DNA of 64,000 nucleotides from contig NZ_CP070619.1 in assembly GCF_017068395.1 (NCBI RefSeq), positions 6,076,001 through 6,140,000 on the forward strand, written 5' to 3'. Shown piece by piece: positions 1 to 64,000 of this stretch (position 1 is the stretch's first letter; every line of letters begins with the position of its first letter). This DNA comes from Rhodococcus pseudokoreensis. GTDB lineage: Bacteria; Actinomycetota; Actinomycetes; Mycobacteriales; Mycobacteriaceae. Made by a program: the position numbers and the translations under genes. A model generated the notes under the pieces. It did no database searches, was not told the DNA's origin, and worked only from the letters and a program-made list of their open reading frames with translations.

Positions 1-1416
1 GGGGCGGAGGGCGTCGACCGTTTCTTCGCCGGAAGTCGAGGGATCCGGCGCCTCGCCGGTGACCTGGCGGGTCCGCTGACGGTAGATCCCGATTCCCACC
101 ACCACGGCGGCGAGCCCCATCGAGACGTACATCTGGCTCCTCGTCTCCGGCAGCACGAGCATGCCGATGCAGAGCGCGATGATGGCGGCGATGGTGCACC
201 ACGTCAGATACGGGAACAGCCACATCTTCAGCGTCAGGTCCTTGCCCTCCGCCTCGAGTCGGCGCCGCATGCGCAGCTGCGACACCGAGATCGCCAGCCA
301 CACGAACAGGGCGATCGCGCCCGACGAGTTGACGAGGAACAGGAACACGGTGTCCGGGTACAGGTAGTTCAGGCCCACGGTCAGGAATCCGACGACCGTC
401 GAGACGAGCACGGCCTGGCGCGGGACGCCGGACGAACCGATCTTCGCCAGCGAGGCCGGGGCATCGCCACGGCGGGAGAGCGAGAAGATCATGCGGCTCG
501 CCGTGTACAGGCCGGAGTTCAGGCAGGACAGCACGGACGTGAGCACGACGACGTCCATGATGTTGCCTGCCGCCGGGATGCCGAACGAGTCCATGACCGC
601 GACGTACGGGCTCAGCGCGACGGAGGCGTCGTCCCAGGGGAGAAGCGTCACGACGACGGCGATCGACCCGATGTAGAAGATCAGGATGCGCCACACGACG
701 GACCGCACGGCGTTGCGCACCGCAGCGACGGGGTTCGCGGATTCCCCGGCCGCGATGGTGGCGATCTCGGCGCCGAAGAAGGAGAACACGACCACGAGCA
801 CTGCCGCGAACACGGCACCGGCCCCGTTGGGGAAGAACCCGCCGTGCCCGGTGAGGTTGGTGAGGCCGGGTGCTTCGACACCGGGCAGGAACCCGCAGAT
901 CGCGAGGATGCCGAGCCCCAGGAAGATGACGATCGCCGCGACCTTGATCGACGCGAACCAGAACTCGAACTCGCCGAACGACTTCACGGACGCGATGTTC
1001 GTCAGCGTGAGCAGCACCATCAGGATCAGTGCCCAACTCCACTGGGGGACGTCGGGGATCCAGCGGTTCATGATGACGGCGCCCGCGGTCGCCTCGATGC
1101 CGAGGACGATGATCCAGAACCACGCGTAGAGCCAGCCGATGCTGAATCCCGCCCACCGGCCGATCGCCTGGTCCGCGTACGCGGAGAACGAGCCGGTCTC
1201 GGGGTTGGCGGTCGACATCTCGCCGAGCATGCGCATCACGAGGATGACGACGATGCCGGCGAGTGCGTAGGCGACCAGAACGCCGGGGCCCGTCTCGCGG
1301 ATCGCGACCCCGGAGCCCACGAAGAGGCCTGCTCCGATCACCCCCGCGATAGCGATCATCGAGAGGTGCCGCTTCTTCAGCGTGTGCTGAAGCTGCGGAT
1401 CGGTGGTTCCTGACAT
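1..1416 (-). CDS. Amino acid permease, APC superfamily (GabP/AAT-like), 3' end cut by window
   Basis: Inner-membrane amino acid:proton symporter; the substrate cannot be read from sequence. 472 codons are visible from the ATG at 1416, with no stop before the window edge, so the C-terminus is missing. The N-terminus has the APC hallmark: a short cytoplasmic leader, then 'SMIAIAGVIGAGLFVGSG' (about residues 19-36) forming the broken helix TM1 that binds the substrate backbone. About ten further hydrophobic segments follow, and the last visible residues are hydrophilic, so little is probably lost. The family is usually 450-500 aa. The gene is divergent from the shikimate-type transporter at 1697 across a 280-bp promoter region. 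Membership of the GABA/aromatic/basic amino acid permease branch is inferred from the N-terminal signature and length. Confidence 0.88.
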   Translation of the reverse strand, partial: MSGTTDPQLQHTLKKRHLSMIAIAGVIGAGLFVGSGVAIRETGPGVLVAYALAGIVVILVMRMLGEMSTANPETGSFSAYADQAIGRWAGFSIGWLYAWFWIIVLGIEATAGAVIMNRWIPDVPQWSWALILMVLLTLTNIASVKSFGEFEFWFASIKVAAIVIFLGLGILAICGFLPGVEAPGLTNLTGHGGFFPNGAGAVFAAVLVVVFSFFGAEIATIAAGESANPVAAVRNAVRSVVWRILIFYIGSIAVVVTLLPWDDASVALSPYVAVMDSFGIPAAGNIMDVVVLTSVLSCLNSGLYTASRMIFSLSRRGDAPASLAKIGSSGVPRQAVLVSTVVGFLTVGLNYLYPDTVFLFLVNSSGAIALFVWLAISVSQLRMRRRLEAEGKDLTLKMWLFPYLTWCTIAAIIALCIGMLVLPETRSQMYVSMGLAAVVVGIGIYRQRTRQVTGEAPDPSTSGEETVDALRP

Positions 1417-1645
1417 GGAGAAATCCCTTCGGCGCTACTCCGGATGTGATGTGCGTCGCTGATTCGAGAAAGTGTGGACGAGTCAGTGCGGCCGCGGAAC
1501 CGCCGATTCGGTGAATTTGGAGCTGCCGGGATAGACGAAACGGCAGTACCACGCATCTGCCCTGCGGTGTGACCGCGCATCGGCACTGTCTTGACAACCT
1601 GGAAACGCTATGGCTACCGTCACATTATTCAATCAGCGGACACGC

Positions 1646-1660
1646 GTTCGGCATACGAAC
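1646..1660. promoter_or_regulatory. Candidate IclR-type operator, GTTCG-N5-CGAAC
   Basis: Perfect 5-bp inverted repeat GTTCGGCATACGAAC, 36 bp upstream of the MHS transporter start. It lies in the only sizeable gap nearby (1417-1696, divergent promoters for the permease and the transporter). IclR-family activators of aromatic and hydroaromatic catabolism often bind short palindromes of this size, and an IclR gene closes the same cluster at 3961-4773. Assigning the site to that protein is inference. Confidence 0.35.
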
Positions 1661-1696
1661 ACCAGGGTCCGGCATCAACCTAGACGGGACATCGGA

Positions 1697-3052
1697 ATGA
1701 GCGATCACGCCTTCACCCCGGCGGCCGAGAAGCAGGCGCGCAGAGCAGCGCTGAGCAGCTTCGTCGGCGCGGTCATCGACTGGTACGACTTCCTGCTCTA
1801 CGGGCTGGTCGCGGCACTGGTCTTCAACTCGGAGTTCTTCCCGAACGTCAGCCCGGCGATCGGAACGCTCGCCGCGTTCGCGACGTTCGGCGTCGGATTC
1901 CTGTTCCGCCCGCTCGGCGGCGTGGTGTTCGGCCACTACGGCGACCGCATCGGACGCAAGCGGATGCTGATCCTCACCGTGCTGATCATGGGCACGAGCA
2001 CTGCCCTGATCGGATTGTTGCCGTCCTTCGCGTCGATCGGCTGGTGGGCGCCGGGCCTGCTCGTCGCGCTGCGCGCCATCCAGGGCTTCGCCGTCGGCGG
2101 CGAGTGGGGCGGGGCCGCGCTGATGGCCGTCGAGAGCGCGCCGCCGAAGAAGAAGGCGTTCTACAGCAGCGGCGTGCAGGTCGGATACTCGGTCGGACTC
2201 ATCCTCGCCACCGGATTCGTCATGCTCATGAGCAACCTGACCACCGAGGACGCGTTCAGCCAGTGGGGTTGGCGTGTTCCGTTCATCGCCAGCGTCGTCC
2301 TCGTCGGAATCGGTCTGTGGATCCGCGCCGGAGTCCAGGAGAGCCCCGAATTCGTCGAGAAGGTAGAGAAGGTCGAAGAGGCGAACCCGCAGGAGAAGAA
2401 GCGGATCCCGCTCGTCGAGGCACTGCGTAACCACCCGAAGGCGTTCCTCCAGATCATCGGCCTGCGTTTCGCCGAACTGTTCTCCATGTACATCGTCACC
2501 ACGTTCGCGCTCAGCTACTCCACGCAGGAACTGGGGATGGAGCGCAACTTCATGCTCAACGTCGGTCTGCTCGTCGGCGCCGTGGGCATCGGCACCATCC
2601 CGCTGTTCGCCTGGCTGTCCGACAAGCACGGCCGTCGCCGCGTCTACATCCTCGGCGCGCTGATCGGCGCGGTGTGCGCGTTCCCGTTCTTCATCTTCCT
2701 CGAGCACGGATCGATGATCGGCACCGTCATCCTGGCCGTGCTCCTCGTCAACATCTCGCACGACATGGTCGTGAGCGTGCAGCAGCCGCTGTTCACCGAG
2801 ATGTTCGGGGCGGAGTACCGGTACAGCGGTGCGGGCGTCGGGTACCAGGTGGCCAGCGCGATCGGCGGCGGCTTCACCCCGTTCATCGCGGCGGCCCTGG
2901 TCACCGCGAGCGGCGGGTCCTGGCACCTCGTGGCCGTGTACCTGGCAGGCGGCTGCGTCGTCAGCGCCCTGATCGCATGGCGACTGCAGCCCGATTCGAG
3001 TGCCGACGCGGCGGACGCCGCCACGGCCACGAAGCTCGAGAACGCGCACTGA
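1697..3052 (+). CDS. MFS transporter, metabolite:H+ symporter (MHS) family, probable shikimate/quinate uptake
   Basis: 451-aa inner-membrane proton symporter with 12 predicted helices. MHS/sugar-porter signatures are clear: 'DWYDFLLYG' in TM1, the loop 2-3 motif 'GHYGDRIGRKRML' (about residues 103-115) and its loop 8-9 counterpart 'DKHGRRRVY'. ShiA and related MHS members are 430-450 aa. The ATG at 1697 was chosen because it places the short hydrophilic leader and TM1 as in the family; the frame is open upstream to 1610. It ends 25 bp before a quinate/shikimate dehydrogenase gene preceded by a strong ribosome site, so the two are probably co-transcribed. That context is the main reason for proposing shikimate or quinate as substrate; other carboxylates are possible. 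Confidence 0.85.
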   Translation: MSDHAFTPAAEKQARRAALSSFVGAVIDWYDFLLYGLVAALVFNSEFFPNVSPAIGTLAAFATFGVGFLFRPLGGVVFGHYGDRIGRKRMLILTVLIMGTSTALIGLLPSFASIGWWAPGLLVALRAIQGFAVGGEWGGAALMAVESAPPKKKAFYSSGVQVGYSVGLILATGFVMLMSNLTTEDAFSQWGWRVPFIASVVLVGIGLWIRAGVQESPEFVEKVEKVEEANPQEKKRIPLVEALRNHPKAFLQIIGLRFAELFSMYIVTTFALSYSTQELGMERNFMLNVGLLVGAVGIGTIPLFAWLSDKHGRRRVYILGALIGAVCAFPFFIFLEHGSMIGTVILAVLLVNISHDMVVSVQQPLFTEMFGAEYRYSGAGVGYQVASAIGGGFTPFIAAALVTASGGSWHLVAVYLAGGCVVSALIAWRLQPDSSADAADAATATKLENAH

Positions 3053-3077
3053 GCCGGTAGACGAGGAGGCGACGGTC

Positions 3078-3956
3078 ATGGCTGCACAGTCGGTGCTCTG
3101 CGGACTCATCGGAGACGGGATCGACGGTTCGTTCTCGCCCACGTTGCACGAGGCCGAAGGGCGCGCACAGGGCATGAACTACGTGTACCGACTCCTCGAC
3201 CTCGAGCGTCTGCACGGGGCGGCCGCCACCGTCGAGGGCATCATCGACCTCGCGCGGCAGTGGGGGTTCGACGGGCTCAACGTCACCCACCCCTACAAGC
3301 AGCAGGTGATGGCGTACCTCGACGAATTGTCGCCCGACGCCGCCCGACTCGAGGCCGTCAACACCGTCGTGTTCACCGGGGGCAGGGCCGTCGGGCACAA
3401 CACGGACTGGACCGGATTCGGCAGCAGCCTGGGCCGCGAACTGCCGGGTGCGAGCCTCGACCGGGTGGTGCAGATCGGGGCGGGCGGCGCCGGGGTCGCC
3501 GTCGCCTACTCGGCGCTCACCCGCGGCGCCGGGCACCTCACCGTGACGGACGTCGACCTCGACCGTGCCGAACACTGCCGGGACACGATGCGAAAGTTGT
3601 TTCCCGGCAGCGTCGTCGACGCGGTCCCGGCGCCGGAGATCGCCGGCCCGCTCGCGGCGGCGTCCGGTCTGATCAACGCCACACCGATCGGCATGGTCGG
3701 ATTCCCCGGCACCCCCGTGCCCGTGGACCTGCTGCGCCCCGACCTGTGGGTCGCCGACGTGATCTACCGGCCGATCGAGACGCCGTTGATCCGGGCGGCC
3801 CGCGCGCTCGGTGCACCCACCCTCGGCGGCGCAGGCATGAACGTCTTCCAGGCTGCCGACGCGTTCCAGCTGTTCACCGGTGTCACACCGGATTTCGAGC
3901 GCATGTACGCGCACGTGCTGGCGCTCGTCGAACAGCAGTCCCGGCGCGCCGCGTAG
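3078..3956 (+). CDS. qsuD: NAD-type quinate/shikimate dehydrogenase (AroE superfamily, QsuD-like)
   Basis: 292-aa cytosolic enzyme oxidising shikimate or quinate to 3-dehydro compounds with NAD+. The substrate domain carries 'SFSPTLH' (residues 18-24), 'NVTHPYK' with catalytic Lys74, and 'GHNTDWTGFG' with catalytic Asp110. The nucleotide-binding glycine loop is 'GAGGAG' (134-139). The second strand ends in 'TDVD' rather than the NRT-type loop of NADP-dependent biosynthetic AroE, which points to NAD and a catabolic role, as in Corynebacterium QsuD; this is my reading of the motif. 'INATPIGM' and the C-terminal 'GGAGMNVFQAADAF' complete the family pattern. AGGAGG at 3063-3068 sits 9 bp before the ATG. 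The gene is downstream of the transporter and convergent with an IclR regulator, 4 bp away. Confidence 0.9.
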   Translation: MAAQSVLCGLIGDGIDGSFSPTLHEAEGRAQGMNYVYRLLDLERLHGAAATVEGIIDLARQWGFDGLNVTHPYKQQVMAYLDELSPDAARLEAVNTVVFTGGRAVGHNTDWTGFGSSLGRELPGASLDRVVQIGAGGAGVAVAYSALTRGAGHLTVTDVDLDRAEHCRDTMRKLFPGSVVDAVPAPEIAGPLAAASGLINATPIGMVGFPGTPVPVDLLRPDLWVADVIYRPIETPLIRAARALGAPTLGGAGMNVFQAADAFQLFTGVTPDFERMYAHVLALVEQQSRRAA

Positions 3957-3960
3957 GCGG

Positions 3961-4773
3961 TCAGCCCAGCGACAGGTCGGACCCGATCCGCTCCGCCGTC
4001 GCGACGAGTTTCGGCACCACCGTCGCCTCGACATCGGCGCGCGTGTACTGGGTGCCCTGCAGCGAGGAGTTGAGGGCGGCGACCACGGCGCCGGTCCGAT
4101 CGCGGATGGGAACGGCCGCGCCGCGGATGCCGACCTCGAGTTCGTTCTCCGACATCGACCAGCCGTCCGCGGCGACCTGCGCGACCGCGGTGCGCAGTTG
4201 GTCGACGTCCGAGATCGTCTGCGGGGTGAACGACTGGAACGTGGTGGTCTTCAGGTAGTCGTCGAAGGCGTCGGCCGACAGTCCCGCCAGCAGTACCCGC
4301 CCCGTGGACGTCGCGTACGCGGGGAACCGCATGCCCACGGTGATGGAGATGCGGATGATCCGGGGTGACCGGACCCGCGCCACGTACACCACGTCGGGGC
4401 CGTCGAGGATGGTGACGGAGATGGTCTCGCCCAGTTCCTTCGCGAGAGCCTCGATGTGCGGATCGGCGACCTGCGGCAGTCGCAGCGCCGCGAGATATGA
4501 GAAACCGAACCGCAGCACCCGCGGTGTGAGCGAGAAGTTACGGCCGTCGAGACGCAGGAAACCCTTGTCCACCAAGGTGAGCAGAATGCGGCGCGCCGTG
4601 GAGCGGGTGATCCCGACACTCTGCGCTACCTCGCTCAGGGTGCGCTCCCGGTGCTGCTCGTCGAAGCATTCGAGGACGCTGAGCCCGCGGTCCAGTGACT
4701 CGAGGAAGTACCGTTCACCCGATGCCGGCTGCTCGGCCACCTCAGCAGCCACCTGTTTCGCACACGCCGTCAT
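3961..4773 (-). CDS. IclR-family transcriptional regulator (PcaR/PobR-like)
   Basis: 270 aa. The N-terminal winged helix (about residues 20-85, with 'RTLSEVAQSVGITRSTARRI' as recognition region) is followed by the IclR effector domain (about 95-265), including 'GMRFPAYATSTGRVLLAGL' and 'GIRGAAVPIRDRTGAVVAAL'. Close in form to the Pca/Pob regulators of aromatic catabolism. Convergent with the quinate/shikimate dehydrogenase gene, which it probably controls with the transporter. The start is 9 bp after the stop of the upstream DUF2252 gene, with no clear Shine-Dalgarno; a perfect palindrome covers that junction and could be an autoregulatory site. Effector unknown; shikimate, quinate or protocatechuate are guesses from context. 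Confidence 0.9.
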   Translation of the reverse strand: MTACAKQVAAEVAEQPASGERYFLESLDRGLSVLECFDEQHRERTLSEVAQSVGITRSTARRILLTLVDKGFLRLDGRNFSLTPRVLRFGFSYLAALRLPQVADPHIEALAKELGETISVTILDGPDVVYVARVRSPRIIRISITVGMRFPAYATSTGRVLLAGLSADAFDDYLKTTTFQSFTPQTISDVDQLRTAVAQVAADGWSMSENELEVGIRGAAVPIRDRTGAVVAALNSSLQGTQYTRADVEATVVPKLVATAERIGSDLSLG

Positions 4774-4776
4774 GGT

Positions 4777-4794
4777 ACCGGTCTACAGACCGGT
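4777..4794. promoter_or_regulatory. Perfect 18-bp palindrome just upstream of the IclR gene
   Basis: ACCGGTCT-AC-AGACCGGT: 8-bp perfect arms with a 2-bp centre, ending 3 bp before the IclR start codon and overlapping the last codons and stop of the DUF2252 gene. Its position suits an autoregulatory operator or a translational block. It differs from the palindrome at 1646-1660, so at most one of the two is likely to be the IclR protein's main site. Confidence 0.4.
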
Positions 4795-6183
4795 CTCCGC
4801 GGGAAGCCGCCCCGCCTTCACCGCCGCCCGCAGCGCGTCGTGATCCTTCTCGGACTGATCCGCATACAGGCGGGCCCACGCGGTGATCGCCAGGTCGAAC
4901 GTTTCCCCGTTGCCGAGATATCCCGCGATGAACGCTGATCCGGGGCTCTGGCTGTGCGCGCGGGCGAGCATCGTGCCGCACAGCGCCGCGTATCTCGCCG
5001 ACTGCGCCGGTACCAGTGTCTGCAGGTCGACGGACCCCTTCATGTCGCGGAACTGCCGCAGGTAGAAGTCGCGCCGAAGTCCGTCGTCGCCCTCGACGTC
5101 GCGAACCCACCCCAGAAACGGGTCGGACTGCGCCTGGAGGATGCGCTGCGCGCCGACGACCCGGGAACCCTGACCGTTCTCCGCGACCGCACGAATGATC
5201 GAGTCCGGTGCGGCCGCGACCTTCCCGTGCGTCTCCAGAACCGACCGAGGTGCCTCCTTGGCCTGCAGGAAAAGTGGCTCGCCGGCCGGCCCCTGCAGCA
5301 GCAGCAGCCAGCAACGGGTTCCGACGCTGCCCACACCCACGATGCGCATCGCGTAATCGACCACCTCGTACTGCGTCAGCAACAGTCGAATGTCCGCGCG
5401 CAGCGTGTCGAGATACAGGTGGTACAACTCGGTGATGCGGCCCAGGTCGTACTTCGTCGAATGGCGGATGACGGGGAACTGGTCGACGATGTAGGGCTTG
5501 CCGTCCTCCTCCATGGTGGTCAGCTTCCGGAGGACCTGTTCGGACGTCCGTTTGCGGGCCTTCTCGGCGATCGCACGGATCCGCTGCTTCTGCGCGCGCG
5601 GGTCGTGCTCGAGGACGTCCGTCTCCTCCTGGAAGTAGTACCGCTCCGTGGCGGTCAGCTGAAACAGTGCACTCAAAGTGTTGCGGTACGAACGGACGGC
5701 GGCGCCGGTGGCGTCGGCGCACTGCGCCTCGGTGTACGAGTTGGCGCGCCCGTGGATCCACACGCTCGCGGCGAGCCGGCGCACATCCCACTCCCACGGC
5801 GCCGGATAGGCCTCGTCGAAGTCGTTGAGGTCGAACAGCATCCGGCGTTCCGGTGAGGCGAACAGCCCGAAGTTCGCGAGATGCGCGTCGCCCGAGGCGA
5901 CGACCTGGCACCCGGTGACCGGTGAATCGGCGAGGTCGTGCGCCATCATCGCGGCCGACCCGCGGTACAGCGCGAACGGTGATTCGAGCATCCGTCCGAC
6001 CCGGATCGGCACCAGCGTCTGCACCCGGGTGGTGTTCTGCGCTTCGATCACCGCCACCGGATCGCGCTCGGGGAGCGCGAACACGCCCTGCGCTTTGCGG
6101 GACAGCGTCTCGCGTGCGGCCTTCCCGGCCGAACGTCGGGCATCGATCACCGTGGTCCTACCGGCTCGGGGAGGCGTGGCCAT
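4783..6183 (-). CDS. DUF2252 family protein (kinase-like fold, function unknown)
   Basis: 466 aa, normal length for DUF2252. The core shows 'GDAHLANFGLF' (about residues 127-137) followed by 'LFDLNDFDEAYPAPWEWDVR', an arrangement like the catalytic H-D-x-x-x-N loop and metal-binding Asp of aminoglycoside-phosphotransferase/choline-kinase folds. A small-molecule kinase or a relic of one is therefore plausible. There is no signal peptide or membrane segment. The start ATG is at 6183, divergent from the lipoprotein gene at 6346 across 162 bp that hold a long hairpin. The IclR gene follows by 9 bp, so the two may share a transcript. No substrate can be proposed. Confidence 0.8.
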   Translation of the reverse strand: MATPPRAGRTTVIDARRSAGKAARETLSRKAQGVFALPERDPVAVIEAQNTTRVQTLVPIRVGRMLESPFALYRGSAAMMAHDLADSPVTGCQVVASGDAHLANFGLFASPERRMLFDLNDFDEAYPAPWEWDVRRLAASVWIHGRANSYTEAQCADATGAAVRSYRNTLSALFQLTATERYYFQEETDVLEHDPRAQKQRIRAIAEKARKRTSEQVLRKLTTMEEDGKPYIVDQFPVIRHSTKYDLGRITELYHLYLDTLRADIRLLLTQYEVVDYAMRIVGVGSVGTRCWLLLLQGPAGEPLFLQAKEAPRSVLETHGKVAAAPDSIIRAVAENGQGSRVVGAQRILQAQSDPFLGWVRDVEGDDGLRRDFYLRQFRDMKGSVDLQTLVPAQSARYAALCGTMLARAHSQSPGSAFIAGYLGNGETFDLAITAWARLYADQSEKDHDALRAAVKAGRLPAETGL

Positions 6184-6259
6184 GGTTCGAGTCTAGGCAC
6201 CGTCCGCCGCCTGCTGCGCAATATTCGAGGGAGAGGGCTGCCGGCCGTCACCTCCCCAT

Positions 6260-6299
6260 GTGAGTGGCAATGCGTGCTCGAAGACGCTTTGCCACTCAC
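6260..6299. repeat. Long hairpin (GTGAGT...ACTCAC type) in a divergent promoter region
   Basis: Perfect 11-bp arms GTGAGTGGCAA (6260-6270) and TTGCCACTCAC (6289-6299). After one mismatch, a further 4-bp inner stem (6272-6275 with 6284-6287) closes an 8-base loop. It shares its outer ends with the hairpins at 7420, 47582 and 52618, but lies between two divergent starts rather than convergent stops. It could attenuate the downstream lipoprotein mRNA or be a dispersed repeat copy. No T-run follows. Confidence 0.55.
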
Positions 6300-6345
6300 C
6301 TGGGGGAGTATGGACAGGGTGCGGTCGCGCGACGGGAGGACATCC

Positions 6346-7422
6346 ATGGGACAGCGACTTTTCGCGGCCACCGCGGCACTGGTGGTCGTCGCGTGCGCGG
6401 CGTGCCAGTCCGAGGGGAGTTCGGCGCAGGTGTCGACGACCGGTGCTGCCGCTGCGCCGTCCGCGGGCGAGCCTGCCGTCGTCGCGTCCGACCTCGACGT
6501 GCCGTGGGGGATAGCGTTTCTGCCGGACGGGACGGCGCTGATCGCGGAACGGGACAGCGGCGCGATCCGGCACCTCCGGGCCGACGGCAGCACCGCCGTG
6601 ATCGGCGAGGTGCCCGGTGTGTCGGCGCAGGGCGAATCGGGACTGCTGGGCCTGGCCGTCTCGCCCGATTACGCGACGGATCGGACGATCTACGCGTACC
6701 TGACCACCGGCGACGACAACCGGGTGGTTTCCCTGAGCTTCGACGGCCGCAGCCTCGGCGAGCCGGTCCCGATCCTCACCGGCATCCCCGCCGGATCGAT
6801 CCACGACGGCGGCCGGATCGCGTTCGGCCCGGGCGGCAAGCTGTACGTCGCCACCGGTGAAGCCGGCGACCGGCCGCGTGCCCAGGACCCGTCGTCGCTC
6901 GGCGGCAAGATCCTGCGCATCGACCCCGACGGATCGATCCCGGCCGACAACCCCACCCCCGGATCGCCCGTGTGGTCGCTGGGGCACCGCAACGTGCAGG
7001 GCCTCGCGTGGGACGACGCCGGCAGGCTGTGGGCCACCGAGTTCGGCGCGAACACCTGGGACGAGCTGAACCTGATCGAACCCGGCGGCAATTACGGATG
7101 GCCGGAGGTCGAGGGACGGGCAGGCGAGGCAGGCTTCGTCGACCCGGTGATCCAGTGGTCCACCGGCGAGGCGTCGCCGTCCGGTCTCGCCTTCCACGAC
7201 GGCGCACTGTGGGTCGCGGCACTGCGCGGCGAACGACTGTGGCGGATCCCGGTGGGCGCAGACGGCGCGCTCGGTGAACCGCAGTCGCTGTTCGAGAGCG
7301 AATACGGGCGACTGCGCACCGTCGTCGCGACACCCGACGGCGCCGTCTGGTTCAGCACCAGCAACCGCGACGGTCGCGGCGATCCGGGGGAGTCCGACGA
7401 CCAGATACTCGAGCTCCCGTGA
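6346..7422 (+). CDS. Lipoprotein, PQQ-dependent glucose/sorbosone dehydrogenase-like six-bladed propeller
   Basis: 358 aa, secreted and probably lipid-anchored. The ATG at 6346 is preceded by GGGAGGA at 6334-6340. The signal peptide (residues 1-19) ends with a Cys-rich lipobox region 'VVACAAC' (Cys17 or Cys20). The mature part matches the soluble aldose sugar dehydrogenase family: 'VPWGIAFLPDG' early, repeated blade motifs ('GLLGLAVSPDY', 'GGRIAFGPGGKLYVATG') and the conserved 'GHRNVQGLAWD' (about residues 208-218). Relatives oxidise aldoses with PQQ outside the membrane, but many actinobacterial members have no known substrate. The stop codon is the first part of a hairpin shared with the convergent gene. 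Confidence 0.82.
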   Translation: MGQRLFAATAALVVVACAACQSEGSSAQVSTTGAAAAPSAGEPAVVASDLDVPWGIAFLPDGTALIAERDSGAIRHLRADGSTAVIGEVPGVSAQGESGLLGLAVSPDYATDRTIYAYLTTGDDNRVVSLSFDGRSLGEPVPILTGIPAGSIHDGGRIAFGPGGKLYVATGEAGDRPRAQDPSSLGGKILRIDPDGSIPADNPTPGSPVWSLGHRNVQGLAWDDAGRLWATEFGANTWDELNLIEPGGNYGWPEVEGRAGEAGFVDPVIQWSTGEASPSGLAFHDGALWVAALRGERLWRIPVGADGALGEPQSLFESEYGRLRTVVATPDGAVWFSTSNRDGRGDPGESDDQILELP

Positions 7423-7458
7423 GTACTTCTCAACCGCCGGCGGTTAACAAGTACTCAC
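7420..7458. terminator. Bidirectional hairpin between convergent genes
   Basis: Outer arms GTGAGTACTT (7420-7429) and AAGTACTCAC (7449-7458) are perfect complements, with a second palindrome AACCGCCGGCGGTT (7432-7445) nested inside. It begins on the TGA stop of the propeller lipoprotein and ends 3 bp before the stop of the small gene at 7462. The position, and the same GTGAGT/ACTCAC ends at 47582 and 52618, suggest a two-way terminator class. Confidence 0.65.
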
Positions 7459-7461
7459 AGG

Positions 7462-7788
7462 TCACGTCCAGGGCTGGACCGGCGGCGTGACCCACATGAT
7501 CTTCTCGTCGCGGTGCGCGGGGGTGGCGGCGGGATGGTCGGGGTGGCGCTGCGCCCAGGCCGTCTTCTGCTCGAGCAGTTCGACGACGGTGAGCCAGGTT
7601 TCCATGGTGCTCGGCGGGTTGGACCCGGCCGCCCGGGCGAGTTTGCGCAGCGTGCTGTCGGTCAGGTCGAGCAGTTCCTGACCGCTGATCCCGCGATCCC
7701 ACACATACCGCGCGAGTCCCATCGCCTTCTCGCGTCGCCGCTTCGCCGCGCCCTCGGTGTGCGCGAAGTCGACTTCCTGAGGTTCCAT
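7462..7788 (-). CDS. Small hypothetical protein, 108 aa
   Basis: Not recognised. Soluble and basic in its first half, with a predicted helical region (residues 10-75: 'AAKRRREKAMGLARYVWD', then 'TLRKLARAAG' and a WL-rich segment) and a Pro-rich, disordered-looking tail ending 'TPPVQPWT'. No signal peptide or membrane helix. The ATG at 7788 is chosen for the purine-rich GAAGGGAAG just upstream; the frame is open far upstream, but that extension is antisense to the spermidine synthase-like gene and reads as low-quality Arg/His/Pro sequence. It is divergent from the gene at 7909. Confidence 0.65.
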   Translation of the reverse strand: MEPQEVDFAHTEGAAKRRREKAMGLARYVWDRGISGQELLDLTDSTLRKLARAAGSNPPSTMETWLTVVELLEQKTAWAQRHPDHPAATPAHRDEKIMWVTPPVQPWT

Positions 7789-7908
7789 CGTCTTCCCTTC
7801 TCGTGCGCAACTCCACGGTAGGGCACCCGTGTAGCGGACCGGTATCGTGGGAGGACGATTCTCGCAGCAGACGCGAGCGGGCGGCGCGAGCAGTAGGGAC
7901 GACGGACG

Positions 7909-8760
7909 ATGGGCAGGCAGCGCGGCGGTCGGGCTGCCCGGACATCCGACGGGGGTCCGGTGGCCGGCGTGTACCCGATCGACACGGGGACGTGCGAACT
8001 CGCCGTGGACAACCTCAACCCGCACGGCTGGGTGCTGAAGGTGAACGGCGTCGAGAGTTCCCACATCGACCTGTCGGACCCCACGTACCTCGATTTCGAG
8101 TACATGCGCTGGATCGCCGAACTGGTCGCCTCGCACTGGAGCACGGATCGGCGGGTGCGTGCCCTGCATCTCGGGGGCGGCGCCTGCTCGCTCGCCCGAC
8201 ATCTCGCCGCCCGCTATCCGGACGCCCGGCAGGTGGTGGTCGAACTCGACGGCAAGCTCGCCGAACTGGTCCGCGAATGGTTCGACCTGCCGCGGGCCCC
8301 GCTGCTGCGACTGCGGGTGGGGGAGGCGCGGGCGGTCACCGAGACGTTGACGGAGTCGAGCCGCGACCTGATCGTCCGCGACGTGTTCGCCGGTAACACG
8401 ACTCCGGCGTCGTTGACGACGACGGAGTTCACCGGGCACGTGCGGCGGGTGCTGGCACCTGGCGGCATCTACGTGGTGAACTGCGGCGACACCCGCGACC
8501 TCGTCCTGGCTCGCCGGGAGGCGGCGACCATCGGCAGCGTGTTCCCGCACACGACGGTGATCGCCGATCCCGCGATGCTGAAGGGGCGCCGCTACGGCAA
8601 CATCGTGATCGCGGGTAGCGACGTGCCGATCGGCGACGACCCCGCCCTCGTCCGCACACTGCTCGGCGGCGGTGTGCCCGCGCATGTGTGGGACGACGGA
8701 CAGGTGCGGGCGTTCGCCGGGGCGGCGCGGGTGCTGCGCGACGCGGAATCCGGCAGCTAG
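7909..8760 (+). CDS. Spermidine synthase-like SAM-binding protein
   Basis: 283-aa soluble protein with the PAPT/SpeE Rossmann fold. A short N-terminal beta region is followed by 'FEYMRWIAELVASHW', then the SAM loop 'LHLGGGACSLARHL' and the acidic 'VVELDGKL' that would hold the ribose. Where true aminopropyltransferases have a catalytic D-S-x-D-P stretch, this protein has 'VRDVFAGNTTP', and polyamine-binding residues are not obvious. Many actinobacterial genomes carry such SpeE homologues of unknown role, so polyamine synthesis should not be assumed. The last bases overlap the stop of the convergent permease gene (8757-8760). Confidence 0.75.
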   Translation: MGRQRGGRAARTSDGGPVAGVYPIDTGTCELAVDNLNPHGWVLKVNGVESSHIDLSDPTYLDFEYMRWIAELVASHWSTDRRVRALHLGGGACSLARHLAARYPDARQVVVELDGKLAELVREWFDLPRAPLLRLRVGEARAVTETLTESSRDLIVRDVFAGNTTPASLTTTEFTGHVRRVLAPGGIYVVNCGDTRDLVLARREAATIGSVFPHTTVIADPAMLKGRRYGNIVIAGSDVPIGDDPALVRTLLGGGVPAHVWDDGQVRAFAGAARVLRDAESGS

Positions 8761-10145
8761 ACGAGCACCCAGATCAGCGAGGCCATCGCGAAGCCGACGA
8801 TCGAGAGGATGGTTTCGAGCACCGTCCACGTCTTCAGAGTGTCTTTCACCGACATGTTGAAATACCGTGACACGATCCAGAATCCGCCGTCGTTGACGTG
8901 GCTGGCGATGATGGATCCGGCCGACACGGCGATGACGATCAGGGCGATCTGCGCGGAGGTGTAGTTCCCCGCGGCGATGGACGGTTCGATGACGCCTGCG
9001 GTGGTGACGATGGCGACGGTCGCCGAACCCTGGGCGATGCGCAGTGCGCAGCTGATCAAGTACGCGGACAGGATGACCGGAAGCCCGAGGGCGTCCATCG
9101 AATCGGCGAGGGCCTGCCCGACTCCGGTGGCGCGCAGGACCGCGCCGAAGAACGCGCCTGCGCCGACGACGAGCAGGATCATGCCGACCGGTTTCAGTGC
9201 GGCCGCGGACATGCCGCCGATCTCCTGCGCGGAGATTCCGCGGCGGATTCCCAGCAGGTACAGCGCCAGCAGGACGGCGATGGTCAACGCGATCGTGGGG
9301 GTGCCGAGGAAGATCAGGACCGACAGGGCGGTGCCCTCGTCGAGCACCACGTTGCCGACCGTCGCACCGAGGATCAGTACCATCGGCACGAGGATGATGA
9401 ACGAGATCAGCCACAGGGGCGGCGGGTTTATGTCCGCTTCCTTCTCCTCCGGGATGAACTCGTCCGGCACCTCGATGATCACGCGCTTGCCGATCCAGGT
9501 ACCCCAGACGACGCCACTGACGAACCACGCGGGGATACCGCACGCGAGACCCATGATGATGATCCAGCCCATGTCGACGTGCAGCAGACCGGCCGCGGCG
9601 ACGGGGCCCGGGTGCGGGGGCAGGAACGCGTGCGTCATGGACAGGCCGGCGAGCATCGGCATCGCGTACATCACCAGCGATTTGCCGCCGCGCTTGGCCG
9701 CCACGTACACGAGCGGGGCGAGGATGAAGATGCCGATGTCGAAGAAGACGGGGATGCCGAGCACGAGACCGGTGACACCCATCGCCAGCGGTGCGCCCTT
9801 GGGCCCGAACAACTTCAGCAGTCGCTCCGTCAGCACGTCGGCGCCGCCGGACCGTTCCATCATCGCGCCGAGGACGGTGCCCAGGCCGATGATCGGGGTG
9901 ATGTGCCCCAGGATCCCGCCGAAGCCCTTCTCCAGAATGGAGTCGGCCGCCGACGTCGGGGTGCCGACCAGTTCGACCACCGACACTCCCGCGATGAGAG
10001 CGACGCCGACGCCGACGACGATCAGCGCGATGAACGGCTCGAGCTTGAGTTTGATGATGAGGACCAGCAACACGGCGATGGATATCGCTGCGAGAGTGAG
10101 GAGTCCGGCTGTGTCGTGCTGCAGCCAGTCGACGAACGACGTCAT
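8757..10145 (-). CDS. Gluconate:H+ symporter family permease (GntP/GntT-like)
   Basis: 462-aa inner-membrane carrier with about 12-14 helices. Family landmarks are 'HITPIIGLGTVLGAMMERSGGA' near residue 80, the signature 'GIPVFFDIGIFILAPL' and 'HAFLPPHPGPVAAA'. The ATG at 10145 has GGAG 6 bp upstream and gives the usual family length. It lies 29 bp downstream of KDPG aldolase and is the last gene of the minus-strand unit 13765-8757. GntP-family members take up gluconate, ketodeoxygluconate, idonate or other sugar acids. Here the neighbours suggest an aminated sugar acid such as N-acetylglucosaminate, which is an inference. Confidence 0.9.
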   Translation of the reverse strand: MTSFVDWLQHDTAGLLTLAAISIAVLLVLIIKLKLEPFIALIVVGVGVALIAGVSVVELVGTPTSAADSILEKGFGGILGHITPIIGLGTVLGAMMERSGGADVLTERLLKLFGPKGAPLAMGVTGLVLGIPVFFDIGIFILAPLVYVAAKRGGKSLVMYAMPMLAGLSMTHAFLPPHPGPVAAAGLLHVDMGWIIIMGLACGIPAWFVSGVVWGTWIGKRVIIEVPDEFIPEEKEADINPPPLWLISFIILVPMVLILGATVGNVVLDEGTALSVLIFLGTPTIALTIAVLLALYLLGIRRGISAQEIGGMSAAALKPVGMILLVVGAGAFFGAVLRATGVGQALADSMDALGLPVILSAYLISCALRIAQGSATVAIVTTAGVIEPSIAAGNYTSAQIALIVIAVSAGSIIASHVNDGGFWIVSRYFNMSVKDTLKTWTVLETILSIVGFAMASLIWVLV

Positions 10146-10174
10146 TGCGTCTCCAGGGAGAAGGGGAAGGGTGC

Positions 10175-10804
10175 TCAGGCCGAGAGCGCGGTGACGAACG
10201 CGCGGGCGCGGTCGGTGATGTCGGTCCAGTTGCCTGCCGCGACGCTGGACGGTGGGACGACGCTGGTGCCCGCGCACACGGCGAGTGCGCCGGCGTCGAG
10301 GAACTCGCGGGCGTTGGCATCGTTGATCCCGCCCGACGGCAGGAGTTCCACGCCGGGATACGGGCCGTGCAGGTCGGACAGGTAGCCGGGGCCGAGCCGC
10401 TTGGCGGGGAAGATCTTGACCGCGGCGGATCCGAGGTCGACGGCCATCGCCACCTCGGTGGGGGTGAACGCGCCGAGGAAGACGGGAATCGACCGTCCCG
10501 TGGCGACTTTCGCGACGTCCGGCCGGATACCGGGGGTGACGAGGAACCGGGCTCCGGCGTCGATCGCGGCCGCGGCCTGATCGCCCGTCATCACGGTCCC
10601 GACGCCGAGGATGCTGCCCGCCGCGGCGGCGGCATCGGCGGCGCGGCCGAGGTGATGGAGCACGTCGGGGGTGGTGAACGTCAACTCGACCGTCCTGATT
10701 CCGCCCTCGGCGAGTGCGTGGCACAGGTCGGTGGCGTCGGGGATGGTCTCCGCGCGCACCACCGTCAGGACCCGGTCGGCCCGCAGGATGTCGATCTCGG
10801 TCAT
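10175..10804 (-). CDS. eda: 2-dehydro-3-deoxy-6-phosphogluconate (KDPG) aldolase
   Basis: 209-aa class I aldolase splitting KDPG into pyruvate and glyceraldehyde 3-phosphate; the family also acts on 4-hydroxy-2-oxoglutarate. Visible active site: Glu40 in 'RTVELTF', the phosphate/turn motif 'GVGTVMTGDQ', and Schiff-base Lys130 in 'AVKIFPAKRLG'. Length is normal. It overlaps the stop of the upstream amidohydrolase gene by 4 bp (ATGA), with GGAGGAG before the start, indicating translational coupling. Together with the divergent KDG kinase it forms the lower part of an Entner-Doudoroff-type route. Confidence 0.93.
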   Translation of the reverse strand: MTEIDILRADRVLTVVRAETIPDATDLCHALAEGGIRTVELTFTTPDVLHHLGRAADAAAAAGSILGVGTVMTGDQAAAAIDAGARFLVTPGIRPDVAKVATGRSIPVFLGAFTPTEVAMAVDLGSAAVKIFPAKRLGPGYLSDLHGPYPGVELLPSGGINDANAREFLDAGALAVCAGTSVVPPSSVAAGNWTDITDRARAFVTALSA

Positions 10805-12420
10805 CGGACTGCTCCTCCTTCTGTGCGGCGCAACGCTCTTCCGGCGGTCGCGCCGGTGAGGCGGCCGTCCTCGAGGGCGAGGCGGCCGCGGACGAATACG
10901 TGAGAGAAACCGGTCGCAGCCCGACGCGGCCGGGCGTAGGTCGCGGTGTCGCCGACCGTGTCCGGATCGAACAGCACCAGATCGGCGGCGTAGCCGCGGC
11001 GGACGTACCCGCGGTCGACGAGACGCAACCGGGTCGCGGCGCGGCCGCTGAGGTGACCGACGCACTCCTCGAGGGACATCAGGCCGAGGTCGCGGCAGTA
11101 GTGCCCGAGGTAGCGTGCGAACGTTCCCCAGCCGCGGGGGTGCGGTTTCGCGCCGACCAGCAGTCCGTCGCTGCCGCCGGTGTGCCGGGGGTGCTGCATG
11201 ATCGCGCGCACGTTATCCTCGTGCCCGACGTGCTGCAGGATGCCGCTGCCGAGTTGGTCGCGAACCAGGATGTCGATGCACACGTCGAAGGGGTCGCGGT
11301 TCTCCTCGGCGGCGATGTCCGCGACCGTCTTCCCGACGTAGGCGTCGAGTTCCGGGTTCTGCACGCCGCTGATCTCGAGGGTGTGCCACTCGGCGATCAC
11401 GCCGTGGCAGCCGTCGGATCCGGTGACCTCGAGATGCTCCCGGATGCGTTCGAGTGCAACCGGATCGCGGAGCCGGTCGAGGGTCTGCTCCATGCTGCCC
11501 GCCGACGCCCAGCTCGGCAGGATCGCCGACAGCGTGGTGGCGCCGGGGAGATACGGGTAGGTGTCGAGACTGATGTCCGCACCGGCGGATACTGCCGTGT
11601 CGAGCAGGGTCAGCAGTTCCGGGGCCCGGCCCTTGTTGGGTCCGAAGTTCAGCGTGGCGTGCGCGAGATGCAGTGCGCACCCGGCCCGCGACGTCAGGTC
11701 CACCATCTCGGCGTAGGCCTCCATGGCGCCGGCGCCGTACGACCGGTGGTGCGGGGAGAAGTAGCCGCCGTGCTCGGCGACGGTCCGGCACAGTGCCAGC
11801 AACTCCTCGTTGTCCGCGTACATCCCCGGCGTGTACGTCAGCCCCGCGGACAACCCGACGGCGCCCTCCACCATGGACTGTGCCACGATCCGCTGCATCT
11901 CCTCGATCTCCGACGGCGTCGCCGGGCGATCGTCCCAGCCCACCACCAGCGCCCGGACCACACCGTGCGGGACGAGATACGCGACGTTGGTGGCGATCCC
12001 GCGATCGAGCCTGTCGAGGTACTCGCCCACGCTCCGCCAGGAGAAGTCGAAACCCTCGGGATCGGTGTTCCATCCCGCGATCTTGCGCCGGACCACGGCC
12101 AGCACGTCGTCGGTAACGGGTGCGTAGGACAGTCCGTCCTGGCCGAGTACCTCGGTGGTGACCCCCTGGGTGATCCGCGACGGGTGTTCGGGGTTCAACA
12201 GGATCTGCAGGTCCGAGTGGGCGTGCATGTCGATGAATCCGGGCGCGAGCACCAGGCCGTCGGCGTCGATCACCCGGTCCGCGGCGGGGAGCGCGGTCGC
12301 GGAGTGGTCTGCCTCGGGCCGGATGTCGGCGATCCGGTCTCCGTCGACGAGCACGTCGGCGCGGTACCTCGGCGCTTCCGACCCGTCGACGACGGTGGCG
12401 GAACGGATCAGAGTGGTCAT
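10801..12420 (-). CDS. D-aminoacylase-like amidohydrolase (COG3653 family)
   Basis: 539-aa zinc-dependent amidohydrolase of the N-acyl-D-amino acid deacylase family, normal length. The N-terminal beta sandwich is followed by the metal motif 'GFIDMHAHSD' (His66, His68), later 'HHRSYG' and 'LHLAHATLNFG', and the catalytic Asp in 'GGSDGLLVGAKPHPRGWGTF'. Known D-aminoacylases have a zinc-binding Cys in a G-N-C-G loop; here the same loop reads 'VLGQDGLSYAP', with Asp95 in the Cys position, so substrate or metal use may differ. It sits between a D-serine-dehydratase-like enzyme (22 bp upstream) and KDPG aldolase (4-bp overlap). Proposed substrate from context: the N-acetyl group of N-acetyl-D-glucosaminate, formally an N-acyl-D-amino acid. 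Confidence 0.88.
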   Translation of the reverse strand: MTTLIRSATVVDGSEAPRYRADVLVDGDRIADIRPEADHSATALPAADRVIDADGLVLAPGFIDMHAHSDLQILLNPEHPSRITQGVTTEVLGQDGLSYAPVTDDVLAVVRRKIAGWNTDPEGFDFSWRSVGEYLDRLDRGIATNVAYLVPHGVVRALVVGWDDRPATPSEIEEMQRIVAQSMVEGAVGLSAGLTYTPGMYADNEELLALCRTVAEHGGYFSPHHRSYGAGAMEAYAEMVDLTSRAGCALHLAHATLNFGPNKGRAPELLTLLDTAVSAGADISLDTYPYLPGATTLSAILPSWASAGSMEQTLDRLRDPVALERIREHLEVTGSDGCHGVIAEWHTLEISGVQNPELDAYVGKTVADIAAEENRDPFDVCIDILVRDQLGSGILQHVGHEDNVRAIMQHPRHTGGSDGLLVGAKPHPRGWGTFARYLGHYCRDLGLMSLEECVGHLSGRAATRLRLVDRGYVRRGYAADLVLFDPDTVGDTATYARPRRAATGFSHVFVRGRLALEDGRLTGATAGRALRRTEGGAVR

Positions 12421-12442
12421 GGTGTGAGTCCTCGGCGGGGGA

Positions 12443-13765
12443 TCAGAAGAAGGTGCGGATCAGGTCGACGACGACGGGGTCGTCGGAGTCGTCACCGACG
12501 ACGGGTATCCACCGCCACTTGTCGAACGCGGTGCACGGGTGGGAGAGACCGAGCCGGACGACGTCGCCGACGCGCAGATCGTGTTCGGGCCGTGCGGGAT
12601 CGAGCCGGAGGAACGCGTGCTGATCGTTGACGGCGGTCACTTCGGCGCCGACGAGGGGCTTCGGCGCCGCCCCGAGAGCGCCGGCGACGACCTGCGCGGT
12701 GGGCAGTCCCTCGTCGAACGGGACGTCGCGCTTGCCTGCGTCGAGCAGGGCGAGGCCCGGCTCGGGGCGGGACACCACCCGGGCCCACGTGTGCATCGCC
12801 GACGTGAGACGACGCTCCTCCTCGTCTCCGCCGCGGCCGAACGGGGTGATCCCGGTGTAGAAGCCGTCGTCGTGGATGATGTACGCGCCGGCGCGGACCA
12901 CCACTTTGGTTCTGCCGCCCGCAAGTTCGGCGAGCACCTCGGCGACCACGTCGAAATAGGCACTGCCGCCAGCGGTCACGTAGACGTCCCCGTCCTCCGG
13001 GTAGCGACCCTCGGCCTCGAGCCGGCGGTGCAGTTCGGCCATCGACCGGAGGTACGCCCGGACCCGGGCGAGGGACTCCTCGGACGCGTCGTGCGCGAGC
13101 GCCCCCTCGTAACCGGAGACGCCGGCCAACCGCAGTGCGGGGCTCTCCCCGATACGTTTGGCGACCGCCACGGCTTCGGCCACCGACCGTGCACCGGTGC
13201 GGCCGCCCGCTCCGCCGAGTTCGACGAGCACGGGCAGCGGCCGGACCACCGTGACGTCCGCGAGTGCCGCGGTCATCGCGTCGACCGTCTGCGGGGAGTC
13301 GGCCCACATCAGGACTTCGAGTTCCGGGTCGGCTTCCATCTGCTCGGCCAGCCACCGCAGGGCGGTCGGGTCGACGAGCGAGTTCGCGATCTGCACCCGG
13401 CGCGCGCCGAATCGCACCGCCACCCGGAGCTGACCGAAGTTCGCGAGCGTGATCCCCCACGCGCCGCCGCGGATCTGCCGGTCCCACAGCACCGGGGACA
13501 TCGTTGTCTTCCCGTGCGGAGCGAGGTCGACTCCGTGCGCCCGGCACCACGCCGCCATGGTGTCGAGGTTGCCGGCGATGGCCGTCTCGTCGAGCACCAT
13601 CACCGGGGTGCTGAACGCGGACAGCCTGGGCCGGGTGGCGAGGAACTCGGCCTTGGTGTGGCCGTTCGCCGCGGAGGGGAGGGCTTTGTCCACGTCGGAC
13701 AGGCGCAGCTCGTCGAGCTCCGCCAAGGCGCCGGAATCGAGTGCGTCCGTTCCGCTGATCGTCAT
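12443..13765 (-). CDS. D-serine dehydratase/D-threonine aldolase-like PLP enzyme (fold III, Zn-type)
   Basis: 440 aa. An alanine-racemase-type TIM barrel carries the PLP lysine in 'LAPHGKTTMSP' (Lys86), and the C-terminal DSD1-like domain ends with the zinc pair His409/Cys411 in 'SHPCTAFDKW'. Relatives act on D-amino acids bearing a beta-hydroxyl group: D-serine dehydratase, D-threo-3-hydroxyaspartate dehydratase, D-threonine aldolase. Such proteins are often labelled amino acid deaminase. D-glucosaminate is itself a beta-hydroxy D-alpha-amino acid whose dehydration and deamination yields 2-keto-3-deoxygluconate, the substrate of the kinase encoded divergently. That activity fits the neighbours but is inference. 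First gene of the minus-strand unit; AGGA lies 7 bp before the ATG. Confidence 0.85.
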   Translation of the reverse strand: MTISGTDALDSGALAELDELRLSDVDKALPSAANGHTKAEFLATRPRLSAFSTPVMVLDETAIAGNLDTMAAWCRAHGVDLAPHGKTTMSPVLWDRQIRGGAWGITLANFGQLRVAVRFGARRVQIANSLVDPTALRWLAEQMEADPELEVLMWADSPQTVDAMTAALADVTVVRPLPVLVELGGAGGRTGARSVAEAVAVAKRIGESPALRLAGVSGYEGALAHDASEESLARVRAYLRSMAELHRRLEAEGRYPEDGDVYVTAGGSAYFDVVAEVLAELAGGRTKVVVRAGAYIIHDDGFYTGITPFGRGGDEEERRLTSAMHTWARVVSRPEPGLALLDAGKRDVPFDEGLPTAQVVAGALGAAPKPLVGAEVTAVNDQHAFLRLDPARPEHDLRVGDVVRLGLSHPCTAFDKWRWIPVVGDDSDDPVVVDLIRTFF

Positions 13766-13831
13766 CGTCGATCCTGTCGTTCGGGGTTCTGTGGGGCTGG
13801 CCGGCTTCAGAAGAAGGGCCGTGAAGTGCTA

Positions 13832-13850
13832 CGTTGCGCTGTATGCAACG
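13832..13850. promoter_or_regulatory. Candidate operator CGTTGC-N7-GCAACG in divergent promoter
   Basis: Perfect 6-bp inverted arms in the 222-bp region between the PLP enzyme gene (starts 13765, minus) and the KDG kinase (starts 13988, plus). The IclR regulator encoded in the kinase operon is the natural candidate ligand, controlling both directions at once. Assigned by symmetry and position only. Confidence 0.4.
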
Positions 13851-13987
13851 GTGATTGCGTTTTTGTGTCTCCTATGTCTAGCATTGGGCTGGGTCATCGT
13901 CAACGGTCCGATGCGGCATGCATCGCCGCGGCGAGGGCTCTCGAAACCCAACCCCCGTGCCGGTCCGAGCAGTCGCAGAGGTAACAA

Positions 13988-15001
13988 GTGCAGGAATCGA
14001 CCCCCACCCCCGAGTCCGGTGTCGCGTGCCTCGGTGAGGCGATGGTGCTGGTGGCCCCGGACTCGACACTCCACCTCGCCGGCGCGGAGGCGAACGTCGC
14101 CGCGGGTCTCGCCGCGCTCGGTGTCCCGGCCGCCTGGGTCGGACGGCTCGGCGACGACGAGTTCGGCACCCTCATCCGCACCGAACTGCAGGCGCGCGGT
14201 GTCGACGGCCGTGCGATCGAGGTCGACCCCGAGCGGCCCACCGGTCACTACTCGAAGACCACCGCCCTCGACGAGCACGGCGAGCCGCGCACCGACAGCC
14301 TGTACTCCCGAGCAGGTTCGGCGGCGTCGGCCATGGATCCCGGATTTCTCGACAGGCCTGCGGTCGCGGAACTGTTCGGCCGCGCCGCCGTGGTCCACTG
14401 CAGCGGAATCACACCGGCCCTGTCCGATTCGTGCCTCGCCCTGATGCGGAGACTGCTCCGCGACCGGCCGGGGATCTCCGGTGTCGTCAGCTTCGACGTC
14501 AACTGGCGTGAGCAACTGTGGCCGGACGGCGACCCGCGGATGGTCGTGGAACTGGCGAATCTGGCCGATCTCGTGCTCGTCGGCGCCGACGAGGCCCTGC
14601 GTGTACTGGGCACCGCGGATCCGCACGAATTGCGGCTGATCCTGCCCGCGCCCGCCACCGTCGTCGTCAAGGACGGGGCGCACCGGGCGCTGGCCGTCGA
14701 CAGGAGCGGTCGCAGCGTCGCCGTTCCCGCGCTCCGCGTCGACGTCGTCGAACCCGTCGGCGCGGGCGACGCCTTTGCCGCCGGATACCTGAGCGGCGTG
14801 GTGCGCGGCGAGGATCAGGCGCGCTGCCTGCGCCGCGGGCACATCGGCGCCGCCGCCACCCTGACCGTTGCCGCCGACTCGGCGCCCCCGCCGCCCGCCG
14901 CACTGCTCGACGCGCTGCTGCACTGTTCCGAATCGGACTGGGCGGCAACGAGCGTCACCGCCGACGGCTTCGCCCTCCGAGGAAGTGGAGTGAACGGATG
15001 A
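13988..15001 (+). CDS. kdgK: PfkB-family 2-keto-3-deoxygluconate kinase
   Basis: 337-aa ribokinase-fold sugar kinase. The GTG at 13988 (AGAGG at 13978) is used because the next ATG would remove the conserved first strand 'VACLGEAMV'. Domain landmarks: 'AGAEANVAAGLAALG' (residues 31-45), 'SFDVNWREQLW' (168-178), typical of KDG and fructokinase-like members, and the ATP/anion-hole signature 'PVGAGDAFAAG' with catalytic base Asp261. It probably phosphorylates 2-keto-3-deoxygluconate for the KDPG aldolase encoded across the divergent promoter. Its stop overlaps the IclR start (ATGA). Confidence 0.87.
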   Translation: MQESTPTPESGVACLGEAMVLVAPDSTLHLAGAEANVAAGLAALGVPAAWVGRLGDDEFGTLIRTELQARGVDGRAIEVDPERPTGHYSKTTALDEHGEPRTDSLYSRAGSAASAMDPGFLDRPAVAELFGRAAVVHCSGITPALSDSCLALMRRLLRDRPGISGVVSFDVNWREQLWPDGDPRMVVELANLADLVLVGADEALRVLGTADPHELRLILPAPATVVVKDGAHRALAVDRSGRSVAVPALRVDVVEPVGAGDAFAAGYLSGVVRGEDQARCLRRGHIGAAATLTVAADSAPPPPAALLDALLHCSESDWAATSVTADGFALRGSGVNG

Positions 15002-15747
15002 GTCAGAGTGTCTCCCGCGCCTTGCACCTGCTGGTGCAACTCGGCAACGGCCCCGCCAACCTCGACCAGCTGGCCGAATCGACCGGAGTCCACAAGACCA
15101 CGGTGCTCCGGCTGCTGCGAACGCTGTCCGACGAGCGGTTCACGTTCCGCGACAACAGCAACCAGTACCACCTCGGTTCCCGCATCTTCGAACTCGCCGC
15201 ACAGGCCACCGATCAGCGGGAGGTGCGGCGCATCGCGTCACCGCACCTCGTCGCGTTCAACCGCGAATACGGGCGCACCACGCACCTCGCGGCGATGGAA
15301 GGCGGCGACGTCGTGTACATCGACAAACTCGAATCGCACGATCAGATCCGGATGTACTCGCGAATCGGACTGCGCGCCAATCTCAATTCGACCGCCGTCG
15401 CGAAGGTGATCCTCGCCGACCTGCCGGATTCGGAACTGCGGGCCGTCGTCGACTCGATGGACTTCTCGTCCCGCACCGCCAACACGATCACGACGCCCGA
15501 ACGCTACCTCGACGAGATCCGACTGGTCCGGGAACAGGGCTGGGCGCACGACCAGGAGGAGAACGAGCCGTCCGTCAACTGCATCGGAGTGCCCATTCGC
15601 GGCGCGTCCGGCCGCGTCGTCGCCGCTGTCTCGGTCTCGGTGCCCGACGTCGTCCTCAGCTACGAACGCGTCCTCGACCTGCTCGAACCCCTCCAGGCCG
15701 TGGGGGCGCGGATCTCCCGCGACTGCGGATACCGCGCCCAGCCCTGA
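14998..15747 (+). CDS. IclR-family transcriptional regulator of the sugar-acid locus
   Basis: 249 aa. Winged helix at residues 1-65 ('ANLDQLAESTGVHKTTVLRL' as recognition region) and effector domain to the end, with 'RIGLRANLNSTAVAKVILADL' and 'VNCIGVPIRGASGRVVAAVS'. The ATG at 14998 overlaps the kinase stop by 4 bp, so it is translated from the kinase message. The family includes KdgR, which senses ketodeoxygluconate; a similar effector fits here. Likely target: the palindrome at 13832-13850 between the two transcription units. Confidence 0.9.
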   Translation: MSQSVSRALHLLVQLGNGPANLDQLAESTGVHKTTVLRLLRTLSDERFTFRDNSNQYHLGSRIFELAAQATDQREVRRIASPHLVAFNREYGRTTHLAAMEGGDVVYIDKLESHDQIRMYSRIGLRANLNSTAVAKVILADLPDSELRAVVDSMDFSSRTANTITTPERYLDEIRLVREQGWAHDQEENEPSVNCIGVPIRGASGRVVAAVSVSVPDVVLSYERVLDLLEPLQAVGARISRDCGYRAQP

Positions 15748-15793
15748 CCGTCCCCCGTCCACCCGAAAAGTAACGACACACAGGAGAATCGAT

Positions 15794-16198
15794 ATGTCCG
15801 ACACCACCGTCATCCGCACCGAAGGCGCCCCCGCCCCCGCTCACACGTTCAGCCAGGGCATCAAGAAGGGCAACCTGCTGCAGGTGTCGGGGCAGGGCCC
15901 GATGGACCCTGTCACGAACAAGTACATCGCCGAAGGCGACGTGCGCGAGCAGACCCGCCGCACCCTCGAGAACGTCAAGGCGATCCTCGAAGCCGGCGGT
16001 GCGAGCGTGGAAGACGTGCTGATGTTCCGGGTATACCTCACCACCCGGGACGACTTCGCGGCGATGAACGACGTGTACGGCGAGTTCATCGCGGAGAACG
16101 TCCCGAGCGGTCAGCTGCCGTGCCGCACCACGGTTTTCGTCGACCTCCCGCACGAGGTCATGCTCGTCGAGATCGACGCGCTGGCAGTGACCGGCTAG
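15794..16198 (+). CDS. ridA: RidA/YjgF-family enamine/imine deaminase
   Basis: 134 aa, compact trimeric fold. RidA hydrolyses the reactive enamine and imine intermediates released by PLP dehydratases to ketoacids plus ammonia. The catalytic Arg111 ('LPCRTTVFV') and Glu126 ('VLVEIDALAV') of the active branch are present. CAGGAG precedes the ATG by about 8 bp. It follows the IclR gene by 46 bp in the same direction. Its presence beside a PLP enzyme expected to release a 2-aminoacrylate-like intermediate supports dehydratase/deaminase chemistry in this locus. Confidence 0.9.
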   Translation: MSDTTVIRTEGAPAPAHTFSQGIKKGNLLQVSGQGPMDPVTNKYIAEGDVREQTRRTLENVKAILEAGGASVEDVLMFRVYLTTRDDFAAMNDVYGEFIAENVPSGQLPCRTTVFVDLPHEVMLVEIDALAVTG

Positions 16199-16202
16199 GT
16201 CG

Positions 16203-17543
16203 CTACGCGGTGACGAGGTGGCGGCAGCTCATCCGCGGCGACACAGGCAGTTCCGTGAAGACGGGCTCGGACGCGTCCGCGGTCGCCACCTCCAGGTAGA
16301 GGTGGCTGCCGTCCGCCACGACGCCCTGCGGGTGCAGGCCGATCAGCTCGGCCACCACGTACGTGGCGCTGAGGCTGGTGACGTCGCGGATGATCCCGAG
16401 CCGCAGCAGCGACCTCGTCTCCGCGATGGCCTCCTGCTCACCGGCCCGCAGGACCAGCCGCAGTCCGGGGGAGAGGGCCTGCGCTGCCACGGACACAGCG
16501 ATGTTGTCGAGGTCGTCGGAGCCGACCGCGGCCAGTGCCAGCGCGCGGCGCACGCCCAGCCGTTCGAGGAGTTCGCGGTCGCCACCGTGGCCGACGACCG
16601 TCGGGATGTTCATCGACCGCACGAGTCGCAGGTTCTTGGCGTGGGGGTCGCGCTCGACGCCCACCACCGCGACCCCGAGCGCCTGCAGTTCCCGGCACAG
16701 CCGGAGTCCGACCTGGCCGAGACCGACGACGATTACGTGCCCCGACCGGGGCAGGACCCGGCTGCCGACCAGGCCGACCAGCCGGGGGCCGAGCAGGCGT
16801 TCGATGATTCCGGCGGTGAACATGGCGGTGAACACCACGGTGAAGAGCATCGCCACCGACGCGAACACGGCGTAGGCGGGGCTGCCGTGGGTGTCGGCTC
16901 CCGGCCCCACCGTGGTCACCACGCGGACCGCTTCGTTGAACGCGTCGAGCGGCGGCACGTGCTGCCCGAGGATCAGCCACAGCCAGTCGGCGAACAGGAC
17001 GGCGAGGAGTCCGGCGAGCCCACCGAGCAGGATGCGCGTGCCGATGTCGTGCGACCGCAGCAGACCCGTCGCACCGGTCGCCACCGTGTGCCACCAGTTC
17101 CGCCGGGGCAGATCGACGTGCGCGCCCTCGAGGTGGCCGTCGATCATCCGGACCGTCAGCATGTGCTCACCCGCGTGCCGGGCCGCGACGAGTTCGGGGT
17201 CCAGACACGGGCCGGCGAGCGTGGGCGCGGCGAGGTCTGCCGGTGACGTCACCGTGCACTGCGGGAGCAGGTGGGACAGCTGGTCCGCGACCGTGCGGTC
17301 GAAGATCGTCACCACCAACGGGATCGACGCCGAGATGTGCGCGGCGGCCAGCGCGTACCGCAGCGCGACGACGTCGTCGCGCACCAGGACCGCCATCCCG
17401 CGCGGCTCGTCCGCCATCGCCAGGCGCAGCTCGTCGTCGTCGGGGGCGACGAGATGGCGGACGTCGAAGTCCCTTTCGCGAAGGGATGCACAGACCCGAC
17501 GGGCCACGGTGGTTTCGCCGATGACGAGATATGAGTCGTTCAC
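16203..17543 (-). CDS. RCK-TM-pore-TM-RCK ion channel-like membrane protein
   Basis: 446 aa, GTG start with GGAAGGA upstream. Layout: an N-terminal Rossmann/TrkA-N-like domain (1-110), TM1 (about 168-192), a re-entrant pore-like stretch, TM2 (about 224-248), and a second TrkA-N domain with nucleotide loop 'VVGLGQVGLRL' (272-282) followed by a C-terminal RCK-like region. This resembles two-TM potassium channels and CASTOR-like proteins. The filter position reads 'TTVGPGADTHG' (210-220) instead of T-V-G-Y-G-D, so K+ selectivity cannot be assumed. Convergent with ridA 4 bp away; expression probably independent of that locus. Confidence 0.75.
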   Translation of the reverse strand: MNDSYLVIGETTVARRVCASLRERDFDVRHLVAPDDDELRLAMADEPRGMAVLVRDDVVALRYALAAAHISASIPLVVTIFDRTVADQLSHLLPQCTVTSPADLAAPTLAGPCLDPELVAARHAGEHMLTVRMIDGHLEGAHVDLPRRNWWHTVATGATGLLRSHDIGTRILLGGLAGLLAVLFADWLWLILGQHVPPLDAFNEAVRVVTTVGPGADTHGSPAYAVFASVAMLFTVVFTAMFTAGIIERLLGPRLVGLVGSRVLPRSGHVIVVGLGQVGLRLCRELQALGVAVVGVERDPHAKNLRLVRSMNIPTVVGHGGDRELLERLGVRRALALAAVGSDDLDNIAVSVAAQALSPGLRLVLRAGEQEAIAETRSLLRLGIIRDVTSLSATYVVAELIGLHPQGVVADGSHLYLEVATADASEPVFTELPVSPRMSCRHLVTA

Positions 17544-17678
17544 GTGTGGTCCTTCCGGCTCGGGATCACGAGAGCGTACCCGAGAAAAACGGCGGATCCC
17601 ACCCGGGAATGCGTACCGGTGAGTAGCCGGGAACGTCCTGGAACACGTTACCGGCCAATGTTTTCCGAAGCGATCGCC

Positions 17679-18308
17679 CTACTCGCCGGTAGGCGCGCCC
17701 CGGATCGCCAGGAGGAGTCCGATCACACCGATCCAGACCAGGCCGCTGAGTGCGGCGGTCAACGGGAACCAGGTGTGCAGCAGCGCGACCACTCCGAGGA
17801 TCGCGCCGACCACCGTCCAGCGCGGCAGCACGTCGGTCCGCCACACGACGAGAGACGTCGCGAAGATCATCACCGCAGTGCCCACCTGGCAGTAGTGGTA
17901 GAACCACGACGCGATCGTCAGGAGGAGCGGTGCGATCTGATCGTCGAAGGGCAGTTCGTCGAAACGCATCAGGGTCGCGGGATACGCCACCTCCGCGGTG
18001 AACCCGGCCGCGGTCAGCGTGGCGAACACGATTCCGCCTGCCAGCGCCGTGCCCGCGAGGCCGGTCCGGTCGCCGTCCGCGCGCCGCAGCAATCCGGCGA
18101 GCGTGCCGAGGAAGAACAGGAAGAACAGCACGTGCAGGATCGGGATCACGCCGTTGGCGGTCACGAAGCCCGAGTACGACGAGTAGTACCGCTCCGCCTC
18201 GGCCGTGTCGATCGGCCGATCCGGGGTTCCCACGACATACGCCGGGATCATCACGAGAGCCGAGAGAATCCCCAGCGCCCCACCGATTCGCACCGTCGTC
18301 GTGTCCAT
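17679..18308 (-). CDS. Six-helix integral membrane protein of unknown function
   Basis: 209 aa with about six hydrophobic segments, starting at residues 8-27. The ATG at 18308 follows GGTGGAAG; a longer frame exists upstream, but its extension is Arg-rich and antisense to the PPOX promoter region. A conserved-looking loop 'RFDELPFDDQIAPLL' lies between helices 3 and 4. It resembles DUF4386-type membrane proteins loosely, and I do not claim membership. Divergent from the PPOX gene across 107 bp. Confidence 0.65.
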   Translation of the reverse strand: MDTTTVRIGGALGILSALVMIPAYVVGTPDRPIDTAEAERYYSSYSGFVTANGVIPILHVLFFLFFLGTLAGLLRRADGDRTGLAGTALAGGIVFATLTAAGFTAEVAYPATLMRFDELPFDDQIAPLLLTIASWFYHYCQVGTAVMIFATSLVVWRTDVLPRWTVVGAILGVVALLHTWFPLTAALSGLVWIGVIGLLLAIRGAPTGE

Positions 18309-18415
18309 GGCTTCCACCCTCGCGAGTTCCGGTTCCTCATCCGAGGCTAACGAGCCGTGCAGGTTCCGCGCGGAAGAACGGGAACACCTCCTCGCCGTCC
18401 GTGGTTGGGTGAGGC

Positions 18416-18865
18416 ATGAGTCTCGATGCGAAAGACGACCGGCGCCCACTTCTCGACCTCGTCGCCACACACAACCGGGCCGTCCTCGCGACGGTCAAGC
18501 GCGACGGACGCCCCCAGTTGTCGAACGTGATCTACGCATGGGATCCCGACACGCAGACGGCGCGGGTGTCGGTGACGGCGGATCGGGCCAAGACCCGGAA
18601 CGCCGCGCGCGACCCCCGGGTGTCGCTGCACGTCAGCGCGACCGACTTCTGGAGTTACGCGGTGGTGGAGGGCGAGGCGGAACTGAGCGCGGTGGTGGCG
18701 GACCCGCACGACGCGGCGGCGGACGAACTCGTCGAGGTGTTCCGGCAGGCGGCGGGGAAAGAGCACGACGACTGGGAAGATTTCCGCCGCGCGATGGTGT
18801 CCGAGCGCAGGCAGGTGCTCCGGGTCCGGGCGACGAACGTGTACGGCATGGCCCAGCTGCCCTGA
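18416..18865 (+). CDS. PPOX-class split-barrel protein, F420/flavin-dependent (Rv1155-like)
   Basis: 149 aa with the pyridoxamine-5'-phosphate-oxidase-like split barrel. Matching features to the mycobacterial Rv1155 type are 'RAVLATVKRDGRPQLSNV' near the N-terminus, 'RAKTRNAARDPRVSLHV' in the middle, 'WSYAVVEGEAEL', and 'DWEDFRRAMVSERRQVLRV' near the end. Rv1155 binds cofactor F420, and the family reduces diverse substrates. Physiological substrate unknown. It stands alone, divergent from the six-helix membrane protein. Confidence 0.85.
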   Translation: MSLDAKDDRRPLLDLVATHNRAVLATVKRDGRPQLSNVIYAWDPDTQTARVSVTADRAKTRNAARDPRVSLHVSATDFWSYAVVEGEAELSAVVADPHDAAADELVEVFRQAAGKEHDDWEDFRRAMVSERRQVLRVRATNVYGMAQLP

Positions 18866-18918
18866 GTGCGCGGAACGTAGCTGTGGCAGCCGATCGGAGC
18901 CGGTGGGACGATTGAGTC

Positions 18919-19401
18919 ATGCGCAAGAGGCGGTGGCCGGCGGCACCACCGCCTGCCACGGAGGGAATCGTGGTGCACGGGCCGGTCGAGCTCGTGACGA
19001 GCCGCGATGTGACCCTGCGCCTGTCGGAGGTCGTCGCCCATCCGAAGGGCATGCTGCTGCGCATCGAGTTGACGGCGCGAGGCAGATCCGCTGATCTGGC
19101 GCGTCACGAGACGCGTCCGCTCGACGATCCCGACGATCCTTCGGCGCGGTGGTCGTATCTTGCGGTGAACGTCCGGGTCGACGACCTGGAGGGCGTCGCC
19201 GACGCCCGTCACCCGCATTCGACAGCGACTGCCGCGGCCGCCGACGCGTCCGAATATCACTCCGCGCCGCACTACTGGATCAGCGACTACCCGGAATCGG
19301 GGACGATCACGCTGACCGCGGGGTGGAAGGAGATCGGGCTGCTGCCGAGAACACGGACGATCACGCTCGGCCCCAATCCGAGTATGCGGCCCACTCGGTA
19401 G
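18919..19401 (+). CDS. Hypothetical protein, 160 aa
   Basis: Not recognised. A basic N-terminal tail (MRKRRWP) is followed by a beta-rich body with alternating hydrophobic strands ('LLRIELTARG', 'WSYLAVNVRVDDL', 'GTITLTAGWKEIGL'), probably one immunoglobulin- or lipocalin-like sandwich. No signal peptide or membrane helix. It begins 53 bp after the PPOX gene and ends before a strong hairpin at 19422, so the two may be co-transcribed. Confidence 0.6.
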   Translation: MRKRRWPAAPPPATEGIVVHGPVELVTSRDVTLRLSEVVAHPKGMLLRIELTARGRSADLARHETRPLDDPDDPSARWSYLAVNVRVDDLEGVADARHPHSTATAAAADASEYHSAPHYWISDYPESGTITLTAGWKEIGLLPRTRTITLGPNPSMRPTR

Positions 19402-19421
19402 CGGTACGCCCGGTAGAAATA

Positions 19422-19466
19422 CGAAGGTGCCCTTCGGCGCCGTGGGAGCGTCGAAGGGCACCTTCG
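19422..19466. terminator. Strong bidirectional hairpin, 15-bp perfect stem
   Basis: CGAAGGTGCCCTTCG (19422-19436) and its exact complement CGAAGGGCACCTTCG (19452-19466) around a 15-base loop. It lies between the stops of convergent genes at 19401 and 19487, as expected for a two-way terminator in an actinobacterium where long T-runs are often missing. Confidence 0.75.
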
Positions 19467-19486
19467 TCCTGCGAGGGGAACGCAGA

Positions 19487-19729
19487 TCAGGGCAGGGGAA
19501 CCCAGGTGCCGAAGAACCAGAATCCGTGCGGGCTCGGCGCCGGCGCCTGCTGCTGCGGAGCGTGCTGCTGCTGCTGCTGCGGCTGCTGCTGCGGCTGCGG
19601 TGCCTGCTGTTGCTGGGCGGGGACGGGGTTGTGGCTCACGGGGTCGGCGCTGGCAACGCCGGCTCCGATGCCGAGTGCTGCGAGGGCGATACCACCGGTT
19701 GCGACGGCCTTGGTCACGACAGACTTCAT
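19487..19729 (-). CDS. Small secreted Gln/Pro-rich protein, 80 aa
   Basis: Clear Sec signal peptide: MKSVVTKAV, a hydrophobic core, and predicted cleavage after 'GVASA' (about residue 28). The mature part begins DPVSHNPV and contains about 35 residues made almost only of Gln, Pro and Ala, written with CAG-type codons, then an aromatic tail 'GFWFFGTWVPLP'. Likely an exported, unstructured peptide with a hydrophobic anchor end; function unknown. GGAGGAA precedes the start. The repeats are prone to length change by slippage. Confidence 0.72.
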   Translation of the reverse strand: MKSVVTKAVATGGIALAALGIGAGVASADPVSHNPVPAQQQQAPQPQQQPQQQQQHAPQQQAPAPSPHGFWFFGTWVPLP

Positions 19730-19839
19730 GCGGTTCCTCCTGGAACGAATCGGATGCGGCGTCAGGACTTCCTGACACAGATCAGATTGCTCCCCGTCCC
19801 TGCCACAACTCTCCGCTCAGCCTGGCAATCTCCTGCATG

Positions 19840-20595
19840 TCAGCGAGGCTGCTCCGCCAGCTTGGCGGAGATCACCCCGTTGAGTCGCTGCAGACCGCTC
19901 GGCGTGATCCCGTGGATCTGGCCCTCGATGCTGCGCACGACATGGGTGTCGCTGAGGACCTTCTCGCTGGACTGGATCAGAACCGTTCCGGCGCCGGTGA
20001 AGTCGAACTGCCGTTCCTCGCCGGAGTTGATGCCCATCATGTGGGCGCCGGCCGCGAGGAAGTTGCTGATCCATCCCTGGTCGTAATGGTGGCTCGGGGA
20101 CGGGCAGTCGGCCCACCCGACGAGGGCCTCGGGGTCGATCCGCAGCGGCGGTTCGGCGAACATCACCGGACCGTTGGACGACGCCAGGAACTTCCCGGTC
20201 CCGATGAGTGTCAGGAATCCCGGCACGATGGATTGGTTCAGCGACAGACCCGGTTCGAACGCAAGGAGATTCGATGCCCGGATCGTGAGGTTGCCGTCGT
20301 CGAGGTCGTACGAGTTGATGTCGTACCCGCGGTCGCCGATGATCAGTTTCCCGAATCCCTCGGCCACCGCGTAGTCGCCCATGTACAGCGGCGCCGAGAA
20401 CTGGTTGGCGACCATGTGCAGTGCGGCGCCGTGCAATCCGTGGGTCAGCGCCTGGAACTGCATCTGGCCGTAGTACGCGATCATCGCGCCCTTGCGGATG
20501 AACCAGGGCGCGGTGAGGTCGATGCAGAACGCGTAGCTGTTGTCGGGAATGTTGTCGCTGGCGCCGAGCGTCGACGGATTGTGGATGGCGGTCAC
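19840..20595 (-). CDS. AIM24-family protein, copy 3 (divergent)
   Basis: 251 aa, GTG start at 20595 overlapping the preceding stop (GTGA), with GGAGGAG upstream. Belongs to the AIM24/DUF124 beta-barrel family with a long insert relative to its two upstream paralogues. It keeps the pattern of strands around 'APWFIRKGAMIAYYGQMQF', 'GTGKFLASSNGPVMF' and 'FDFTGAGTVLIQSSE'. Cytosolic, no signal. AIM24 proteins often accompany TerD proteins in actinobacterial stress loci. The biochemical role is unknown; lipid- or membrane-associated scaffolding is a guess. Last of three tandem genes. Confidence 0.8.
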   Translation of the reverse strand: MTAIHNPSTLGASDNIPDNSYAFCIDLTAPWFIRKGAMIAYYGQMQFQALTHGLHGAALHMVANQFSAPLYMGDYAVAEGFGKLIIGDRGYDINSYDLDDGNLTIRASNLLAFEPGLSLNQSIVPGFLTLIGTGKFLASSNGPVMFAEPPLRIDPEALVGWADCPSPSHHYDQGWISNFLAAGAHMMGINSGEERQFDFTGAGTVLIQSSEKVLSDTHVVRSIEGQIHGITPSGLQRLNGVISAKLAEQPR

Positions 20596-21287
20596 AGTTT
20601 CTCCTCCGAAGCCTGAACGTAGACGATTCCCTGACCGGTGCACTGCAGTTGCATCGCTTCCCCGACGCCGCGGCCCATGGCCTCGCGCCAGCCGACGGCG
20701 GATTTCAGTTCCACCTGAACGCTCCCGTACGTGCCGACGAACGCGTCGGGGTCGACGAACACCGGATTCGGTCCGCCGACCGGGAGTTCGATGAAGCCGC
20801 CGTGCGCGAGCAGGACCGCCGACCCGTACCCGGACAGCTGCGTCGTGAACATGCCGGTGCCGGACAGGGCTCCTGCCGCCGCACCGCGCAGCGCGCCGAG
20901 CATGCCGCGCCCGCCGCCGCCCTGACTCACCACCGAGACCACCGAACTCTGCAGTCCCGCATTGTGAGCGAGCAGCCGGGACGCCTCGACGCACAGGGCG
21001 CCGCCCTGCGGCATGTCGACGACGTGTACCTCGAGCCCGGCGTGGCCGTAGTGCACCTCGCCCTGCCCCTGCGCCAGCATCGTGCGTTCGTGCTCGCCCT
21101 GCATCATGCGTCCGGCCATCCGGGTGAATCCACCCATTCCGGCCATCGACTGGGAGCCCGGCACCTGGTGCGGCGAGAACTGGACCTGACCGGTGTAGAA
21201 CAGCATTGCGCCGGTGCGGGCCACCACCCCGCCTGCGGCGCCGACGTCGACCTTGACGACCTTCGAGTTCACCTTCGAGAAGACCAT
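20592..21287 (-). CDS. AIM24-family protein, copy 2
   Basis: 231 aa. The ATG at 21287 is 5 bp past the stop of copy 1 and gives a natural start 'MVFSKVNSKVVKVDV'. AIM24 strands: 'GAMLFYTGQVQFSPH', 'GGALCVEASRLLAHN', 'GSAVLLAHGGFIELPV' and the closing 'GEAMQLQCTGQGIVYVQAS'. A Gly-rich linker 'SQGGGGRGMLGALRGAAAG' interrupts the barrel and is probably a flexible loop, as in copy 1. Translationally coupled to copies 1 and 3. Function unknown. Confidence 0.82.
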   Translation of the reverse strand: MVFSKVNSKVVKVDVGAAGGVVARTGAMLFYTGQVQFSPHQVPGSQSMAGMGGFTRMAGRMMQGEHERTMLAQGQGEVHYGHAGLEVHVVDMPQGGALCVEASRLLAHNAGLQSSVVSVVSQGGGGRGMLGALRGAAAGALSGTGMFTTQLSGYGSAVLLAHGGFIELPVGGPNPVFVDPDAFVGTYGSVQVELKSAVGWREAMGRGVGEAMQLQCTGQGIVYVQASEEKL

Positions 21288-21292
21288 GGGGC

Positions 21293-21916
21293 TCACCGCT
21301 CTGCCGGTTGGATGGAGACGACGCCGTGACCGTCCCACTTGAGGGAGAAGGCCTCACCGTTGCCCTGGCCGACGGCGTTGCGCCACGACACGTCGGTGAC
21401 GAACGACTGCGTCACCTGCCCGCGCGCCGAGACGAACGCGTCGGGGTCGACCACGAGCGGGTACTGCGGCGACACCTCGAGGTGGATGAGCGGTCCGCCC
21501 GCCGACAGCAGGGCCACCTGCCCCTGACCGGAGACGGTCGTGGTGAACAGGCCCTGACCGCCGACCCCGCCGCGCAGTCCGGTGAACGTGACGTTGGTGT
21601 TCAGGTTGCCGCTCAGCGCGAGCAGCTGCTGCGATTCCACCTGCAGGGTCTCGTTGGCCAGGTCGACGACCGAGACGTACTGTCCGCCCACCGCGAGGTA
21701 CACGACACCGTGGCCGGAGCATTCCATCAGCGACAGCGCCTCGCCCGTGGCACGCCGCTTCATTCCGGCGAGGACACCGTCGCCGCCGCCGAAGCCCGCC
21801 GACTTGAAACTGACATTGCCCTCGTAGGCGATCATCGAACCCTGAATCGCCCGGATGGTGGTTCCGGCGAGTTGCGCCTCCACCACCTTCTTCGACTTGT
21901 CGAGCAGCCGCCCCAT
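21293..21916 (-). CDS. AIM24-family protein, copy 1
   Basis: 207 aa, the shortest and most canonical copy. Internal pseudo-repeat strands: 'GSMIAYEGNVSFKSAG', 'GEALSLMECSGHGVVYLA', 'GLFTTTVSGQGQVALLS' and a near-copy at the C-terminus 'GEAFSLKWDGHGVVSIQ'. AAGGG lies before the ATG at 21916. First of the three-gene AIM24 operon, downstream of the TerC-like gene but separated from it by a strong hairpin (21936-21974), so it may have its own promoter or be fed by read-through. Confidence 0.83.
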   Translation of the reverse strand: MGRLLDKSKKVVEAQLAGTTIRAIQGSMIAYEGNVSFKSAGFGGGDGVLAGMKRRATGEALSLMECSGHGVVYLAVGGQYVSVVDLANETLQVESQQLLALSGNLNTNVTFTGLRGGVGGQGLFTTTVSGQGQVALLSAGGPLIHLEVSPQYPLVVDPDAFVSARGQVTQSFVTDVSWRNAVGQGNGEAFSLKWDGHGVVSIQPAER

Positions 21917-21935
21917 GGTGCCCTTTCCAGTGTCG

Positions 21936-21974
21936 AGCGGCAGTGCCCGTGACCGAGTCACGTGCACTGCCGCT
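21936..21974 (-). terminator. Hairpin terminator after the TerC-like gene
   Basis: AGCGGCAGTGC (21936-21946) pairs perfectly with GCACTGCCGCT (21964-21974). Inside, CGTGAC (21948-21953) pairs with GTCACG (21957-21962) around a 3-base loop, with one mismatch between the stems. It lies in the 79-bp gap after the DUF475 stop. It also sits close to the AIM24 start, so attenuation is possible. Confidence 0.65.
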
Positions 21975-21995
21975 GGATGTGAGTACAGGCAGAAC

Positions 21996-23138
21996 CTAGC
22001 CGACGGACACCGACTTCTGCTCGTCCACGTCGTCTGCCGCTTCGCCGGCCACCGCGGCGGCCTTGCGGTTGCGGACGATGCTGGAGATGAACGCGGCGCC
22101 GATGAGGGCGACACCGACGAGGCCGGTGACGTTCTCGTTGACGTGGTAGCCGATGGACACGAGCAGGATCACGGCCAGTGCGCCGATGGCCCAGTGGGCG
22201 CCGTGCTCGAGGTACACGTAGTCCGAGAGGGTGCCCTTGCGGACCAGGAACACGGTGATGGAACGGACGAACATCGCGCCGACGAAGCCGAGGCCGAGGG
22301 CGATGATGATCGGGTCGGACGTGATCGCGAAGGCGCCGATGACACCGTCGAAGGAGAACGACGCGTCGAGGACCTCGAGGTACAGGAACAGGAAGAACCC
22401 GGCCTTGCCGGTGGCCTTGGCCAGCTGGCTCGGCCCGCCGGTGGATCCTTCGACGGCGACGCCGTCCTCGTCTTCCTCGGGGGTGTTGAACAGTTCACCG
22501 AGACCGTTGACGGCGATGTAGGTGACCATGCCGAGGACGCCGGCGATCATCACCGTGGACACCGTGTCCTCGGGGGCGATGTAGGCGGCGGTGATCAGCA
22601 GCAGGACGCCGGCGAGGATGACGGCCAGCTGGTCGAGCTTGCCTGCGCGGGCGAGGGGCTTCTCCAGCCAGGACAGCCAGGTGATCTCGCGCTCTTCGAG
22701 GATGAAGCCGAGGAACAGCATCAGCAGGAACATGCCGCCGAACGCCGCGATCTGCGGGTGTGCGTCGGTGAGCAGGGTTTCGTAGCTGGCGCTGCCGTCG
22801 GGGAAGTATGCGGCGCCGTCGGCGGGCGGGTTGAGGGCCAGGTCGAGTGCGGCGACGGGGCCGAGGCCGGAGGCCAGCCAGACGATGACGAGGGGGAAGA
22901 CCAGGCGCATGCCGAACACCGCGATGACGATGCCGACGGTGAGGAAGATCTTCTGCCAGAAGTCGCTCATGCGGCGCAGGACGGTGGCGTTGATGACGGC
23001 GTTGTCGAAGGACAGCGAGATCTCGAGGATCGAGAGGATCAGCACGAGGAGGACGGCCTGGGGGCCTCCGTAGATCGCCGCGATGATGAGGGATATCACC
23101 GTCACGGCGAAGGAGAGACCGAATATTCGCAGAACCAC
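21996..23138 (-). CDS. TerC/DUF475-family integral membrane protein
   Basis: 380 aa from a GTG at 23138, preceded by AGAAAGG at 9-bp spacing and giving the family-typical start 'VVLRIFGLSFAV'; an ATG at 23165 would add 9 residues. About nine membrane helices. Two acidic-helix motifs typical of TerC-like proteins are seen: 'LEISLSFDNAVINA' (about residues 38-51) and 'LEVLDASFSFDGVIGAFAI' in the second half, which would place carboxylates in the membrane for metal ions. TerC-family proteins act with TerD in tellurite and metal stress and in Mn2+ homeostasis. Between TerD (upstream) and the AIM24 genes, with hairpins on both sides. Confidence 0.87.
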   Translation of the reverse strand: MVLRIFGLSFAVTVISLIIAAIYGGPQAVLLVLILSILEISLSFDNAVINATVLRRMSDFWQKIFLTVGIVIAVFGMRLVFPLVIVWLASGLGPVAALDLALNPPADGAAYFPDGSASYETLLTDAHPQIAAFGGMFLLMLFLGFILEEREITWLSWLEKPLARAGKLDQLAVILAGVLLLITAAYIAPEDTVSTVMIAGVLGMVTYIAVNGLGELFNTPEEDEDGVAVEGSTGGPSQLAKATGKAGFFLFLYLEVLDASFSFDGVIGAFAITSDPIIIALGLGFVGAMFVRSITVFLVRKGTLSDYVYLEHGAHWAIGALAVILLVSIGYHVNENVTGLVGVALIGAAFISSIVRNRKAAAVAGEAADDVDEQKSVSVG

Positions 23139-23193
23139 GAAGCGTGGCCTTTCTCTAGTGGGCATGCAGGGTGGTTACTGCAGGGGACGAACA

Positions 23194-23236
23194 CCGGGGG
23201 AGGGTGTCACGGCAATGCCGTCACACCCTCCCCCGG
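23194..23236 (-). terminator. Strong hairpin between terD and the TerC-like gene
   Basis: A 20-bp stem (23194-23213 with 23217-23236) with a single mismatch closes a 3-base AAT loop. It begins CCGGGGGAGGGTGT on one side and ends with the complement on the other. It sits 20 bp past the terD stop and 56 bp before the TerC-like start, so it probably limits read-through and sets a high TerD to TerC ratio. Confidence 0.75.
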
Positions 23237-23255
23237 CTGGGGAACGAAGCGACCG

Positions 23256-23831
23256 TCAGACGTTGACGCCGTAGTCGCGGGCGATACCGGCCAGCCCCGA
23301 CGCGTAGCCCTGGCCGATGGCACGGAACTTCCACTCCGCGCCGTGGCGGTACAGCTCGCCGAAAACCATAGCGGTTTCGGTCGACGCGTCCTCGGACAGG
23401 TCGTAGCGGGCGAGCTCGTTGCCGTTGGCCTGGTCGACGACGCGGATGTACGCGTTGCGGACCTGACCGAACGACTGCGAACGGGTCTCGGCGTCGTAGA
23501 TCGAGACGGGGAACAGGATGCTCTCGATGTTCGCGGGGACCGCCGCCAGGTTGACGTTGATCACCTCGTCGTCGCCCTCGCCCTCACCGGTGGTGTTGTC
23601 GCCGACGTGCTCAATCGAGCCGTCGGGGGAGCGCAGGTTGTTGAAGAACACGAAGTGCTGGTCCGACACGACCTTCTTGTCGGCACCCTCACCGATGGCG
23701 CTGGCGTCGAGGTCGAAGTCGGTGCCGGTGGTCGAGCGGGCATCCCATCCGAGTCCGACAGCCACCGCGGTCAGGTTCGGCGCCTCCTTCGTGAGAGAAA
23801 CATTGCCGCCCTTGGTCAAGCTGACGCCCAT
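23256..23831 (-). CDS. terD: TerD-family calcium-binding stress protein
   Basis: 191 aa, canonical TerD length. Starts '[16 protein letters not shown]'. The two acidic metal loops are intact: 'DFDLDASAI' (about residues 38-46) and '[13 protein letters not shown]' (about 77-89). The end '[14 protein letters not shown]' is typical. TerD proteins bind Ca2+ and underlie resistance to tellurite and other stresses. GAAAGGA precedes the ATG. Head of the minus-strand ter unit, divergent across 183 bp from the long plus-strand ter operon, so both are likely co-regulated. Confidence 0.94.
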
Positions 23832-24014
23832 TCAGGGGTCCTTTCGAGAGGAGGTGGGTGGACCCTCGACGGCTGTCGAAGTTCCGAGTTCGTCGTGCGA
23901 CACCACGATAATGAATTTGTCCGACTTGTCCCATCCGTCGATCTGTCCACAGGTTTGTGCACAGGCAATTCCGGTCCACTCGGAGTTGTCGCCCCGACCA
24001 GTACGATTCAGGGC

Positions 24015-25211
24015 GTGACGAGCGGATGGGCGGGACGCTTCCGAGGAAGAGCCCGGGGCGACGACTCGGCTCGTCTTGCCCACGACACGATGGTCGCAGC
24101 GTTTCTCGATATGGACAACCGGCAGAGCATCGCCGCCGCGGCCGTGGACGCCTCCGTCGAGCTGGCCCCGGAACGCGGAATCCGCCGGGCGTGGGAACCG
24201 GTCCGCGACGGGTGCTACCAGGCCGCGACGGCGTACCTGGCGGCGGAAGACCAGTTCGAGAATGTGCAGACGCCCGCGGCCACCGCCGCGTACGAGCAGG
24301 TGACGCGGCAGCTGGTGGCGGCGACGCAGACCCTCGACGAGTTCTATCGCACACATCGCGGCCACCTCGAGGAGTCGACCGCGATGCTGGCGGCCGTTCC
24401 GCAGCTCGCGCAACAGGCGCTGCAGGTCGCTGCCGCGGCGCAGCGCCGGGTGCAGACCGAGGGCGCCGCCTACGCCGGCTACCCGTCGGTGCGCGACCGG
24501 GGCGCCGCACTCGACGCCGCGGTCGTCGCGCTGCAGGGCGCCCGCGGTGCCAACCCGGTCCGCGCCGCGGCGGCGCGGGTGCGGGAGGAGTCGGCGGCGC
24601 TCGAGAAGGCGCTGGCCGCGGCTCCGTCCAAGGAGCGGGATGCCGCGCACGCGGTGTCGTCGGTGACGACGAGGATCGCCGCGGTGCAGACCCGGGCCGA
24701 ACGGCTCGCGCCCGCCTACTCCGCGCTGCTCCGCGAATTCAACGCGGCCAGTTCGGCGGATCTCGTCCACAACGACCGCAAGAGCCGAACGCACATCGAG
24801 CAGGCGCAGACCGATCTGCAGCAGGCACAGAAGGCCCTGACCGCGGGAAACCCCGAGGGGGCGCTGGATCTGACGGCCGCGGCGCGGACCCATCTCGTCG
24901 ACGCCGAGGCGAACGTCGACGGCGTCACCGATCGTCTGCTGTTGCTGCGGGACGTGCGGGAGAACCCGCGGTCCAAGGAGAACGAGATCAGATTTCGCCT
25001 CCGCGACGCCCAGATGTTGGCTGTCAATCGTGGGCTCGTGCGGGAATGGGGGTCGGTCCTGGACGCTCAGCTCGAGCGAATTGACCGAATTGCAGGGACA
25101 CTGACCGGGCGGCATCCCGACTACTGGGCGTACGTCACCCAGCTCGATGCCGTGTCGGTGTTCATTGCCGAGGTGGTTCAGAAGATGAGAGGACACACAG
25201 CGCAGCGATGA
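24015..25211 (+). CDS. Ala-rich helical (coiled-coil) protein heading the ter operon
   Basis: 398 aa from a GTG at 24015 ('MTSGWAGRFRGRARGDDSAR'); an internal ATG at 24090 would give 373 aa. Soluble, almost all helix, Ala/Glu/Gln/Arg-rich with long heptad-like stretches (about 100-230 and 250-330, e.g. 'HIEQAQTDLQQAQKAL'). No recognisable domain; the shape recalls TelA-like or other coiled-coil partners of TerD proteins. It is 12 bp upstream of the CitE-like gene and divergent from terD, so it is likely the first gene of the operon 24015-33851. Possibly a scaffold; no enzymatic motif seen. Confidence 0.75.
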   Translation: MTSGWAGRFRGRARGDDSARLAHDTMVAAFLDMDNRQSIAAAAVDASVELAPERGIRRAWEPVRDGCYQAATAYLAAEDQFENVQTPAATAAYEQVTRQLVAATQTLDEFYRTHRGHLEESTAMLAAVPQLAQQALQVAAAAQRRVQTEGAAYAGYPSVRDRGAALDAAVVALQGARGANPVRAAAARVREESAALEKALAAAPSKERDAAHAVSSVTTRIAAVQTRAERLAPAYSALLREFNAASSADLVHNDRKSRTHIEQAQTDLQQAQKALTAGNPEGALDLTAAARTHLVDAEANVDGVTDRLLLLRDVRENPRSKENEIRFRLRDAQMLAVNRGLVREWGSVLDAQLERIDRIAGTLTGRHPDYWAYVTQLDAVSVFIAEVVQKMRGHTAQR

Positions 25212-25223
25212 CACGGGGGGACG

Positions 25224-26450
25224 ATGAGCATTAGCGAAGAGGTCGGGACGACGGCGGTGCCGTCCGGTGTGACGACGGCGGTGCGGCATGTGCGGCACTT
25301 TCACCACCTCGAGCACGAGACGCACGACCGGCTGTTTCTGCACGCTCCGCAGGCGCTCGGGCCGGACGAGGATCGAACGGTGCTGGCGGTTGCGCTGGGC
25401 GCGACGCTGTACGTGCCGGCGAACAGGTCCGACCTGGCGGAGACGATTCTGCGCCGGTCGGCCGACGGGGTCTGCTCGATGGTCCTGGACCTCGAGGACG
25501 CCGTGGCGGACGACCAGGTGGAATCGGCGTTGCTCAACGCCGTCGACGCGCTGGATCTGCTGGCGACCCGTGGTGGCGCGCGGATGCAGCTGTTCGTGCG
25601 GGTGCGATCCGCCGAGGACCTTCGGCGGATCGCCGGCCTGCTGACGACCGGCGTCGAGGTGTTGTCCGGGTTCGTGTTTCCCAAGTTCGGAAGTGCGACG
25701 GGCGGCGCGTTCCTGGACGAGCTGGCCGCGGCGTCGGAGCGGCTCGGCAGGCAGTTGTATGCGATGCCGGTGCTCGAATCGCCCGCTCTGGTGCACCGCG
25801 AGTCCCGCGACGACGAACTCGCGAAGATCGGCGCACTGCTCGTCGAACACCGCGAGCGGATTCTCGCCGTGCGCATCGGCGCCACCGACATGTGTGCCAC
25901 GTTCGGCATCCGCCGCGACCGCGACCTGACGATCTACGACGTGCGGGTGGTCGCGGACGCGATCGCGGCCATCGTGAACTTCCTGGGCCGCGCGGACGAG
26001 ACCGGGCACGTCATCACCGGGCCGGTGTGGGAGTACTTCGCCGATCACGAGCGGATGTTCCGGCCGACCCTGCGCGCCACGCCGTTCGAGGAACACGACG
26101 AGGTGCGGTTCCGTCAGCAGCTGGTCAGCCGCGACCTGGACGGTCTGCTCCGGGAGATCGCCCTCGACCGCGCCAACGGCATCCAGGGCAAGACGGTCAT
26201 CCACCCGACGCACGTCGCGGCCGTGCACGCCCTGTCCGCGGTGACGCACGAGGAGTACCACGATGCGCTCGACATTCTCGGCGCCGAGGGCGTCGGCGGC
26301 GTCCAGGCGTCGGGATACCGCAACAAGATGAACGAAATGCGCCCGCACCGCAGCTGGGCCGAGAAGACACTCGTCCGGGCGAAGGTGTTCGGCGTGACCA
26401 ACGAAGGAATCACGTTCGTGGATCTGCTGACCGCACTGGCCGTCCGATGA
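25224..26450 (+). CDS. HpcH/HpaI aldolase/CitE-like lyase of the ter biosynthetic module
   Basis: 408 aa, longer than simple CitE (about 290). An N-terminal extension (1-55, His-rich 'RHVRHFHHLEHETHD') precedes a TIM barrel with 'ATLYVPANRSDL', the metal/substrate motif 'MVLDLEDAVADDQ' (86-98) and 'AVRIGATDMCATFGIRR'. The C-terminal 'GIQGKTVIHPTHVAAV' is the usual CitE closing motif. Predicted to make or break a C-C bond next to a CoA ester or oxoacid. In ter loci such lyases occur with PRTases and a HAD phosphatase, as here. GGGGGGA precedes the start; the stop overlaps the PRTase start (ATGA). Substrate unknown. Confidence 0.85.
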   Translation: MSISEEVGTTAVPSGVTTAVRHVRHFHHLEHETHDRLFLHAPQALGPDEDRTVLAVALGATLYVPANRSDLAETILRRSADGVCSMVLDLEDAVADDQVESALLNAVDALDLLATRGGARMQLFVRVRSAEDLRRIAGLLTTGVEVLSGFVFPKFGSATGGAFLDELAAASERLGRQLYAMPVLESPALVHRESRDDELAKIGALLVEHRERILAVRIGATDMCATFGIRRDRDLTIYDVRVVADAIAAIVNFLGRADETGHVITGPVWEYFADHERMFRPTLRATPFEEHDEVRFRQQLVSRDLDGLLREIALDRANGIQGKTVIHPTHVAAVHALSAVTHEEYHDALDILGAEGVGGVQASGYRNKMNEMRPHRSWAEKTLVRAKVFGVTNEGITFVDLLTALAVR

Positions 26451-27730
26451 GTTCACCCACCGCCGTCCGCGCGGTGCCCTGGGCCACGGAGCATCTGGGG
26501 TTGACGCTCGCCCATGTGGATTCGAGCTCGGGGCTGACGATCCCCGAACTCGTCGAGCCGGGTCTGCGGCGCAACCCGCGACGCGCCCACCTGCTCGTCT
26601 CGACGGTCCTCGGCAAGCACGTGCCCACCGACCCCGGCGCGGTGATCGGCGCAGGCGACCGCCTCGGTGACCTGGTCGCCGATGTCCTCGGACCGGATGC
26701 GGACCCCGTCGTGCTCGGGTTCGCGGAGACCGCAACAGGTCTGGGCCATTGCGTCGCCGCGCGGCTGCGCGCCCGGTGCTACCTGCACTCCACGCGCCGG
26801 GACGTCCCCGAGATCGGGACGTCCGCCGGTTTCGAGGAGGGGCACTCGCACGCCACCAGTCATCAGCTGCAGCCGACGTCCGTCGAGTTGTTCGCCGGTG
26901 ATCGGCCCCTCGTCCTCGTGGACGACGAGATCTCCACCGGCGCCACCGCGGTCGACGCAATCCGCGCGCTGCACCGGCAGAACCCGCGCAGCCGGTACGT
27001 CGTGGCGTCGCTCGTCGACATGCGCGACCAGGGCCACCGGGACGCCGCCGACGCCGCGGCCACCGAACTCGGTGTGCAGATCGACAGCGTGAGTCTGGCA
27101 TTGGGGCGCACCGAGCTTCCCGACGCGCTGACCGACGCCGTCGGCGCGCTTCCGGATCCCGTGCTCAACCCCGTCGGCGCGCGGACCGGGACCGTGGAGC
27201 GGGCCGACCTGGCCTGGCCCGCCGCAGTTCCCGAGGGCGGGCGTCACGGCTTCCTGCGGGAAGACACCGAGGAATTCGATGCGGCCGTCGCGTCGGCGGC
27301 CGCGGCGCTCCGTGATCGGCTCGACCCGCAGCGTCCGGTGATCGTCGTCGGGCACGAAGAGTTGATGTACCTTCCGTTGCGGATCGCGGACACGCTCGCC
27401 GCATCCGGTTTCCGGGTCCGATTCCAGACGACGTCCCGGTCGCCCGCCTACGTGCTCGACCAGCCGGGGTACCCGCTGCGCCGCGGATTCCGCTTCACCG
27501 CCCCCGAGGCCGGGGAAGAGCAGCCGCGGTTCGTCTACAACGCGCAGTGGCCGGACGAGGACGCCGTCGTGGTCGCGGTAATCGACGCCGCCGCCGACAC
27601 CGACCGGCTCACCGCACGCGGAGGGCTCCTCGACGTCCTCACTGCGGCCGGAACGGATGTGCTGCTGGCCGTCGTGTCCGGCGCCGACCCGCGGTCGCTG
27701 CGGGCGGCACGCGCGGGAGCGGCGTCGTGA
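26447..27730 (+). CDS. Phosphoribosyltransferase with C-terminal TRSP domain
   Basis: 427 aa. N-terminal PRTase fold with the PRPP-binding signature 'LVLVDDEISTGATAVDAIR' (155-173; acidic pair Asp159/Asp160) and an upstream 'GFAETATGLGHCVAARL' helix. The C-terminal third carries the TRSP-type region 'PVIVVGHEELMYLPLRIADTL' and 'FQTTSRSPAYV', whose T-S-R-S-P core gives the domain its name. Such PRTases are found in ter loci and are predicted to attach a ribose phosphate to an unknown base. Starts inside the CitE-like stop and ends inside the next GTG start (GTGA): tight translational coupling. Confidence 0.87.
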   Translation: MSSPTAVRAVPWATEHLGLTLAHVDSSSGLTIPELVEPGLRRNPRRAHLLVSTVLGKHVPTDPGAVIGAGDRLGDLVADVLGPDADPVVLGFAETATGLGHCVAARLRARCYLHSTRRDVPEIGTSAGFEEGHSHATSHQLQPTSVELFAGDRPLVLVDDEISTGATAVDAIRALHRQNPRSRYVVASLVDMRDQGHRDAADAAATELGVQIDSVSLALGRTELPDALTDAVGALPDPVLNPVGARTGTVERADLAWPAAVPEGGRHGFLREDTEEFDAAVASAAAALRDRLDPQRPVIVVGHEELMYLPLRIADTLAASGFRVRFQTTSRSPAYVLDQPGYPLRRGFRFTAPEAGEEQPRFVYNAQWPDEDAVVVAVIDAAADTDRLTARGGLLDVLTAAGTDVLLAVVSGADPRSLRAARAGAAS

Positions 27731-28836
27731 CGGCGCCGCTGACCGGCCCGGCGTTCGGTTCGTACGCCGCCGACGAGGTGGGCTGGCTGCTCACAGACCT
27801 GTCGCACGTCGACCTCGAGGCCGACGTCGCGGAGCGGGAGCGCCGCATCCAGTCGGGTGCAGCCCACTACGCCGAGACGCTGCCCATCGAGTACCAGCCC
27901 GACGCGGAGTACCGCGAACTGTTCGAGAAGGTGCTGCAGGACAGCTCCATTCGACTCGCGCGCGCGGTGGGCACGGTCACCGACCTCGTGCTGGCCGAGC
28001 GGGGCAGCGACGTCACGCTCGTGTCGCTGGCGCGCGCCGGAACTCCGGTGGGCGTGCTCATGCGCCGCTGGGCGCGGGACGTCCACGGCCTGGCGCTGCC
28101 GCACTACGCGGTCTCGATCGTCCGGGACCGCGGGATCGACGCCGTCGCGCTCGACTACCTCGCGCGTCACCACGACCCGAAGAACGTGGTCTTCGTCGAC
28201 GGCTGGACGGGCAAGGGCGCCATCGCCCGCGAGTTGTCGCAGGCACTCGCGGAGTACCGCGAGGCCGGGGGCGCCGAGTTCGACGACGACCTCGCCGTCC
28301 TCGCGGATCCAGGGCACTGCGTCCGCACGTTCGGCACCCGCGACGACTTCCTGATCGCGTCGGCGTGCCTGAACTCCACCGTGTCGGGTCTGGTGTCGCG
28401 GACCGTCCTCAACGACACGCTGATCGGCCCCGGCGACTTCCACGGCGCCAAGTTCTACGCGCACCTCGCGGGCGAGGACGTGTCCAATCACCTCCTCGAC
28501 TCCGTCAGCACGTCCTTCGCGGACGTGCGTGAGCACGTCCCCGGCGACGTCGAGGAACTGCTGCGGTCGGACCGGACACCCACCTGGGACGGCTGGACGT
28601 CCGTCGAGGCTGTCCGGGCGCAGTACGGAATCTCGACGGTGAACTTCGTGAAGCCCGGCGTCGGCGAAACCACCCGGGTGCTGCTGCGCCGGGTGCCGTG
28701 GCGAGTGCTCGTCCGCGACCTCTACGCCCCCGAGCACGCGCACATCCGGCTACTCGCCGCCGCGCGCTCTGTTCCCGTCGAAGAGGTTCCCGGCCTGGCG
28801 TATTCGTGCATGGGCCTGATCAAGGATGTGACATGA
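27727..28836 (+). CDS. StiP/PRTase_1-family protein, second phosphoribosyltransferase-like enzyme
   Basis: 369 aa, GTG start overlapping the previous stop. It shows a divergent PRTase core: 'VTLVSLARAGTPVGVLMRRW' (96-115) resembles the PPi loop and 'NVVFVDGWTGKGAIAREL' (153-170) the PRPP loop, with Asp-Gly-Trp replacing the usual acidic pair. Databases often call this family 'cysteine protease StiP', but the motifs point to a PRTase-like fold. Two distinct PRTases side by side suggest synthesis of a nucleotide-like molecule using PRPP twice, or a synthase/salvage pair. Overlaps the HAD gene by 4 bp. Confidence 0.82.
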   Translation: MTAPLTGPAFGSYAADEVGWLLTDLSHVDLEADVAERERRIQSGAAHYAETLPIEYQPDAEYRELFEKVLQDSSIRLARAVGTVTDLVLAERGSDVTLVSLARAGTPVGVLMRRWARDVHGLALPHYAVSIVRDRGIDAVALDYLARHHDPKNVVFVDGWTGKGAIARELSQALAEYREAGGAEFDDDLAVLADPGHCVRTFGTRDDFLIASACLNSTVSGLVSRTVLNDTLIGPGDFHGAKFYAHLAGEDVSNHLLDSVSTSFADVREHVPGDVEELLRSDRTPTWDGWTSVEAVRAQYGISTVNFVKPGVGETTRVLLRRVPWRVLVRDLYAPEHAHIRLLAAARSVPVEEVPGLAYSCMGLIKDVT

Positions 28837-29711
28837 CCGCGTTGATCGCGACGGACCTCGACCGGACCATGATCTACTCCCGCGCGGCGATGGAACTCGC
28901 CGTCTCCGAGAGCGACGTGGCGTCCGCGGCCGGCGACGACGATCTTCTGTGCGTCGAGGTGTACGACGGCAAACCCCTGTCCTACGTCACGTCGGCCGCC
29001 GAGGCCATGCTGCGCACGCTCACCGCGTCCGCCGTGGTCGTGCCCACCACCACTCGCACCGTCGCGCAGTTCGAGCGCATCGACCTGCCGGGGGCGCCGT
29101 GGCGGTACGCGATCACGACCAACGGCGGGAACATCCTCGTCGACGGTGTCCCCGATGCGGGCTGGCGGTCGGGCGTCGACGTCGCGATCGCCGACGGCGG
29201 TGCGTCGCTGGTGGAGGTCGGGGCCGAGTTGAGCCGCCGGATCGACGACAGCTGGGTCCGGTCGTCCCGGGTGGCCGACGAGTTGTTCTCCTACCTGGTC
29301 GTGGACCTCGACGCGATGCCCGAGGGCTTCGTCGAGGAGTGGAACGACTGGTGCGTGGATCGGGGCTGGGGTGCGTCCCGCCAGGGCCGCAAGATCTACA
29401 CGATGCCCGACGCGGTGTGCAAGAGCCGTGCCGTGGCGGAGGTCCGTTCCCGGCTCGTCGAGGACGGCGTGCTCGCGGCGGAAGCGCCCGTGCTCGCGGC
29501 GGGGGACGGGGCGCTCGACGCCAACATGCTCAGTGCCGCCGATGCCGCCATCCGCCCCCGGCACGGCGAACTCGAAACGCTCGACTGGCAGCATCCGACC
29601 CTGTCCGTGACCGGAAGCAGCGGGATCGCCGCCGGTGAGGAGATCCTGCGCTGGTTCGCGGACCGTGTCGAGCGGGGTGCGGGGACGACGGCCGCGGGCG
29701 CTCTTTTGTAG
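28833..29711 (+). CDS. HAD-superfamily phosphatase of the ter module
   Basis: 292 aa. HAD motif I is 'IATDLDRTMIYSR' (nucleophile Asp8, acid/base Asp10). Motif II is probably the Thr of 'VVVPTTTRTV', motif III the Lys in 'KSRAVAEV', and motif IV 'LAAGDGALDANML'. The cap between motifs II and III is large (type C2-like), as in sugar phosphate and nucleotide-precursor phosphatases. Cytosolic. Expected to remove a phosphate from a product of the two PRTases. Starts within the stop of the StiP-like gene (ATGA). 62 bp separate it from the double-TerD gene. Confidence 0.87.
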   Translation: MTALIATDLDRTMIYSRAAMELAVSESDVASAAGDDDLLCVEVYDGKPLSYVTSAAEAMLRTLTASAVVVPTTTRTVAQFERIDLPGAPWRYAITTNGGNILVDGVPDAGWRSGVDVAIADGGASLVEVGAELSRRIDDSWVRSSRVADELFSYLVVDLDAMPEGFVEEWNDWCVDRGWGASRQGRKIYTMPDAVCKSRAVAEVRSRLVEDGVLAAEAPVLAAGDGALDANMLSAADAAIRPRHGELETLDWQHPTLSVTGSSGIAAGEEILRWFADRVERGAGTTAAGALL

Positions 29712-29773
29712 GTTGTAGGCAAACAGGCCAAACGGGACAAACCCGACGCTCCCACAGTGAAGGAATCACCGCA

Positions 29774-31012
29774 GTGTCCACTCCGCTTGCCAAGGGTCAG
29801 AACGGCCCACTGAGCGTCGACGACGTCATCGTCTCCCTCGAGCTGACCGCCGCCGCCGACCTGTCCGCGCTGCTCGTCACGGACTCGGGGAAGGTCCGCT
29901 CGGACGCCGACTTCGTCTTCTTCAACCAGCCGTCCGGTCCCGGCGTGCAACTCGTGCCCGGGGCCCCCGGCCAGGCGGCGTCGCTGAAGGTGTCCCTCGG
30001 CGCGGTACCCGCCGACATCGCCCAGGTGCGCGCGGTCATCACACTCGACGACGCCACCAGCAACTTCGGCCGCTCCGCCCCGCCGACGGCCCGGGTCACC
30101 GACGGCGCCGGAAACGCGCTGTACGAGTACCGGATCGACGGACTGAACTCCGAGTCGATCGTCATCGCGCTCGAGCTGTACCGCCGCCAGGGCGCCTGGA
30201 AGGTGCGGGCCGTCGGGCAGGGCTACGCCGGCGGTTTCGCCGCACTCGTCACCGATCACGGTGTGTCCGTCGACGACGCTCCCGCACCCGCGGCCGCCCC
30301 GGTCCAGCAGCCGCCGGCACCGCAGGCCGCCCCGGCTCCGGCCTATCCGCCGCCGGCCGCACCGGTGCCGGCCCCGGCGCCTCCGGCTCCCGCTGCCCCC
30401 GCGGCTCCGGCCGAGGTCAGTCTCACCAAGTCGCGGCCGGTCAGCCTGAGCAAGGGCCAGAAGGTCACGCTCCGCAAGGACGGCGGCGTCGCGCTGACGT
30501 ACATCCAGATGGGACTCGGCTGGGATCCGATCGAGAAGCGCGGCATGTTCGGAAACCGTTCCGCCAACGTCGACCTCGACGCGTCGGCGGTCCTGTTCGC
30601 GGACAACAACATGGTCGATGTCGCCTACTACGGCCAGCTGACGTCGAAGGACGGGTCGATCCGGCACCAGGGCGACAACCTCACCGGTGAGGGCGCGGGC
30701 GACGACGAGGTGATCCTCGTGGATCTCACCCGCATTCCGCCGCATGTCTCGACCATCGTGTTCATCGTGACGTCGTACCGCGGGCACACGTTCGAACAGG
30801 TGAAGAACGCGTTCTGCCGCCTGGTGGACACCACGTCGAACGCCGAACTCGCCCGGTTCACGCTGCAGGGCGGGATGCCGTTCACCGGAATGGTGATGGC
30901 CAAGGTGTACCGGGTGGGCGGCGAATGGAAGTTGCAGGCCATCGGTGAGGGCATCCAGGCCAAGCACGCCGGTGAGGCCGCGCCTCAACTCGCCCGGTTC
31001 CTCGGCGTCTAG
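29774..31012 (+). CDS. Double TerD-domain protein with Pro/Ala linker
   Basis: 412 aa, GTG start with GAAGGA at 9-bp spacing. The first TerD domain (1-165) keeps 'SDADFVFFNQPSGPG' and 'WKVRAVGQGYAGG' but lacks most acidic calcium ligands. A low-complexity linker (about 167-212) is nearly all Pro and Ala. The second TerD domain (about 213-412) is canonical, with 'ANVDLDASAVLF' and 'GDNLTGEGAGDDE'. One metal-binding and one apparently degenerate domain suggest a sensor plus adaptor. The linker's CCG/GCC repeats make it slippage-prone. Ends 9 bp before the next gene. Confidence 0.9.
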   Translation: MSTPLAKGQNGPLSVDDVIVSLELTAAADLSALLVTDSGKVRSDADFVFFNQPSGPGVQLVPGAPGQAASLKVSLGAVPADIAQVRAVITLDDATSNFGRSAPPTARVTDGAGNALYEYRIDGLNSESIVIALELYRRQGAWKVRAVGQGYAGGFAALVTDHGVSVDDAPAPAAAPVQQPPAPQAAPAPAYPPPAAPVPAPAPPAPAAPAAPAEVSLTKSRPVSLSKGQKVTLRKDGGVALTYIQMGLGWDPIEKRGMFGNRSANVDLDASAVLFADNNMVDVAYYGQLTSKDGSIRHQGDNLTGEGAGDDEVILVDLTRIPPHVSTIVFIVTSYRGHTFEQVKNAFCRLVDTTSNAELARFTLQGGMPFTGMVMAKVYRVGGEWKLQAIGEGIQAKHAGEAAPQLARFLGV

Positions 31013-31021
31013 GGGCGGTTG

Positions 31022-32596
31022 GTGACGGTCCACCTCGTTCCGGGGCAGAACGCTCCGCTGCCGTCGCGCGTACTGCGTTTCCGCGCAGTCGACGCGACAC
31101 CGGTCGACGTCGCGGCGTTGATCGTCGACGGCGATCTGCGCGCGCTGTCCTCGGACCATTTCGTGTTCTACAACCAGCGGCGGGCCGCCGGGGTGGAACT
31201 CGACGCGGACGGAACGGTCCGGCTGCACCTGGACGAGGTGGACGCCGCCGCGGCGGGGGTGCTCTGCGTGGTCAGTGTCGATCCGGCATCCCCGAGCGGT
31301 CCGGCGACGCTGGCCCGGTCGGGTCTGTCGGCCACGCTCGCCGATGAAAGCGGCAGTACCGTGGTCGTTTTCGACGTCCCGCTGGTCGGTTCCGAGGCGG
31401 CCGCGATCTGCCTGGAGATCTACCGCCGCGGCGCCGACTGGAAGGTCCGCGCCGTCGGGCAGGGATACGACGGCGGCCTCGCCGAACTTCTCGCCAAGCA
31501 CGGCGTCGACGTGGACGAACCCGCGCACCCTGTCGCCGAAGAGGTTCCGGCGACGCCCGGTCCGGCGGACATCCCGCTCGACCCGGCCCACTCGTTCGAG
31601 AGAGCGTGGATGATCTTCGAGGACGCCGCCCGGTCGGCGGCCTCGTTCCGGTCCTCCCGCGACTACGCGCAGACGCGGCTGGACGACGAACTGTCCGCGT
31701 CGGTGGCCGACCCGGCAACCCGCAACAGTCCGGCGGTCGCGCAGTCGCGGGCCCGGGCGCAGGAGCGGTCCGACGCCCTCGTCGCCGAGGCGCAACGCAA
31801 ATTCGACGGCGAGACTTCGCAACTGGCCGAGGAACTCCGCGTCATCGACCCGCTGCTGCCGCGGTCGCTGGCGACGTTCGAATCCGCCGCGTGGACGAGC
31901 CGGGTCACCCACACCGCCGTCACGGACGGCCTGAGGCTCGGCGAGTTGTCCGCACCCGACCTCGGCGAACTGCGGGTCCCGTTCTGCGTCCACTACCCGC
32001 TGGGGCGTCCCCTCTGGATCGTCGGCGAACCGGCCGAGGCCGCACCGGTGGTCGCCGCGCTGGCGGCGCGCATGCTGGTGGCGTCGCCCGCTTCATTACA
32101 ACGGCTGGAGGTCGTCGACCTCAGCGGCTCGCTACGCGAGTTCACCGAACCCCTCGGTGCGCTCCTGGCCTCGCCCGTCGTGTCCGCGGCCTCCGACATC
32201 ACCGCCCGGCTCACCGCGCTGTCCGAGAGCGTCGACCTCGCAGAAATGGCGGCCCGCAACGGGATCCGGGACGCCCTGCCGGAACCGCGGCTGGTGATCC
32301 TCGGCGACTTCCCGCACGGGTACGGCACCGAGGACGCCGCACACATCGTGCACCTCGCCGACCACGGTCCCGCCGTCGGGACGTCGCTGATCATCGTCGG
32401 CGACAGCGCCGGCGCCGCTTCGGATCCGGGAGTCGCGGTGCTCGAACGCATCGCGCAGCAGGTTCCGACGTCGGGGGTCCTCACCGTCTCCGACCCGTGG
32501 ACGCGCAACGACTGGATCCTGACCCCCGACCGGCTCCCGGACCACCCCCTGCACCGGGCGTCGGTGCTGGATTCGCTGACCGGGCACGAAAGGTGA
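31022..32596 (+). CDS. TerD-domain protein fused to coiled coil and degenerate FtsK/HerA-like region
   Basis: 524 aa from the GTG at 31022, close after GGGGCGG. Residues 1-165 form a TerD domain with reduced metal loops ('DHFVFYNQRRAAG', 'WKVRAVGQGYDGGL'). Residues 192-290 are helical and probably coiled coil. From about 316 the sequence resembles the FtsK/HerA ATPase core: 'PLWIVGEPAEAAPVVAALAA' (330-349) stands where G-x-x-x-x-G-K-S would bind ATP, then a Walker-B-like 'LEVVDLSGSL' and 'RLVILGDFPHGYG'. The P-loop lysine is absent, so this is likely a non-hydrolysing relic or protein-binding module. The FtsK link is my reading and is uncertain. Confidence 0.8.
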   Translation: MTVHLVPGQNAPLPSRVLRFRAVDATPVDVAALIVDGDLRALSSDHFVFYNQRRAAGVELDADGTVRLHLDEVDAAAAGVLCVVSVDPASPSGPATLARSGLSATLADESGSTVVVFDVPLVGSEAAAICLEIYRRGADWKVRAVGQGYDGGLAELLAKHGVDVDEPAHPVAEEVPATPGPADIPLDPAHSFERAWMIFEDAARSAASFRSSRDYAQTRLDDELSASVADPATRNSPAVAQSRARAQERSDALVAEAQRKFDGETSQLAEELRVIDPLLPRSLATFESAAWTSRVTHTAVTDGLRLGELSAPDLGELRVPFCVHYPLGRPLWIVGEPAEAAPVVAALAARMLVASPASLQRLEVVDLSGSLREFTEPLGALLASPVVSAASDITARLTALSESVDLAEMAARNGIRDALPEPRLVILGDFPHGYGTEDAAHIVHLADHGPAVGTSLIIVGDSAGAASDPGVAVLERIAQQVPTSGVLTVSDPWTRNDWILTPDRLPDHPLHRASVLDSLTGHER

Positions 32597-32603
32597 GTAC
32601 ACC

Positions 32604-33851
32604 GTGACAAGTCTTGCCCGCGGCGAGAACATCGAGATCGTCTGCTCGCCGACCAGCGTCGCGGTCGCGGGCGCCCGCCGAGGCGAGGTCGACCTGATGG
32701 TCTTCCAACTCGGCGCGAACGGACGGGTGCGGTCCGACGAGGACTTCGTCTTCTTCAACAACCCCAGTTCGCCCGAGGGGGCCGTGCGGTTGGCAGCGGC
32801 AGACGGCGTCGACATCGATCTCGCGGCGGTGCCCGCCGACGTCGACAAGCTCAGCATCGCCGTCGCTCTCGACGACTCGGTGCCCGGCAGTCTCGCCGAT
32901 CGCGTCGGACTGGGCGTGGTGATCGAGAACTCCCGGGCGTCGCTGGGGGCGGACGCGTCCGGGCTGAGCACCGAGCGTGCCGCCGTCCTCGTCGAGGTGT
33001 ATCGCCGTGGTGCGGGGTGGAAGGTGCGCAACGTCTCGGCCGGGTGGGACGGCGGGCTGGCTGTCCTCGTCACCGAGCACGGCGTGGACGTGACGGATTC
33101 CGCGTCCGCCGACGATGTTGCCGTGCGGACCGTGCCGGACGAGCTGGGTCTGACGTTCGAGAAGCGGCAGAAGCTCGACCTGCGCAAGCGTGAAGTCGCG
33201 AAGGTGTTGCTGCACAAGGGTGCAGGCGAGACGCGCGCCCGGGTGGTTCTGGTGATCGACAAGACGGGCAGCATGCGGCGCCAGTATTCGACGCGGGCGA
33301 TCAACCGGGTGGTCGAGCGGATGGTGCCGGTGGCCACGCAGATCGACGACGACGGTCGCCTCGAACCGTATCTCTACGCCAAGAACTTCGCTCGCCTGCC
33401 CGACATCGCCGTACACGAGGTCGACAGTTGGTGCGACACGTTCCTGCATCTCGGCGGTGTCCACGGCGGAATCGACTACAAGGCGATCGGCGGCTACAAC
33501 GACGAACTGCCGATCATGACCGACATCATCTCCAGCCTGCCGCCGCGGGGCGGGACCCCCACCCTCGTGCTGTTCTTCACCGACGGCGGATTCCAGCAGC
33601 GCGGCAAGATCAGCGAACTCATGCGTCGCGCCTCGAGTCTGCCCGCGTTCTGGCAGTTCGTCGGAATCGGCCGCGCCGACTACGGACTGCTCGAGAAACT
33701 CGACACCCTCGACGGGCGAACCCTCGACAACGCCGGGTTTTTCGCCGTCGACGACATCGACAAGATCGACGACGCCGAACTGTACCGCCGCCTGCTCAGC
33801 GAGTTCCCCGACTGGCTGCGCGCCGCGAAGTCGGCGGGTGTGGTCGGTTGA
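32604..33851 (+). CDS. TerF-like protein: TerD domain plus von Willebrand A domain
   Basis: 415 aa, GTG start 7 bp after the previous stop. The TerD domain (1-165) keeps 'SDEDFVFFNNPSSPEGA' and 'WKVRNVSAGWDGGL' with weak metal loops. The vWA domain (about 210-410) has MIDAS motif 'VVLVIDKTGSM' (Asp219-x-Thr-x-Ser form), a later Thr in 'PPRGGTPTLVLFFTDGG' and the Asp of 'FTDGG'. It matches TerF and TerY-type adaptors that bridge TerD complexes through metal-dependent contacts. Last gene of the 9.8-kb operon; convergent with the ABC1 kinase 6 bp away. Confidence 0.9.
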   Translation: MTSLARGENIEIVCSPTSVAVAGARRGEVDLMVFQLGANGRVRSDEDFVFFNNPSSPEGAVRLAAADGVDIDLAAVPADVDKLSIAVALDDSVPGSLADRVGLGVVIENSRASLGADASGLSTERAAVLVEVYRRGAGWKVRNVSAGWDGGLAVLVTEHGVDVTDSASADDVAVRTVPDELGLTFEKRQKLDLRKREVAKVLLHKGAGETRARVVLVIDKTGSMRRQYSTRAINRVVERMVPVATQIDDDGRLEPYLYAKNFARLPDIAVHEVDSWCDTFLHLGGVHGGIDYKAIGGYNDELPIMTDIISSLPPRGGTPTLVLFFTDGGFQQRGKISELMRRASSLPAFWQFVGIGRADYGLLEKLDTLDGRTLDNAGFFAVDDIDKIDDAELYRRLLSEFPDWLRAAKSAGVVG

Positions 33852-33857
33852 CGTGAG

Positions 33858-35264
33858 TCACTCGTCGGGTAGTTCCACCCCGAGTTCGCGGGCCTTCGCG
33901 GCGACGGCGTCGGGGAAGACGTTGCGGAACAGGAACAGGTCCTGTCCGATCACCCAGCCGGGCGCGAGTTCGGTGGCGTAGCGCTCGAAGTAGCCGAGTT
34001 GCTTCCCGAACAGGACGAGTTCCTCCGGGCTGGCGACGCCCCAGTTCTTGCCGATGCCGATGAGGGCCATGATGAGTTCGCTGAGCCGCAGCTCACCGAG
34101 GTCCCGGCCAAGTAGGGGCGCGAGGGCGGCCGCCACCTGAAGGCCGATCTCGTCGTCGGTGGCGTCGTTGTCCTGCGCGTAGCCGAGGTTGCGGATTCCG
34201 CGCGCCATGCGGGCGAAGTCGCCGTCGATCAGCGTCGCGTAGAACATGTCGCGCAGGATCTGACGCCACGATTCGGGGAGCTCACCGACGATGCCGAAGT
34301 CGAGCATCGCGATGCGCCCGTCGTCGAGGACCCACAGGTTTCCGGCGTGCACGTCGCCGTGGAACGGGCCGTGCAGGATGACGGACTCGATCCACACCTT
34401 GACGCCGCGGCGGATCAGCATGCGGGTGTCCATGTGGACGAGGTCGGGGAACCGGTCGAGCGGCAGCCCGTACATGCGTTCCATGCAGATGACGTGCGGA
34501 CCGCAGTAGTCCCAGTACACCTCCGGGGTGGTGACACCCTTGTTGTCGCCGAACGCGCCGATGTTCGTCCTGAACCGGGTCTGCCGGTCGGCCTCCACGG
34601 CGCTGTTGAGTTCGGTCATCGTGGCCGCGTGGAGATCGCGGATGATGGCGGTGGCGTTGGCGATGCGGAAGAACTCGAAGAGTTTCTCGAGGATCCGCGC
34701 ACCCCAGTACGCGGTGCGCAGGTCCACCACCATGCGGCGGAAGATGTCGGGGCGCTGCACCTTGATGACGGCTTCCCGGCCGTCGGGGAGCACGCAGCCG
34801 TGGACCTGTGCGACGGAAGCGGCGGCGAAGGGGACGTCGTCGAACGACGCGAACAGCGCGTCGACGGGATGTCCCAGATCTGCCTCGATCACCCGGCGGG
34901 CCTCCTGCGCGGGTACCGGCGGCACGTCGTCGAGGCATCGCAGGCAGGCGTTGGCCAGCGGGGCGGGGAACACGCCGGATGACGACGCCATCAGCTGCCC
35001 GACCTTCACGAACGTCGGGCCGAGCACCTCGAAACCGTTGACCAGGCCCTCCGACGCCGCGTCCGCGAGAGTGCGGCCGCGACGCCGGACGGGCCAGGTG
35101 ACGAGCGCGAGCAGTGTGTAAGCGACGACGACCACGCCGATGACCAGCGCCCGCCACAACTCCGCCGCGCGGAACCGGTCGAGTCTCGCGGAATGCACGG
35201 TCAGGGCTGCAGGTGGCGGCCCCGAAGCGTATGGGCCGACCGGACGTGGCGTTGGCTCGTGCAC
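33858..35264 (-). CDS. ABC1/UbiB (AarF)-family atypical kinase
   Basis: 468 aa, GTG start with AGGA close upstream. One N-terminal membrane helix (about 40-57, 'ALVIGVVVVAYTLLALVTW') is followed by the UbiB kinase core: 'PTFVKVGQLMASSSG' (KxGQ motif), the Ala-rich loop 'FAAASVAQVHG', Lys in 'AVIKVQRP', catalytic 'HGDVHAGNLWVLDDG' and metal 'LDFG'. Such proteins support lipid/quinone metabolism in other bacteria; in rhodococci, which use menaquinone, the target is unknown. Stands alone between the ter operon and an LLM oxidoreductase gene. Confidence 0.9.
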   Translation of the reverse strand: MHEPTPRPVGPYASGPPPAALTVHSARLDRFRAAELWRALVIGVVVVAYTLLALVTWPVRRRGRTLADAASEGLVNGFEVLGPTFVKVGQLMASSSGVFPAPLANACLRCLDDVPPVPAQEARRVIEADLGHPVDALFASFDDVPFAAASVAQVHGCVLPDGREAVIKVQRPDIFRRMVVDLRTAYWGARILEKLFEFFRIANATAIIRDLHAATMTELNSAVEADRQTRFRTNIGAFGDNKGVTTPEVYWDYCGPHVICMERMYGLPLDRFPDLVHMDTRMLIRRGVKVWIESVILHGPFHGDVHAGNLWVLDDGRIAMLDFGIVGELPESWRQILRDMFYATLIDGDFARMARGIRNLGYAQDNDATDDEIGLQVAAALAPLLGRDLGELRLSELIMALIGIGKNWGVASPEELVLFGKQLGYFERYATELAPGWVIGQDLFLFRNVFPDAVAAKARELGVELPDE

Positions 35265-35381
35265 AGTTCCTACCTTGCGTTCAGTCCTGCCTGCCGTTCA
35301 GAAGGGGACCATACCCCGACCGTTTCGGCGAACGCCTTTCAGTATGCGGTACCCGCCATCACACTATTTCGTTAGCAGAAC

Positions 35382-36236
35382 TCAGAGTCCCAGTGCGCCC
35401 GCGAGTTCCCGCAGGGCAGGGATGGGATCGTCGCCGGCGGGCAGGACCTGGATCGCGACGTGATCGGCGCCCGCGTCCAGATGTTCGCGGAGGCGGCCCG
35501 CGATGTAGGGGGCGTCGCCGTGGGCGGCGAGGGCGTCGATCAGCTCGTCGCTGCCGCCGTTCGCGATCTGCTCGTCGGTGTACCCGAGCCGCTTCAGATT
35601 GTTGACGTAGTTGCGCAGGTGCAGGTACGGATTCTCGACCGCTGCGCGTCCGACGGGGCGAGCCCGTTCCGGATCGGTGTCCAGCACGACCTTCTGCTCC
35701 GGTGCGATCACCGGCTCGGGGCCGAGCAGCTCACGCGCTTCCCGGGTGTGCTGCGGAGTGGTCAGGTAGGGGTGGGCGCCTGCGGCACGGGCCGCCGACA
35801 GTTCGAGCACCTTCGGGCCGAGCGCGGCGAGGACGCGTCGCCCCGCGGGGACCCCGGCGGCGTCGAGAACGTCGAGGTACTCCACGAGCGCGGCGTACGG
35901 CTTGTTGTAGTTGAGGCCGGGTTGTTCGGGATGCCCGACGCCGATGCCGAGGAGGAAGCGCCCCGGATGACGGGCCTCGAGCCGGTGGAAGGAGGTCGCG
36001 ATCTCGTCGGCGGGTGCGGTCCAGATGTTCACGATGCCGGTCGCGACGGTGATGGTGGACGTCGCGTCGAGCAGGCGCTCGGCGACGTCGAGGTCGGCAG
36101 GCGGCGAACCGCCGATCCAGATCGCGCCGTAACCTGCCGATTCGATCGCGGCACCCACGTCGGGTGCCAATCCGCCGGCGTGACGCCAGACGCCGAACTG
36201 TCCGAGCTGCGGGGTTTCTCCTGTGGTCTCCGTCAT
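35382..36236 (-). CDS. LLM-class F420-dependent oxidoreductase
   Basis: 284 aa. Luciferase-like TIM barrel with 'GQFGVWRHAGGLAPDVGAA' at the start, 'TITVATGIVNIWTAPADEIA' (strand 3 region) and 'RHPGRFLLGIGVGHPEQ', a G-x-G-x-x-H pattern typical of mycobacterial/rhodococcal F420 oxidoreductases of the TIGR03620 type. The ATG at 36236 gives a natural first strand after a short tail. Cofactor F420 is inferred from subfamily resemblance; substrate unknown. Upstream on the same strand is a frameshifted membrane gene. Confidence 0.85.
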   Translation of the reverse strand: MTETTGETPQLGQFGVWRHAGGLAPDVGAAIESAGYGAIWIGGSPPADLDVAERLLDATSTITVATGIVNIWTAPADEIATSFHRLEARHPGRFLLGIGVGHPEQPGLNYNKPYAALVEYLDVLDAAGVPAGRRVLAALGPKVLELSAARAAGAHPYLTTPQHTREARELLGPEPVIAPEQKVVLDTDPERARPVGRAAVENPYLHLRNYVNNLKRLGYTDEQIANGGSDELIDALAAHGDAPYIAGRLREHLDAGADHVAIQVLPAGDDPIPALRELAGALGL

Positions 36237-36277
36237 GTGGCGTGCAACCTTCCCTCGCGGACATTCATTCCGGCATC

Positions 36278-36660
36278 TCAGATCTGGTGGAGCCACGACC
36301 GGAACAGCAGCGCGCCGGCGACGGCGAGGATCACCGCGACCGGCACGACCCACACGGGACCGCCGTCGCCGAGCAGGCGCCGGGTGAGTCCGGTCTGCAG
36401 CACCGCGATGCCCCGCAGGATCCACACGGCGACCGGCACGAGCAGCAGACCGAGCACGAGATGCACCAGCCAGGCGCGGGCGAGCGTCGGGCCACCCCAG
36501 CTGTACGCGTAGGAGTCGTCGGTGATCAGCCCGTAGAACAGCCCGCGGCGCCGAGTGCGGCGAGGCCGGCGGGAAAGGCCCTCAGCGCGAACAGGGCACG
36601 GCGAGCGGAGTCGGTGGTGAACGGATTCACCGTCGTCGAGTAGGTCTGGTCGGCAGACAT
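36278..36660 (-). pseudogene. Small membrane protein gene broken by a one-base frameshift
   Basis: The ATG at 36660 opens a frame reading 'MSADQTYSTTVNPFTTDSA...ALGAAG' for 40 codons, then runs into a stop four codons later. The other frame continues without a break as 'LFYGLITDDSYAYSWGGPTL...' to a stop at 36278, with three hydrophobic segments. Adding one C at about 36540/36541 (GCGGGC|TGTTC) restores a 127-aa membrane protein in a single frame. The total of 383 nt, one short of 128 codons, agrees. Either a real recent mutation or a sequencing error. Intact function unknown. Confidence 0.7.
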
Positions 36661-36739
36661 GGCTCGACGGTATCGGCCGACTCCGCGGCCGCACATCATC
36701 CTGCAGAACGATATTCGCCGCCGCAGGCAGTGGGGTCGA

Positions 36740-37060
36740 TCAGCTGCCGGGCGCCCGATATTCGGCGTCGCGGCGAACTGCGTCGTCCACCTGCTCCGGT
36801 GTCAGCAGCACCACCGATTCCGACCGTGCCGCCCCGGAGGCGGCGGTGCGGATGCCGAGCGCGGCGGCGGCCACGTCGTCGGGCACGTCACCGATCACGA
36901 ACAGATCCCGGCCACCCAGTGCGAAGTAGCAGGATTCGACTGTGCCCCCGACGCTTTCGACCATCTGGGTGATCGCGTCGCGTCGTGCGGTGCCGCCTTC
37001 GCTGAGCAGTCCTTTCGCGCCTTCGGGTGAGTACGTGACCTGCCAGAGGTATCTCGGCAT
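36740..37060 (-). CDS. GYD-domain protein, 106 aa
   Basis: Small soluble ferredoxin-like (dimeric alpha-beta barrel) protein. The GYD family pattern is seen: 'YLWQVTYSPEGAKGLL' at the start, 'QMVESVGGTVESCYFALGG', and 'DLFVIGDVPDDVAAAAL', where other members have the G-Y-D/R-Y-D turn. The family is widespread in actinobacteria with no fixed function; roles as small-ligand or stress-induced proteins are speculative. GGAGG lies just before the ATG. Divergent from the DUF72 gene at 37143. Confidence 0.82.
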   Translation of the reverse strand: MPRYLWQVTYSPEGAKGLLSEGGTARRDAITQMVESVGGTVESCYFALGGRDLFVIGDVPDDVAAAALGIRTAASGAARSESVVLLTPEQVDDAVRRDAEYRAPGS

Positions 37061-37142
37061 CGGTGCCTCCTCGATTGTGGGGTCTTCTCATGGTTCTCCC
37101 GGGACGGGCCACATGCAATAGGTTCCGCGCTAGGGTCGGGAG

Positions 37143-37958
37143 ATGGCGCAGGCCCGCGTAGGTATTTCCGGCTGGACGTATCCCGGGTGGCGCGGCGACT
37201 TCTACCCCGACGGGCTGGCGCATCGCAGGGAGTTGGCCTACGCCGCGGGGCGTTTGACGTCCATCGAGATCAACGGATCCTTCTATGCTTTGCAGCGGCC
37301 GACGAGTTATGCGAAGTGGCGCGACGAGACCCCCGACGATTTCGTGTTCGCCGTCAAGGGCGGTCGCTACATCACGCACATGAAGCGGCTCGTCGGTGTC
37401 GAGGCGGCGCTGGCGAACTTCCTCGCGTCCGGGGTGCTCGCGCTGGGCCCCAAGCTCGGACCGCTGCTGTGGCAACTGCCCCCGACGCTCGCCTTCGATT
37501 CGACGAGTCTCGCAGCGTTCCTCGACCAGTTGCCGCGGACGACCGCCGAGGCCGTGGCGCTCGCAGCGCGCCACGACGACAAGCTCACCGACGACCGGAC
37601 GTGGACCGAAACCGACGCCGACCGCCCCGTCCGTCACGCGCTTGAGGTTCGCCACCACAGCTTCGAGGCGGAGGAGGCGAAGAAGTTGCTCCGCGCGCAC
37701 GACGTCGCGTTCGTCGTCGCCGACACCGCGGGCCGGTATCCGTTCGTGGAGGCGGTCACGAGCGATTTCGTCTACCTGCGGTTGCACGGGGACAAGGAAC
37801 TGTATGCGAGCGGCTACACCGACGAGGCCCTCGACGAGTGGGCGCGCAAGATCGAGCGGTGGCGCGGGCAGGGGCTCGACTGCTTCGCCTACTTCGACAA
37901 CGACATGAAGGGGTACGCCCCGTTCGACGCGCTGCGGCTGATCGAGCGGCTGCGCTGA
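37143..37958 (+). CDS. DUF72 family TIM-barrel protein (YecE-like)
   Basis: 271 aa, usual DUF72 length. Signature residues: 'GISGWTYPGWRGDFYPDGLA' at the N-terminus, 'SIEINGSFYALQRPTSYAKW', 'FVFAVKGGRYITHMKRL', 'VFVVADTAG' and 'DFVYLRLHG', ending 'DCFAYFDNDMKGYAPFDALRL'. The fold is a TIM barrel related to xylose-isomerase-like enzymes; activity unknown, although a nucleic acid-linked role has been suggested for relatives. Single gene with its own start signal, followed 61 bp later by a hypothetical gene. Confidence 0.88.
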   Translation: MAQARVGISGWTYPGWRGDFYPDGLAHRRELAYAAGRLTSIEINGSFYALQRPTSYAKWRDETPDDFVFAVKGGRYITHMKRLVGVEAALANFLASGVLALGPKLGPLLWQLPPTLAFDSTSLAAFLDQLPRTTAEAVALAARHDDKLTDDRTWTETDADRPVRHALEVRHHSFEAEEAKKLLRAHDVAFVVADTAGRYPFVEAVTSDFVYLRLHGDKELYASGYTDEALDEWARKIERWRGQGLDCFAYFDNDMKGYAPFDALRLIERLR

Positions 37959-38019
37959 GTGTCGGTGCCCCATGATTCAGTAGCCTCGGTTCGACGGATA
38001 CGAGAAGAGGATCTACCGG

Positions 38020-38493
38020 ATGTGGCCCACTCACTGGCCTGCTGTTGCGCGTGACATCGCCGAAGCGCTGGACGTCGCGATCGTCGCGGCACGGGCGTCG
38101 GATGCGGCGGCGCTGACCGAGGCGACCGAAGACCTGGCTGCCCTGCCCGCGGAGCAGGTCGGCGCGGTGCTGGCCGGGGTGGTCCGGGAACTCCTCGAGA
38201 CGCTGCACCCGGACGGACTGACGGGGGAGGACGTGCAGGACGTGCTCACCCGGTGCGCGCGGGCGGCGGCGCTCTGGTTGCCTGCCGTGAACGTCGACTC
38301 CCTGGTCACCGTGCTGACCGGCGCGCTCGGTGTGGCCGATGTCGAGGAGAACCCGCGCAGGCCCGAGCACGCCGTCGAGGCCGCGATCCTGGTGATCGCC
38401 GACCTTCTGAGCGCAGCGGAGGTGCCCGCAGACGGCTACGTCCGCCGGGCGCTCGACGAGATCGCGCGCGCCGAAACCGTGGAGATGCCCTGA
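38020..38493 (+). CDS. Hypothetical helical protein, 157 aa
   Basis: Not recognised. Acidic, soluble and helical throughout: 'WPAVARDIAEALDVAIVAAR', 'EQVGAVLAGVVRELLETL', 'VEAAILVIADLLSAA'. No membrane helix (the hydrophobic stretches are amphipathic) and no catalytic motif. GAAGAGGA at about 38004 precedes the ATG. Ends 4 bp from the stop of the convergent ArsR gene. Confidence 0.65.
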   Translation: MWPTHWPAVARDIAEALDVAIVAARASDAAALTEATEDLAALPAEQVGAVLAGVVRELLETLHPDGLTGEDVQDVLTRCARAAALWLPAVNVDSLVTVLTGALGVADVEENPRRPEHAVEAAILVIADLLSAAEVPADGYVRRALDEIARAETVEMP

Positions 38494-38497
38494 TTCG

Positions 38498-38815
38498 TCA
38501 GAGTTCGGTGCGGATGTGGTCGGCGAGCCGACCGATCCGCTCCTCGTTGCGGCGGTAGTGGGTCCACTGGCCGATCCGATGGCTGGTGACCAGGCCGGCG
38601 CTCTGTAGGGCGGCCATGTACTGCGACGCCGTCGACTGGGAGACCTCGGCCCTCGCCTGAATGTGCTTCAGGCATACGCCCACTTCTTCGGCGGGTTCGA
38701 GTTGTGGGGGAAAGCTGTCCGGGTCCTTCAGCCACTGCAGGATCCGCACGCGGGTGGGGTTCGACAGCGCCTTGAAGACGAGGGCGAGGTCGTCGGGGTC
38801 CGGAAGTTCGCTCAC
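38498..38815 (-). CDS. ArsR-family winged-helix repressor
   Basis: 105 aa, GTG start. Winged-helix core: 'VFKALSNPTRVRILQWL' (helix 1-2), recognition region 'AEVSQSTASQYMAALQSAGL' and wing 'RIGQWTHYRR'. One Cys in 'EEVGVCLKHIQA' before the recognition helix could sense metal or redox state, but there is no C-x-C pair as in ArsR proper. Divergent from the SDR gene; two matching palindromes lie between them, so it likely represses both itself and the SDR. Confidence 0.9.
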   Translation of the reverse strand: MSELPDPDDLALVFKALSNPTRVRILQWLKDPDSFPPQLEPAEEVGVCLKHIQARAEVSQSTASQYMAALQSAGLVTSHRIGQWTHYRRNEERIGRLADHIRTEL

Positions 38816-38834
38816 GAAAACCAGCGTACCGCTA

Positions 38835-38888
38835 TATCGCGATTTTCCGATATGTATGCTTCACTCGACGTATCGCAATTTCGCGATA
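38835..38888. promoter_or_regulatory. Paired ArsR operator sites between regulator and SDR gene
   Basis: Two 18-bp palindromes of the same design: TATCGCGATTTTCCGATA (38835-38852) and TATCGCAATTTCGCGATA (38871-38888), each with TATCG/CGATA arms and an AT-rich centre, 36 bp apart start to start. The pair is also globally symmetric, since the outer TATATCGCGA (38833-38842) is the complement of TCGCGATATA (38881-38890). Site 1 is 20 bp from the ArsR start; site 2 is 18 bp from the SDR start. This strongly suggests autoregulated divergent repression. Confidence 0.75.
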
Positions 38889-38906
38889 TACCGATAGGGG
38901 CGAGTG

Positions 38907-39962
38907 ATGGCGAAGCGCAGAGTGGCAGTGGTCGTCGGTGCGCGTGGTGTGATCGGCGGCAATCTGATCGACCACCTCGAGGCGACCGGGGAGTGGGACG
39001 TCATCGGACTGTCCCGCCGCGGCGGGACCGACACCGACCGGGTGCGGCACATCGCGGTCGACCTGCTCGACGCGCGCGACGCCGCCGACAAGCTGGGCGA
39101 ACTGCGCGAGGCGACGCACATCTTCTACGCCGCCTACCAGGACCGTCCGTCGTGGGCGGAACTCGTCGCTCCCAACGTCGCGATGCTCGTCAACACGGTG
39201 AACGCGCTAGAACCGGTGGCCGCCGGGCTCGAGCACGTCAGCCTGATGCAGGGGTACAAGGTCTACGGCGCCCACCTCGGACCGTTCAAGACGCCGGCGC
39301 GGGAGAGCGACCCGCCGCACATGCCGCCCGAATTCAACGTCGATCAGCAGCAGTTCCTCGAGGACCGTCAGCGCGGCAAGCGCTGGACGTGGTCCGCGAT
39401 CCGACCCTCGGTCGTGTGCGGATTCGCGCTCGGGAACCCGATGAATCTCGCGCTCGTGATCGCCGTCTACGCCACGATGTCGAAGGAACTCGGAGTGCCG
39501 CTGCGCTTTCCGGGCAAGCCCGGCGCCTACACGAGTCTGATCGAGATGACCGACGCGGGACTGCTGGCCGAGGCGACGGTCTGGGCCGCCACCACCCCCG
39601 AGTGCGCCAACCAGGCGTTCAACGTCAACAACGGCGACCTGTTCCGCTGGGACGAGATGCTGCCGAAGATCGCCGACTTCTTCGAACTGGACGTTGCGCC
39701 GCCGCTGCCGATGTCGATGGACGTCGTCATGGCCGACAAGGAACCGGTGTGGAACGACCTCGTCGCGAAGCACGGACTGGCGCCGACGCCGTACTCGGAC
39801 GTCTCGTCGTGGGCGTTCGGCGACTTCGTCTTCGGCTGGGACTACGACGTCATCGCCGACGGGTCGAAGGCGCGCAGGTTCGGTTTCCACCGTCACGTCG
39901 AGACCGAGCAGATGTTCCTCGACATCTTCCGCGACCTTCGGGCGCGGAGGATCATTCCCTGA
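38907..39962 (+). CDS. Atypical short-chain dehydrogenase/reductase (PRISE-like, progesterone 5-beta-reductase type)
   Basis: 351 aa. N-terminal nucleotide loop 'VVVGARGVIGGNLIDHL' (a variant of G-x-x-G-x-x-G), then 'ATHIFYAAYQDRPSWAELV'. The catalytic region 'SLMQGYKVYGAHLGPFKTPA' has a Y-K-x-Y-G motif in place of Y-x-x-x-K, and 'WSAIRPSVVCGFALGNPMN' follows. This layout matches the PRISE/VEP1 group of enone reductases that reduce alpha,beta-unsaturated carbonyls with NADPH. The ATG at 38907 is preferred over an overlapping GTG at 38904 because AGGGG at 38896-38900 is well spaced from it. Repressed, by inference, by the divergent ArsR protein, which may sense the substrate. Confidence 0.83.
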   Translation: MAKRRVAVVVGARGVIGGNLIDHLEATGEWDVIGLSRRGGTDTDRVRHIAVDLLDARDAADKLGELREATHIFYAAYQDRPSWAELVAPNVAMLVNTVNALEPVAAGLEHVSLMQGYKVYGAHLGPFKTPARESDPPHMPPEFNVDQQQFLEDRQRGKRWTWSAIRPSVVCGFALGNPMNLALVIAVYATMSKELGVPLRFPGKPGAYTSLIEMTDAGLLAEATVWAATTPECANQAFNVNNGDLFRWDEMLPKIADFFELDVAPPLPMSMDVVMADKEPVWNDLVAKHGLAPTPYSDVSSWAFGDFVFGWDYDVIADGSKARRFGFHRHVETEQMFLDIFRDLRARRIIP

Positions 39963-39968
39963 CCTGAG

Positions 39969-40484
39969 CTACGGGCGCAGCCCGGATTCGACGTTGGCGG
40001 CGATCCGCCGGAGCAGCCCCGCCAGCACCGCGCATTCGTCCTCGTCCAATCCCTCGAGGAATTGCCGGTCGCGTTCGACCCGCTGCGGGAATTCGGTGTC
40101 GACGAGGGCGCGTCCGGCCTCGGTCAGATGCAGCAGCACGACGCGGCCGTCCCGTTCGAAGGGCAGCCGTTCCACCAGTCCCAGCCGGCCCAGGCGGTCG
40201 ACGTGCTTGGTGGTGGAGGCGCCGCTGAGCATGGTCACGGCGGTGACCTCGCTGGCTCGCAGCGGCCGGTCGCTGCGGGCGAGCACGCACAGGACGTCGA
40301 ACTCGGCGCGCGAGACCCCGCTCGCGTCGAGGGCGCGGTCGAGTTGCTGCAGGGCCTGGGATCCGATCCGGGTGATGCGACCCATCACCTCGATCGGGGA
40401 CGTGTCCACGTCGGGATGGGTCTCCGCCCATTCGCGTCGTACGCGATCGGTGAAATCCTCATCCGGACGTGGGGCAGGGCTCAT
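39969..40484 (-). CDS. MarR-family transcriptional regulator
   Basis: About 171 aa from the ATG at 40484; ATGs at 40493 and 40511 are also possible. MarR winged helix: 'GVSRAEFDVLCVLARSDRPL', recognition region 'SEVTAVTMLSGASTTKHVDR' and wing 'LPFERDGRVVLLHLTEAGR'. The N-terminal helices form the dimer. Divergent from a FUSC-type exporter gene, with palindromes in the 75-bp gap that overlap the expected promoter; MarR repression of an efflux gene is the usual arrangement. The ligand is likely an aromatic acid or similar exporter substrate, which is inference. Confidence 0.88.
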   Translation of the reverse strand: MSPAPRPDEDFTDRVRREWAETHPDVDTSPIEVMGRITRIGSQALQQLDRALDASGVSRAEFDVLCVLARSDRPLRASEVTAVTMLSGASTTKHVDRLGRLGLVERLPFERDGRVVLLHLTEAGRALVDTEFPQRVERDRQFLEGLDEDECAVLAGLLRRIAANVESGLRP

Positions 40485-40513
40485 GAAAACCATCGTAGCG
40501 ATCAACTTCACAC

Positions 40514-40542
40514 TATTTCACAACTATTTTACTAGTGAAATA
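40514..40542. promoter_or_regulatory. MarR operator palindromes
   Basis: TATTTTACTAGTGAAATA (40525-40542) is an 18-bp palindrome with 8 of 9 pairs matching and ACTAGT in the centre. An overlapping pair TATTTCAC (40514-40521) and GTGAAATA (40535-40542) is exactly complementary. The AT-rich tract stands out from the GC-rich surroundings and ends 17 bp before the exporter start. Typical position and size for a MarR dimer site that blocks both divergent promoters. Confidence 0.65.
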
Positions 40543-40559
40543 TACGGTACGCTGAGGTC

Positions 40560-41972
40560 ATGCAGGCTTCTCCTCGATACGCACCCGACCTCAGCCGGCT
40601 CCATCACTCACGTGGGGCGCTGGCCCACTCGGTGGCGCCGTCGACGTGGCGCCGGGCGTTCGAGGTCCGGACCGCGGACGCCACCATCGCCCCCGCCCTG
40701 CGGGTGGGTGCGGCGACGGCGCTGGTGCTGGTGATCGGTGGCCTGCTCGGGCACGGCAACCTCGCCGGCTTTGCGGCGCTGGGTGCGCTGACCGCCGCGT
40801 TCGGCCGATACGAGCCGTACCCGCGGCTCGCCCGCAAGACGGGGCTCGTCGGTGTCGCACTCGTCGTCTTCGTCGCCGGGGGAGCGCTCCTCGGTGCGGC
40901 CGGACTGTCCCTCTGGCTGCAGATCGCGGTCATGGCCGTGGCTTCGGGGATCGCCGCGTGGCTGCTGGCGGCGTTCCGGATCGCCGGCCCCGGCCCCGTC
41001 ATCCTGATCTTCGCGGCCACCGCGGCGGTCGGGTACTCGACCCGGCTCGCGGATCTCGGACCGGCGGTCGTGGCCGTGGCGACCGGTGTCGCCGTGGGCT
41101 GGCTCGCCGCCATGACGCCCTGCCTGTTCGTTCCGCTCGGTCCCGCCCGGCTGGCGGTGGCACGGGCGCTCGCCGCCGTCGCGCAGCTGGAACGTGCGCA
41201 CGACGCCTCCGCGATCGCGGCCGCCCGCAAGGCCATCGACAACGCGCGGGACGTGATCGCGCACAGCGGCCGGGGCCGGGACGGTCATTCCCATCAGTTG
41301 TTCGCGCTTCTCGCCGAAGCCGACACCGTGGTCGATCGGTGGGCGCACGAGCGTGACCACGACACCCTGCGTGCGCTCGTCGATCACGAGTCGGAGCTCC
41401 GTAAGGTGAAGCGCCGCAGCGACCTTCCGGCTTTCAATGCGGAGGCTGCGGCGTTGCCGAAGCCGGCCGGCTTCCTCGCGGAAGGGCTCCGGGGGCTGCG
41501 GTCGCGTGAGGGGATCGTCAACGCCGCCCGCATCGCCGCCGCCGCAGCACTGGCCGGATGGATCTGTGTGGCACTGGGATTGGAACATCCGCTGTGGGCG
41601 TCGATGGGTGCGATGGCCGCCATGCAGGGGTTCAACTTCAGTCAGACCGTGCAGCGGGGGATTCAACGGCTCGTCGGCAACGTGGCGGGCGCCGTCCTCG
41701 CCGCCGGGCTGATCGCCGCGGCGATGGGGTACTGGCAGACCGTCGTGGTGATCGTGGTGCTGCAGACCGTGACCGAACTGGTGGTCATCAAGAACTACGC
41801 GTTCGCGTCCGTCGCCATCACTCCCATGGCGCTGCTGCTGACAGGTCTCGGGTCGGCGGTGGCGCCGGACATCGCGGTGAGCCGCGTCGTCGACACCCTC
41901 GTCGGTGTGGTGGTCGGTGTGATCGTCTCGGCCGTCGCGATCAGCCGGACCGACCACCATCACGTGGCCTGA
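40560..41972 (+). CDS. FUSC-family membrane protein, probable aromatic acid/drug exporter
   Basis: 470 aa. Two repeats of about five to six helices (about 42-185 and 325-465) flank a soluble helical middle domain (about 190-310), the usual FUSC/YccS/AaeB arrangement. Landmarks are 'GFAALGALTAAFGRYEPYP' after the first helix and 'LEHPLWASMGAMAAMQGFNF' at the start of the second half. Family members export p-hydroxybenzoate and related acids. Controlled by the divergent MarR protein. GAGG lies about 4 bp before the ATG. Confidence 0.83.
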   Translation: MQASPRYAPDLSRLHHSRGALAHSVAPSTWRRAFEVRTADATIAPALRVGAATALVLVIGGLLGHGNLAGFAALGALTAAFGRYEPYPRLARKTGLVGVALVVFVAGGALLGAAGLSLWLQIAVMAVASGIAAWLLAAFRIAGPGPVILIFAATAAVGYSTRLADLGPAVVAVATGVAVGWLAAMTPCLFVPLGPARLAVARALAAVAQLERAHDASAIAAARKAIDNARDVIAHSGRGRDGHSHQLFALLAEADTVVDRWAHERDHDTLRALVDHESELRKVKRRSDLPAFNAEAAALPKPAGFLAEGLRGLRSREGIVNAARIAAAAALAGWICVALGLEHPLWASMGAMAAMQGFNFSQTVQRGIQRLVGNVAGAVLAAGLIAAAMGYWQTVVVIVVLQTVTELVVIKNYAFASVAITPMALLLTGLGSAVAPDIAVSRVVDTLVGVVVGVIVSAVAISRTDHHHVA

Positions 41973-41978
41973 GGACGC

Positions 41979-42311
41979 TCAGATTCCCGTCGCCGAGACG
42001 TAACCGGCGAATCCGATCGCGCACGCGGCCGCGCAGAGGACGAGGGTCCCGCACGCCACCGGCCACGCGACCGTGTGCCGCGCGATGCGGGCGATCGTCA
42101 CCGCGCCGCCCATCACGGTCACCAGTGCCGCGACCGCGAGTGCGACGCACACCGCGATCCACGCGTTCTCGGCGCTGCAGGTCTCGGGTGGGCAGTAGTC
42201 CAGGAACAGCAGCCAGAAGAACGCCGCGACCGCGGAGATGCTGGCGACCGCGACCGCGACGACGATCGCCGCCGCCGACACCGCCACGTCCCAGCCGTTG
42301 AGTCGCGGCAA
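41979..42311 (-). CDS. Small integral membrane protein, 110 aa
   Basis: Starts at a TTG (42311) after GGTGACGAG; a GTG eight codons inside is an alternative. Three hydrophobic helices: 'VAVSAAAIVVAVAVASISAV', 'AWIAVCVALAVAALVTVMGG' and a Cys-rich third helix 'GTLVLCAAACAIGFAGYV'. A loop with two Cys ('YCPPETCSAENAW') faces out. No family recognised. On the same strand as, and 66 bp downstream of, the TetR gene. Confidence 0.6.
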   Translation of the reverse strand: MPRLNGWDVAVSAAAIVVAVAVASISAVAAFFWLLFLDYCPPETCSAENAWIAVCVALAVAALVTVMGGAVTIARIARHTVAWPVACGTLVLCAAACAIGFAGYVSATGI

Positions 42312-42377
42312 CTGCTCGTCACCGGCACGTGGGTGATTCCATGGTTGTCGCGCAGGCCCCCCCTTGCTGCATGTTCG

Positions 42378-42977
42378 TCACAGTACCGCGGTGGCCGGGG
42401 GGATCGGCGGCGGCAGCGGAGACCCGTCCGGGCGCAACCCGGCGAGGAAGACCGTGATCAGCCGCGGAACGAGATTGGCCGTCGTGTCCTCGAACATCAG
42501 CACGTGCGGCCGGGTGAGCATCGCGATCCCCATGACGATCTCGAGTGGCACGACGTCCTTGCGGATGAGCCCGAAGTCCTGGAGCCGGTGAACGAGCTCG
42601 GTGACCGACGCCTTCGTGTTCTCCCGCGCTTCGCGCACGTCGGGCGGCAGCTCGTCGAGGCTGTCGACCAGCGCGGGCACCAACGCTCCCATCCGCAGCT
42701 CGACCACCGCGTCGACGAACCGGCGCCAGGCCGGCTCGGGTTCGTCGACGCACTCGTCCAGCGCCCGGACCGCGAGTTCCCGGACCTCGGCGAGCGTCGT
42801 CCGGGCGACGGCGTGGGCGAGGTCGTCCCGGCTCGGAAAATTCCGGTACAGGGTGGCGATCCCGACGCCGGCGTGCGCGGCGATGGCGTCGAGCGGCGCA
42901 TCGTGCCCGCGGTCGGCGAACACCGCCCGGGCCGCCTTGATCAGGGTGTTGCGGCGTTCCAGCGCGTCGGCTCGCAT
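42378..42977 (-). CDS. TetR-family repressor of the divergent transporter gene
   Basis: 199 aa. HTH at residues 8-54: 'RNTLIKAARAVFADRGHDAP', 'IAAHAGVGIATLYRNFPSRD'. The ATG at 42977 (AGAGGTG upstream) is chosen over an upstream ATG because the extra 26 residues would be encoded by the operator DNA itself. The ligand domain resembles the SbtR/TetR_C branch with many hydrophobic residues. Divergent from an ABC-2-like membrane protein, with two palindromes between them. Confidence 0.88.
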   Translation of the reverse strand: MRADALERRNTLIKAARAVFADRGHDAPLDAIAAHAGVGIATLYRNFPSRDDLAHAVARTTLAEVRELAVRALDECVDEPEPAWRRFVDAVVELRMGALVPALVDSLDELPPDVREARENTKASVTELVHRLQDFGLIRKDVVPLEIVMGIAMLTRPHVLMFEDTTANLVPRLITVFLAGLRPDGSPLPPPIPPATAVL

Positions 42978-43014
42978 CGGGGGCACCTCTTTCGTTTGAC
43001 AACCCAGCATAACC

Positions 43015-43053
43015 GGAGGAATATTCTCCACAAGTACTGGAGGAATTTCCTCC
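43015..43053. promoter_or_regulatory. Two TetR operator palindromes
   Basis: GGAGGAATTTCCTCC (43039-43053) is a perfect 15-bp palindrome. GGAGGAATATTCTCC (43015-43029) is the same motif with two imperfect pairs, 24 bp away start to start. Both lie between the divergent TetR (42977) and transporter (43075) starts. They likely bind two TetR dimers and overlap the promoter core. Confidence 0.72.
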
Positions 43054-43074
43054 ACTTAGTTGAAGGGGAGTCCG

Positions 43075-44109
43075 ATGAGCACTTCGGATACCGGGACACT
43101 CGACCCGCGCATCGAATCTGCCGGGCAGGCGAGCAACGGCCCGTCCGATCCGGTGAAAATGATCGCCGTCGTGCTGGGACTCACCGCCGTGATCGCCGTG
43201 ATGCTGCTGGCGTTCGCGCTGCCTGCCGTCCATAGCGGCCCACACGACCTGCGGCTGGGCGTCGCCGGGCCCGACGCGGCCGTCACCCGGATCGACGCCG
43301 CACTCGACGCGAGCCGACCGGGGGCCTTCGCCGCCGAGCGGTTCGCGGACGCCGAGGCGGTCCGGACGGCGATCGAGCACCGGGAGGTGGTCGGCGGAAT
43401 CGTCGCGACACCGGAGGGCATGAAGGTCCTGTCCGCCGGCGCGGGCGGGGCGCCCATCGCGCAGACGATGAACGGTCTCGCGGCGGGCATGAGCGCGACT
43501 GCGGGACAGCCTGTTCCGGTCGAGGACGTCGTTCCGTTGACGGCCGACGACCCCGCCGGGGCCGGCCTCGGCGGCTTGGCGCTTCCGCTGGTCTTCGGCG
43601 GCATGATCCCCGCGATCGTGCTGGTGCGACTGTTCCCGCACAGCGTCAAGAGCAGGGTGGCGGGTGCGGTGCTGTTCGCCGTGAGCGCCGGACTGGCACT
43701 GACCGCAATTCTGCAGTTCGGTATCGGAAGCGTCGACGGTGACTACTGGACGACGTCCGGTGCCGTCATCCTCGGGATCGCTGCCATCTCCCTGACCGTC
43801 CTCGGGCTCGAATCCGTTCTGGGCATCGCGGGGTTCGCACTCGCAGCGGTGACGATGATGTTCCTCGCCAACCCGCTGTCGGGGCTGGCGACCTCCCCGG
43901 CATGGCTGCCCTCGGGGTGGGGCGCGTTCGGTCAGCTCCTGCCGCCCGGAGCGGCAGGAACCGTGGTGCGGTCGACGGCGTTCTTCGACGGACACGGAGC
44001 CGGCGCGGGCCTGCTCGTGCTGACCTGCTGGATCCTGTTCGGGCTCGGCCTGTGTCTGGTGTCCGGACTGCGTGAGCGGCGCGCCCCGCGAGAACCGGCC
44101 GTCGCCTGA
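43075..44109 (+). CDS. ABC-2/YhgE-like membrane protein under TetR control
   Basis: 344 aa. A hydrophilic tail and TM1 (28-50, 'MIAVVLGLTAVIAVMLLAFA') are followed by a large extracytoplasmic domain (about 55-165, with 'REVVGGIVATPEGMKVLSAG'), then five clustered helices to the C-terminus. This one-plus-five layout matches ABC-2 permeases of the YhgE/Pip type and DUF3533-like exporters. No ATPase gene is adjacent. AAGGGGAG lies 4 bp before the ATG. Probably exports a compound sensed by the TetR protein. Confidence 0.75.
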   Translation: MSTSDTGTLDPRIESAGQASNGPSDPVKMIAVVLGLTAVIAVMLLAFALPAVHSGPHDLRLGVAGPDAAVTRIDAALDASRPGAFAAERFADAEAVRTAIEHREVVGGIVATPEGMKVLSAGAGGAPIAQTMNGLAAGMSATAGQPVPVEDVVPLTADDPAGAGLGGLALPLVFGGMIPAIVLVRLFPHSVKSRVAGAVLFAVSAGLALTAILQFGIGSVDGDYWTTSGAVILGIAAISLTVLGLESVLGIAGFALAAVTMMFLANPLSGLATSPAWLPSGWGAFGQLLPPGAAGTVVRSTAFFDGHGAGAGLLVLTCWILFGLGLCLVSGLRERRAPREPAVA

Positions 44110-44129
44110 CGCTGTGGTTTGATGGCGGC

Positions 44130-44798
44130 ATGGGGGAACGACGGATCGTCCGCCGACTGGTCGGCATCGGAGCGGGCCTCGGCGCGCTCGCGGTCCTCGT
44201 CGTCGCGGCCTCGACGGTGTGGATCTCGCGCGAGGCCGAGGGGCACGTCTACGACGTCGAGGACGCACCCGAAGCGCCCGTGGTCATCGTTCTCGGTGCG
44301 CAGGTACGCGACGGCAAACCCCGGGAGTATCTGGCCGGGCGCCTCGACGTCGCTGTCCGCCTCGTGCAGGACGGGCGTGCGCGGGCGGTGCTCGTCTCGG
44401 GCGACGGCGCGGGCAGATCCGGCGACGAGATCGCGGCGATGACGGAATACCTGGTCGAGAAGGGCATCGACCGCAGCCGGATCGTCGGCGACCGGTACGG
44501 GCTCGACACCTACGACACGTGCGCGAGGGCCGTCCAGACGTACGGAGTGACCAAGGCGCTGATCGTCACTCAGGGTTTCCACGTCCCCCGTGCGGTCGCG
44601 CTGTGCCGCGGCGCCGGGATCGACGTCGCCGGCGTCAACGCCGGGTGCGAATGCCGCCCGATCACGATGGCCAGGAACACCGTGCGCGAATCCCTGGCCC
44701 GGCCCAAGGCCGTCCTCGACCTGCTGTCCGGGCGCGACCCGGTGGTGGTCTCCGAACCCGAGGACTCGCTCGGCAAGGCCCTCGCCGCCGGGGACTGA
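44130..44798 (+). CDS. DUF218/SanA-YdcF-like membrane-anchored protein
   Basis: 222 aa. N-terminal signal anchor (13-32), then the DUF218 fold outside the membrane: 'VVIVLGAQVRDGKPREYLAG' at the first strand, 'ARAVLVSGDGAGRSGDEIAA', 'YGLDTYDTCARAV', and 'ALIVTQGFHVPRAVALCR'. SanA of E. coli affects envelope barrier function (vancomycin exclusion); the enzyme activity is not established. Follows the transporter gene by 20 bp. Confidence 0.85.
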   Translation: MGERRIVRRLVGIGAGLGALAVLVVAASTVWISREAEGHVYDVEDAPEAPVVIVLGAQVRDGKPREYLAGRLDVAVRLVQDGRARAVLVSGDGAGRSGDEIAAMTEYLVEKGIDRSRIVGDRYGLDTYDTCARAVQTYGVTKALIVTQGFHVPRAVALCRGAGIDVAGVNAGCECRPITMARNTVRESLARPKAVLDLLSGRDPVVVSEPEDSLGKALAAGD

Positions 44799-44866
44799 CC
44801 TCGAACCGCCGCGGTGCGGTAGTCCCGTCGGTAGGCTTCGACCCGTCGACGATCGGGAGGCTCACG

Positions 44867-45946
44867 ATGGTTGCGGGTGCACGACCGGATCCCGGTCCGC
44901 GCGAGATCCGGAAATGGCGTCGCTACCTTGCCGACGAACGCGCCGAGGCCGCCGTCTACCGCGATCTCGCGAAACGCCGCACCGGCGAGGAACGCGAGAT
45001 TCTGCTGGCGCTCGCCGACGCAGAGGGACGGCACGAGGCGCACTGGCGCGCACTGCTCGGCGAGCACGTCGGCAAACCCGTTCGCGGTGACGTCCGCACG
45101 CGCATCCTCGGCGTGCTGGCCCGGCGGTTCGGATCGGTGTTCGTGCTCGCCCTCGCGCAACGCGCGGAGACCCGATCGCCGTACCCGACGGACGTCGACG
45201 CCACCGTCGCCATGGGCGCGGACGAGCGCATCCACGAAGAAGTGGTGCGGGCGCTGGCGGCGCGTGGGCGAAATCGTCTGTCCGGCACGTTTCGTGCCGC
45301 CGTGTTCGGTGCCAACGACGGCCTGGTCAGCAATCTCGCCCTCGTGCTCGGCATCAGCGGTAGCGGCGTCGACAATCACATCGTGCTACTGACGGGGCTC
45401 GCCGGGCTGCTCGCGGGCGCGCTGTCGATGGGCGCGGGCGAGTACGTGTCCGTGCGGTCGCAGCGCGAACTGCTCGAGGCGTCGGCGCCGGGGGAGGGTG
45501 CCCGCGAGGCGGTGCCGCTCCTCGACGTCGACGCGAACGAACTCGCGCTCGTGTACCGGGCGCGGGGCATGCCCGCCGAGGACGCCGAGAAACGCGCGGC
45601 CGACGTGTTGCGGAGAGCCGTTCAGCCCGAGCCTGTTTCGGGTGCGGAGGCCGTCGACGAACACGAGGCCATCGGCACCGGGCTCGGTGCGGCGGCGGCG
45701 AGCTTCTGCTTCTTCGCGTCCGGTGCGGTGATCCCCGTGCTGCCGTATCTCTTCGGCATGGAAGGGACCGCCGCGCTCCTGGTCGCGGCCGCACTCGTCG
45801 GCGTCGCGCTGCTCGGAACCGGCCTGGTGGTGGGGTTGCTGTCGGGTGGACCCCCGGTCAAACGGGCGCTACGCCAGCTGGCAATCGGCTACGGCGCAGC
45901 CGCCGCCACCTACCTGCTGGGCATGCTGTTCGGAACCGGCGCCTGA
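44867..45946 (+). CDS. Ferritin-like domain fused to VIT1/CCC1 Fe/Mn transporter (MbfA-like)
   Basis: 359 aa; GGGAGG lies 6 bp before the ATG at 44867. Residues 14-140 form a ferritin-like four-helix domain with two E-x-x-H motifs ('DAEGRHEAHW', Glu53/His56, and 'DERIHEEVV') and a Glu in 'EAAVYRDL', enough for a di-iron site. The C-terminal VIT1/CCC1 domain has 'FGANDGLVSNLALVLGISG' and 'GALSMGAGEYVSVRSQ', with five helices and a cytosolic metal-binding insert. Members export iron or manganese, and the ferritin-like part may sense or oxidise iron. No iron box was recognised upstream. Confidence 0.88.
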   Translation: MVAGARPDPGPREIRKWRRYLADERAEAAVYRDLAKRRTGEEREILLALADAEGRHEAHWRALLGEHVGKPVRGDVRTRILGVLARRFGSVFVLALAQRAETRSPYPTDVDATVAMGADERIHEEVVRALAARGRNRLSGTFRAAVFGANDGLVSNLALVLGISGSGVDNHIVLLTGLAGLLAGALSMGAGEYVSVRSQRELLEASAPGEGAREAVPLLDVDANELALVYRARGMPAEDAEKRAADVLRRAVQPEPVSGAEAVDEHEAIGTGLGAAAASFCFFASGAVIPVLPYLFGMEGTAALLVAAALVGVALLGTGLVVGLLSGGPPVKRALRQLAIGYGAAAATYLLGMLFGTGA

Positions 45947-46103
45947 GAAAGCTTATCGCTGCCTGTCAGACGTCACAGCCCCTTCCCTGATCGGGACGCA
46001 AATGTTACCGCCAGGTATGGCGTGTGGTGACCGGCGAGCGTAGGAGGGCGATGTTATGTTCCCCCTCGCCGGGTGTGGCGGGAGTTGACGGAGGGGTCGG
46101 GGA

Positions 46104-47576
46104 ATGTCGAAGAGGTGGATCGCGTCGGTCGCGGCTGTGGCGATCGGTTCGGGCATGATTGCCTATTCCAACCAGAACGCCGCCGTCGCGGAACCCGAGC
46201 CGGTATCCAACGGGATCCCCGGCAGCGGACCCTGCGCGAGCGAGGTGTCGAACGAGACGCACTCGCTCATCCCGGACAAGCTCGAGATCCCGATCCCGTA
46301 CCCGAAGATCACGACGGTGCCCTATCCCGCCCCGGTCACGGACCCCGTCCGCGTCTCGCAGGCGCTGCCCGCCGACACGTGCACCGATCCGTGCCCCGAT
46401 CTCACCGACGAGACCGACCACGCCCCGGGAAACCTGTCGAGCGAGCTGAACATCCCGGACGTCAGCGTGAAGTTCACACCCTTCCACTTCGGCATTCCCG
46501 TCCCGGGCGCCGACATCCAACTGCCCCCGCCGCCGCCCCTCGTCCACCCCGCGACCGAGGAGGCGCCGCGCAGCCCGGCCCCGGCCACCCCGAAGATCGG
46601 CGACGTGACCCGCGTGGCGAAGGTGACGGGCGCCGGCTCCGTCAGCCGCACCGACAAGCGCTACCAGGTCAACGGCACCGACCTCGGCATTATGTGGGAG
46701 AGCGCCCCCGACCAGGTCGCCGTCGCGTTCGGTGACACCGTCGGCAAGGGATTCCAGCCGCCCGGCGGCCAGGGCGACGACTGGCGCAGCAACGTCCTCG
46801 GTTTCAGCTCCGACCGCAACCTGTCCGACGGCATGAGCCTCGACAGCATGGTCCAGGACAGCCGGTGCCACGCGGCGGAACTGCTCGGCAGCCGCAAACT
46901 CGACAACATCGAGATCACCACCATCCCCACGTCGGGTTTCGCCGTCGGGAATCGGCAGTACATGAGCTACATGTCGATCCGCACCTGGAACAGCATCCCC
47001 GCCACGTGGTGGACGAACTACGGCGGCATCGCCTACTCCGACGACGGCGGATCGACGTGGACCAAGGACCCGTACGCGAAGTGGGACAACATCTTCGGGG
47101 TCACCAAGTTCCAGGTCGCGTCGATGGTCCCGGCCGGCGACTTCGTGTACATGTTCGGCACCTCCAACACGAGGCTCGGCGCCATCGGTCTGGCGCGCGT
47201 CCCGGCCGCCGACGTACTGAACACGTCGGCGTACCAGTACTGGCAGAACGGCAACTGGACGCCGGTCGGCGGGTACACGGAGGCGACGCCGATCGTGGAC
47301 GCCCCCGCCGCCGAACTGTCCGTGCGCTACGAGGAAGCCACGGATAAGTGGCAGATGACCTACCTCGACACGTCCAAGGCGGCCATCGTGCTCCGTGAGT
47401 CCGACTCGCCGCAGGGCGTCTGGTCCGGCGGGGCGCCGATGGTCAGTGCCGCCGAATACCCGGAACTGTACGGCGGTTTCATCCACCCGTGGTCCAGCGG
47501 CGACGAACTGTACTTCACGATGTCGACGTGGTCGGACTACAACGTCTTCCTGATGAAGGCGGATATAGGCGCATAG
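46104..47576 (+). CDS. Secreted DUF4185-domain protein
   Basis: 490 aa. Signal peptide 1-30 (cleavage probably after 'AAVA'), then a Pro-rich spacer (30-165) with two close Cys pairs, one in 'GPCASE' and one in 'DTCTDPCPD'. The C-terminal DUF4185 propeller-like domain (about 175-488) shows 'VNGTDLGIMWESAPDQVAVAFG', 'GGIAYSDDGGSTWT' and repeated 'Y..A...W' blades. DUF4185 resembles glycoside-hydrolase-type five-bladed propellers, so cell-wall glycan binding or cleavage is possible. GGAGGGG precedes the ATG. A hairpin repeat follows the stop. Confidence 0.8.
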   Translation: MSKRWIASVAAVAIGSGMIAYSNQNAAVAEPEPVSNGIPGSGPCASEVSNETHSLIPDKLEIPIPYPKITTVPYPAPVTDPVRVSQALPADTCTDPCPDLTDETDHAPGNLSSELNIPDVSVKFTPFHFGIPVPGADIQLPPPPPLVHPATEEAPRSPAPATPKIGDVTRVAKVTGAGSVSRTDKRYQVNGTDLGIMWESAPDQVAVAFGDTVGKGFQPPGGQGDDWRSNVLGFSSDRNLSDGMSLDSMVQDSRCHAAELLGSRKLDNIEITTIPTSGFAVGNRQYMSYMSIRTWNSIPATWWTNYGGIAYSDDGGSTWTKDPYAKWDNIFGVTKFQVASMVPAGDFVYMFGTSNTRLGAIGLARVPAADVLNTSAYQYWQNGNWTPVGGYTEATPIVDAPAAELSVRYEEATDKWQMTYLDTSKAAIVLRESDSPQGVWSGGAPMVSAAEYPELYGGFIHPWSSGDELYFTMSTWSDYNVFLMKADIGA

Positions 47577-47581
47577 CGCCC

Positions 47582-47637
47582 GTGCGTGGTTAAGGAGTCT
47601 CTGGACTCGTTAACCACTCACGGGCGGCGGAGCCGCC
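47582..47637. repeat. Dispersed hairpin repeat, copy A (two-way terminator)
   Basis: The stem GTGCGTGGTTAA (47582-47593) pairs with TTAACCACTCAC (47610-47621) with one mismatch. An inner GAGTC/GACTC stem closes a TCTG loop. A second small hairpin GGCGGC-GGA-GCCGCC (47623-47637) follows and reaches the stop of the SfnB-like gene. The whole block recurs nearly unchanged at 52618-52673, again between convergent stops. Confidence 0.8.
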
Positions 47638-48848
47638 TACAGCAGGCCGTGCCGGGGCGGGACGGTACCCGACAGCGTCCACCGGCCGATGTGCTGGATC
47701 TTCCACCGCGTGGGGTCGTGCAGCGTGTGGGTGCGGGCGTCGCGCCAGTACCGCGACAGGTTGGACGTGTCCGACGCACTGCGGGTGCCGCCCAGTTCGA
47801 ACAGCACGCTCGACGCCTCCAGGGACGCGCGTGCGGCGGCGACCTTGGCCGCGGCGGCGTCGATCGACGCGACCGCGGCGGTCTGCTCGGTCAGAGTGCG
47901 CCGCGCCGCGTCGATGCTGCGTGCACCCTCCCGGAGCAGTGCCGTCGCGGACCGGACGCCGACCGCGGCCTCCCCGGCCAGTTGGATCAGCAGGGGATCG
48001 TCGACGGCGTCGGTGACACCCGCCTCGAAATACGGCCTCGCACTGCGGGCGGCGCGCACGCCCTCGTTCAGCGCGGCCGCGGCGATCCCGGCGTCGATGG
48101 CGGCGTGCAGGATCTGCGCCTGCGAGCCGTAGGTGGTGGGTGCGTCGAAGATGGGGGAGAACGGCACGATGTGGAACGCGGGCACCCGGACGGCGTCGAG
48201 GGTGACGGTTCCGCTGGCGGTGGTCTTCTGCCCCATGCCGTCCCAGTCGTCGACGATCGACAGTCCGGCGGCGGTGCGCGGCAGGTAGGCGACGGCCTTG
48301 GCGGGTTTCCCGGCCAACGTCGTCTTCCCGGGAAGCGTGGCCCGCACCGCGATCCAGTCGGCGAACAGCGCGCCCGTGCTGTAGAACTTGCGACCGTCGA
48401 CGACGACGTCCCCGCCCTGTTCGGTGAGGGTCGTGGCGTCGATGTCGATCGTCTTCGTTCCGCGCTCGCTCTGGGCGTTGGCGAATTGGCGCCCCGCGAG
48501 CACCTCGGAGTAGAAGAACTCCTGCTGCGCCGGGGAGCCCTGATGGCGCAGCACCTCGAGGAACGTGTAGTGGCTGTGCGGGATCTGCGCGATGCTCGGA
48601 TCGCCCTCGGCGAGAAGCCGGAACACTTCGGTGAGGGTTTCGGTCCGCGCGTCGATGCCGCCGTGCTCGCGGGGAACGCCGAGCGAGAGCAGTCCGGACG
48701 CGGCGAGCGCCCGCACCTGTTCGTGCGGCAGTTGCCGCCCGGAATCGCGCGCTGCCGCCTCCTCGGCGAAGTGCGCGGCGAGATCGGCGGCGACGGTGAG
48801 GGCTTCGGTCTCGTCGCTGATGCGGTGGGCGTTCTGTACGGCGGTCAT
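47637..48848 (-). CDS. SfnB/DszC-like acyl-CoA-dehydrogenase-fold flavin monooxygenase, copy 1
   Basis: 403 aa. Acyl-CoA dehydrogenase fold: N-terminal helices (1-125), a beta domain with 'GRKFYSTGALFADWIAVRA' and 'WDGMGQKTTASGTVTL', and a C-terminal helical domain ending 'RYWRDARTHTLHDPTRWK'. The last motif and the missing acyl-CoA catalytic Glu are typical of the DszC/SfnB/TdsC group, which use FMNH2 and O2 on sulfur compounds. Third gene of the minus-strand operon 51413-47637. Likely helps take sulfur from organosulfur compounds; exact substrate unknown. GGAGA precedes the ATG. Confidence 0.87.
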   Translation of the reverse strand: MTAVQNAHRISDETEALTVAADLAAHFAEEAAARDSGRQLPHEQVRALAASGLLSLGVPREHGGIDARTETLTEVFRLLAEGDPSIAQIPHSHYTFLEVLRHQGSPAQQEFFYSEVLAGRQFANAQSERGTKTIDIDATTLTEQGGDVVVDGRKFYSTGALFADWIAVRATLPGKTTLAGKPAKAVAYLPRTAAGLSIVDDWDGMGQKTTASGTVTLDAVRVPAFHIVPFSPIFDAPTTYGSQAQILHAAIDAGIAAAALNEGVRAARSARPYFEAGVTDAVDDPLLIQLAGEAAVGVRSATALLREGARSIDAARRTLTEQTAAVASIDAAAAKVAAARASLEASSVLFELGGTRSASDTSNLSRYWRDARTHTLHDPTRWKIQHIGRWTLSGTVPPRHGLL

Positions 48849-48927
48849 GGTTCTCCGTGGGTCGGTGGTGCGGACGCACCGAATCCGGCCACCGTCGACG
48901 GGCGGCCGGACTCGGGGTTCGGAATCG

Positions 48928-50151
48928 TTATGTGTACCAGGTGGGTTCGGGAAGTTCGCCGGTCAGCAGGTGGCCGCCCACCTCGCGCCGCTTGTACGCG
49001 ACGGGATCGTGCAGGGTGTGCGTCCTCACGTTCCGCCAGAAGATGTCGAGGCCCACCCTGTTGGACGTGGCACGCGCACCGGTCAGTTCGAACACCTTGG
49101 TGCCGATCTCGAGGGCGACGTCGGCGGCGCGGATCTTGGCGGCGGCGATGCGGACGGCGAGATCCCCGCGCGCCTGTTCAGTGAGGTTCTCCCGCGCGTC
49201 GTGCAGCACCGCGTTCGCCTCGCGGTTCACCTGATCGACGAACGCCTCCGCCGCCCACAGCTTCGACTGCAGGTCGCCGTAGCCCTCGCGCAGGTACCAC
49301 TCGTCGGTCGCCAGTTCCTTGTCGTCGCCGCCGTACGGCCACGGACGGGTCCGGGTCCGGGTGTATTCGGCCGCGGTGTCCAGTGCGCCGCGGGCGATGC
49401 CGACGTAGAAGTTGGCGAACACGATCTCGAGCGCGGGGAAATTCAGCGTGTTGTAGACGAGCGGCTGGAACTCCTTGTCCACGAACCCGGCTGCGCCCGA
49501 CCAGTCCACCTCGACGTCGTTGATCTCGACCGAGCCGGAGTCGGTGAGGCGTTGCCCGAGATTGTCCCAGTCACCGCGGAACACGATGCCGTCCTGCGCC
49601 GTCGGCACGATCGCGAACACGTGCGTGGCCGTGCCCTCGATGATGCCCTCGAGCACGGTGAGGTCGGTGGCGCGGCCGCCCGTCGAGAACGACTTCACCC
49701 CGTTGTAGACGAGCGTGTCGCCGCGGTCGACGATCGTGAGGTCGGTGTCGCGCGGGTTGACCGCCCCGCCGAACAGGAAGCGGTTGCTGGTGTACAACTC
49801 CTCGACGGCCCCGATCTGCGGTTCGGTGCCCACGAGTCGCACGGCCCACGCCCACAGGTAGTGGTAGCCGAGCAGCTGTCCGATGGAGCCGTCGCCGCGC
49901 GCGATCTCGCGGACCACCCGGTAGGCGGTCTCCCACGGCTGTCCGGCGCCACCGAATTCGGCGGGCCCGAGCAGGGTGACGAGCCCGCTGTCCTTGAGGA
50001 GCCGGACCTCCTCGAACGGTGCGTTGCCGGCGCGGTCGCGTTCGACGGCGTCGCGAGCGAGGATCGCGCTCACCTCACGCGCACGCGCGATCCAGCCGTC
50101 GGCGGTGGCCGGGGCGTCCGACCAGATCTTCTCTTCGGTGATGACGGTCAT
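48928..50151 (-). CDS. DszC-like flavin monooxygenase, copy 2
   Basis: 407 aa, same family as the neighbours. Landmarks are 'GLVTLLGPAEFGGAGQPWET', 'GVKSFSTGGRATDLTVLEG', 'WDNLGQRLTDSGSVEI' and the end motif 'IFWRNVRTHTLHDPVAYKRR'. Among the three copies, this one is most like the sulfide/sulfoxide monooxygenase DszC in its 'NFYVGIARGALDTAAEYTR' active-site helix; that comparison is from memory of the family. The ATG overlaps the stop of copy 3 by 4 bp. FMNH2 must come from a separate reductase; none is encoded in this window. Confidence 0.87.
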   Translation of the reverse strand: MTVITEEKIWSDAPATADGWIARAREVSAILARDAVERDRAGNAPFEEVRLLKDSGLVTLLGPAEFGGAGQPWETAYRVVREIARGDGSIGQLLGYHYLWAWAVRLVGTEPQIGAVEELYTSNRFLFGGAVNPRDTDLTIVDRGDTLVYNGVKSFSTGGRATDLTVLEGIIEGTATHVFAIVPTAQDGIVFRGDWDNLGQRLTDSGSVEINDVEVDWSGAAGFVDKEFQPLVYNTLNFPALEIVFANFYVGIARGALDTAAEYTRTRTRPWPYGGDDKELATDEWYLREGYGDLQSKLWAAEAFVDQVNREANAVLHDARENLTEQARGDLAVRIAAAKIRAADVALEIGTKVFELTGARATSNRVGLDIFWRNVRTHTLHDPVAYKRREVGGHLLTGELPEPTWYT

Positions 50152-51413
50152 GCCTTGTCTCCCTCTGCGGTCGGTGCGGTGCCGATGGCCCACACGTAGA
50201 CGGGTTCGGTTCCGTTGATCTCGTAGTCGCCGACCACCTTGGCCTTGAACACCACGGGGTTGTGGCTGGCGACCGTGCGTGCATTCCTCCAGAAGCGGTC
50301 GAGGTCCCAGTCGCGGCTCACCCCGGACGCGCCGAGCGCGTCGAAAATCTTGGCGGTGGCGGGGACGACGAGCGCGGTGGCGGAGATCTGGCCCTGCGCC
50401 GACGCGATCTCGGCGGCGATGTTGGCGGATTTCTCCTCGTCCGGGCTGCCGGTGAACGCGGCCTCGTACGCCCACTGGGCGGGTTCCGCCGCGTGCAGTG
50501 CGATCGCCTCGGCGGCGTGCGCGGCGGCCGACACCTCGCCCACCACCTGCTGGATCTGCGCGTCCTGCGCGTAGGTGGGGGCGTTGCCGTGGCTGAACGT
50601 GCGGGTGCGGGCCGTCACCCGGCGGGCGATCGCGTCCGTCGCCGCCCTCGCGATGCCCGCGAGCGTCGCGAGGTGGAACAACTGGTAGAACGCCGTCTGA
50701 TACTTGAACCGGGTGGAGAAGTCGAAGATGTTCTCCGGCTGGACGATCGCGTTCTCGTACGTCGACGTACCGGAGCCGGTGGTCTGCTGGCCGAAACCGT
50801 TCCAGTCGTCGCTGTGTGTGACGGCCGGCTGGCGTGCCTCGACCGCGGCGATCACGAACGCACCGGTGTCGGTGCGCTGCGAGTACAGGTCGATCCAGTC
50901 GGCGAAGATCGAACCGGTGCTGTAGTACTTCGTCCCGTTCGCGAAGAAATGGGCCTCACCGGGGACGGGGGACACCTTGGTGTTCGCCTCACCGAGCGGG
51001 ACGTCGCCGATCTCGGTCCACGCGTTGCCGACCAGCTGACCGTCCGCGAATCTCCGAAGCCACGTGTCCCGCTCGGGACCGTCGGCGGCCACCAGCCGGT
51101 CCTCGACGAACGCGAAATGTCCGCGCAGCGCCTGCGTGATGTTGGAATCCGCTGCGGACAGTTCGACGAGCAGCCGGAACAGCTGGGGGATGCTCGCGCC
51201 CGACCCGCCGTCGGATCGCGGCACGCGCACCGCCCCGAAACCGGCCTTCTTCAGGGCGTCGATCTGCTCATAGGGGAGGACGTGGTCGCGTTCGCGTTCC
51301 ACCACACCGTCCGCGATGTCCGCGAAGAGGGGACGGAACCTGGCGGCGAGCGTGTCGTAGTCGGTCTCGCTCGCGATGGGTTGTGCAGCTCTTCTTTCCT
51401 GTACGGCTGTCAT
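50148..51413 (-). CDS. DszC/SfnB-like flavin monooxygenase, copy 3 (first gene of operon)
   Basis: 421 aa. Family landmarks: 'KKAGFGAVRVPRSDGGSGAS', 'GTKYYSTGSIFADWIDLYSQ', 'WNGFGQQTTGSGTSTYEN' and the final 'RFWRNARTVASHNPVVFKAK', where the usual H-T-L-H-D becomes V-A-S-H-N. The C-terminal extension 'GTEPVYVWAIG' is longer than in copies 1 and 2. The ATG at 51413 gives the natural family start and opens divergently from SfnG across 100 bp, a shared regulatory region likely controlled by sulfur supply. I see no clear CysB- or SfnR-type site there. Confidence 0.87.
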   Translation of the reverse strand: MTAVQERRAAQPIASETDYDTLAARFRPLFADIADGVVERERDHVLPYEQIDALKKAGFGAVRVPRSDGGSGASIPQLFRLLVELSAADSNITQALRGHFAFVEDRLVAADGPERDTWLRRFADGQLVGNAWTEIGDVPLGEANTKVSPVPGEAHFFANGTKYYSTGSIFADWIDLYSQRTDTGAFVIAAVEARQPAVTHSDDWNGFGQQTTGSGTSTYENAIVQPENIFDFSTRFKYQTAFYQLFHLATLAGIARAATDAIARRVTARTRTFSHGNAPTYAQDAQIQQVVGEVSAAAHAAEAIALHAAEPAQWAYEAAFTGSPDEEKSANIAAEIASAQGQISATALVVPATAKIFDALGASGVSRDWDLDRFWRNARTVASHNPVVFKAKVVGDYEINGTEPVYVWAIGTAPTAEGDKA

Positions 51414-51513
51414 GCCGTCGAACCTCACACGGTCCCGCGGGCCGGGTGAAGGGTTGGACGCGCGCTGATTGGAAGGGTGGGCGTCGGCCGGGCGGTCGGG
51501 TTCCATGCTGGGT

Positions 51514-52629
51514 ATGTCAACCGAACACATCGCTGAGCAGATCAAGTTCGCCTACTGGGTGCCCAACGTCAGTGGCGGGCTGGTCACGTCCGACATCGAA
51601 CAGCGCACCAGCTGGGACTACGAGTACAACAAGAAACTCGCCCAGACCGCCGAGAACAACGGGTTCGAGTACGCGCTCAGCCAGGTCCGGTACGAGGCCA
51701 GCTACGGGGCCGAATTCCAGCACGAGTCGACGAGCTTCAGCCTCGCGCTCCTGCTCGCCACCGAGCGGCTGAAGGTGATCGCCGCGGTCCACCCCGGCCT
51801 GTGGCAGCCCGCCGTGCTGGCGAAACTGGGAGCCACGGCCGACCACCTGTCCAACGGCCGGTTCGCGGTCAACGTCGTGAGCGGCTGGTTCAAGGACGAA
51901 TTCACCCACCTCGGGGAGCCGTGGCTCGAACACGACGAGCGGTACCGGCGCAGCGCCGAATTCCTGCAGGTGCTCCGCAAGATCTGGACCGAGGACGACG
52001 TCGATTTCCGCGGCGATTTCTACCGCATCCACGACTTCACCCTGAAGCCGAAACCGCTCAACACCCCCGACCGTCCCAACCCGGAACTGTTCCAGGGCGG
52101 CAACTCCGCCGCCGCCCGGCAGAACGCGGGCCGCTACTCCGACTGGTACTTCAGCAACGGCAAGGACTACGACGGCGTCACCGAGCAGATCGACGACGTG
52201 CGGCGGGTGGCGCGCGAGCACGACCGGGAGGTGAAGTTCGGGCTCAACGGTTTCATCATCGCCCGCGACACCGAGAAGGAAGCCCGCGACACCCTCCGCG
52301 AAATCATCGAGAAGGCCAACAAGCCTGCGGTCGAGGGATTCCGGTCCGCCGTCCAGCAGGCGGGGGCGTCGACCGCCGACAAGTCGGGGATGTGGGCGGA
52401 CTCCACGTTCGAGGATCTCGTCCAGTACAACGACGGATTCCGCACGCAGCTGATCGGGACGCCGGAGCAGGTCGCCGAGCGCATCGTCGAATACCGCCGT
52501 CGCGGAGTCGACCTCATCCTGGGCGGATTCCTGCACTTCCAGGAGGAGATCGAATACTTCGGCGCCAACGTCCTGCCGCTGGTCCGCGAACTCGAGGCTT
52601 CCGAGAGGCTCGCACCCGTGAGTGGTTAA
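51514..52629 (+). CDS. sfnG: Dimethylsulfone monooxygenase (FMNH2-dependent)
   Basis: 371-aa LLM-class flavin monooxygenase. It converts dimethylsulfone to methanesulfinate and formaldehyde, as known for SfnG. Diagnostic parts are 'KFAYWVPNVSGGLVTSDIEQ' at the start, 'YEASYGAEFQHESTSF', 'VIAAVHPGLWQPAVLAKLGA' and 'NVVSGWFKDEFTHLGEPWLE'. Length is normal. The ATG at 51514 is preferred; an ATG 9 bp upstream is possible. Divergent from the DszC-like operon. The last codons and TAA stop lie inside the first arm of hairpin repeat copy B. Confidence 0.92.
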   Translation: MSTEHIAEQIKFAYWVPNVSGGLVTSDIEQRTSWDYEYNKKLAQTAENNGFEYALSQVRYEASYGAEFQHESTSFSLALLLATERLKVIAAVHPGLWQPAVLAKLGATADHLSNGRFAVNVVSGWFKDEFTHLGEPWLEHDERYRRSAEFLQVLRKIWTEDDVDFRGDFYRIHDFTLKPKPLNTPDRPNPELFQGGNSAAARQNAGRYSDWYFSNGKDYDGVTEQIDDVRRVAREHDREVKFGLNGFIIARDTEKEARDTLREIIEKANKPAVEGFRSAVQQAGASTADKSGMWADSTFEDLVQYNDGFRTQLIGTPEQVAERIVEYRRRGVDLILGGFLHFQEEIEYFGANVLPLVRELEASERLAPVSG

Positions 52630-52673
52630 GGAGTCCAGGGACTCGCTAACCACGCACGGGCGGCGGAGCCGCC
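52618..52673. repeat. Dispersed hairpin repeat, copy B (two-way terminator)
   Basis: GTGAGTGGTTAA (52618-52629) pairs with CTAACCACGCAC (52646-52657) with two mismatches; inner arms GAGTCC/GGACTC follow. The GGCGGC-GGA-GCCGCC mini-hairpin comes next, as in copy A. It starts inside the sfnG coding end and finishes at the stop of the convergent FAD dehydrogenase gene. Near-identity to copy A in unrelated gene contexts marks it as a repeat family rather than a chance structure. Confidence 0.8.
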
Positions 52674-54322
52674 TACCGGGCCAGCGCGCGACCTGCGGCC
52701 CGGCCGGAGAAGATGCAGCCGCCGAGGAACGTGCCCTCGAGCGCGCTGTACCCGTGGACGCCGCCGCCACCGAATCCGGCGACCTCACCGGCGGCGTAGA
52801 GACCCTCGAACGGGGTGCCGTCGGGCCGGATCACCTGCGAGTCCAGGTTGGTCTCGAGGCCGCCGAGGGTCTTGCGGGTGAGCAGGTGCAGCCGGACCGC
52901 GATCAGGGGACCGTTCTTGGGGTCGAGCAACTCGTGCGGGCTCACGACGCGGGTGATCTTGTCGGCCAGCAGGTTCCGGGCGTTGCGGATCGCCATCACC
53001 TGGAAGTCCTTGGTGTAGGCGTTCTTCACCTCCCGATCGCGGGCCACGATCTCGCGCTCGAGGTCCTCGTACTTCAGCGGTGCGTCGGGGGTGAGGGCGT
53101 TCATGCCGTCGACGAGGTCGCGGAGGTTGTCGCGGACGACGAAGTCGGCGCCGTGCTGCTTGAACGCCTCGACGGGACCGGGGGCGCCCTTCTTGAGTCG
53201 TTCGGCGAGCAGTCTGAAATCGCGGCCGGTGATGTCGGGGTTCTGCTCGGACCCCGACAGCGCGAACTCCTTCTCGATGATCTTCTGGTCGAGGACGAAC
53301 CACGTGTGGTGGTGGCCGCTGTTCACGATGTGCTCGAGGGTGCCCATGGTGTCGAAACCGGGGAAGTTGGGGCTGGGCAGGCGGGTGCCGTTGCCGTCGA
53401 ACCACATCGACGACGGGCCGGGAATGATACGGATGCCGTGGTTGGGCCAGATCGGGTCCCAGTTCTGGATGCCCTCGGTGTAGTGCCACATGCGGTCACG
53501 GTTGACGATGTTGCCGCCGGCGTTCTCGGTGATTTCGAGCATGCGGCCGTCGACGTGCGCGGGGACGCCGGCGAGCATGTTCTCGGGGGCCTTGCCGAGT
53601 CGTGCGGGCCAATTCTTCTTGACCAGTTCGGGGTTGCCGCCGATGCCGCCGGACGTGACGACCACGGCCTGCGCGGAGAATTCGAACTCCCCGACCGCGG
53701 TTCGTGAACTCTTCACACCGCGCGCCTCGGTGGACGGTTCGAGGACAGTGCCACGCACACCGGTGGCGGCGCCGTTGGTGACGACGATCTCGTCGACCTG
53801 GTGGCGATGCTTGAACGTGACGAGTCCCCGCTTCGACGCGGCGACGACACGGGTGAGGAAGACCTCGACGACGCCCGGGCCGGTGCCCCACGTGATGTGG
53901 AAGCGGGGAACGGAATTGCCCTGTCCGAGAGCGGATCCGCGGCCGCGTTCGGCCCACCCGACGTTCGGCATCAACCGCAGTCCGAGGTCGTGGAGGTACT
54001 GCCGCTTCTCGCCGGCCGCGAATTCGACGTACGCCTGCGCCCACAACCGCGGCCACTGGTCTTCGCGCTCGCGGTCGAAGGCGGCGGTGCCCATCCAGTC
54101 CTGGATCGCCAGTTCGTACGAGTCCTTGATGCCGAGGCGCCGCTGTTCGGGGCTGTCGACGAGGAACAGTCCGCCGAGCGACCAGAAGGCCTGGCCGCCC
54201 AGATTCGCCGAACTCTCCTGGTCGACGACGAGGACCTTCCGGCCTGCCTTGACCATCTCGTAGGTGGCGACGAGCCCGGCCAGTCCGGCGCCGACGACGA
54301 TCACATCAGCCTGTTCGGTCAC
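52673..54322 (-). CDS. FAD-binding dehydrogenase (KstD/fumarate reductase flavoprotein family, COG3573)
   Basis: 549 aa. FAD dinucleotide motif 'VIVVGAGLAGLVATYEMVKA' (8-27) followed by 'KVLVVDQESSANLGGQAFWS'. C-terminal FAD closure is 'GLYAAGEVAGFGGGGVHGYS'. The middle cap domain ('WHYTEGIQNWDPIWPNHGIR') differs from succinate dehydrogenases and from KstD, so the substrate is unknown; a 1,2-desaturase or fumarate-reductase-like reaction is expected. Its start overlaps the end of the TetR gene by 17 bp, so the two form an operon. Not obviously part of sulfur metabolism despite its place between SfnG and SsuD. Confidence 0.87.
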   Translation of the reverse strand: MTEQADVIVVGAGLAGLVATYEMVKAGRKVLVVDQESSANLGGQAFWSLGGLFLVDSPEQRRLGIKDSYELAIQDWMGTAAFDREREDQWPRLWAQAYVEFAAGEKRQYLHDLGLRLMPNVGWAERGRGSALGQGNSVPRFHITWGTGPGVVEVFLTRVVAASKRGLVTFKHRHQVDEIVVTNGAATGVRGTVLEPSTEARGVKSSRTAVGEFEFSAQAVVVTSGGIGGNPELVKKNWPARLGKAPENMLAGVPAHVDGRMLEITENAGGNIVNRDRMWHYTEGIQNWDPIWPNHGIRIIPGPSSMWFDGNGTRLPSPNFPGFDTMGTLEHIVNSGHHHTWFVLDQKIIEKEFALSGSEQNPDITGRDFRLLAERLKKGAPGPVEAFKQHGADFVVRDNLRDLVDGMNALTPDAPLKYEDLEREIVARDREVKNAYTKDFQVMAIRNARNLLADKITRVVSPHELLDPKNGPLIAVRLHLLTRKTLGGLETNLDSQVIRPDGTPFEGLYAAGEVAGFGGGGVHGYSALEGTFLGGCIFSGRAAGRALAR

Positions 54323-55025
54323 GAGGACCCCTCTTTCCGGTGTGTGTGGGTGTGGGTGGTGTCGGTTCGGTGTAGGCGGCCACGACGCGGGTGAACAGTT
54401 CGACGCGCAGTTCCCGGGCGGCCGCGTTCTCGTCTTCGATGAGGCACTGGACGCTGGTGCCGTCGTGCAGGGCCACGAGCGCGCGGCCGAGCACCCGGGG
54501 ATCGCCGTCGATGCGGCGCCCGAGTCGGTGCAGGGCTGTCTCGAGGATCGGCACGATGGTGTCGAGAATGGTGTGCTCGCGGGCTGCGAGGGCTTTCTTC
54601 AGTGACGGGTTGCGCAGGGCGTGGGCGGTGAATTCCGCGTTGATCCGGTACCACTGGTCGTCGACGGGGACGACGTCGAGCACCAGTGCGGTGCCGGAGC
54701 GCAGCTTTTCGGCGGGCGAGAGCCCGGAGAGGTCGATGCTCGACGAGTCGGCGGCCTGCCGGATGTGCGCGAGCATCGCGCTGGAGCGCTGTTCCCACAT
54801 GGCGAAGAACATTTCGTCCAGCGACGCGAAGTTGGAGTAGAAGGCGCCGCGCGTGTACCCGCCGCGTTCGCAGATCTGCTCGACCGTCGACCGTCCGAAG
54901 CCGTTTTCGGCGAACACCTCGACGGCGGCGTCGAGCAGTCGCTGCCGGGTCTGGCCGCGCCGTTTCGTCACCCTTCGGGGTGTGTCGGTGGCAGGCTCGG
55001 AGGAGCGGGCCGGTGACGTCGGCAT
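54306..55025 (-). CDS. TetR-family regulator of the FAD dehydrogenase unit
   Basis: 239 aa. HTH at about residues 22-70: 'RQRLLDAAVEVFAENGFGRS', 'VEQICERGGYTRGAFYSNFA'. GGAGGAGAGG directly before the ATG. A long unstructured Pro/Thr tail (about 220-239) overlaps the next gene's start. Two palindromes lie 34-67 bp upstream of the start, so autoregulation of the TetR-dehydrogenase operon is likely. Ligand unknown. Confidence 0.9.
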   Translation of the reverse strand: MPTSPARSSEPATDTPRRVTKRRGQTRQRLLDAAVEVFAENGFGRSTVEQICERGGYTRGAFYSNFASLDEMFFAMWEQRSSAMLAHIRQAADSSSIDLSGLSPAEKLRSGTALVLDVVPVDDQWYRINAEFTAHALRNPSLKKALAAREHTILDTIVPILETALHRLGRRIDGDPRVLGRALVALHDGTSVQCLIEDENAAARELRVELFTRVVAAYTEPTPPTPTHTGKRGPRDRTG

Positions 55026-55058
55026 GGCCTCTCCTCCGATCGGGTCGACAGCAACCGT

Positions 55059-55092
55059 CGATACACTAGCGTATCGGATACACCGGTGTATC
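55059..55092. promoter_or_regulatory. Adjacent TetR operator palindromes
   Basis: GATACACCGGTGTATC (55077-55092) is a perfect 16-bp palindrome. The adjoining CGATACACTAGCGTATCG (55059-55076) has the same arms with one imperfect pair. Start-to-start distance of the GATAC cores is 17 bp, putting two dimers on nearly opposite faces in a tight side-by-side array upstream of the TetR gene. Confidence 0.75.
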
Positions 55093-55131
55093 GAACTCGG
55101 TCAGCGCAGCCCGCTCGGCGAGGTCGGCGGT

Positions 55132-55162
55132 CTCAGAGGTAGAGGCGCCTCAGAGGTAGAGG
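55132..55162. repeat. Short tandem duplication at the MHS transporter 3' end
   Basis: CTCAGAGGTAGAGG occurs at 55132-55145 and again at 55149-55162, period 17. The inner copy contains the last codons and stop (…LYL-stop) of the transporter; the outer copy is a non-coding echo just past the stop. Looks like a slippage duplication without effect on the protein. Confidence 0.7.
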
Positions 55163-56475
55163 TCCTGCTTCCGGATCAGGGCGGTCGCCACGACGCTGAC
55201 GACCGAGGTGGCGACGAGGTACCCGCAGGCCAGCCAGGGGGTACCGCCCGCCGCGGCGATCAGGGCGGTGAGGATCATCGGCGTGATGCCGGAGGCGTAG
55301 ATCCCGGAGAACTGGTACACGACGGACAGTCCGGTGTAGCGAATCTCGGTGGGGTAGAGGCTCGCGTACAGCGTGCCCTGCGCACCGTAGAAGAGGGCGT
55401 GGACGACGCCGAACACGAGCACCATCGCCACGCCGAACAGGACCAGATTCTCCGTCCCGAACAGGGCGAACGCAGGAAAGACCGCGAGTCCGTAGGCCCC
55501 GATCCCGATGAGGTAGATCCGCTTGGCGCCATACCGGTCGACGAGCAGTCCGGAGAACGGCAGGAGCACCGCCATGACCGTCGCGGCGACGGTGACGACG
55601 AGGAGGACCGGGATCTTGGCGAACTCCAGATTCTTGGTGGCATATGTGATCGCGAAGACGCCCCACGTGTTGAACGCGGCGCCTTCACCCCACCGGGAGA
55701 GCAGGCCGAGGATGCTGCCGCGGCGGACCCGGCCGCGGAACACGTCCTTCAGCGGAGCGGAGGAGCGCTTCTCGAGGTCGTGCACCTCCTGGAACGCCGG
55801 AGTCTCCTCGACCTTCAGCCGGACCACGAATCCGACGAACACGAGAATCAGGCTGAGCAGGAACGCGATTCGCCAGCCGTACGTCAGGAACTGGGCGTCG
55901 TCGAAGATCGTCTGCAACGCGGCGAAGACGCCGGTGCCCAGCGCGAGTCCCAGTGCCAGACCGATCTGAGGGATGCTGCCGAAGATGCCGCGTCTCTTCG
56001 CGGGACTGTGTTCGACGGCGAGGAGCACGGCGCCCGCCCATTCACCGCCCAGCGCGAATCCCTGCAGGACGCGGAGCAGGAGGAGCAGCACCGGCGCGAT
56101 CACCCCGACCTGCGCGGCGGTCGGCAGCACACCCATCAGGGCGGTGGCGATGCCCATGATGAACATGGTGAGCGCGAGCGTCTTCTTCCGTCCGATGCGG
56201 TCGCCGATGTGGCCGAAGACGACTCCGCCGATCGGCCGGACCACGAAACCGACCGCGAACGTGGCGAACGCCAGCATGGTGCCGACGAACGAACTCTGAT
56301 CAGGGAAGAACAGCTGGTTGAACACCAGGCTGGCGGCTGTGGCGTAGAGAAAGAAGTCGTACCACTCGACTGTCGTACCCAGCAGGCTGGCGGCGACGAC
56401 GGTGCGGAGCCGCTTGCGCCGCTCGAGGTCGGATTCCGGTGTGGACGTGTACGGGGCGTCGGACAGCGTAGTCAT
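55150..56475 (-). CDS. MFS transporter, metabolite:H+ symporter (MHS) family
   Basis: 441 aa with 12 helices. MHS signatures are 'TTVEWYDFFLYATAASLVF' in TM1, 'GHIGDRIGRKKTLALT' between TM2 and TM3, and 'VLQGFALGGEWAGAVLLA' in TM4. The TM8-9 loop 'DRYGAKRIYLIG' is the second copy of the motif. The ATG at 56475 gives the usual leader; the frame is open upstream with low-quality sequence. Substrate probably a carboxylate or a sulfonated compound; its place next to SsuD (divergent, 137 bp) makes a sulfonate attractive but unproven. Its 3' end carries a 17-bp duplication. Confidence 0.87.
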   Translation of the reverse strand: MTTLSDAPYTSTPESDLERRKRLRTVVAASLLGTTVEWYDFFLYATAASLVFNQLFFPDQSSFVGTMLAFATFAVGFVVRPIGGVVFGHIGDRIGRKKTLALTMFIMGIATALMGVLPTAAQVGVIAPVLLLLLRVLQGFALGGEWAGAVLLAVEHSPAKRRGIFGSIPQIGLALGLALGTGVFAALQTIFDDAQFLTYGWRIAFLLSLILVFVGFVVRLKVEETPAFQEVHDLEKRSSAPLKDVFRGRVRRGSILGLLSRWGEGAAFNTWGVFAITYATKNLEFAKIPVLLVVTVAATVMAVLLPFSGLLVDRYGAKRIYLIGIGAYGLAVFPAFALFGTENLVLFGVAMVLVFGVVHALFYGAQGTLYASLYPTEIRYTGLSVVYQFSGIYASGITPMILTALIAAAGGTPWLACGYLVATSVVSVVATALIRKQDLYL

Positions 56476-56612
56476 AACGGGGGGCGACGCTAACGCCGTT
56501 CGGGCCGGCGCCGCACCCCTCCGAATCACGGTGATCGAAACCCTCGCGCCCCGGCGCCGCTGTTGATGAACTGGCCTGCCCTGCCCATCTGTCGTCGACA
56601 AGAGGATCGCGC

Positions 56613-57782
56613 GTGTCTCTTCATTTCCACTGGTTCCTTCCCACCTACGGTGATTCCCGCAACCTGATGGCAGGTGGTCACGGGAGTTCCATGGCGGGGG
56701 ACCGGCCGGCGACGCTGCGGTACCTCAACCAGATCGGCGCGGCGGCGGAGTCGAGCGGGTTCGAATCGGTGCTGACGCCCACCGGCGCGTGGTGCGAGGA
56801 CGCCTGGCTCACCACGGCCATGATGCTGGAGACCACCGAGACGCTGAAGTTCCTGGTCGCGCTGCGGCCGGGCCTGCTCAGCCCCACGCTGGCCGCGCAG
56901 ATGGCGGCGACGTTCCAGTGGCAGTCGCAGGGACGGCTCCTGCTGAACGTCGTGACCGGCGGTGAGGACCACGAACAGCGCACCTACGGCGACTACCTCG
57001 ACAAGACCCAGCGCTACGCGCGCTGCGGCGAGTTCCTCGACGTCATCCGGAAGCTGTGGGCGGGAACGGGACCGGTCGACTACGAGGGCGAGTACATCCG
57101 GGTGGAGAACGCCCAGTTGCAGCGCATCCCGGACCCGGTGCCGCCAATCTTCTTCGGCGGGTCGTCGCCGGCGGCGGGCACCGTGGCGTCCCAGTTCGCT
57201 GACACCTACCTCACCTGGGGTGAACCGCCCAGTGCCGTCGCCGGGAAGATCGCCTGGATCCGCGACCTCGCCGACGTCCAGGGCCGTACCCTCGACTACG
57301 GCATCCGGCTGCACGTGATCAGCCGCGACACGTCCGAGGAGGCGTGGGCCGAGGCCGACCGCCTGCTGTCCGCCCTCGACCCGGCGACGGTCGAGCAGGC
57401 GCAGCAGAGCCTGGCCCGCTCGGGTTCCGAGGGGCAGCGGCGGATGCGCGAACTGCACGGTGGTGGAAGCGTGTATTCGAAGGATGCTGGGGCGCGCGCC
57501 CTCGAGGTGGCCCCCAACCTGTGGTCCGGGGTCGGACTGGTCCGCGGCGGCGCGGGCACCGCGCTGGTCGGCTCCCACGAGGAGGTCGCCGACCGCATCG
57601 CCGAGTACGCGGCGCTCGGACTCGACCACTTCGTCCTGTCCGGCTACCCGCACCTGGAGGAGGCGTACAACTTCGGCGAAGGCGTCCGCCCGATCCTCGA
57701 ACGCCGCGGGCTCGTGCAGTCCCGCACCCACCGGCCCGGGGATCTGTCGGGGTCGACGGCGTTCCTGTCCTCGAGTCGGTAG
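56613..57782 (+). CDS. ssuD: FMNH2-dependent alkanesulfonate monooxygenase
   Basis: 389 aa, LLM class. It cleaves the C-S bond of alkanesulfonates to aldehyde and sulfite using FMNH2 and O2. SsuD landmarks are 'HFHWFLPTYGDSRNLMAGGH' at the start, 'GFESVLTPTGAWCEDAWLT' (the Cys in this loop is typical), 'FLVALRPGLLSPTLAAQMAA' and 'NVVTGGEDHEQRTYGDYLDK'. The GTG at 56613 has AGAGGA upstream. No SsuABC transporter or SsuE reductase gene is adjacent; the divergent MHS carrier may be its supplier. Confidence 0.9.
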   Translation: MSLHFHWFLPTYGDSRNLMAGGHGSSMAGDRPATLRYLNQIGAAAESSGFESVLTPTGAWCEDAWLTTAMMLETTETLKFLVALRPGLLSPTLAAQMAATFQWQSQGRLLLNVVTGGEDHEQRTYGDYLDKTQRYARCGEFLDVIRKLWAGTGPVDYEGEYIRVENAQLQRIPDPVPPIFFGGSSPAAGTVASQFADTYLTWGEPPSAVAGKIAWIRDLADVQGRTLDYGIRLHVISRDTSEEAWAEADRLLSALDPATVEQAQQSLARSGSEGQRRMRELHGGGSVYSKDAGARALEVAPNLWSGVGLVRGGAGTALVGSHEEVADRIAEYAALGLDHFVLSGYPHLEEAYNFGEGVRPILERRGLVQSRTHRPGDLSGSTAFLSSSR

Positions 57783-57801
57783 CCGCTGCCAGACTGGGGG
57801 C

Positions 57802-58215
57802 ATGGCGACGGTCGGGCGGGTCCCCGAGGAACTACTCCCGCACCTGCGCCGTGCCCGCGACCTCGCCGACCGTGACTACGCCTCGCCGCTGGATCTGCCG
57901 GAACTGGCGGCGACGGCGGGGGTGTCGAAGTACCACTTCCTCCGGTGTTTCGCGGCGGTCTACGGCCGGACGCCGGGTGTGTATCTCGCGGAGCGCCGCG
58001 TCGAGCGCGCCCAGGACCTGCTGCGGGCGACGAACCTGACGGTCACCGAGATCTGCCACCTCGTCGGGTACACCAGCCTCGGGTCGTTCAGTGCCAAGTT
58101 CCGTCAGCTGGTCGGCACGTCACCGTCGGTGTACCAGGCGAAGTTCGCCGAGCACGGGGCGCCGCGCATCCCCGGGTGCTACGTGTTCATGCACGGGCTG
58201 AGCGACCGCCGGTGA
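57802..58215 (+). CDS. AraC-family single-domain DNA-binding protein
   Basis: 137 aa. Only the AraC DNA-binding domain is present (about 12-112): first HTH 'DLPELAATAGVSKYHFLRCF', linking 'YLAERRVERAQDLLRATNLT', and second HTH 'EICHLVGYTSLGSFSAKFRQ'. No ligand domain, as in SoxS/MarA-type or orphan regulators. The short tail contains one Cys ('RIPGCYVFMHGL'). 19 bp after ssuD, so possibly co-transcribed with it; 53 bp before the VOC gene. Confidence 0.88.
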   Translation: MATVGRVPEELLPHLRRARDLADRDYASPLDLPELAATAGVSKYHFLRCFAAVYGRTPGVYLAERRVERAQDLLRATNLTVTEICHLVGYTSLGSFSAKFRQLVGTSPSVYQAKFAEHGAPRIPGCYVFMHGLSDRR

Positions 58216-58268
58216 ACGCCGCAATTTCGGAGAAGCGCAGTCGGCCGCGCCGGACATAGGTTGGTCGC

Positions 58269-58700
58269 ATGATCACCAACGTTTCTCTTGTCACCCTGTG
58301 GGTCACCGACCAGGACGACGCGAAGAAGTTCTACATCGACACACTGGGTTTCGCCCCGGGCACCGACGTCACGATGGGCGACGGATTCCGGTGGGTGACG
58401 ATCCTGCACCCCGACCACCCGGAGCTCGAGGTCACGCTGATGCGGCCGGGGCCGCCGCTCGACGCCGACATGGCGGAGTCGGTCCGCCGGTCGCTCGCGA
58501 GCGGGACGATGGGCGGATTCGGGCTCACCACCACCGACTGTCACGCGACGTACAAGGATCTGGTCGCCAAGGGTGTCGAGTTCACGCAGCCGCCGGCCGA
58601 ACGGCCCTACGGCATCGAGGCGGTGATGCGGGACAACTCCGGCAACTGGCTGGTGCTGGTGGAGAAGCGGGAGTACACGGGGGAAGATTTCGCGCACTGA
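58269..58700 (+). CDS. VOC-superfamily (glyoxalase-fold) protein
   Basis: 143 aa. Two beta-alpha-beta-beta-beta modules: 'NVSLVTLWVTDQDDAKKFYI' and 'GFGLTTTDCHATYKDLVAKG', with 'RPYGIEAVMRDNSGNWLVLV' closing. Metal ligand positions expected for glyoxalase/dioxygenase activity are partly filled (Glu in 'GIEAVM'), so metal use is uncertain. AraC regulators are often paired with VOC proteins that detoxify or bind small molecules, as here. Function unknown. Confidence 0.86.
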   Translation: MITNVSLVTLWVTDQDDAKKFYIDTLGFAPGTDVTMGDGFRWVTILHPDHPELEVTLMRPGPPLDADMAESVRRSLASGTMGGFGLTTTDCHATYKDLVAKGVEFTQPPAERPYGIEAVMRDNSGNWLVLVEKREYTGEDFAH

Positions 58701-58719
58701 CCAACCCCACCACCAAGCT

Positions 58720-59232
58720 TCAGCGCGCCCGGTGACGTCGTACGGCGTCCCGGTTCGCGCACGTGGGTGAGCAGTACCGCTGACGGCCGTTGCGCGAGGT
58801 GTCGGCGTAGATGGCGGTGCATTCTTCGAGCGCGCAGCGGCCGAGGCGGTGCATGCCGCGGCCGACGAGGTGCAGTGCGGTGCCGACGGAGAACAGTGCC
58901 TCGAGGACACCGGCCAGGGACTGCTGGTCGTCGCGGTAGTGGAGGTGCCAGCCGTCGCCGGCGTGGTTGGTCAGTCGCGGGTAGGCCGACGCCTTCGTCA
59001 GCAGGAGGTTGACCTGTTCGGCCCGGTCTTCGTCGCTCGTGGCGTCGGCGATGGCCGACCACCGGTCGAGCATGGCGAGCACGTCGGCGAGGTCGTCGTC
59101 GGTGACGGGGAAGTCGACGACGATGCCGGCGTCGACGCATCGGTCGACGAGTTCGCCGGTCGAGTCGGGCGGGTGATTCGCGAGGTCGGCGGCGAGCGTG
59201 ACCGCATACTCCCCGTAAGGGTTGAGATGCAC
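58720..59232 (-). CDS. CGNR-type zinc-finger/ABATE-domain regulator
   Basis: 170 aa. The N-terminal ABATE-like helical domain (1-125) contains 'LDRWSAIADATSDEDRAEQV', with a C-terminal zinc finger 'CALEECTAIYADTSRNGRQ' and 'RYCSPTCANRDAVRRHRAR'. The name-giving C-G-N-R is C-A-N-R here, and all four zinc Cys are present. Such proteins are predicted stress-responsive transcription factors. Starts 25 bp from a divergent small ORF. Convergent with the VOC gene 19 bp away. Confidence 0.85.
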   Translation of the reverse strand: MHLNPYGEYAVTLAADLANHPPDSTGELVDRCVDAGIVVDFPVTDDDLADVLAMLDRWSAIADATSDEDRAEQVNLLLTKASAYPRLTNHAGDGWHLHYRDDQQSLAGVLEALFSVGTALHLVGRGMHRLGRCALEECTAIYADTSRNGRQRYCSPTCANRDAVRRHRAR

Positions 59233-59257
59233 AATGCCATTACATCACGCTGGGTGC

Positions 59258-59419
59258 ATGAGCGAACATCACGAACACGACTGGCAGGAAGTATCCCGGC
59301 ATCGCACGAGCACGGGCGTGGTCACCTACCTCGGCTGTGGGTGCGGTCGGTGGCAGTTGTCGCTGGTCGAGGCGTCGCTAGGGGAATCTAGCCGTATCTA
59401 CGTTCGATCGCAGATCTGA
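59258..59419 (+). CDS. Small Cys/His-rich protein, 53 aa
   Basis: Starts 'MSEHHEHDWQEVSRHRTS' and contains 'GVVTYLGCGCGRWQLSL', a C-G-C-G turn that with the His residues could hold a metal. Divergent from the CGNR gene with only 25 bp between starts, so its promoter would lie within that gene or the message is leaderless. No clear Shine-Dalgarno (GGGTGC). The composition looks like a real, conserved short protein, but the evidence is modest. Confidence 0.5.
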   Translation: MSEHHEHDWQEVSRHRTSTGVVTYLGCGCGRWQLSLVEASLGESSRIYVRSQI

Positions 59420-59495
59420 ATAGATTTGTATACGGACCGCCGGTTTCCGGGTCGAGGGTCTGGCATTTTCGGGACGAGACGCACATAATCACCAC

Positions 59496-61346
59496 GTGAG
59501 CCAAGTTACTGTTACTCCGAGTTCACTCATTCTTGCCCAGTCGGGCGGGGAGGGTGGCGGTGCGGCATTCGACCAGATCATCGGAATCACGGTGGCGACG
59601 GCGATCATCACCGTGGGTCTGCTGTGGATCGCGTACCTGCATCGCACACGCAAGATCGCGTGGCTGCAGACGATCGCCGACGCGGCGTCGCGTGCGCTCG
59701 ACCGGCCCCCGTGGGTGGCCCTGGCCCTGGTGACGTTCGTCGGGACCATCCTGACGGCGTTCTTCGGTTTCATCTGGGACGTCAGCCTGCACATCGGGCG
59801 AGGCCGCGACAACGGGCCGCTCGCGAACCCCGCGCACTACTTCATCCTCGTCGGACTGTTCCTGCTGTTCATCACCGGAATGCTGGCGATGATCCTGCCG
59901 CGCGACGAGAAACCCGGCCGTGCGGCGATCAAGATCACCCGCACCTGGTACGTCCCGGTCGGCGGCGTCCTCGTGGCGGGAGCGGGTCTGTACGCCCTCA
60001 TCGGGTTCCCGCTCGACGACGTCTGGCACCGCATCTTCGGTCAGGACGTCACGCTGTGGGGGCCGACGCACCTGATGCTGATCGGCGGTGCGGGACTGTC
60101 GCTGATCGGCGTCCTGCTCCTGGACTACGAGGGCCGGATGGCGACCCCCGGGGAGGTGAAGCCGGACAGCAGGCTCATCTGGTTCCTGCGGTGCGGCATG
60201 TTCGGCGGCCTGCTCATCGGCCTGTCCGTCTTCCAGATCGAATACGACTTCGGCGTCGAACAGTTCCGACTCGTCCTGCAACCGATGATGATCGCCGGAG
60301 CCGCCGCGTTCACCCTGGTGGCGGCCCGAATCGTCCTCGGACCGTTCGCGGCGATCGTGGCCGTGGCGGTGGCAGGCGTCGTCCGCGCGATCACGGCTCT
60401 GGTGGTCGGACCGGTTCTCGGTGCCCCCACCAACGTGTTCGAACTGTGCCTCGGCGCCGCGGTGGTGATCGAATTGCTCGCTCTGACACCGCTGATCAAG
60501 AATCGGGTGGCGTTCGGTGCTGTCGGCGGACTCCTCGTCGCGACGGTCGGGCTGTGGCTCGAGTCGCTGTGGATCGACGCCGTCTACATCTACCCCTGGC
60601 CCACCAGCATGTGGCCGGAGGCGCTGGCGATGGCCGTGCCCGTCGGCATCGCGGCCGGAGCCTGCGGCGCGCTGCTCGCGCGGGTGCTCCGATCCGAAGG
60701 GCTTCCGCGCCCCGCGATCAGCCGCACCATCGTCGTCGCCACCGTCGTGGTGATCGCCGGTGCCACGGCCAACGGCCTGGTCACCACGATCCCGGACAAC
60801 GCCACGGCGACGATCGCTCTCACGGAGGCCGCCCCGGACGGCGGCCGCATGGTCGACGCGGAGGTGCGCATCGATCCACCCGATCTCGCGAGCGACGATC
60901 CGGCGTGGGTGTCCATCCTGTCCTGGCAGGGCGGCCCCGGACTGGGCAACGGTTTCACGGTCGACCGGCTCGAACGCACCGGTCCCGGCACCTACCGGAC
61001 GCATGAACCGGTCCCGGTCCACGGAACGTGGAAGACGTTGCTGCGCGTGCAGGACGGGCGCACCATGACGGCCGTCCCGATCTACCTGCCCAGCGACCCG
61101 GGCATCGGCGCGGACGAACTGCCCGCCGTCGCGTCCTCGACCCGCGACTTCGTCCCGGAGATCACCATCCTGCAGCGGGAGCGGAACTTCGACCACCCGT
61201 CCTGGCTGTTCGGCGCCGCATCACTGGTGGTGCTCGTGTGCACCCTGGCGCTGATCACCGCCCTGGCGTGGGGAGCGGGCCGGATCAGCAAGGACACGCA
61301 GGGGCAGGCGGCCACCGGCACCCGCGAGGACGTGAGGGTGACATGA
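59496..61346 (+). CDS. Polytopic membrane protein with C-terminal extracytoplasmic beta domain
   Basis: 616 aa, GTG start with no obvious Shine-Dalgarno. About eleven helices between 25 and 440; the first long loop contains 'HIGRGRDNGPLANPAHYFIL' and a later one 'HRIFGQDVTLWGPTHLMLIG', both His-containing. Residues 445-585 are an exported beta-sandwich-like domain ('RTGPGTYRTHEPVPVHGTWK', 'LLRVQDGRTMTAVPIYLPSD'), reminiscent of YtkA/FixH-type domains, then a final helix. Not recognised as a named family. First gene of a four-gene unit with overlapping stops and starts. A role in metal or redox handling is inferred only from His-rich loops and the lipoprotein partner. Confidence 0.72.
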   Translation: MSQVTVTPSSLILAQSGGEGGGAAFDQIIGITVATAIITVGLLWIAYLHRTRKIAWLQTIADAASRALDRPPWVALALVTFVGTILTAFFGFIWDVSLHIGRGRDNGPLANPAHYFILVGLFLLFITGMLAMILPRDEKPGRAAIKITRTWYVPVGGVLVAGAGLYALIGFPLDDVWHRIFGQDVTLWGPTHLMLIGGAGLSLIGVLLLDYEGRMATPGEVKPDSRLIWFLRCGMFGGLLIGLSVFQIEYDFGVEQFRLVLQPMMIAGAAAFTLVAARIVLGPFAAIVAVAVAGVVRAITALVVGPVLGAPTNVFELCLGAAVVIELLALTPLIKNRVAFGAVGGLLVATVGLWLESLWIDAVYIYPWPTSMWPEALAMAVPVGIAAGACGALLARVLRSEGLPRPAISRTIVVATVVVIAGATANGLVTTIPDNATATIALTEAAPDGGRMVDAEVRIDPPDLASDDPAWVSILSWQGGPGLGNGFTVDRLERTGPGTYRTHEPVPVHGTWKTLLRVQDGRTMTAVPIYLPSDPGIGADELPAVASSTRDFVPEITILQRERNFDHPSWLFGAASLVVLVCTLALITALAWGAGRISKDTQGQAATGTREDVRVT

Positions 61347-61537
61347 ACCCGGTGCACGATCCGGACGTCGTCTACCTCGCCGATCATTCGGTGCTGCTGG
61401 CGATTCCGGCGTTCGTCCCCGCGTTCCTGGTCGCCGGGCTGGTCATCTACCTCGCGGTCCGGGACCGCAAGGCGGAAGCCGCCGAGAATGCCGAGAACGC
61501 GAAGCACGGCCCGAGTGAAAACGAAGAGGAGAACTAG
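61343..61537 (+). CDS. Small single-helix membrane protein, 64 aa
   Basis: Starts in the stop of the preceding gene (ATGA). One membrane helix (about 18-40, 'LLAIPAFVPAFLVAGLVIYL') and an acidic cytosolic tail 'AENAENAKHGPSENEEEN'. Resembles small accessory subunits of membrane complexes. The next gene begins directly after its stop, with GAAGAGGAG as ribosome site supplied by its own tail codons. Confidence 0.72.
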   Translation: MNPVHDPDVVYLADHSVLLAIPAFVPAFLVAGLVIYLAVRDRKAEAAENAENAKHGPSENEEEN

Positions 61538-61900
61538 GTGATCAGGCGGTTGGCCGGACTTGTCGTGATACCCGCTGTCGTCGTCGCTCTGGTGTCGGGC
61601 TGCGGAGGTGACGACGACACCCCGGCGACGGAGGACGGTGTCGTGATCGACGTCGTAATCGAGAACGGCACGGTCACACCGGACAACGAACGCATCGAGG
61701 CCACGGTGGGGGAGACCGTCACGGTGCGGATCGACAGCGACGCCGACGACGAGTTGCACGTGCACGCCGTTCCGGAGCATTCGTTCGAGATTCACCCGGG
61801 AACGCAGGAAACCCAGTTCTCCGTTGATGTTCCGGGCCAGGTGGCCGTGGAATTGCACGAGACGGGTAAGACGGTGGCCACCCTGCTCGTGCGTCCATGA
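61538..61900 (+). CDS. Cupredoxin-like lipoprotein, 120 aa
   Basis: GTG start. Lipoprotein signal peptide with lipobox 'LVSGC' (Cys22), an acidic linker, then a small beta-sandwich (about 40-120). It contains 'DDELHVHAVPEHSFEIHPG' and 'VAVELHETGKTVATLLV', similar in layout to EfeO/PetE-type cupredoxin domains. The usual copper set His-Cys-His-Met is not present (no Cys or Met in the domain); four or five His residues cluster instead. It might bind copper or another metal in an unusual site or be structural only. Overlaps the next start (ATGA). Confidence 0.75.
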   Translation: MIRRLAGLVVIPAVVVALVSGCGGDDDTPATEDGVVIDVVIENGTVTPDNERIEATVGETVTVRIDSDADDELHVHAVPEHSFEIHPGTQETQFSVDVPGQVAVELHETGKTVATLLVRP

Positions 61901-63231
61901 CCGCTGTTCTCGCGCACGGTCTCGGCGGATCCACCGACCTTCCCATCCCGTTCACGTATGCGCTGGTCGGGGCGAGTTGGGCGCTCACCGTCTCCTTCGT
62001 GGTGCTGGCGTTCGCGTGGCGCACCCCGAAGCTGGATCCGGACAGCCCGGGGCGCAGGCTGCCCGGCTGGGTGACCCGGTTCGCCGACGCTCCGGTCACG
62101 CGGACCGTGCTGGCCGCAGTCGGTCTGGTGTTCGCGGTGTGGGTGGCCCTCGCCGCCTTCCTCGGACCCGCGGAATCGTCGGAGAACGCCCTGCCGGGCG
62201 TGTTCTACGTGCTGCTCTGGGTGGGGCTGGTCGCGGCGTCGCTGGCGTTCGGGCCGGTCTGGCGGGTGCTGTCCCCGGTCCGCACCGTGCACCGGTCGGT
62301 GTGCGCGGCGATCGGCCACTCGCCGGCGGAAAACGATGCGCGGTACCGCAACTCGTGGGGTTACTGGCCCGCGGTCGCGGGACTGTTCGCCTTCGTCTGG
62401 CTGGAACTGGCCTCCGGCGACCCGGGTTCGGTGGCCGCGGTGCGGACGTGGCTGCTCGTGTATGTCGTGGTCACGACGGCCGGGGCGTTTCTGTGCGGCG
62501 AGCGCTGGTGCGAGCGGGGCGACCCGTTCGAGGTGTACAGCACGCTGGCGTCGCGGCTGTCTCCGCTGAGCCGCGACCGTTCGAGCGGACGGATCGTCCT
62601 GCGCAACCCGCTGGACCATCTGGGGTCGATGCCCGTCCGCGCCGGCTCGGTCGCGTTGATGGCAACCCTGCTGGGGTCCACGGCCTTCGACAGTTTCTCG
62701 GCGTTCCCCTGGTGGTCTCGTCTGGTGGACGGGATCGGTTCCCCGATCGGCGCCACCCTCGCGCGCACGGCCGGGCTCCTGGTCTTCGTCGGCTTCGTCG
62801 GGGTGTCGTTCTGGGTGGCCTCGCGGGCCACCGGGGGACTGCGGCCCGAGCAGCGCGCCGCTCTCCCGGGGCAGTTGTCGCATTCGCTGATCCCGATCAT
62901 CATCGGCTACGTCTTCGCGCATTATCTGACGTATCTGGTGGAGAAGGGGCAGGCGACGGTCATCCTGCTGGCCGACCCGTTGGGGCGGGGATGGAACCCG
63001 CTGGGGCTCGGCGACGCCGAGGTCTGGTACGTGCTGTCCGAGCATCCGGCCGCCTCGGCGTCGATCAAGGTGCTGTTCGTCCTCGCCGGACACGTGCTGG
63101 GAGTGATTGCCGCACACGACAAATCTGTGCGGCTCCTGCCGCGGGGCCATCAGCTGACCGGGCAGCTGGCACTGCTGCTCACCATGGTCACCTACACGTT
63201 CGGTGGGCTGTACCTGCTGTTCGGTGGCTGA
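61897..63231 (+). CDS. Polytopic membrane protein, 444 aa, last gene of the unknown operon
   Basis: About ten helices. Notable soluble loops: 'LCGERWCERGDPFEVYSTLA' with two Cys, 'RIVLRNPLDHLGSMPV', and 'HSLIPIIIGYVFAHYLTYLV' in a late helix with two His. Some similar proteins carry the label fenitrothion hydrolase in databases; I recall this only vaguely and would not use it as a function. Coupled to the lipoprotein gene by ATGA overlap. Convergent with the encapsulin gene 14 bp away. The set of two large membrane proteins, one small helix and a lipoprotein looks like a membrane complex. Confidence 0.7.
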   Translation: MTAVLAHGLGGSTDLPIPFTYALVGASWALTVSFVVLAFAWRTPKLDPDSPGRRLPGWVTRFADAPVTRTVLAAVGLVFAVWVALAAFLGPAESSENALPGVFYVLLWVGLVAASLAFGPVWRVLSPVRTVHRSVCAAIGHSPAENDARYRNSWGYWPAVAGLFAFVWLELASGDPGSVAAVRTWLLVYVVVTTAGAFLCGERWCERGDPFEVYSTLASRLSPLSRDRSSGRIVLRNPLDHLGSMPVRAGSVALMATLLGSTAFDSFSAFPWWSRLVDGIGSPIGATLARTAGLLVFVGFVGVSFWVASRATGGLRPEQRAALPGQLSHSLIPIIIGYVFAHYLTYLVEKGQATVILLADPLGRGWNPLGLGDAEVWYVLSEHPAASASIKVLFVLAGHVLGVIAAHDKSVRLLPRGHQLTGQLALLLTMVTYTFGGLYLLFGG

Positions 63232-63245
63232 CGGCCCCGTGTGCG

Positions 63246-64000
63246 TCAGCGTGCGAGGACGACTGCTGCCTCCGCGGTGAGCGAGGCGAACGTGAACGTC
63301 TCCTCGAGGTAGAGCGTGACCTCGTCGGCGGTGTGGCTGTCGTAGCCGATCGACAGGTCCGTGCCGAGGGTCAGCTGGTTGTCGCCACCACGCGTGGACA
63401 GCACGTATCCACCACTGATGGCGGGCGCCCAGATGATGTCGCCGGTGACCAGGTCGCGCAGGTGGTGGAACACCGGGTGTCCCTCGTCGCGGGTCTCGCT
63501 GACCGCGGTGTACGCGTCGGCGTCGAGCACCACCGAGTACGGTCCCTCGACTCCGGCGAGTCGCAGCGCCGACAGCGCGGAGGCGACGGCGTCGGGGATC
63601 AGCAGCGGATCCTCCGGCAGGCTGAGAACCGGGTTGTCGCTGGACGGTCCGAGTCCGCGGATGCCGGCCTCGTCGAATCCCTGGAAGATCGACTGGTCTT
63701 CCGCGAACGCGACGGCCTTCGCGGCGTCCTTGACGGGCTGCCAGTCGGAGTCGAGAGAACCGCGGGCGACGTCGTCGACCTCGGCGCGGCTGAGGGTGAA
63801 CGGGAACCGGAGTTCGACGAGCGGGTCGACCTGCCGCTGCTGGGCGCGGATCCTGCTGTCGGAAGTCTTGATCGGCTTCACCCGGCCGAGGTTGTGGGCC
63901 GAGTAGGAGTATCCGAACGGTCCCGCGACGTCGACCACGCGCCGGCCGGCGACGTGGCGCTTGAACGTGCGGGTGGCCTCTTCGCCGATCTGCTGCCAGG
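63246..64000 (-). CDS. Encapsulin (family 1) nanocompartment shell protein, 5' end beyond window
   Basis: About 251 residues are visible; the start lies past 64000. HK97-like shell protein that self-assembles into a hollow particle. Visible landmarks are 'RTFKRHVAGRRVVDVAGPFG' (N-terminal arm), 'FPFTLSRAEVDDVARGSLDS' (E-loop to P-domain), 'EDQSIFQGF' and 'GDIIWAPAI', and the C-terminal 'VTLYLEETFTFASLTAEAAV'. In rhodococci the encapsulin gene is usually preceded by dypB, whose product is packaged; dypB would lie upstream, outside this window. No cargo gene is seen on the side present. The C-terminus 'AAVVLAR' is complete. Confidence 0.93.
   Translation of the reverse strand, partial: WQQIGEEATRTFKRHVAGRRVVDVAGPFGYSYSAHNLGRVKPIKTSDSRIRAQQRQVDPLVELRFPFTLSRAEVDDVARGSLDSDWQPVKDAAKAVAFAEDQSIFQGFDEAGIRGLGPSSDNPVLSLPEDPLLIPDAVASALSALRLAGVEGPYSVVLDADAYTAVSETRDEGHPVFHHLRDLVTGDIIWAPAISGGYVLSTRGGDNQLTLGTDLSIGYDSHTADEVTLYLEETFTFASLTAEAAVVLAR

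Follow-up and report, generated by a model that had tools for sequence, protein, structure and literature searches.

A chromosomal Ter system of Rhodococcus carrying the Ter-linked enzyme module

Gene content of the locus

In the window, a 64,000-nucleotide stretch of the Rhodococcus pseudokoreensis chromosome (NZ_CP070619.1, positions 6,076,001 to 6,140,000), positions 19840 to 33851 hold the known Ter system, here in chromosomal, actinobacterial form, together with its enzyme module (Table 1). The PRTase genes lie beside terD genes, with a HAD gene in the same run and a CitE-like lyase gene, as in other Ter-linked enzyme modules. The two arms diverge from an intergenic region where the promoters of both presumably lie; a scan of 19500-34200 for the sigma-70 consensus gave no match.

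The gene inventory of an earlier sequence-only reading was confirmed by Pfam together with HAD motifs. All five TerD domains of the four terD genes are matched by Pfam TerD, and the three AIM24 proteins, the DUF475 membrane protein (with a weaker TerC match), the CitE-like lyase (C-C_Bond_Lyase), the TRSP-type PRTase (PRTase_2 and TRSP) and the StiP-like PRTase (StiP and PELOTA_1) each have their family match. The HAD protein, which has no Pfam match at E 0.1, was recognised as a phosphatase by its intact, invariant HAD motifs and weak NCBIfam HAD-IIB matches. The overlaps reported between the enzyme genes are real (ATGA at 26447, GTGA at 27727, ATGA at 28833), and the bases also show a GTGA overlap of the start of AIM24 gene c with the stop of AIM24 gene b. 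The earlier interpretation held in part. The module is a known Ter-linked one, and the absence of ATP-grasp is usual in relatives. Added to the inventory are the coiled-coil gene and the PELOTA/L7Ae-like domain that ends StiP, and the vWA adaptor is present as a vWA-TerF domain fused behind the fourth TerD rather than as a separate gene.

Table 1. Features of the Ter locus, in coordinates of the window
Feature	Position	Strand	Basis
AIM24 gene c, 251 aa, GTG start	19840..20595	-	PF01987 E 1.2e-12
AIM24 gene b, 231 aa	20592..21287	-	PF01987 E 1.9e-27
AIM24 gene a, 207 aa	21293..21916	-	PF01987 E 5.7e-32
DUF475/TerC-family membrane protein, 389 aa	21996..23165	-	PF04332 E 3.7e-131, PF03741 E 1.2e-14
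terD gene 1, 191 aa, acidic motif kept	23256..23831	-	PF02342 E 5.4e-85; alignment
Divergent intergenic region	23832..24089		gene ends
Coiled-coil protein, 373 aa	24090..25211	+	without significant Pfam family
CitE-like C-C bond lyase, 408 aa	25224..26450	+	PF15617 E 1.1e-120; invariant residues; citrate/malyl-CoA lyase structures
TRSP-type PRTase, 427 aa, ATGA overlap with lyase	26447..27730	+	PF15609 E 2.3e-63, PF12500 E 1e-34
StiP PRTase with C-terminal PELOTA/L7Ae-like domain, 369 aa, GTGA overlap	27727..28836	+	PF11202 E 7.3e-107, PF15608 E 4.3e-34
HAD-IIB-type phosphatase, 292 aa, ATGA overlap	28833..29711	+	invariant HAD motifs; weak NCBIfam HAD-IIB matches
terD gene 2, two TerD domains	29774..31012	+	PF02342, two stretches
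terD gene 3, TerD domain and C-terminal domain of ~340 aa	31019..32596	+	PF02342 E 1.8e-17
terD gene 4, TerD domain fused to TerF-type vWA	32604..33851	+	PF02342 E 7e-23, PF10138 E 1.1e-76

In the alignment, the acidic motif is retained in just two of the five TerD domains, namely that of terD gene 1, which has solved relatives (3ibz, 2kxt/2kxv), and the second domain of terD gene 2. It is missing from the first domain of terD gene 2, which a Pro/Ala linker joins to the second, and from the domains of terD genes 3 and 4. The C-terminal part of terD gene 3 has no Pfam match, and a profile search of the PDB returned nothing under E 0.8; a likeness to FtsK-type ATPases noticed by eye was dropped because the aligned segments lack a Walker A motif. 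In the comparison with terZABCDEF, the TerC match of the DUF475 protein is the weaker one, and plasmid TerB matches occur in just 4 of the relatives' loci.

The coiled-coil gene is probably the first gene of the enzyme operon. Its relatives are present in 76 of 80 loci (the best 80 of at least 545 matches), and its profile matches coiled-coil chains in the PDB, such as EzrA. Nine proteins scanned against the anti-phage models of PADLOC gave weak matches alone, among them the coiled coil to JetC (E 1.2e-4) and the TRSP protein to a PRTase model (E 4.8e-3).

Conservation of the enzyme genes and the place of ATP-grasp

Among relatives in named genomes, the order lyase-TRSP-StiP-HAD is retained in 78 of 80 and the TRSP and StiP PRTases form a single fused protein in 49 of 80, counts that describe close relatives since the sample is the best 80 of at least 545 confirmed matches. 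Both exceptions to the order are loci broken by contig ends, and the conservation of the order of the four genes therefore exceeds chance. No fusion was seen in the relatives between CitE and TRSP (0/79), StiP and HAD (0/79), or the coiled coil and CitE (0/61). Six apparent HAD-TerD2x fusions were artefacts, as the TerD2x match lies upstream of HAD in all six. The PRTase pair, frequently fused, is the most constant component of the module.

Plasmids commonly carry Ter loci, and 2567 of 72,556 plasmid records contain a relative of StiP. The enzyme module accompanies ter genes on plasmids, where the neighbourhoods of 14 of the 2567 StiP records were inspected, and on one phage. Against viral sequences, StiP alone gave no match as a query and the StiP alignment gave three contigs. 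The CitE-like lyase is common in the module but absent in phage ME3. A Rahnella locus is rearranged, with a TRSP fragment only and two StiP copies, and in the Leaf58 locus HAD is present as a fragment only.

As previously stated from the sequence, the locus has no ATP-grasp gene, and none was detected in the loci of the 80 relatives (best 80 of at least 545). Co-occurrence with ATP-grasp genes elsewhere in the genome had been suggested as a check, and in Streptomyces the two turned out to be decoupled. No Ter-type ATP-grasp was found in the Rhodococcus genome itself, the best match of a plasmid ATP-grasp query having an E of 0.37 and the one PF15632 match lying below cut-off within a 1476-aa open frame. 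In 101 Streptomyces genomes, StiP is found in 100 versus 33 for ATP-grasp; 68 of the 100 StiP-bearing genomes have no ATP-grasp match at E 1e-30, and the sole StiP-less genome carries ATP-grasp. On these grounds, a supply of ATP-grasp from elsewhere in the genome was rejected. Because loci without ATP-grasp occur in several phyla, ATP-grasp is not required for the wider module, to which it is an accessory, and the Rhodococcus locus lies outside the ATP-grasp-bearing plasmid subtype. The rule that the CitE-first order never occurs with ATP-grasp proved wrong, as one viral contig has ATP-grasp downstream. In one genome, below-cut-off matches of StiP and PF15632 (1134-aa frame) lie ~6 kb apart and were not counted as a linked pair.

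According to papers that cite Anantharaman, Iyer and Aravind (2012), Ter systems were predicted there to include a module for a nucleoside-like metabolite. As those papers describe it, the Ter module and the Rhodococcus locus have in common TerD, a TerC-family protein, AIM24, vWA-TerF, two PRTases, HAD and a CitE-like lyase in one locus, whereas the latter differs in lacking ATP-grasp, in having DUF475 in place of the classical TerC, in the probable first position of the coiled-coil gene, and in TRSP-StiP-HAD following the lyase. The IncHI2-type plasmid ter locus of Leclercia resembles the Rhodococcus locus in having ter and enzyme genes on opposite strands, with orthologous PRTases and lyase, but carries ATP-grasp, TerA, TerB, TerW and TerY-type genes and has the order ATP-grasp-TRSP-HAD-StiP-CitE. 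Plasmid pFI430 of Lactococcus cremoris MG1363 shares CitE-TRSP-StiP-HAD, TerD and DUF475, with no ATP-grasp detected in the stretch, but its ter cluster occupies a single strand and includes YceG and toxic-anion-resistance genes, and AIM24 is not annotated.

The PRTase pair and a putative ribosylated product

The DDExxTGxT motif of the TRSP protein is invariant and of the DDExSTGxT type, a PRPP motif, and its predicted structure has an APRT-like fold when compared with known folds; motif and modelled fold together place it among the type I PRTases. The StiP model likewise has a PRTase fold, with PyrR and HGPRT matches, and in VIA-align the best Z belongs to the CriT region, with PyrR almost level. 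The invariant residues of StiP fall in PRTase-type loops. Its PRPP loop (FVDGWTGKG in the aligned sequences) has one acid and no vicinal acidic pair, and we therefore term StiP PRTase-like rather than a classical type I PRTase. CriT likewise has no such pair, and CriT/CrpP of Bcs3 and Cj1432 (PMC10299916, PMC12096443) combine a PRPP-using PRTase fold with a subsequent HAD-type phosphatase. Unlike the Ter enzymes, however, these act on capsule polymers within one multi-domain protein as described there, and the likeness of StiP is at the level of fold and nearly tied with PyrR. The CitE-like lyase has invariant residues and matches citrate/malyl-CoA lyase structures.

The genes present and their conserved order, the fused PRTases of relatives, the intact catalytic motifs and the modelled PRTase folds are observations, whereas we infer what the enzymes use and make, in which sequence they act, how they connect to TerD and what stress signal is involved. 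The most likely product of the locus, in which our confidence is evenly balanced, is a metabolite with a link to TerD/TerC that has been ribosylated and dephosphorylated. The APRT-type TRSP protein and StiP would work as a pair using PRPP and transfer ribose 5-phosphate to an acceptor, possibly adding a second ribose onto the first product. The HAD-IIB phosphatase would next strip the terminal phosphate or phosphates, like CrpP following the PRPP ribosyltransferase CriT, and the CitE-type lyase may use C-C bond chemistry to produce or trim the acceptor. The freed, ribosylated compound could then act as a signal to TerD-family proteins or as their ligand; together with DUF475/TerC, AIM24 and the vWA adaptor, these proteins would mount a response to envelope or metal stress. 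More speculatively, and rather doubtfully, StiP may found a class of CriT-like PRPP O-ribosyltransferases that are soluble. Together with the APRT-type PRTase, to which it is often fused in relatives, it would build a disaccharide-like, ribosyl-on-ribosyl nucleoside or ribosylate an RNA bound by PELOTA; the HAD, a plasmid homologue of which has been crystallised as 'trehalose phosphatase', would then remove the terminal phosphate and so free the Ter signal.

A product of the enzyme module has been predicted since 2012, according to the citing papers. The question is now narrowed, as ATP-grasp is an accessory, the PRTase pair is the steadiest part, a HAD homologue is solved and CriT, whose reaction has been measured, may be a biochemical analogue of StiP. 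The identity of the product can be tested with proteins purified from non-pathogenic actinobacteria.

Alternative functions of the enzyme genes

A response directed at RNA is unlikely. The C-terminal PELOTA/L7Ae-like domain of StiP would hold an RNA, PRPP would be used for its ribosylation or for base exchange, HAD would trim the phosphate, and the response would proceed via the modified RNA. Consistent with this, PELOTA_1 has invariant residues (K309, P310, E314, R317 and L320-R322), L7Ae chains are its top profile matches (E 0.013 and weaker), and kink-turn RNA has been docked to a PELOTA_1 domain in a published model (PMC5571608). An Rfam search of 17000-37000, however, returned no structured RNA even with E allowed to reach 1, and neither TRSP nor the lyase has an evident role in such a response. 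L7Ae-like folds bind proteins too, which also counts against it.

It is improbable that the HAD substrate is trehalose 6-phosphate or a similar disaccharide phosphate and that the locus tunes osmolyte or envelope sugars. The window's HAD alone matches PDB 6cj0/6d3v, 'Trehalose phosphatase', at E 3.7e-5, the E of 2e-91 for the HAD profile being by construction because the profile includes a near match, the HAD of a Pseudomonas plasmid ter cluster. The latter closely matches the P. aeruginosa extrachromosomal enzyme (6cj0, 6d3v, 6d3w; PMC6838324), and its cysteines 85 and 231 agree with those described in the available part of that paper, where the enzyme is treated as a trehalose-6-phosphate phosphatase and not as a Ter enzyme. 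The window's HAD has HAD-IIB motifs but is only 25% identical to this so-labelled, distant homologue. Moreover, trehalose-6-phosphate synthase was not recognised on reading the annotated genes of the inspected loci, and two PRTases and a lyase would be left unexplained.

Plain nucleobase salvage, in which the PRTases recycle ordinary bases beside incidental ter neighbours, would suit the APRT-like and PyrR/HGPRT-like folds. It is nonetheless improbable in view of the fusion of the PRTases in 49 of 80 relatives and the fixed order beside terD (best 80 of at least 545), the way the module travels alongside ter genes, both on plasmids and on a phage, and the invariant residues in the additional TRSP and PELOTA domains. 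That StiP is a cysteine protease and the locus regulates proteins without making a metabolite, as the name given by Pfam and plasmid annotations would have it, was rejected as highly improbable, since StiP has no invariant cysteine (the highest cysteine column reaches 8 of 16 diverse sequences) its model has a PRTase fold and its invariant residues fall in PRTase-type loops; 'cysteine protease StiP', a name in wide use in databases, thus appears misleading.

Layout and conservation of the locus

The locus is of a known kind, confirmed here, and ordinary for its lineage. Its host (9.87 Mb, six contigs) stands near R. opacus, R. wratislaviensis and R. jostii, whose StiP proteins are 93-95% identical to its own. 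The last plus-strand terD gene is fused to a TerF-type vWA domain. The overlaps of the enzyme genes claimed in the sequence-only reading are borne out, with ATGA, GTGA and ATGA read at the three junctions, and a gap of 62 bases separates the HAD gene from terD gene 2. The plus-strand run stops at 33851 because the gene that follows lies on the other strand.

Features of the ter locus and its flank
Feature	Coordinates	Strand	Content or remark
Minus-strand arm	leftward from 23831	-	terD, then DUF475/TerC, then three AIM24 genes
Plus-strand arm	from 24090	+	coiled-coil gene, CitE-type lyase, TRSP-PRTase, StiP, HAD, three terD genes
terD gene 3 C-terminal domain, ~340 aa	31574-32593	+	relatives in 37/80 loci (best 80 of 545)
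ABC1-type kinase gene	33858-35264	opposite to plus-strand run	next gene after locus

The named relatives compared, the best 80 of 545 confirmed matches, came from Rhodococcus, Nocardia, Williamsia, Gordonia, Tsukamurella, mycobacteria, Streptomyces, Nakamurella and others. Among these best 80, the four enzyme genes keep their order in 78 loci, the two misses being contig-end cuts, and TerD is matched in all 80, the coiled-coil gene in 76 and AIM24 in 40. DUF475 is found in 76 (63 of 63 among loci of at least 20 kb), and in 59 of the 76 it is divergent from the lyase. The 3' terD block is separable, for in many relatives AIM24 or other genes intervene between it and HAD. StiP occurs in 20 of 24 other sampled genomes of the genus, and in 20 of 396 Actinomycetota genomes including this one (19 over the cut-off), in 7 of 237 genera.

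An acidic motif, which binds Ca2+ in solved TerD proteins, is kept in terD gene 1, whose relatives include structures 3ibz and 2kxt/2kxv, and in the second domain of terD gene 2, and is absent from the other three of the five TerD domains. The C-terminal domain of terD gene 3 has no match in Pfam or PDB. Three further TerD domains lie outside the locus in this genome, at 6841408, 7104784 and 8433423 of G000:C6 (loci L005, L002 and L004).

The enzymes and a proposed pathway

The invariant residues of StiP lie in PRTase-type loops and in the PELOTA domain, its C-terminal part, which matches PELOTA_1 (E 4.3e-34) and shows weak likeness to L7Ae proteins (best E 0.013). StiP is named a cysteine protease in public annotation; across 16 diverse sequences no alignment column holds cysteine in more than 8, and three cysteine columns are frequent among the close relatives alone (34 to 36 of 39). 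The lyase matches structures of citrate lyase and malyl-CoA lyase and keeps E91, D92, R126, E185, D222 and H327, presumably the CitE-family metal and active-site positions. In the HAD family D8, D10, T12, T73, R75, K197, G224 and D229 are invariant. The HAD protein of the window on its own matches PDB 6cj0/6d3v, named trehalose phosphatase (TPP), with E 3.7e-5. Its counterpart in the ter cluster of a Pseudomonas plasmid (L117) matches these entries closely (E 5e-161); the two HAD proteins share only 25% identity over 236 positions. The plasmid protein has two cysteines in all, 85 and 231, the same pair that PMC6838324 considers in the extrachromosomal P. aeruginosa TPP.

With gene content, conservation, PRTase fusion, motifs and modelled folds as observed, we propose that the PRTase pair would make a ribosyl 5-phosphate compound on an acceptor that CitE may supply or trim, that HAD would release the dephosphorylated product, and that TerD, TerC, AIM24 and vWA proteins may carry the response at the membrane. 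A published view has PRTases and HAD making a signal, possibly sensed by TerB/TerD (PMC7824862). In Klebsiella, ter genes are described as two opposed operons with terZ-F sufficient for tellurite resistance (PMC8115787) and are given an envelope-stress role (PMC9933665). AIM24 is listed as a frequent TerD neighbour in PMC5822837, citing 2012 work. The PRTase fusion, the CriT-like fold (CriT being a PRPP O-ribosyltransferase paired with a HAD phosphatase) and the solved HAD homologue make the identity of the product more testable.

ATP-grasp and gene order

ATP-grasp is accessory to the enzyme module: no Ter-type copy was found in this genome or in the loci of the 80 relatives, and in Streptomyces it is patchy and, where both genes lie on one contig, distant from StiP. 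A Ter-type ATP-grasp was not found in the own genome (best match E 0.37), where the one PF15632 match, in a 1476-aa frame, is below cut-off; with two plasmid ATP-grasp proteins as queries, no locus of the relatives (best 80 of 545) gave a match at E 1e-3. In the Actinomycetota survey, 9 of 19 other StiP genomes have a PF15632 match over cut-off, strong (>117 bits) in seven, all Streptomyces, and none near StiP. Co-occurrence of the two genes elsewhere in the genome, a check suggested by the sequence-only reading, proved negative for Actinomycetota: StiP is present in 100 of 101 Streptomyces genomes, whereas ATP-grasp is present in 33, including the sole StiP-less one. By listed coordinates, the nearest pair on one contig in this genus is ~405 kb apart (G480). 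The scanned conserved neighbours in five Streptomyces ATP-grasp neighbourhoods are glycosyl hydrolase family 4, calcineurin-type phosphoesterase or regulator genes, or are unassigned. Among plasmid records, 2567 carry StiP and 2501 the ATP-grasp, mostly enterobacterial and each counted separately.

The patchy ATPgrasp_Ter-type gene of Streptomyces (L112:9129-10316, with relatives L113-L116) has phosphoesterase and glycosyl-hydrolase genes beside it and lies apart from ter genes.

Two orders of the enzyme genes recur across phyla. CitE-TRSP-StiP-HAD is found in Actinomycetota, Lactococcus and Alkaliphilus, the last with two terD genes and one AIM24 gene behind it; Brevibacillus has CitE-TRSP-StiP, and neither HAD nor ter genes were detected in that stretch. 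ATP-grasp-TRSP-HAD-StiP-CitE is found in Leclercia, the Pseudomonas plasmid, Polaromonas and Pantoea; Halomonas and Azospirillum keep TRSP-HAD-StiP-CitE with no ATP-grasp detected. In Pseudomonas Leaf58 ATP-grasp is present and HAD is only a fragment, the Bradyrhizobium loci lack ATP-grasp and are set among transposons, and phage ME3 carries TRSP-HAD-StiP with neither CitE nor ATP-grasp. The TRSP-StiP pair is the steadiest part of the module; a rearranged Rahnella locus keeps TRSP as a fragment only.

Viral contig L132 (IMG/VR), with no match to the window's TerD proteins in the 17 kb read, carries, at 5931-11309, CitE-TRSP-StiP-HAD and then ATP-grasp. On the Pseudomonas plasmid, one extra gene (L117:8915-10054) stands between ATP-grasp and TRSP; it is annotated as a trypsin-like peptidase and also matches the window's TerD proteins, which suggests a TerD-peptidase protein.
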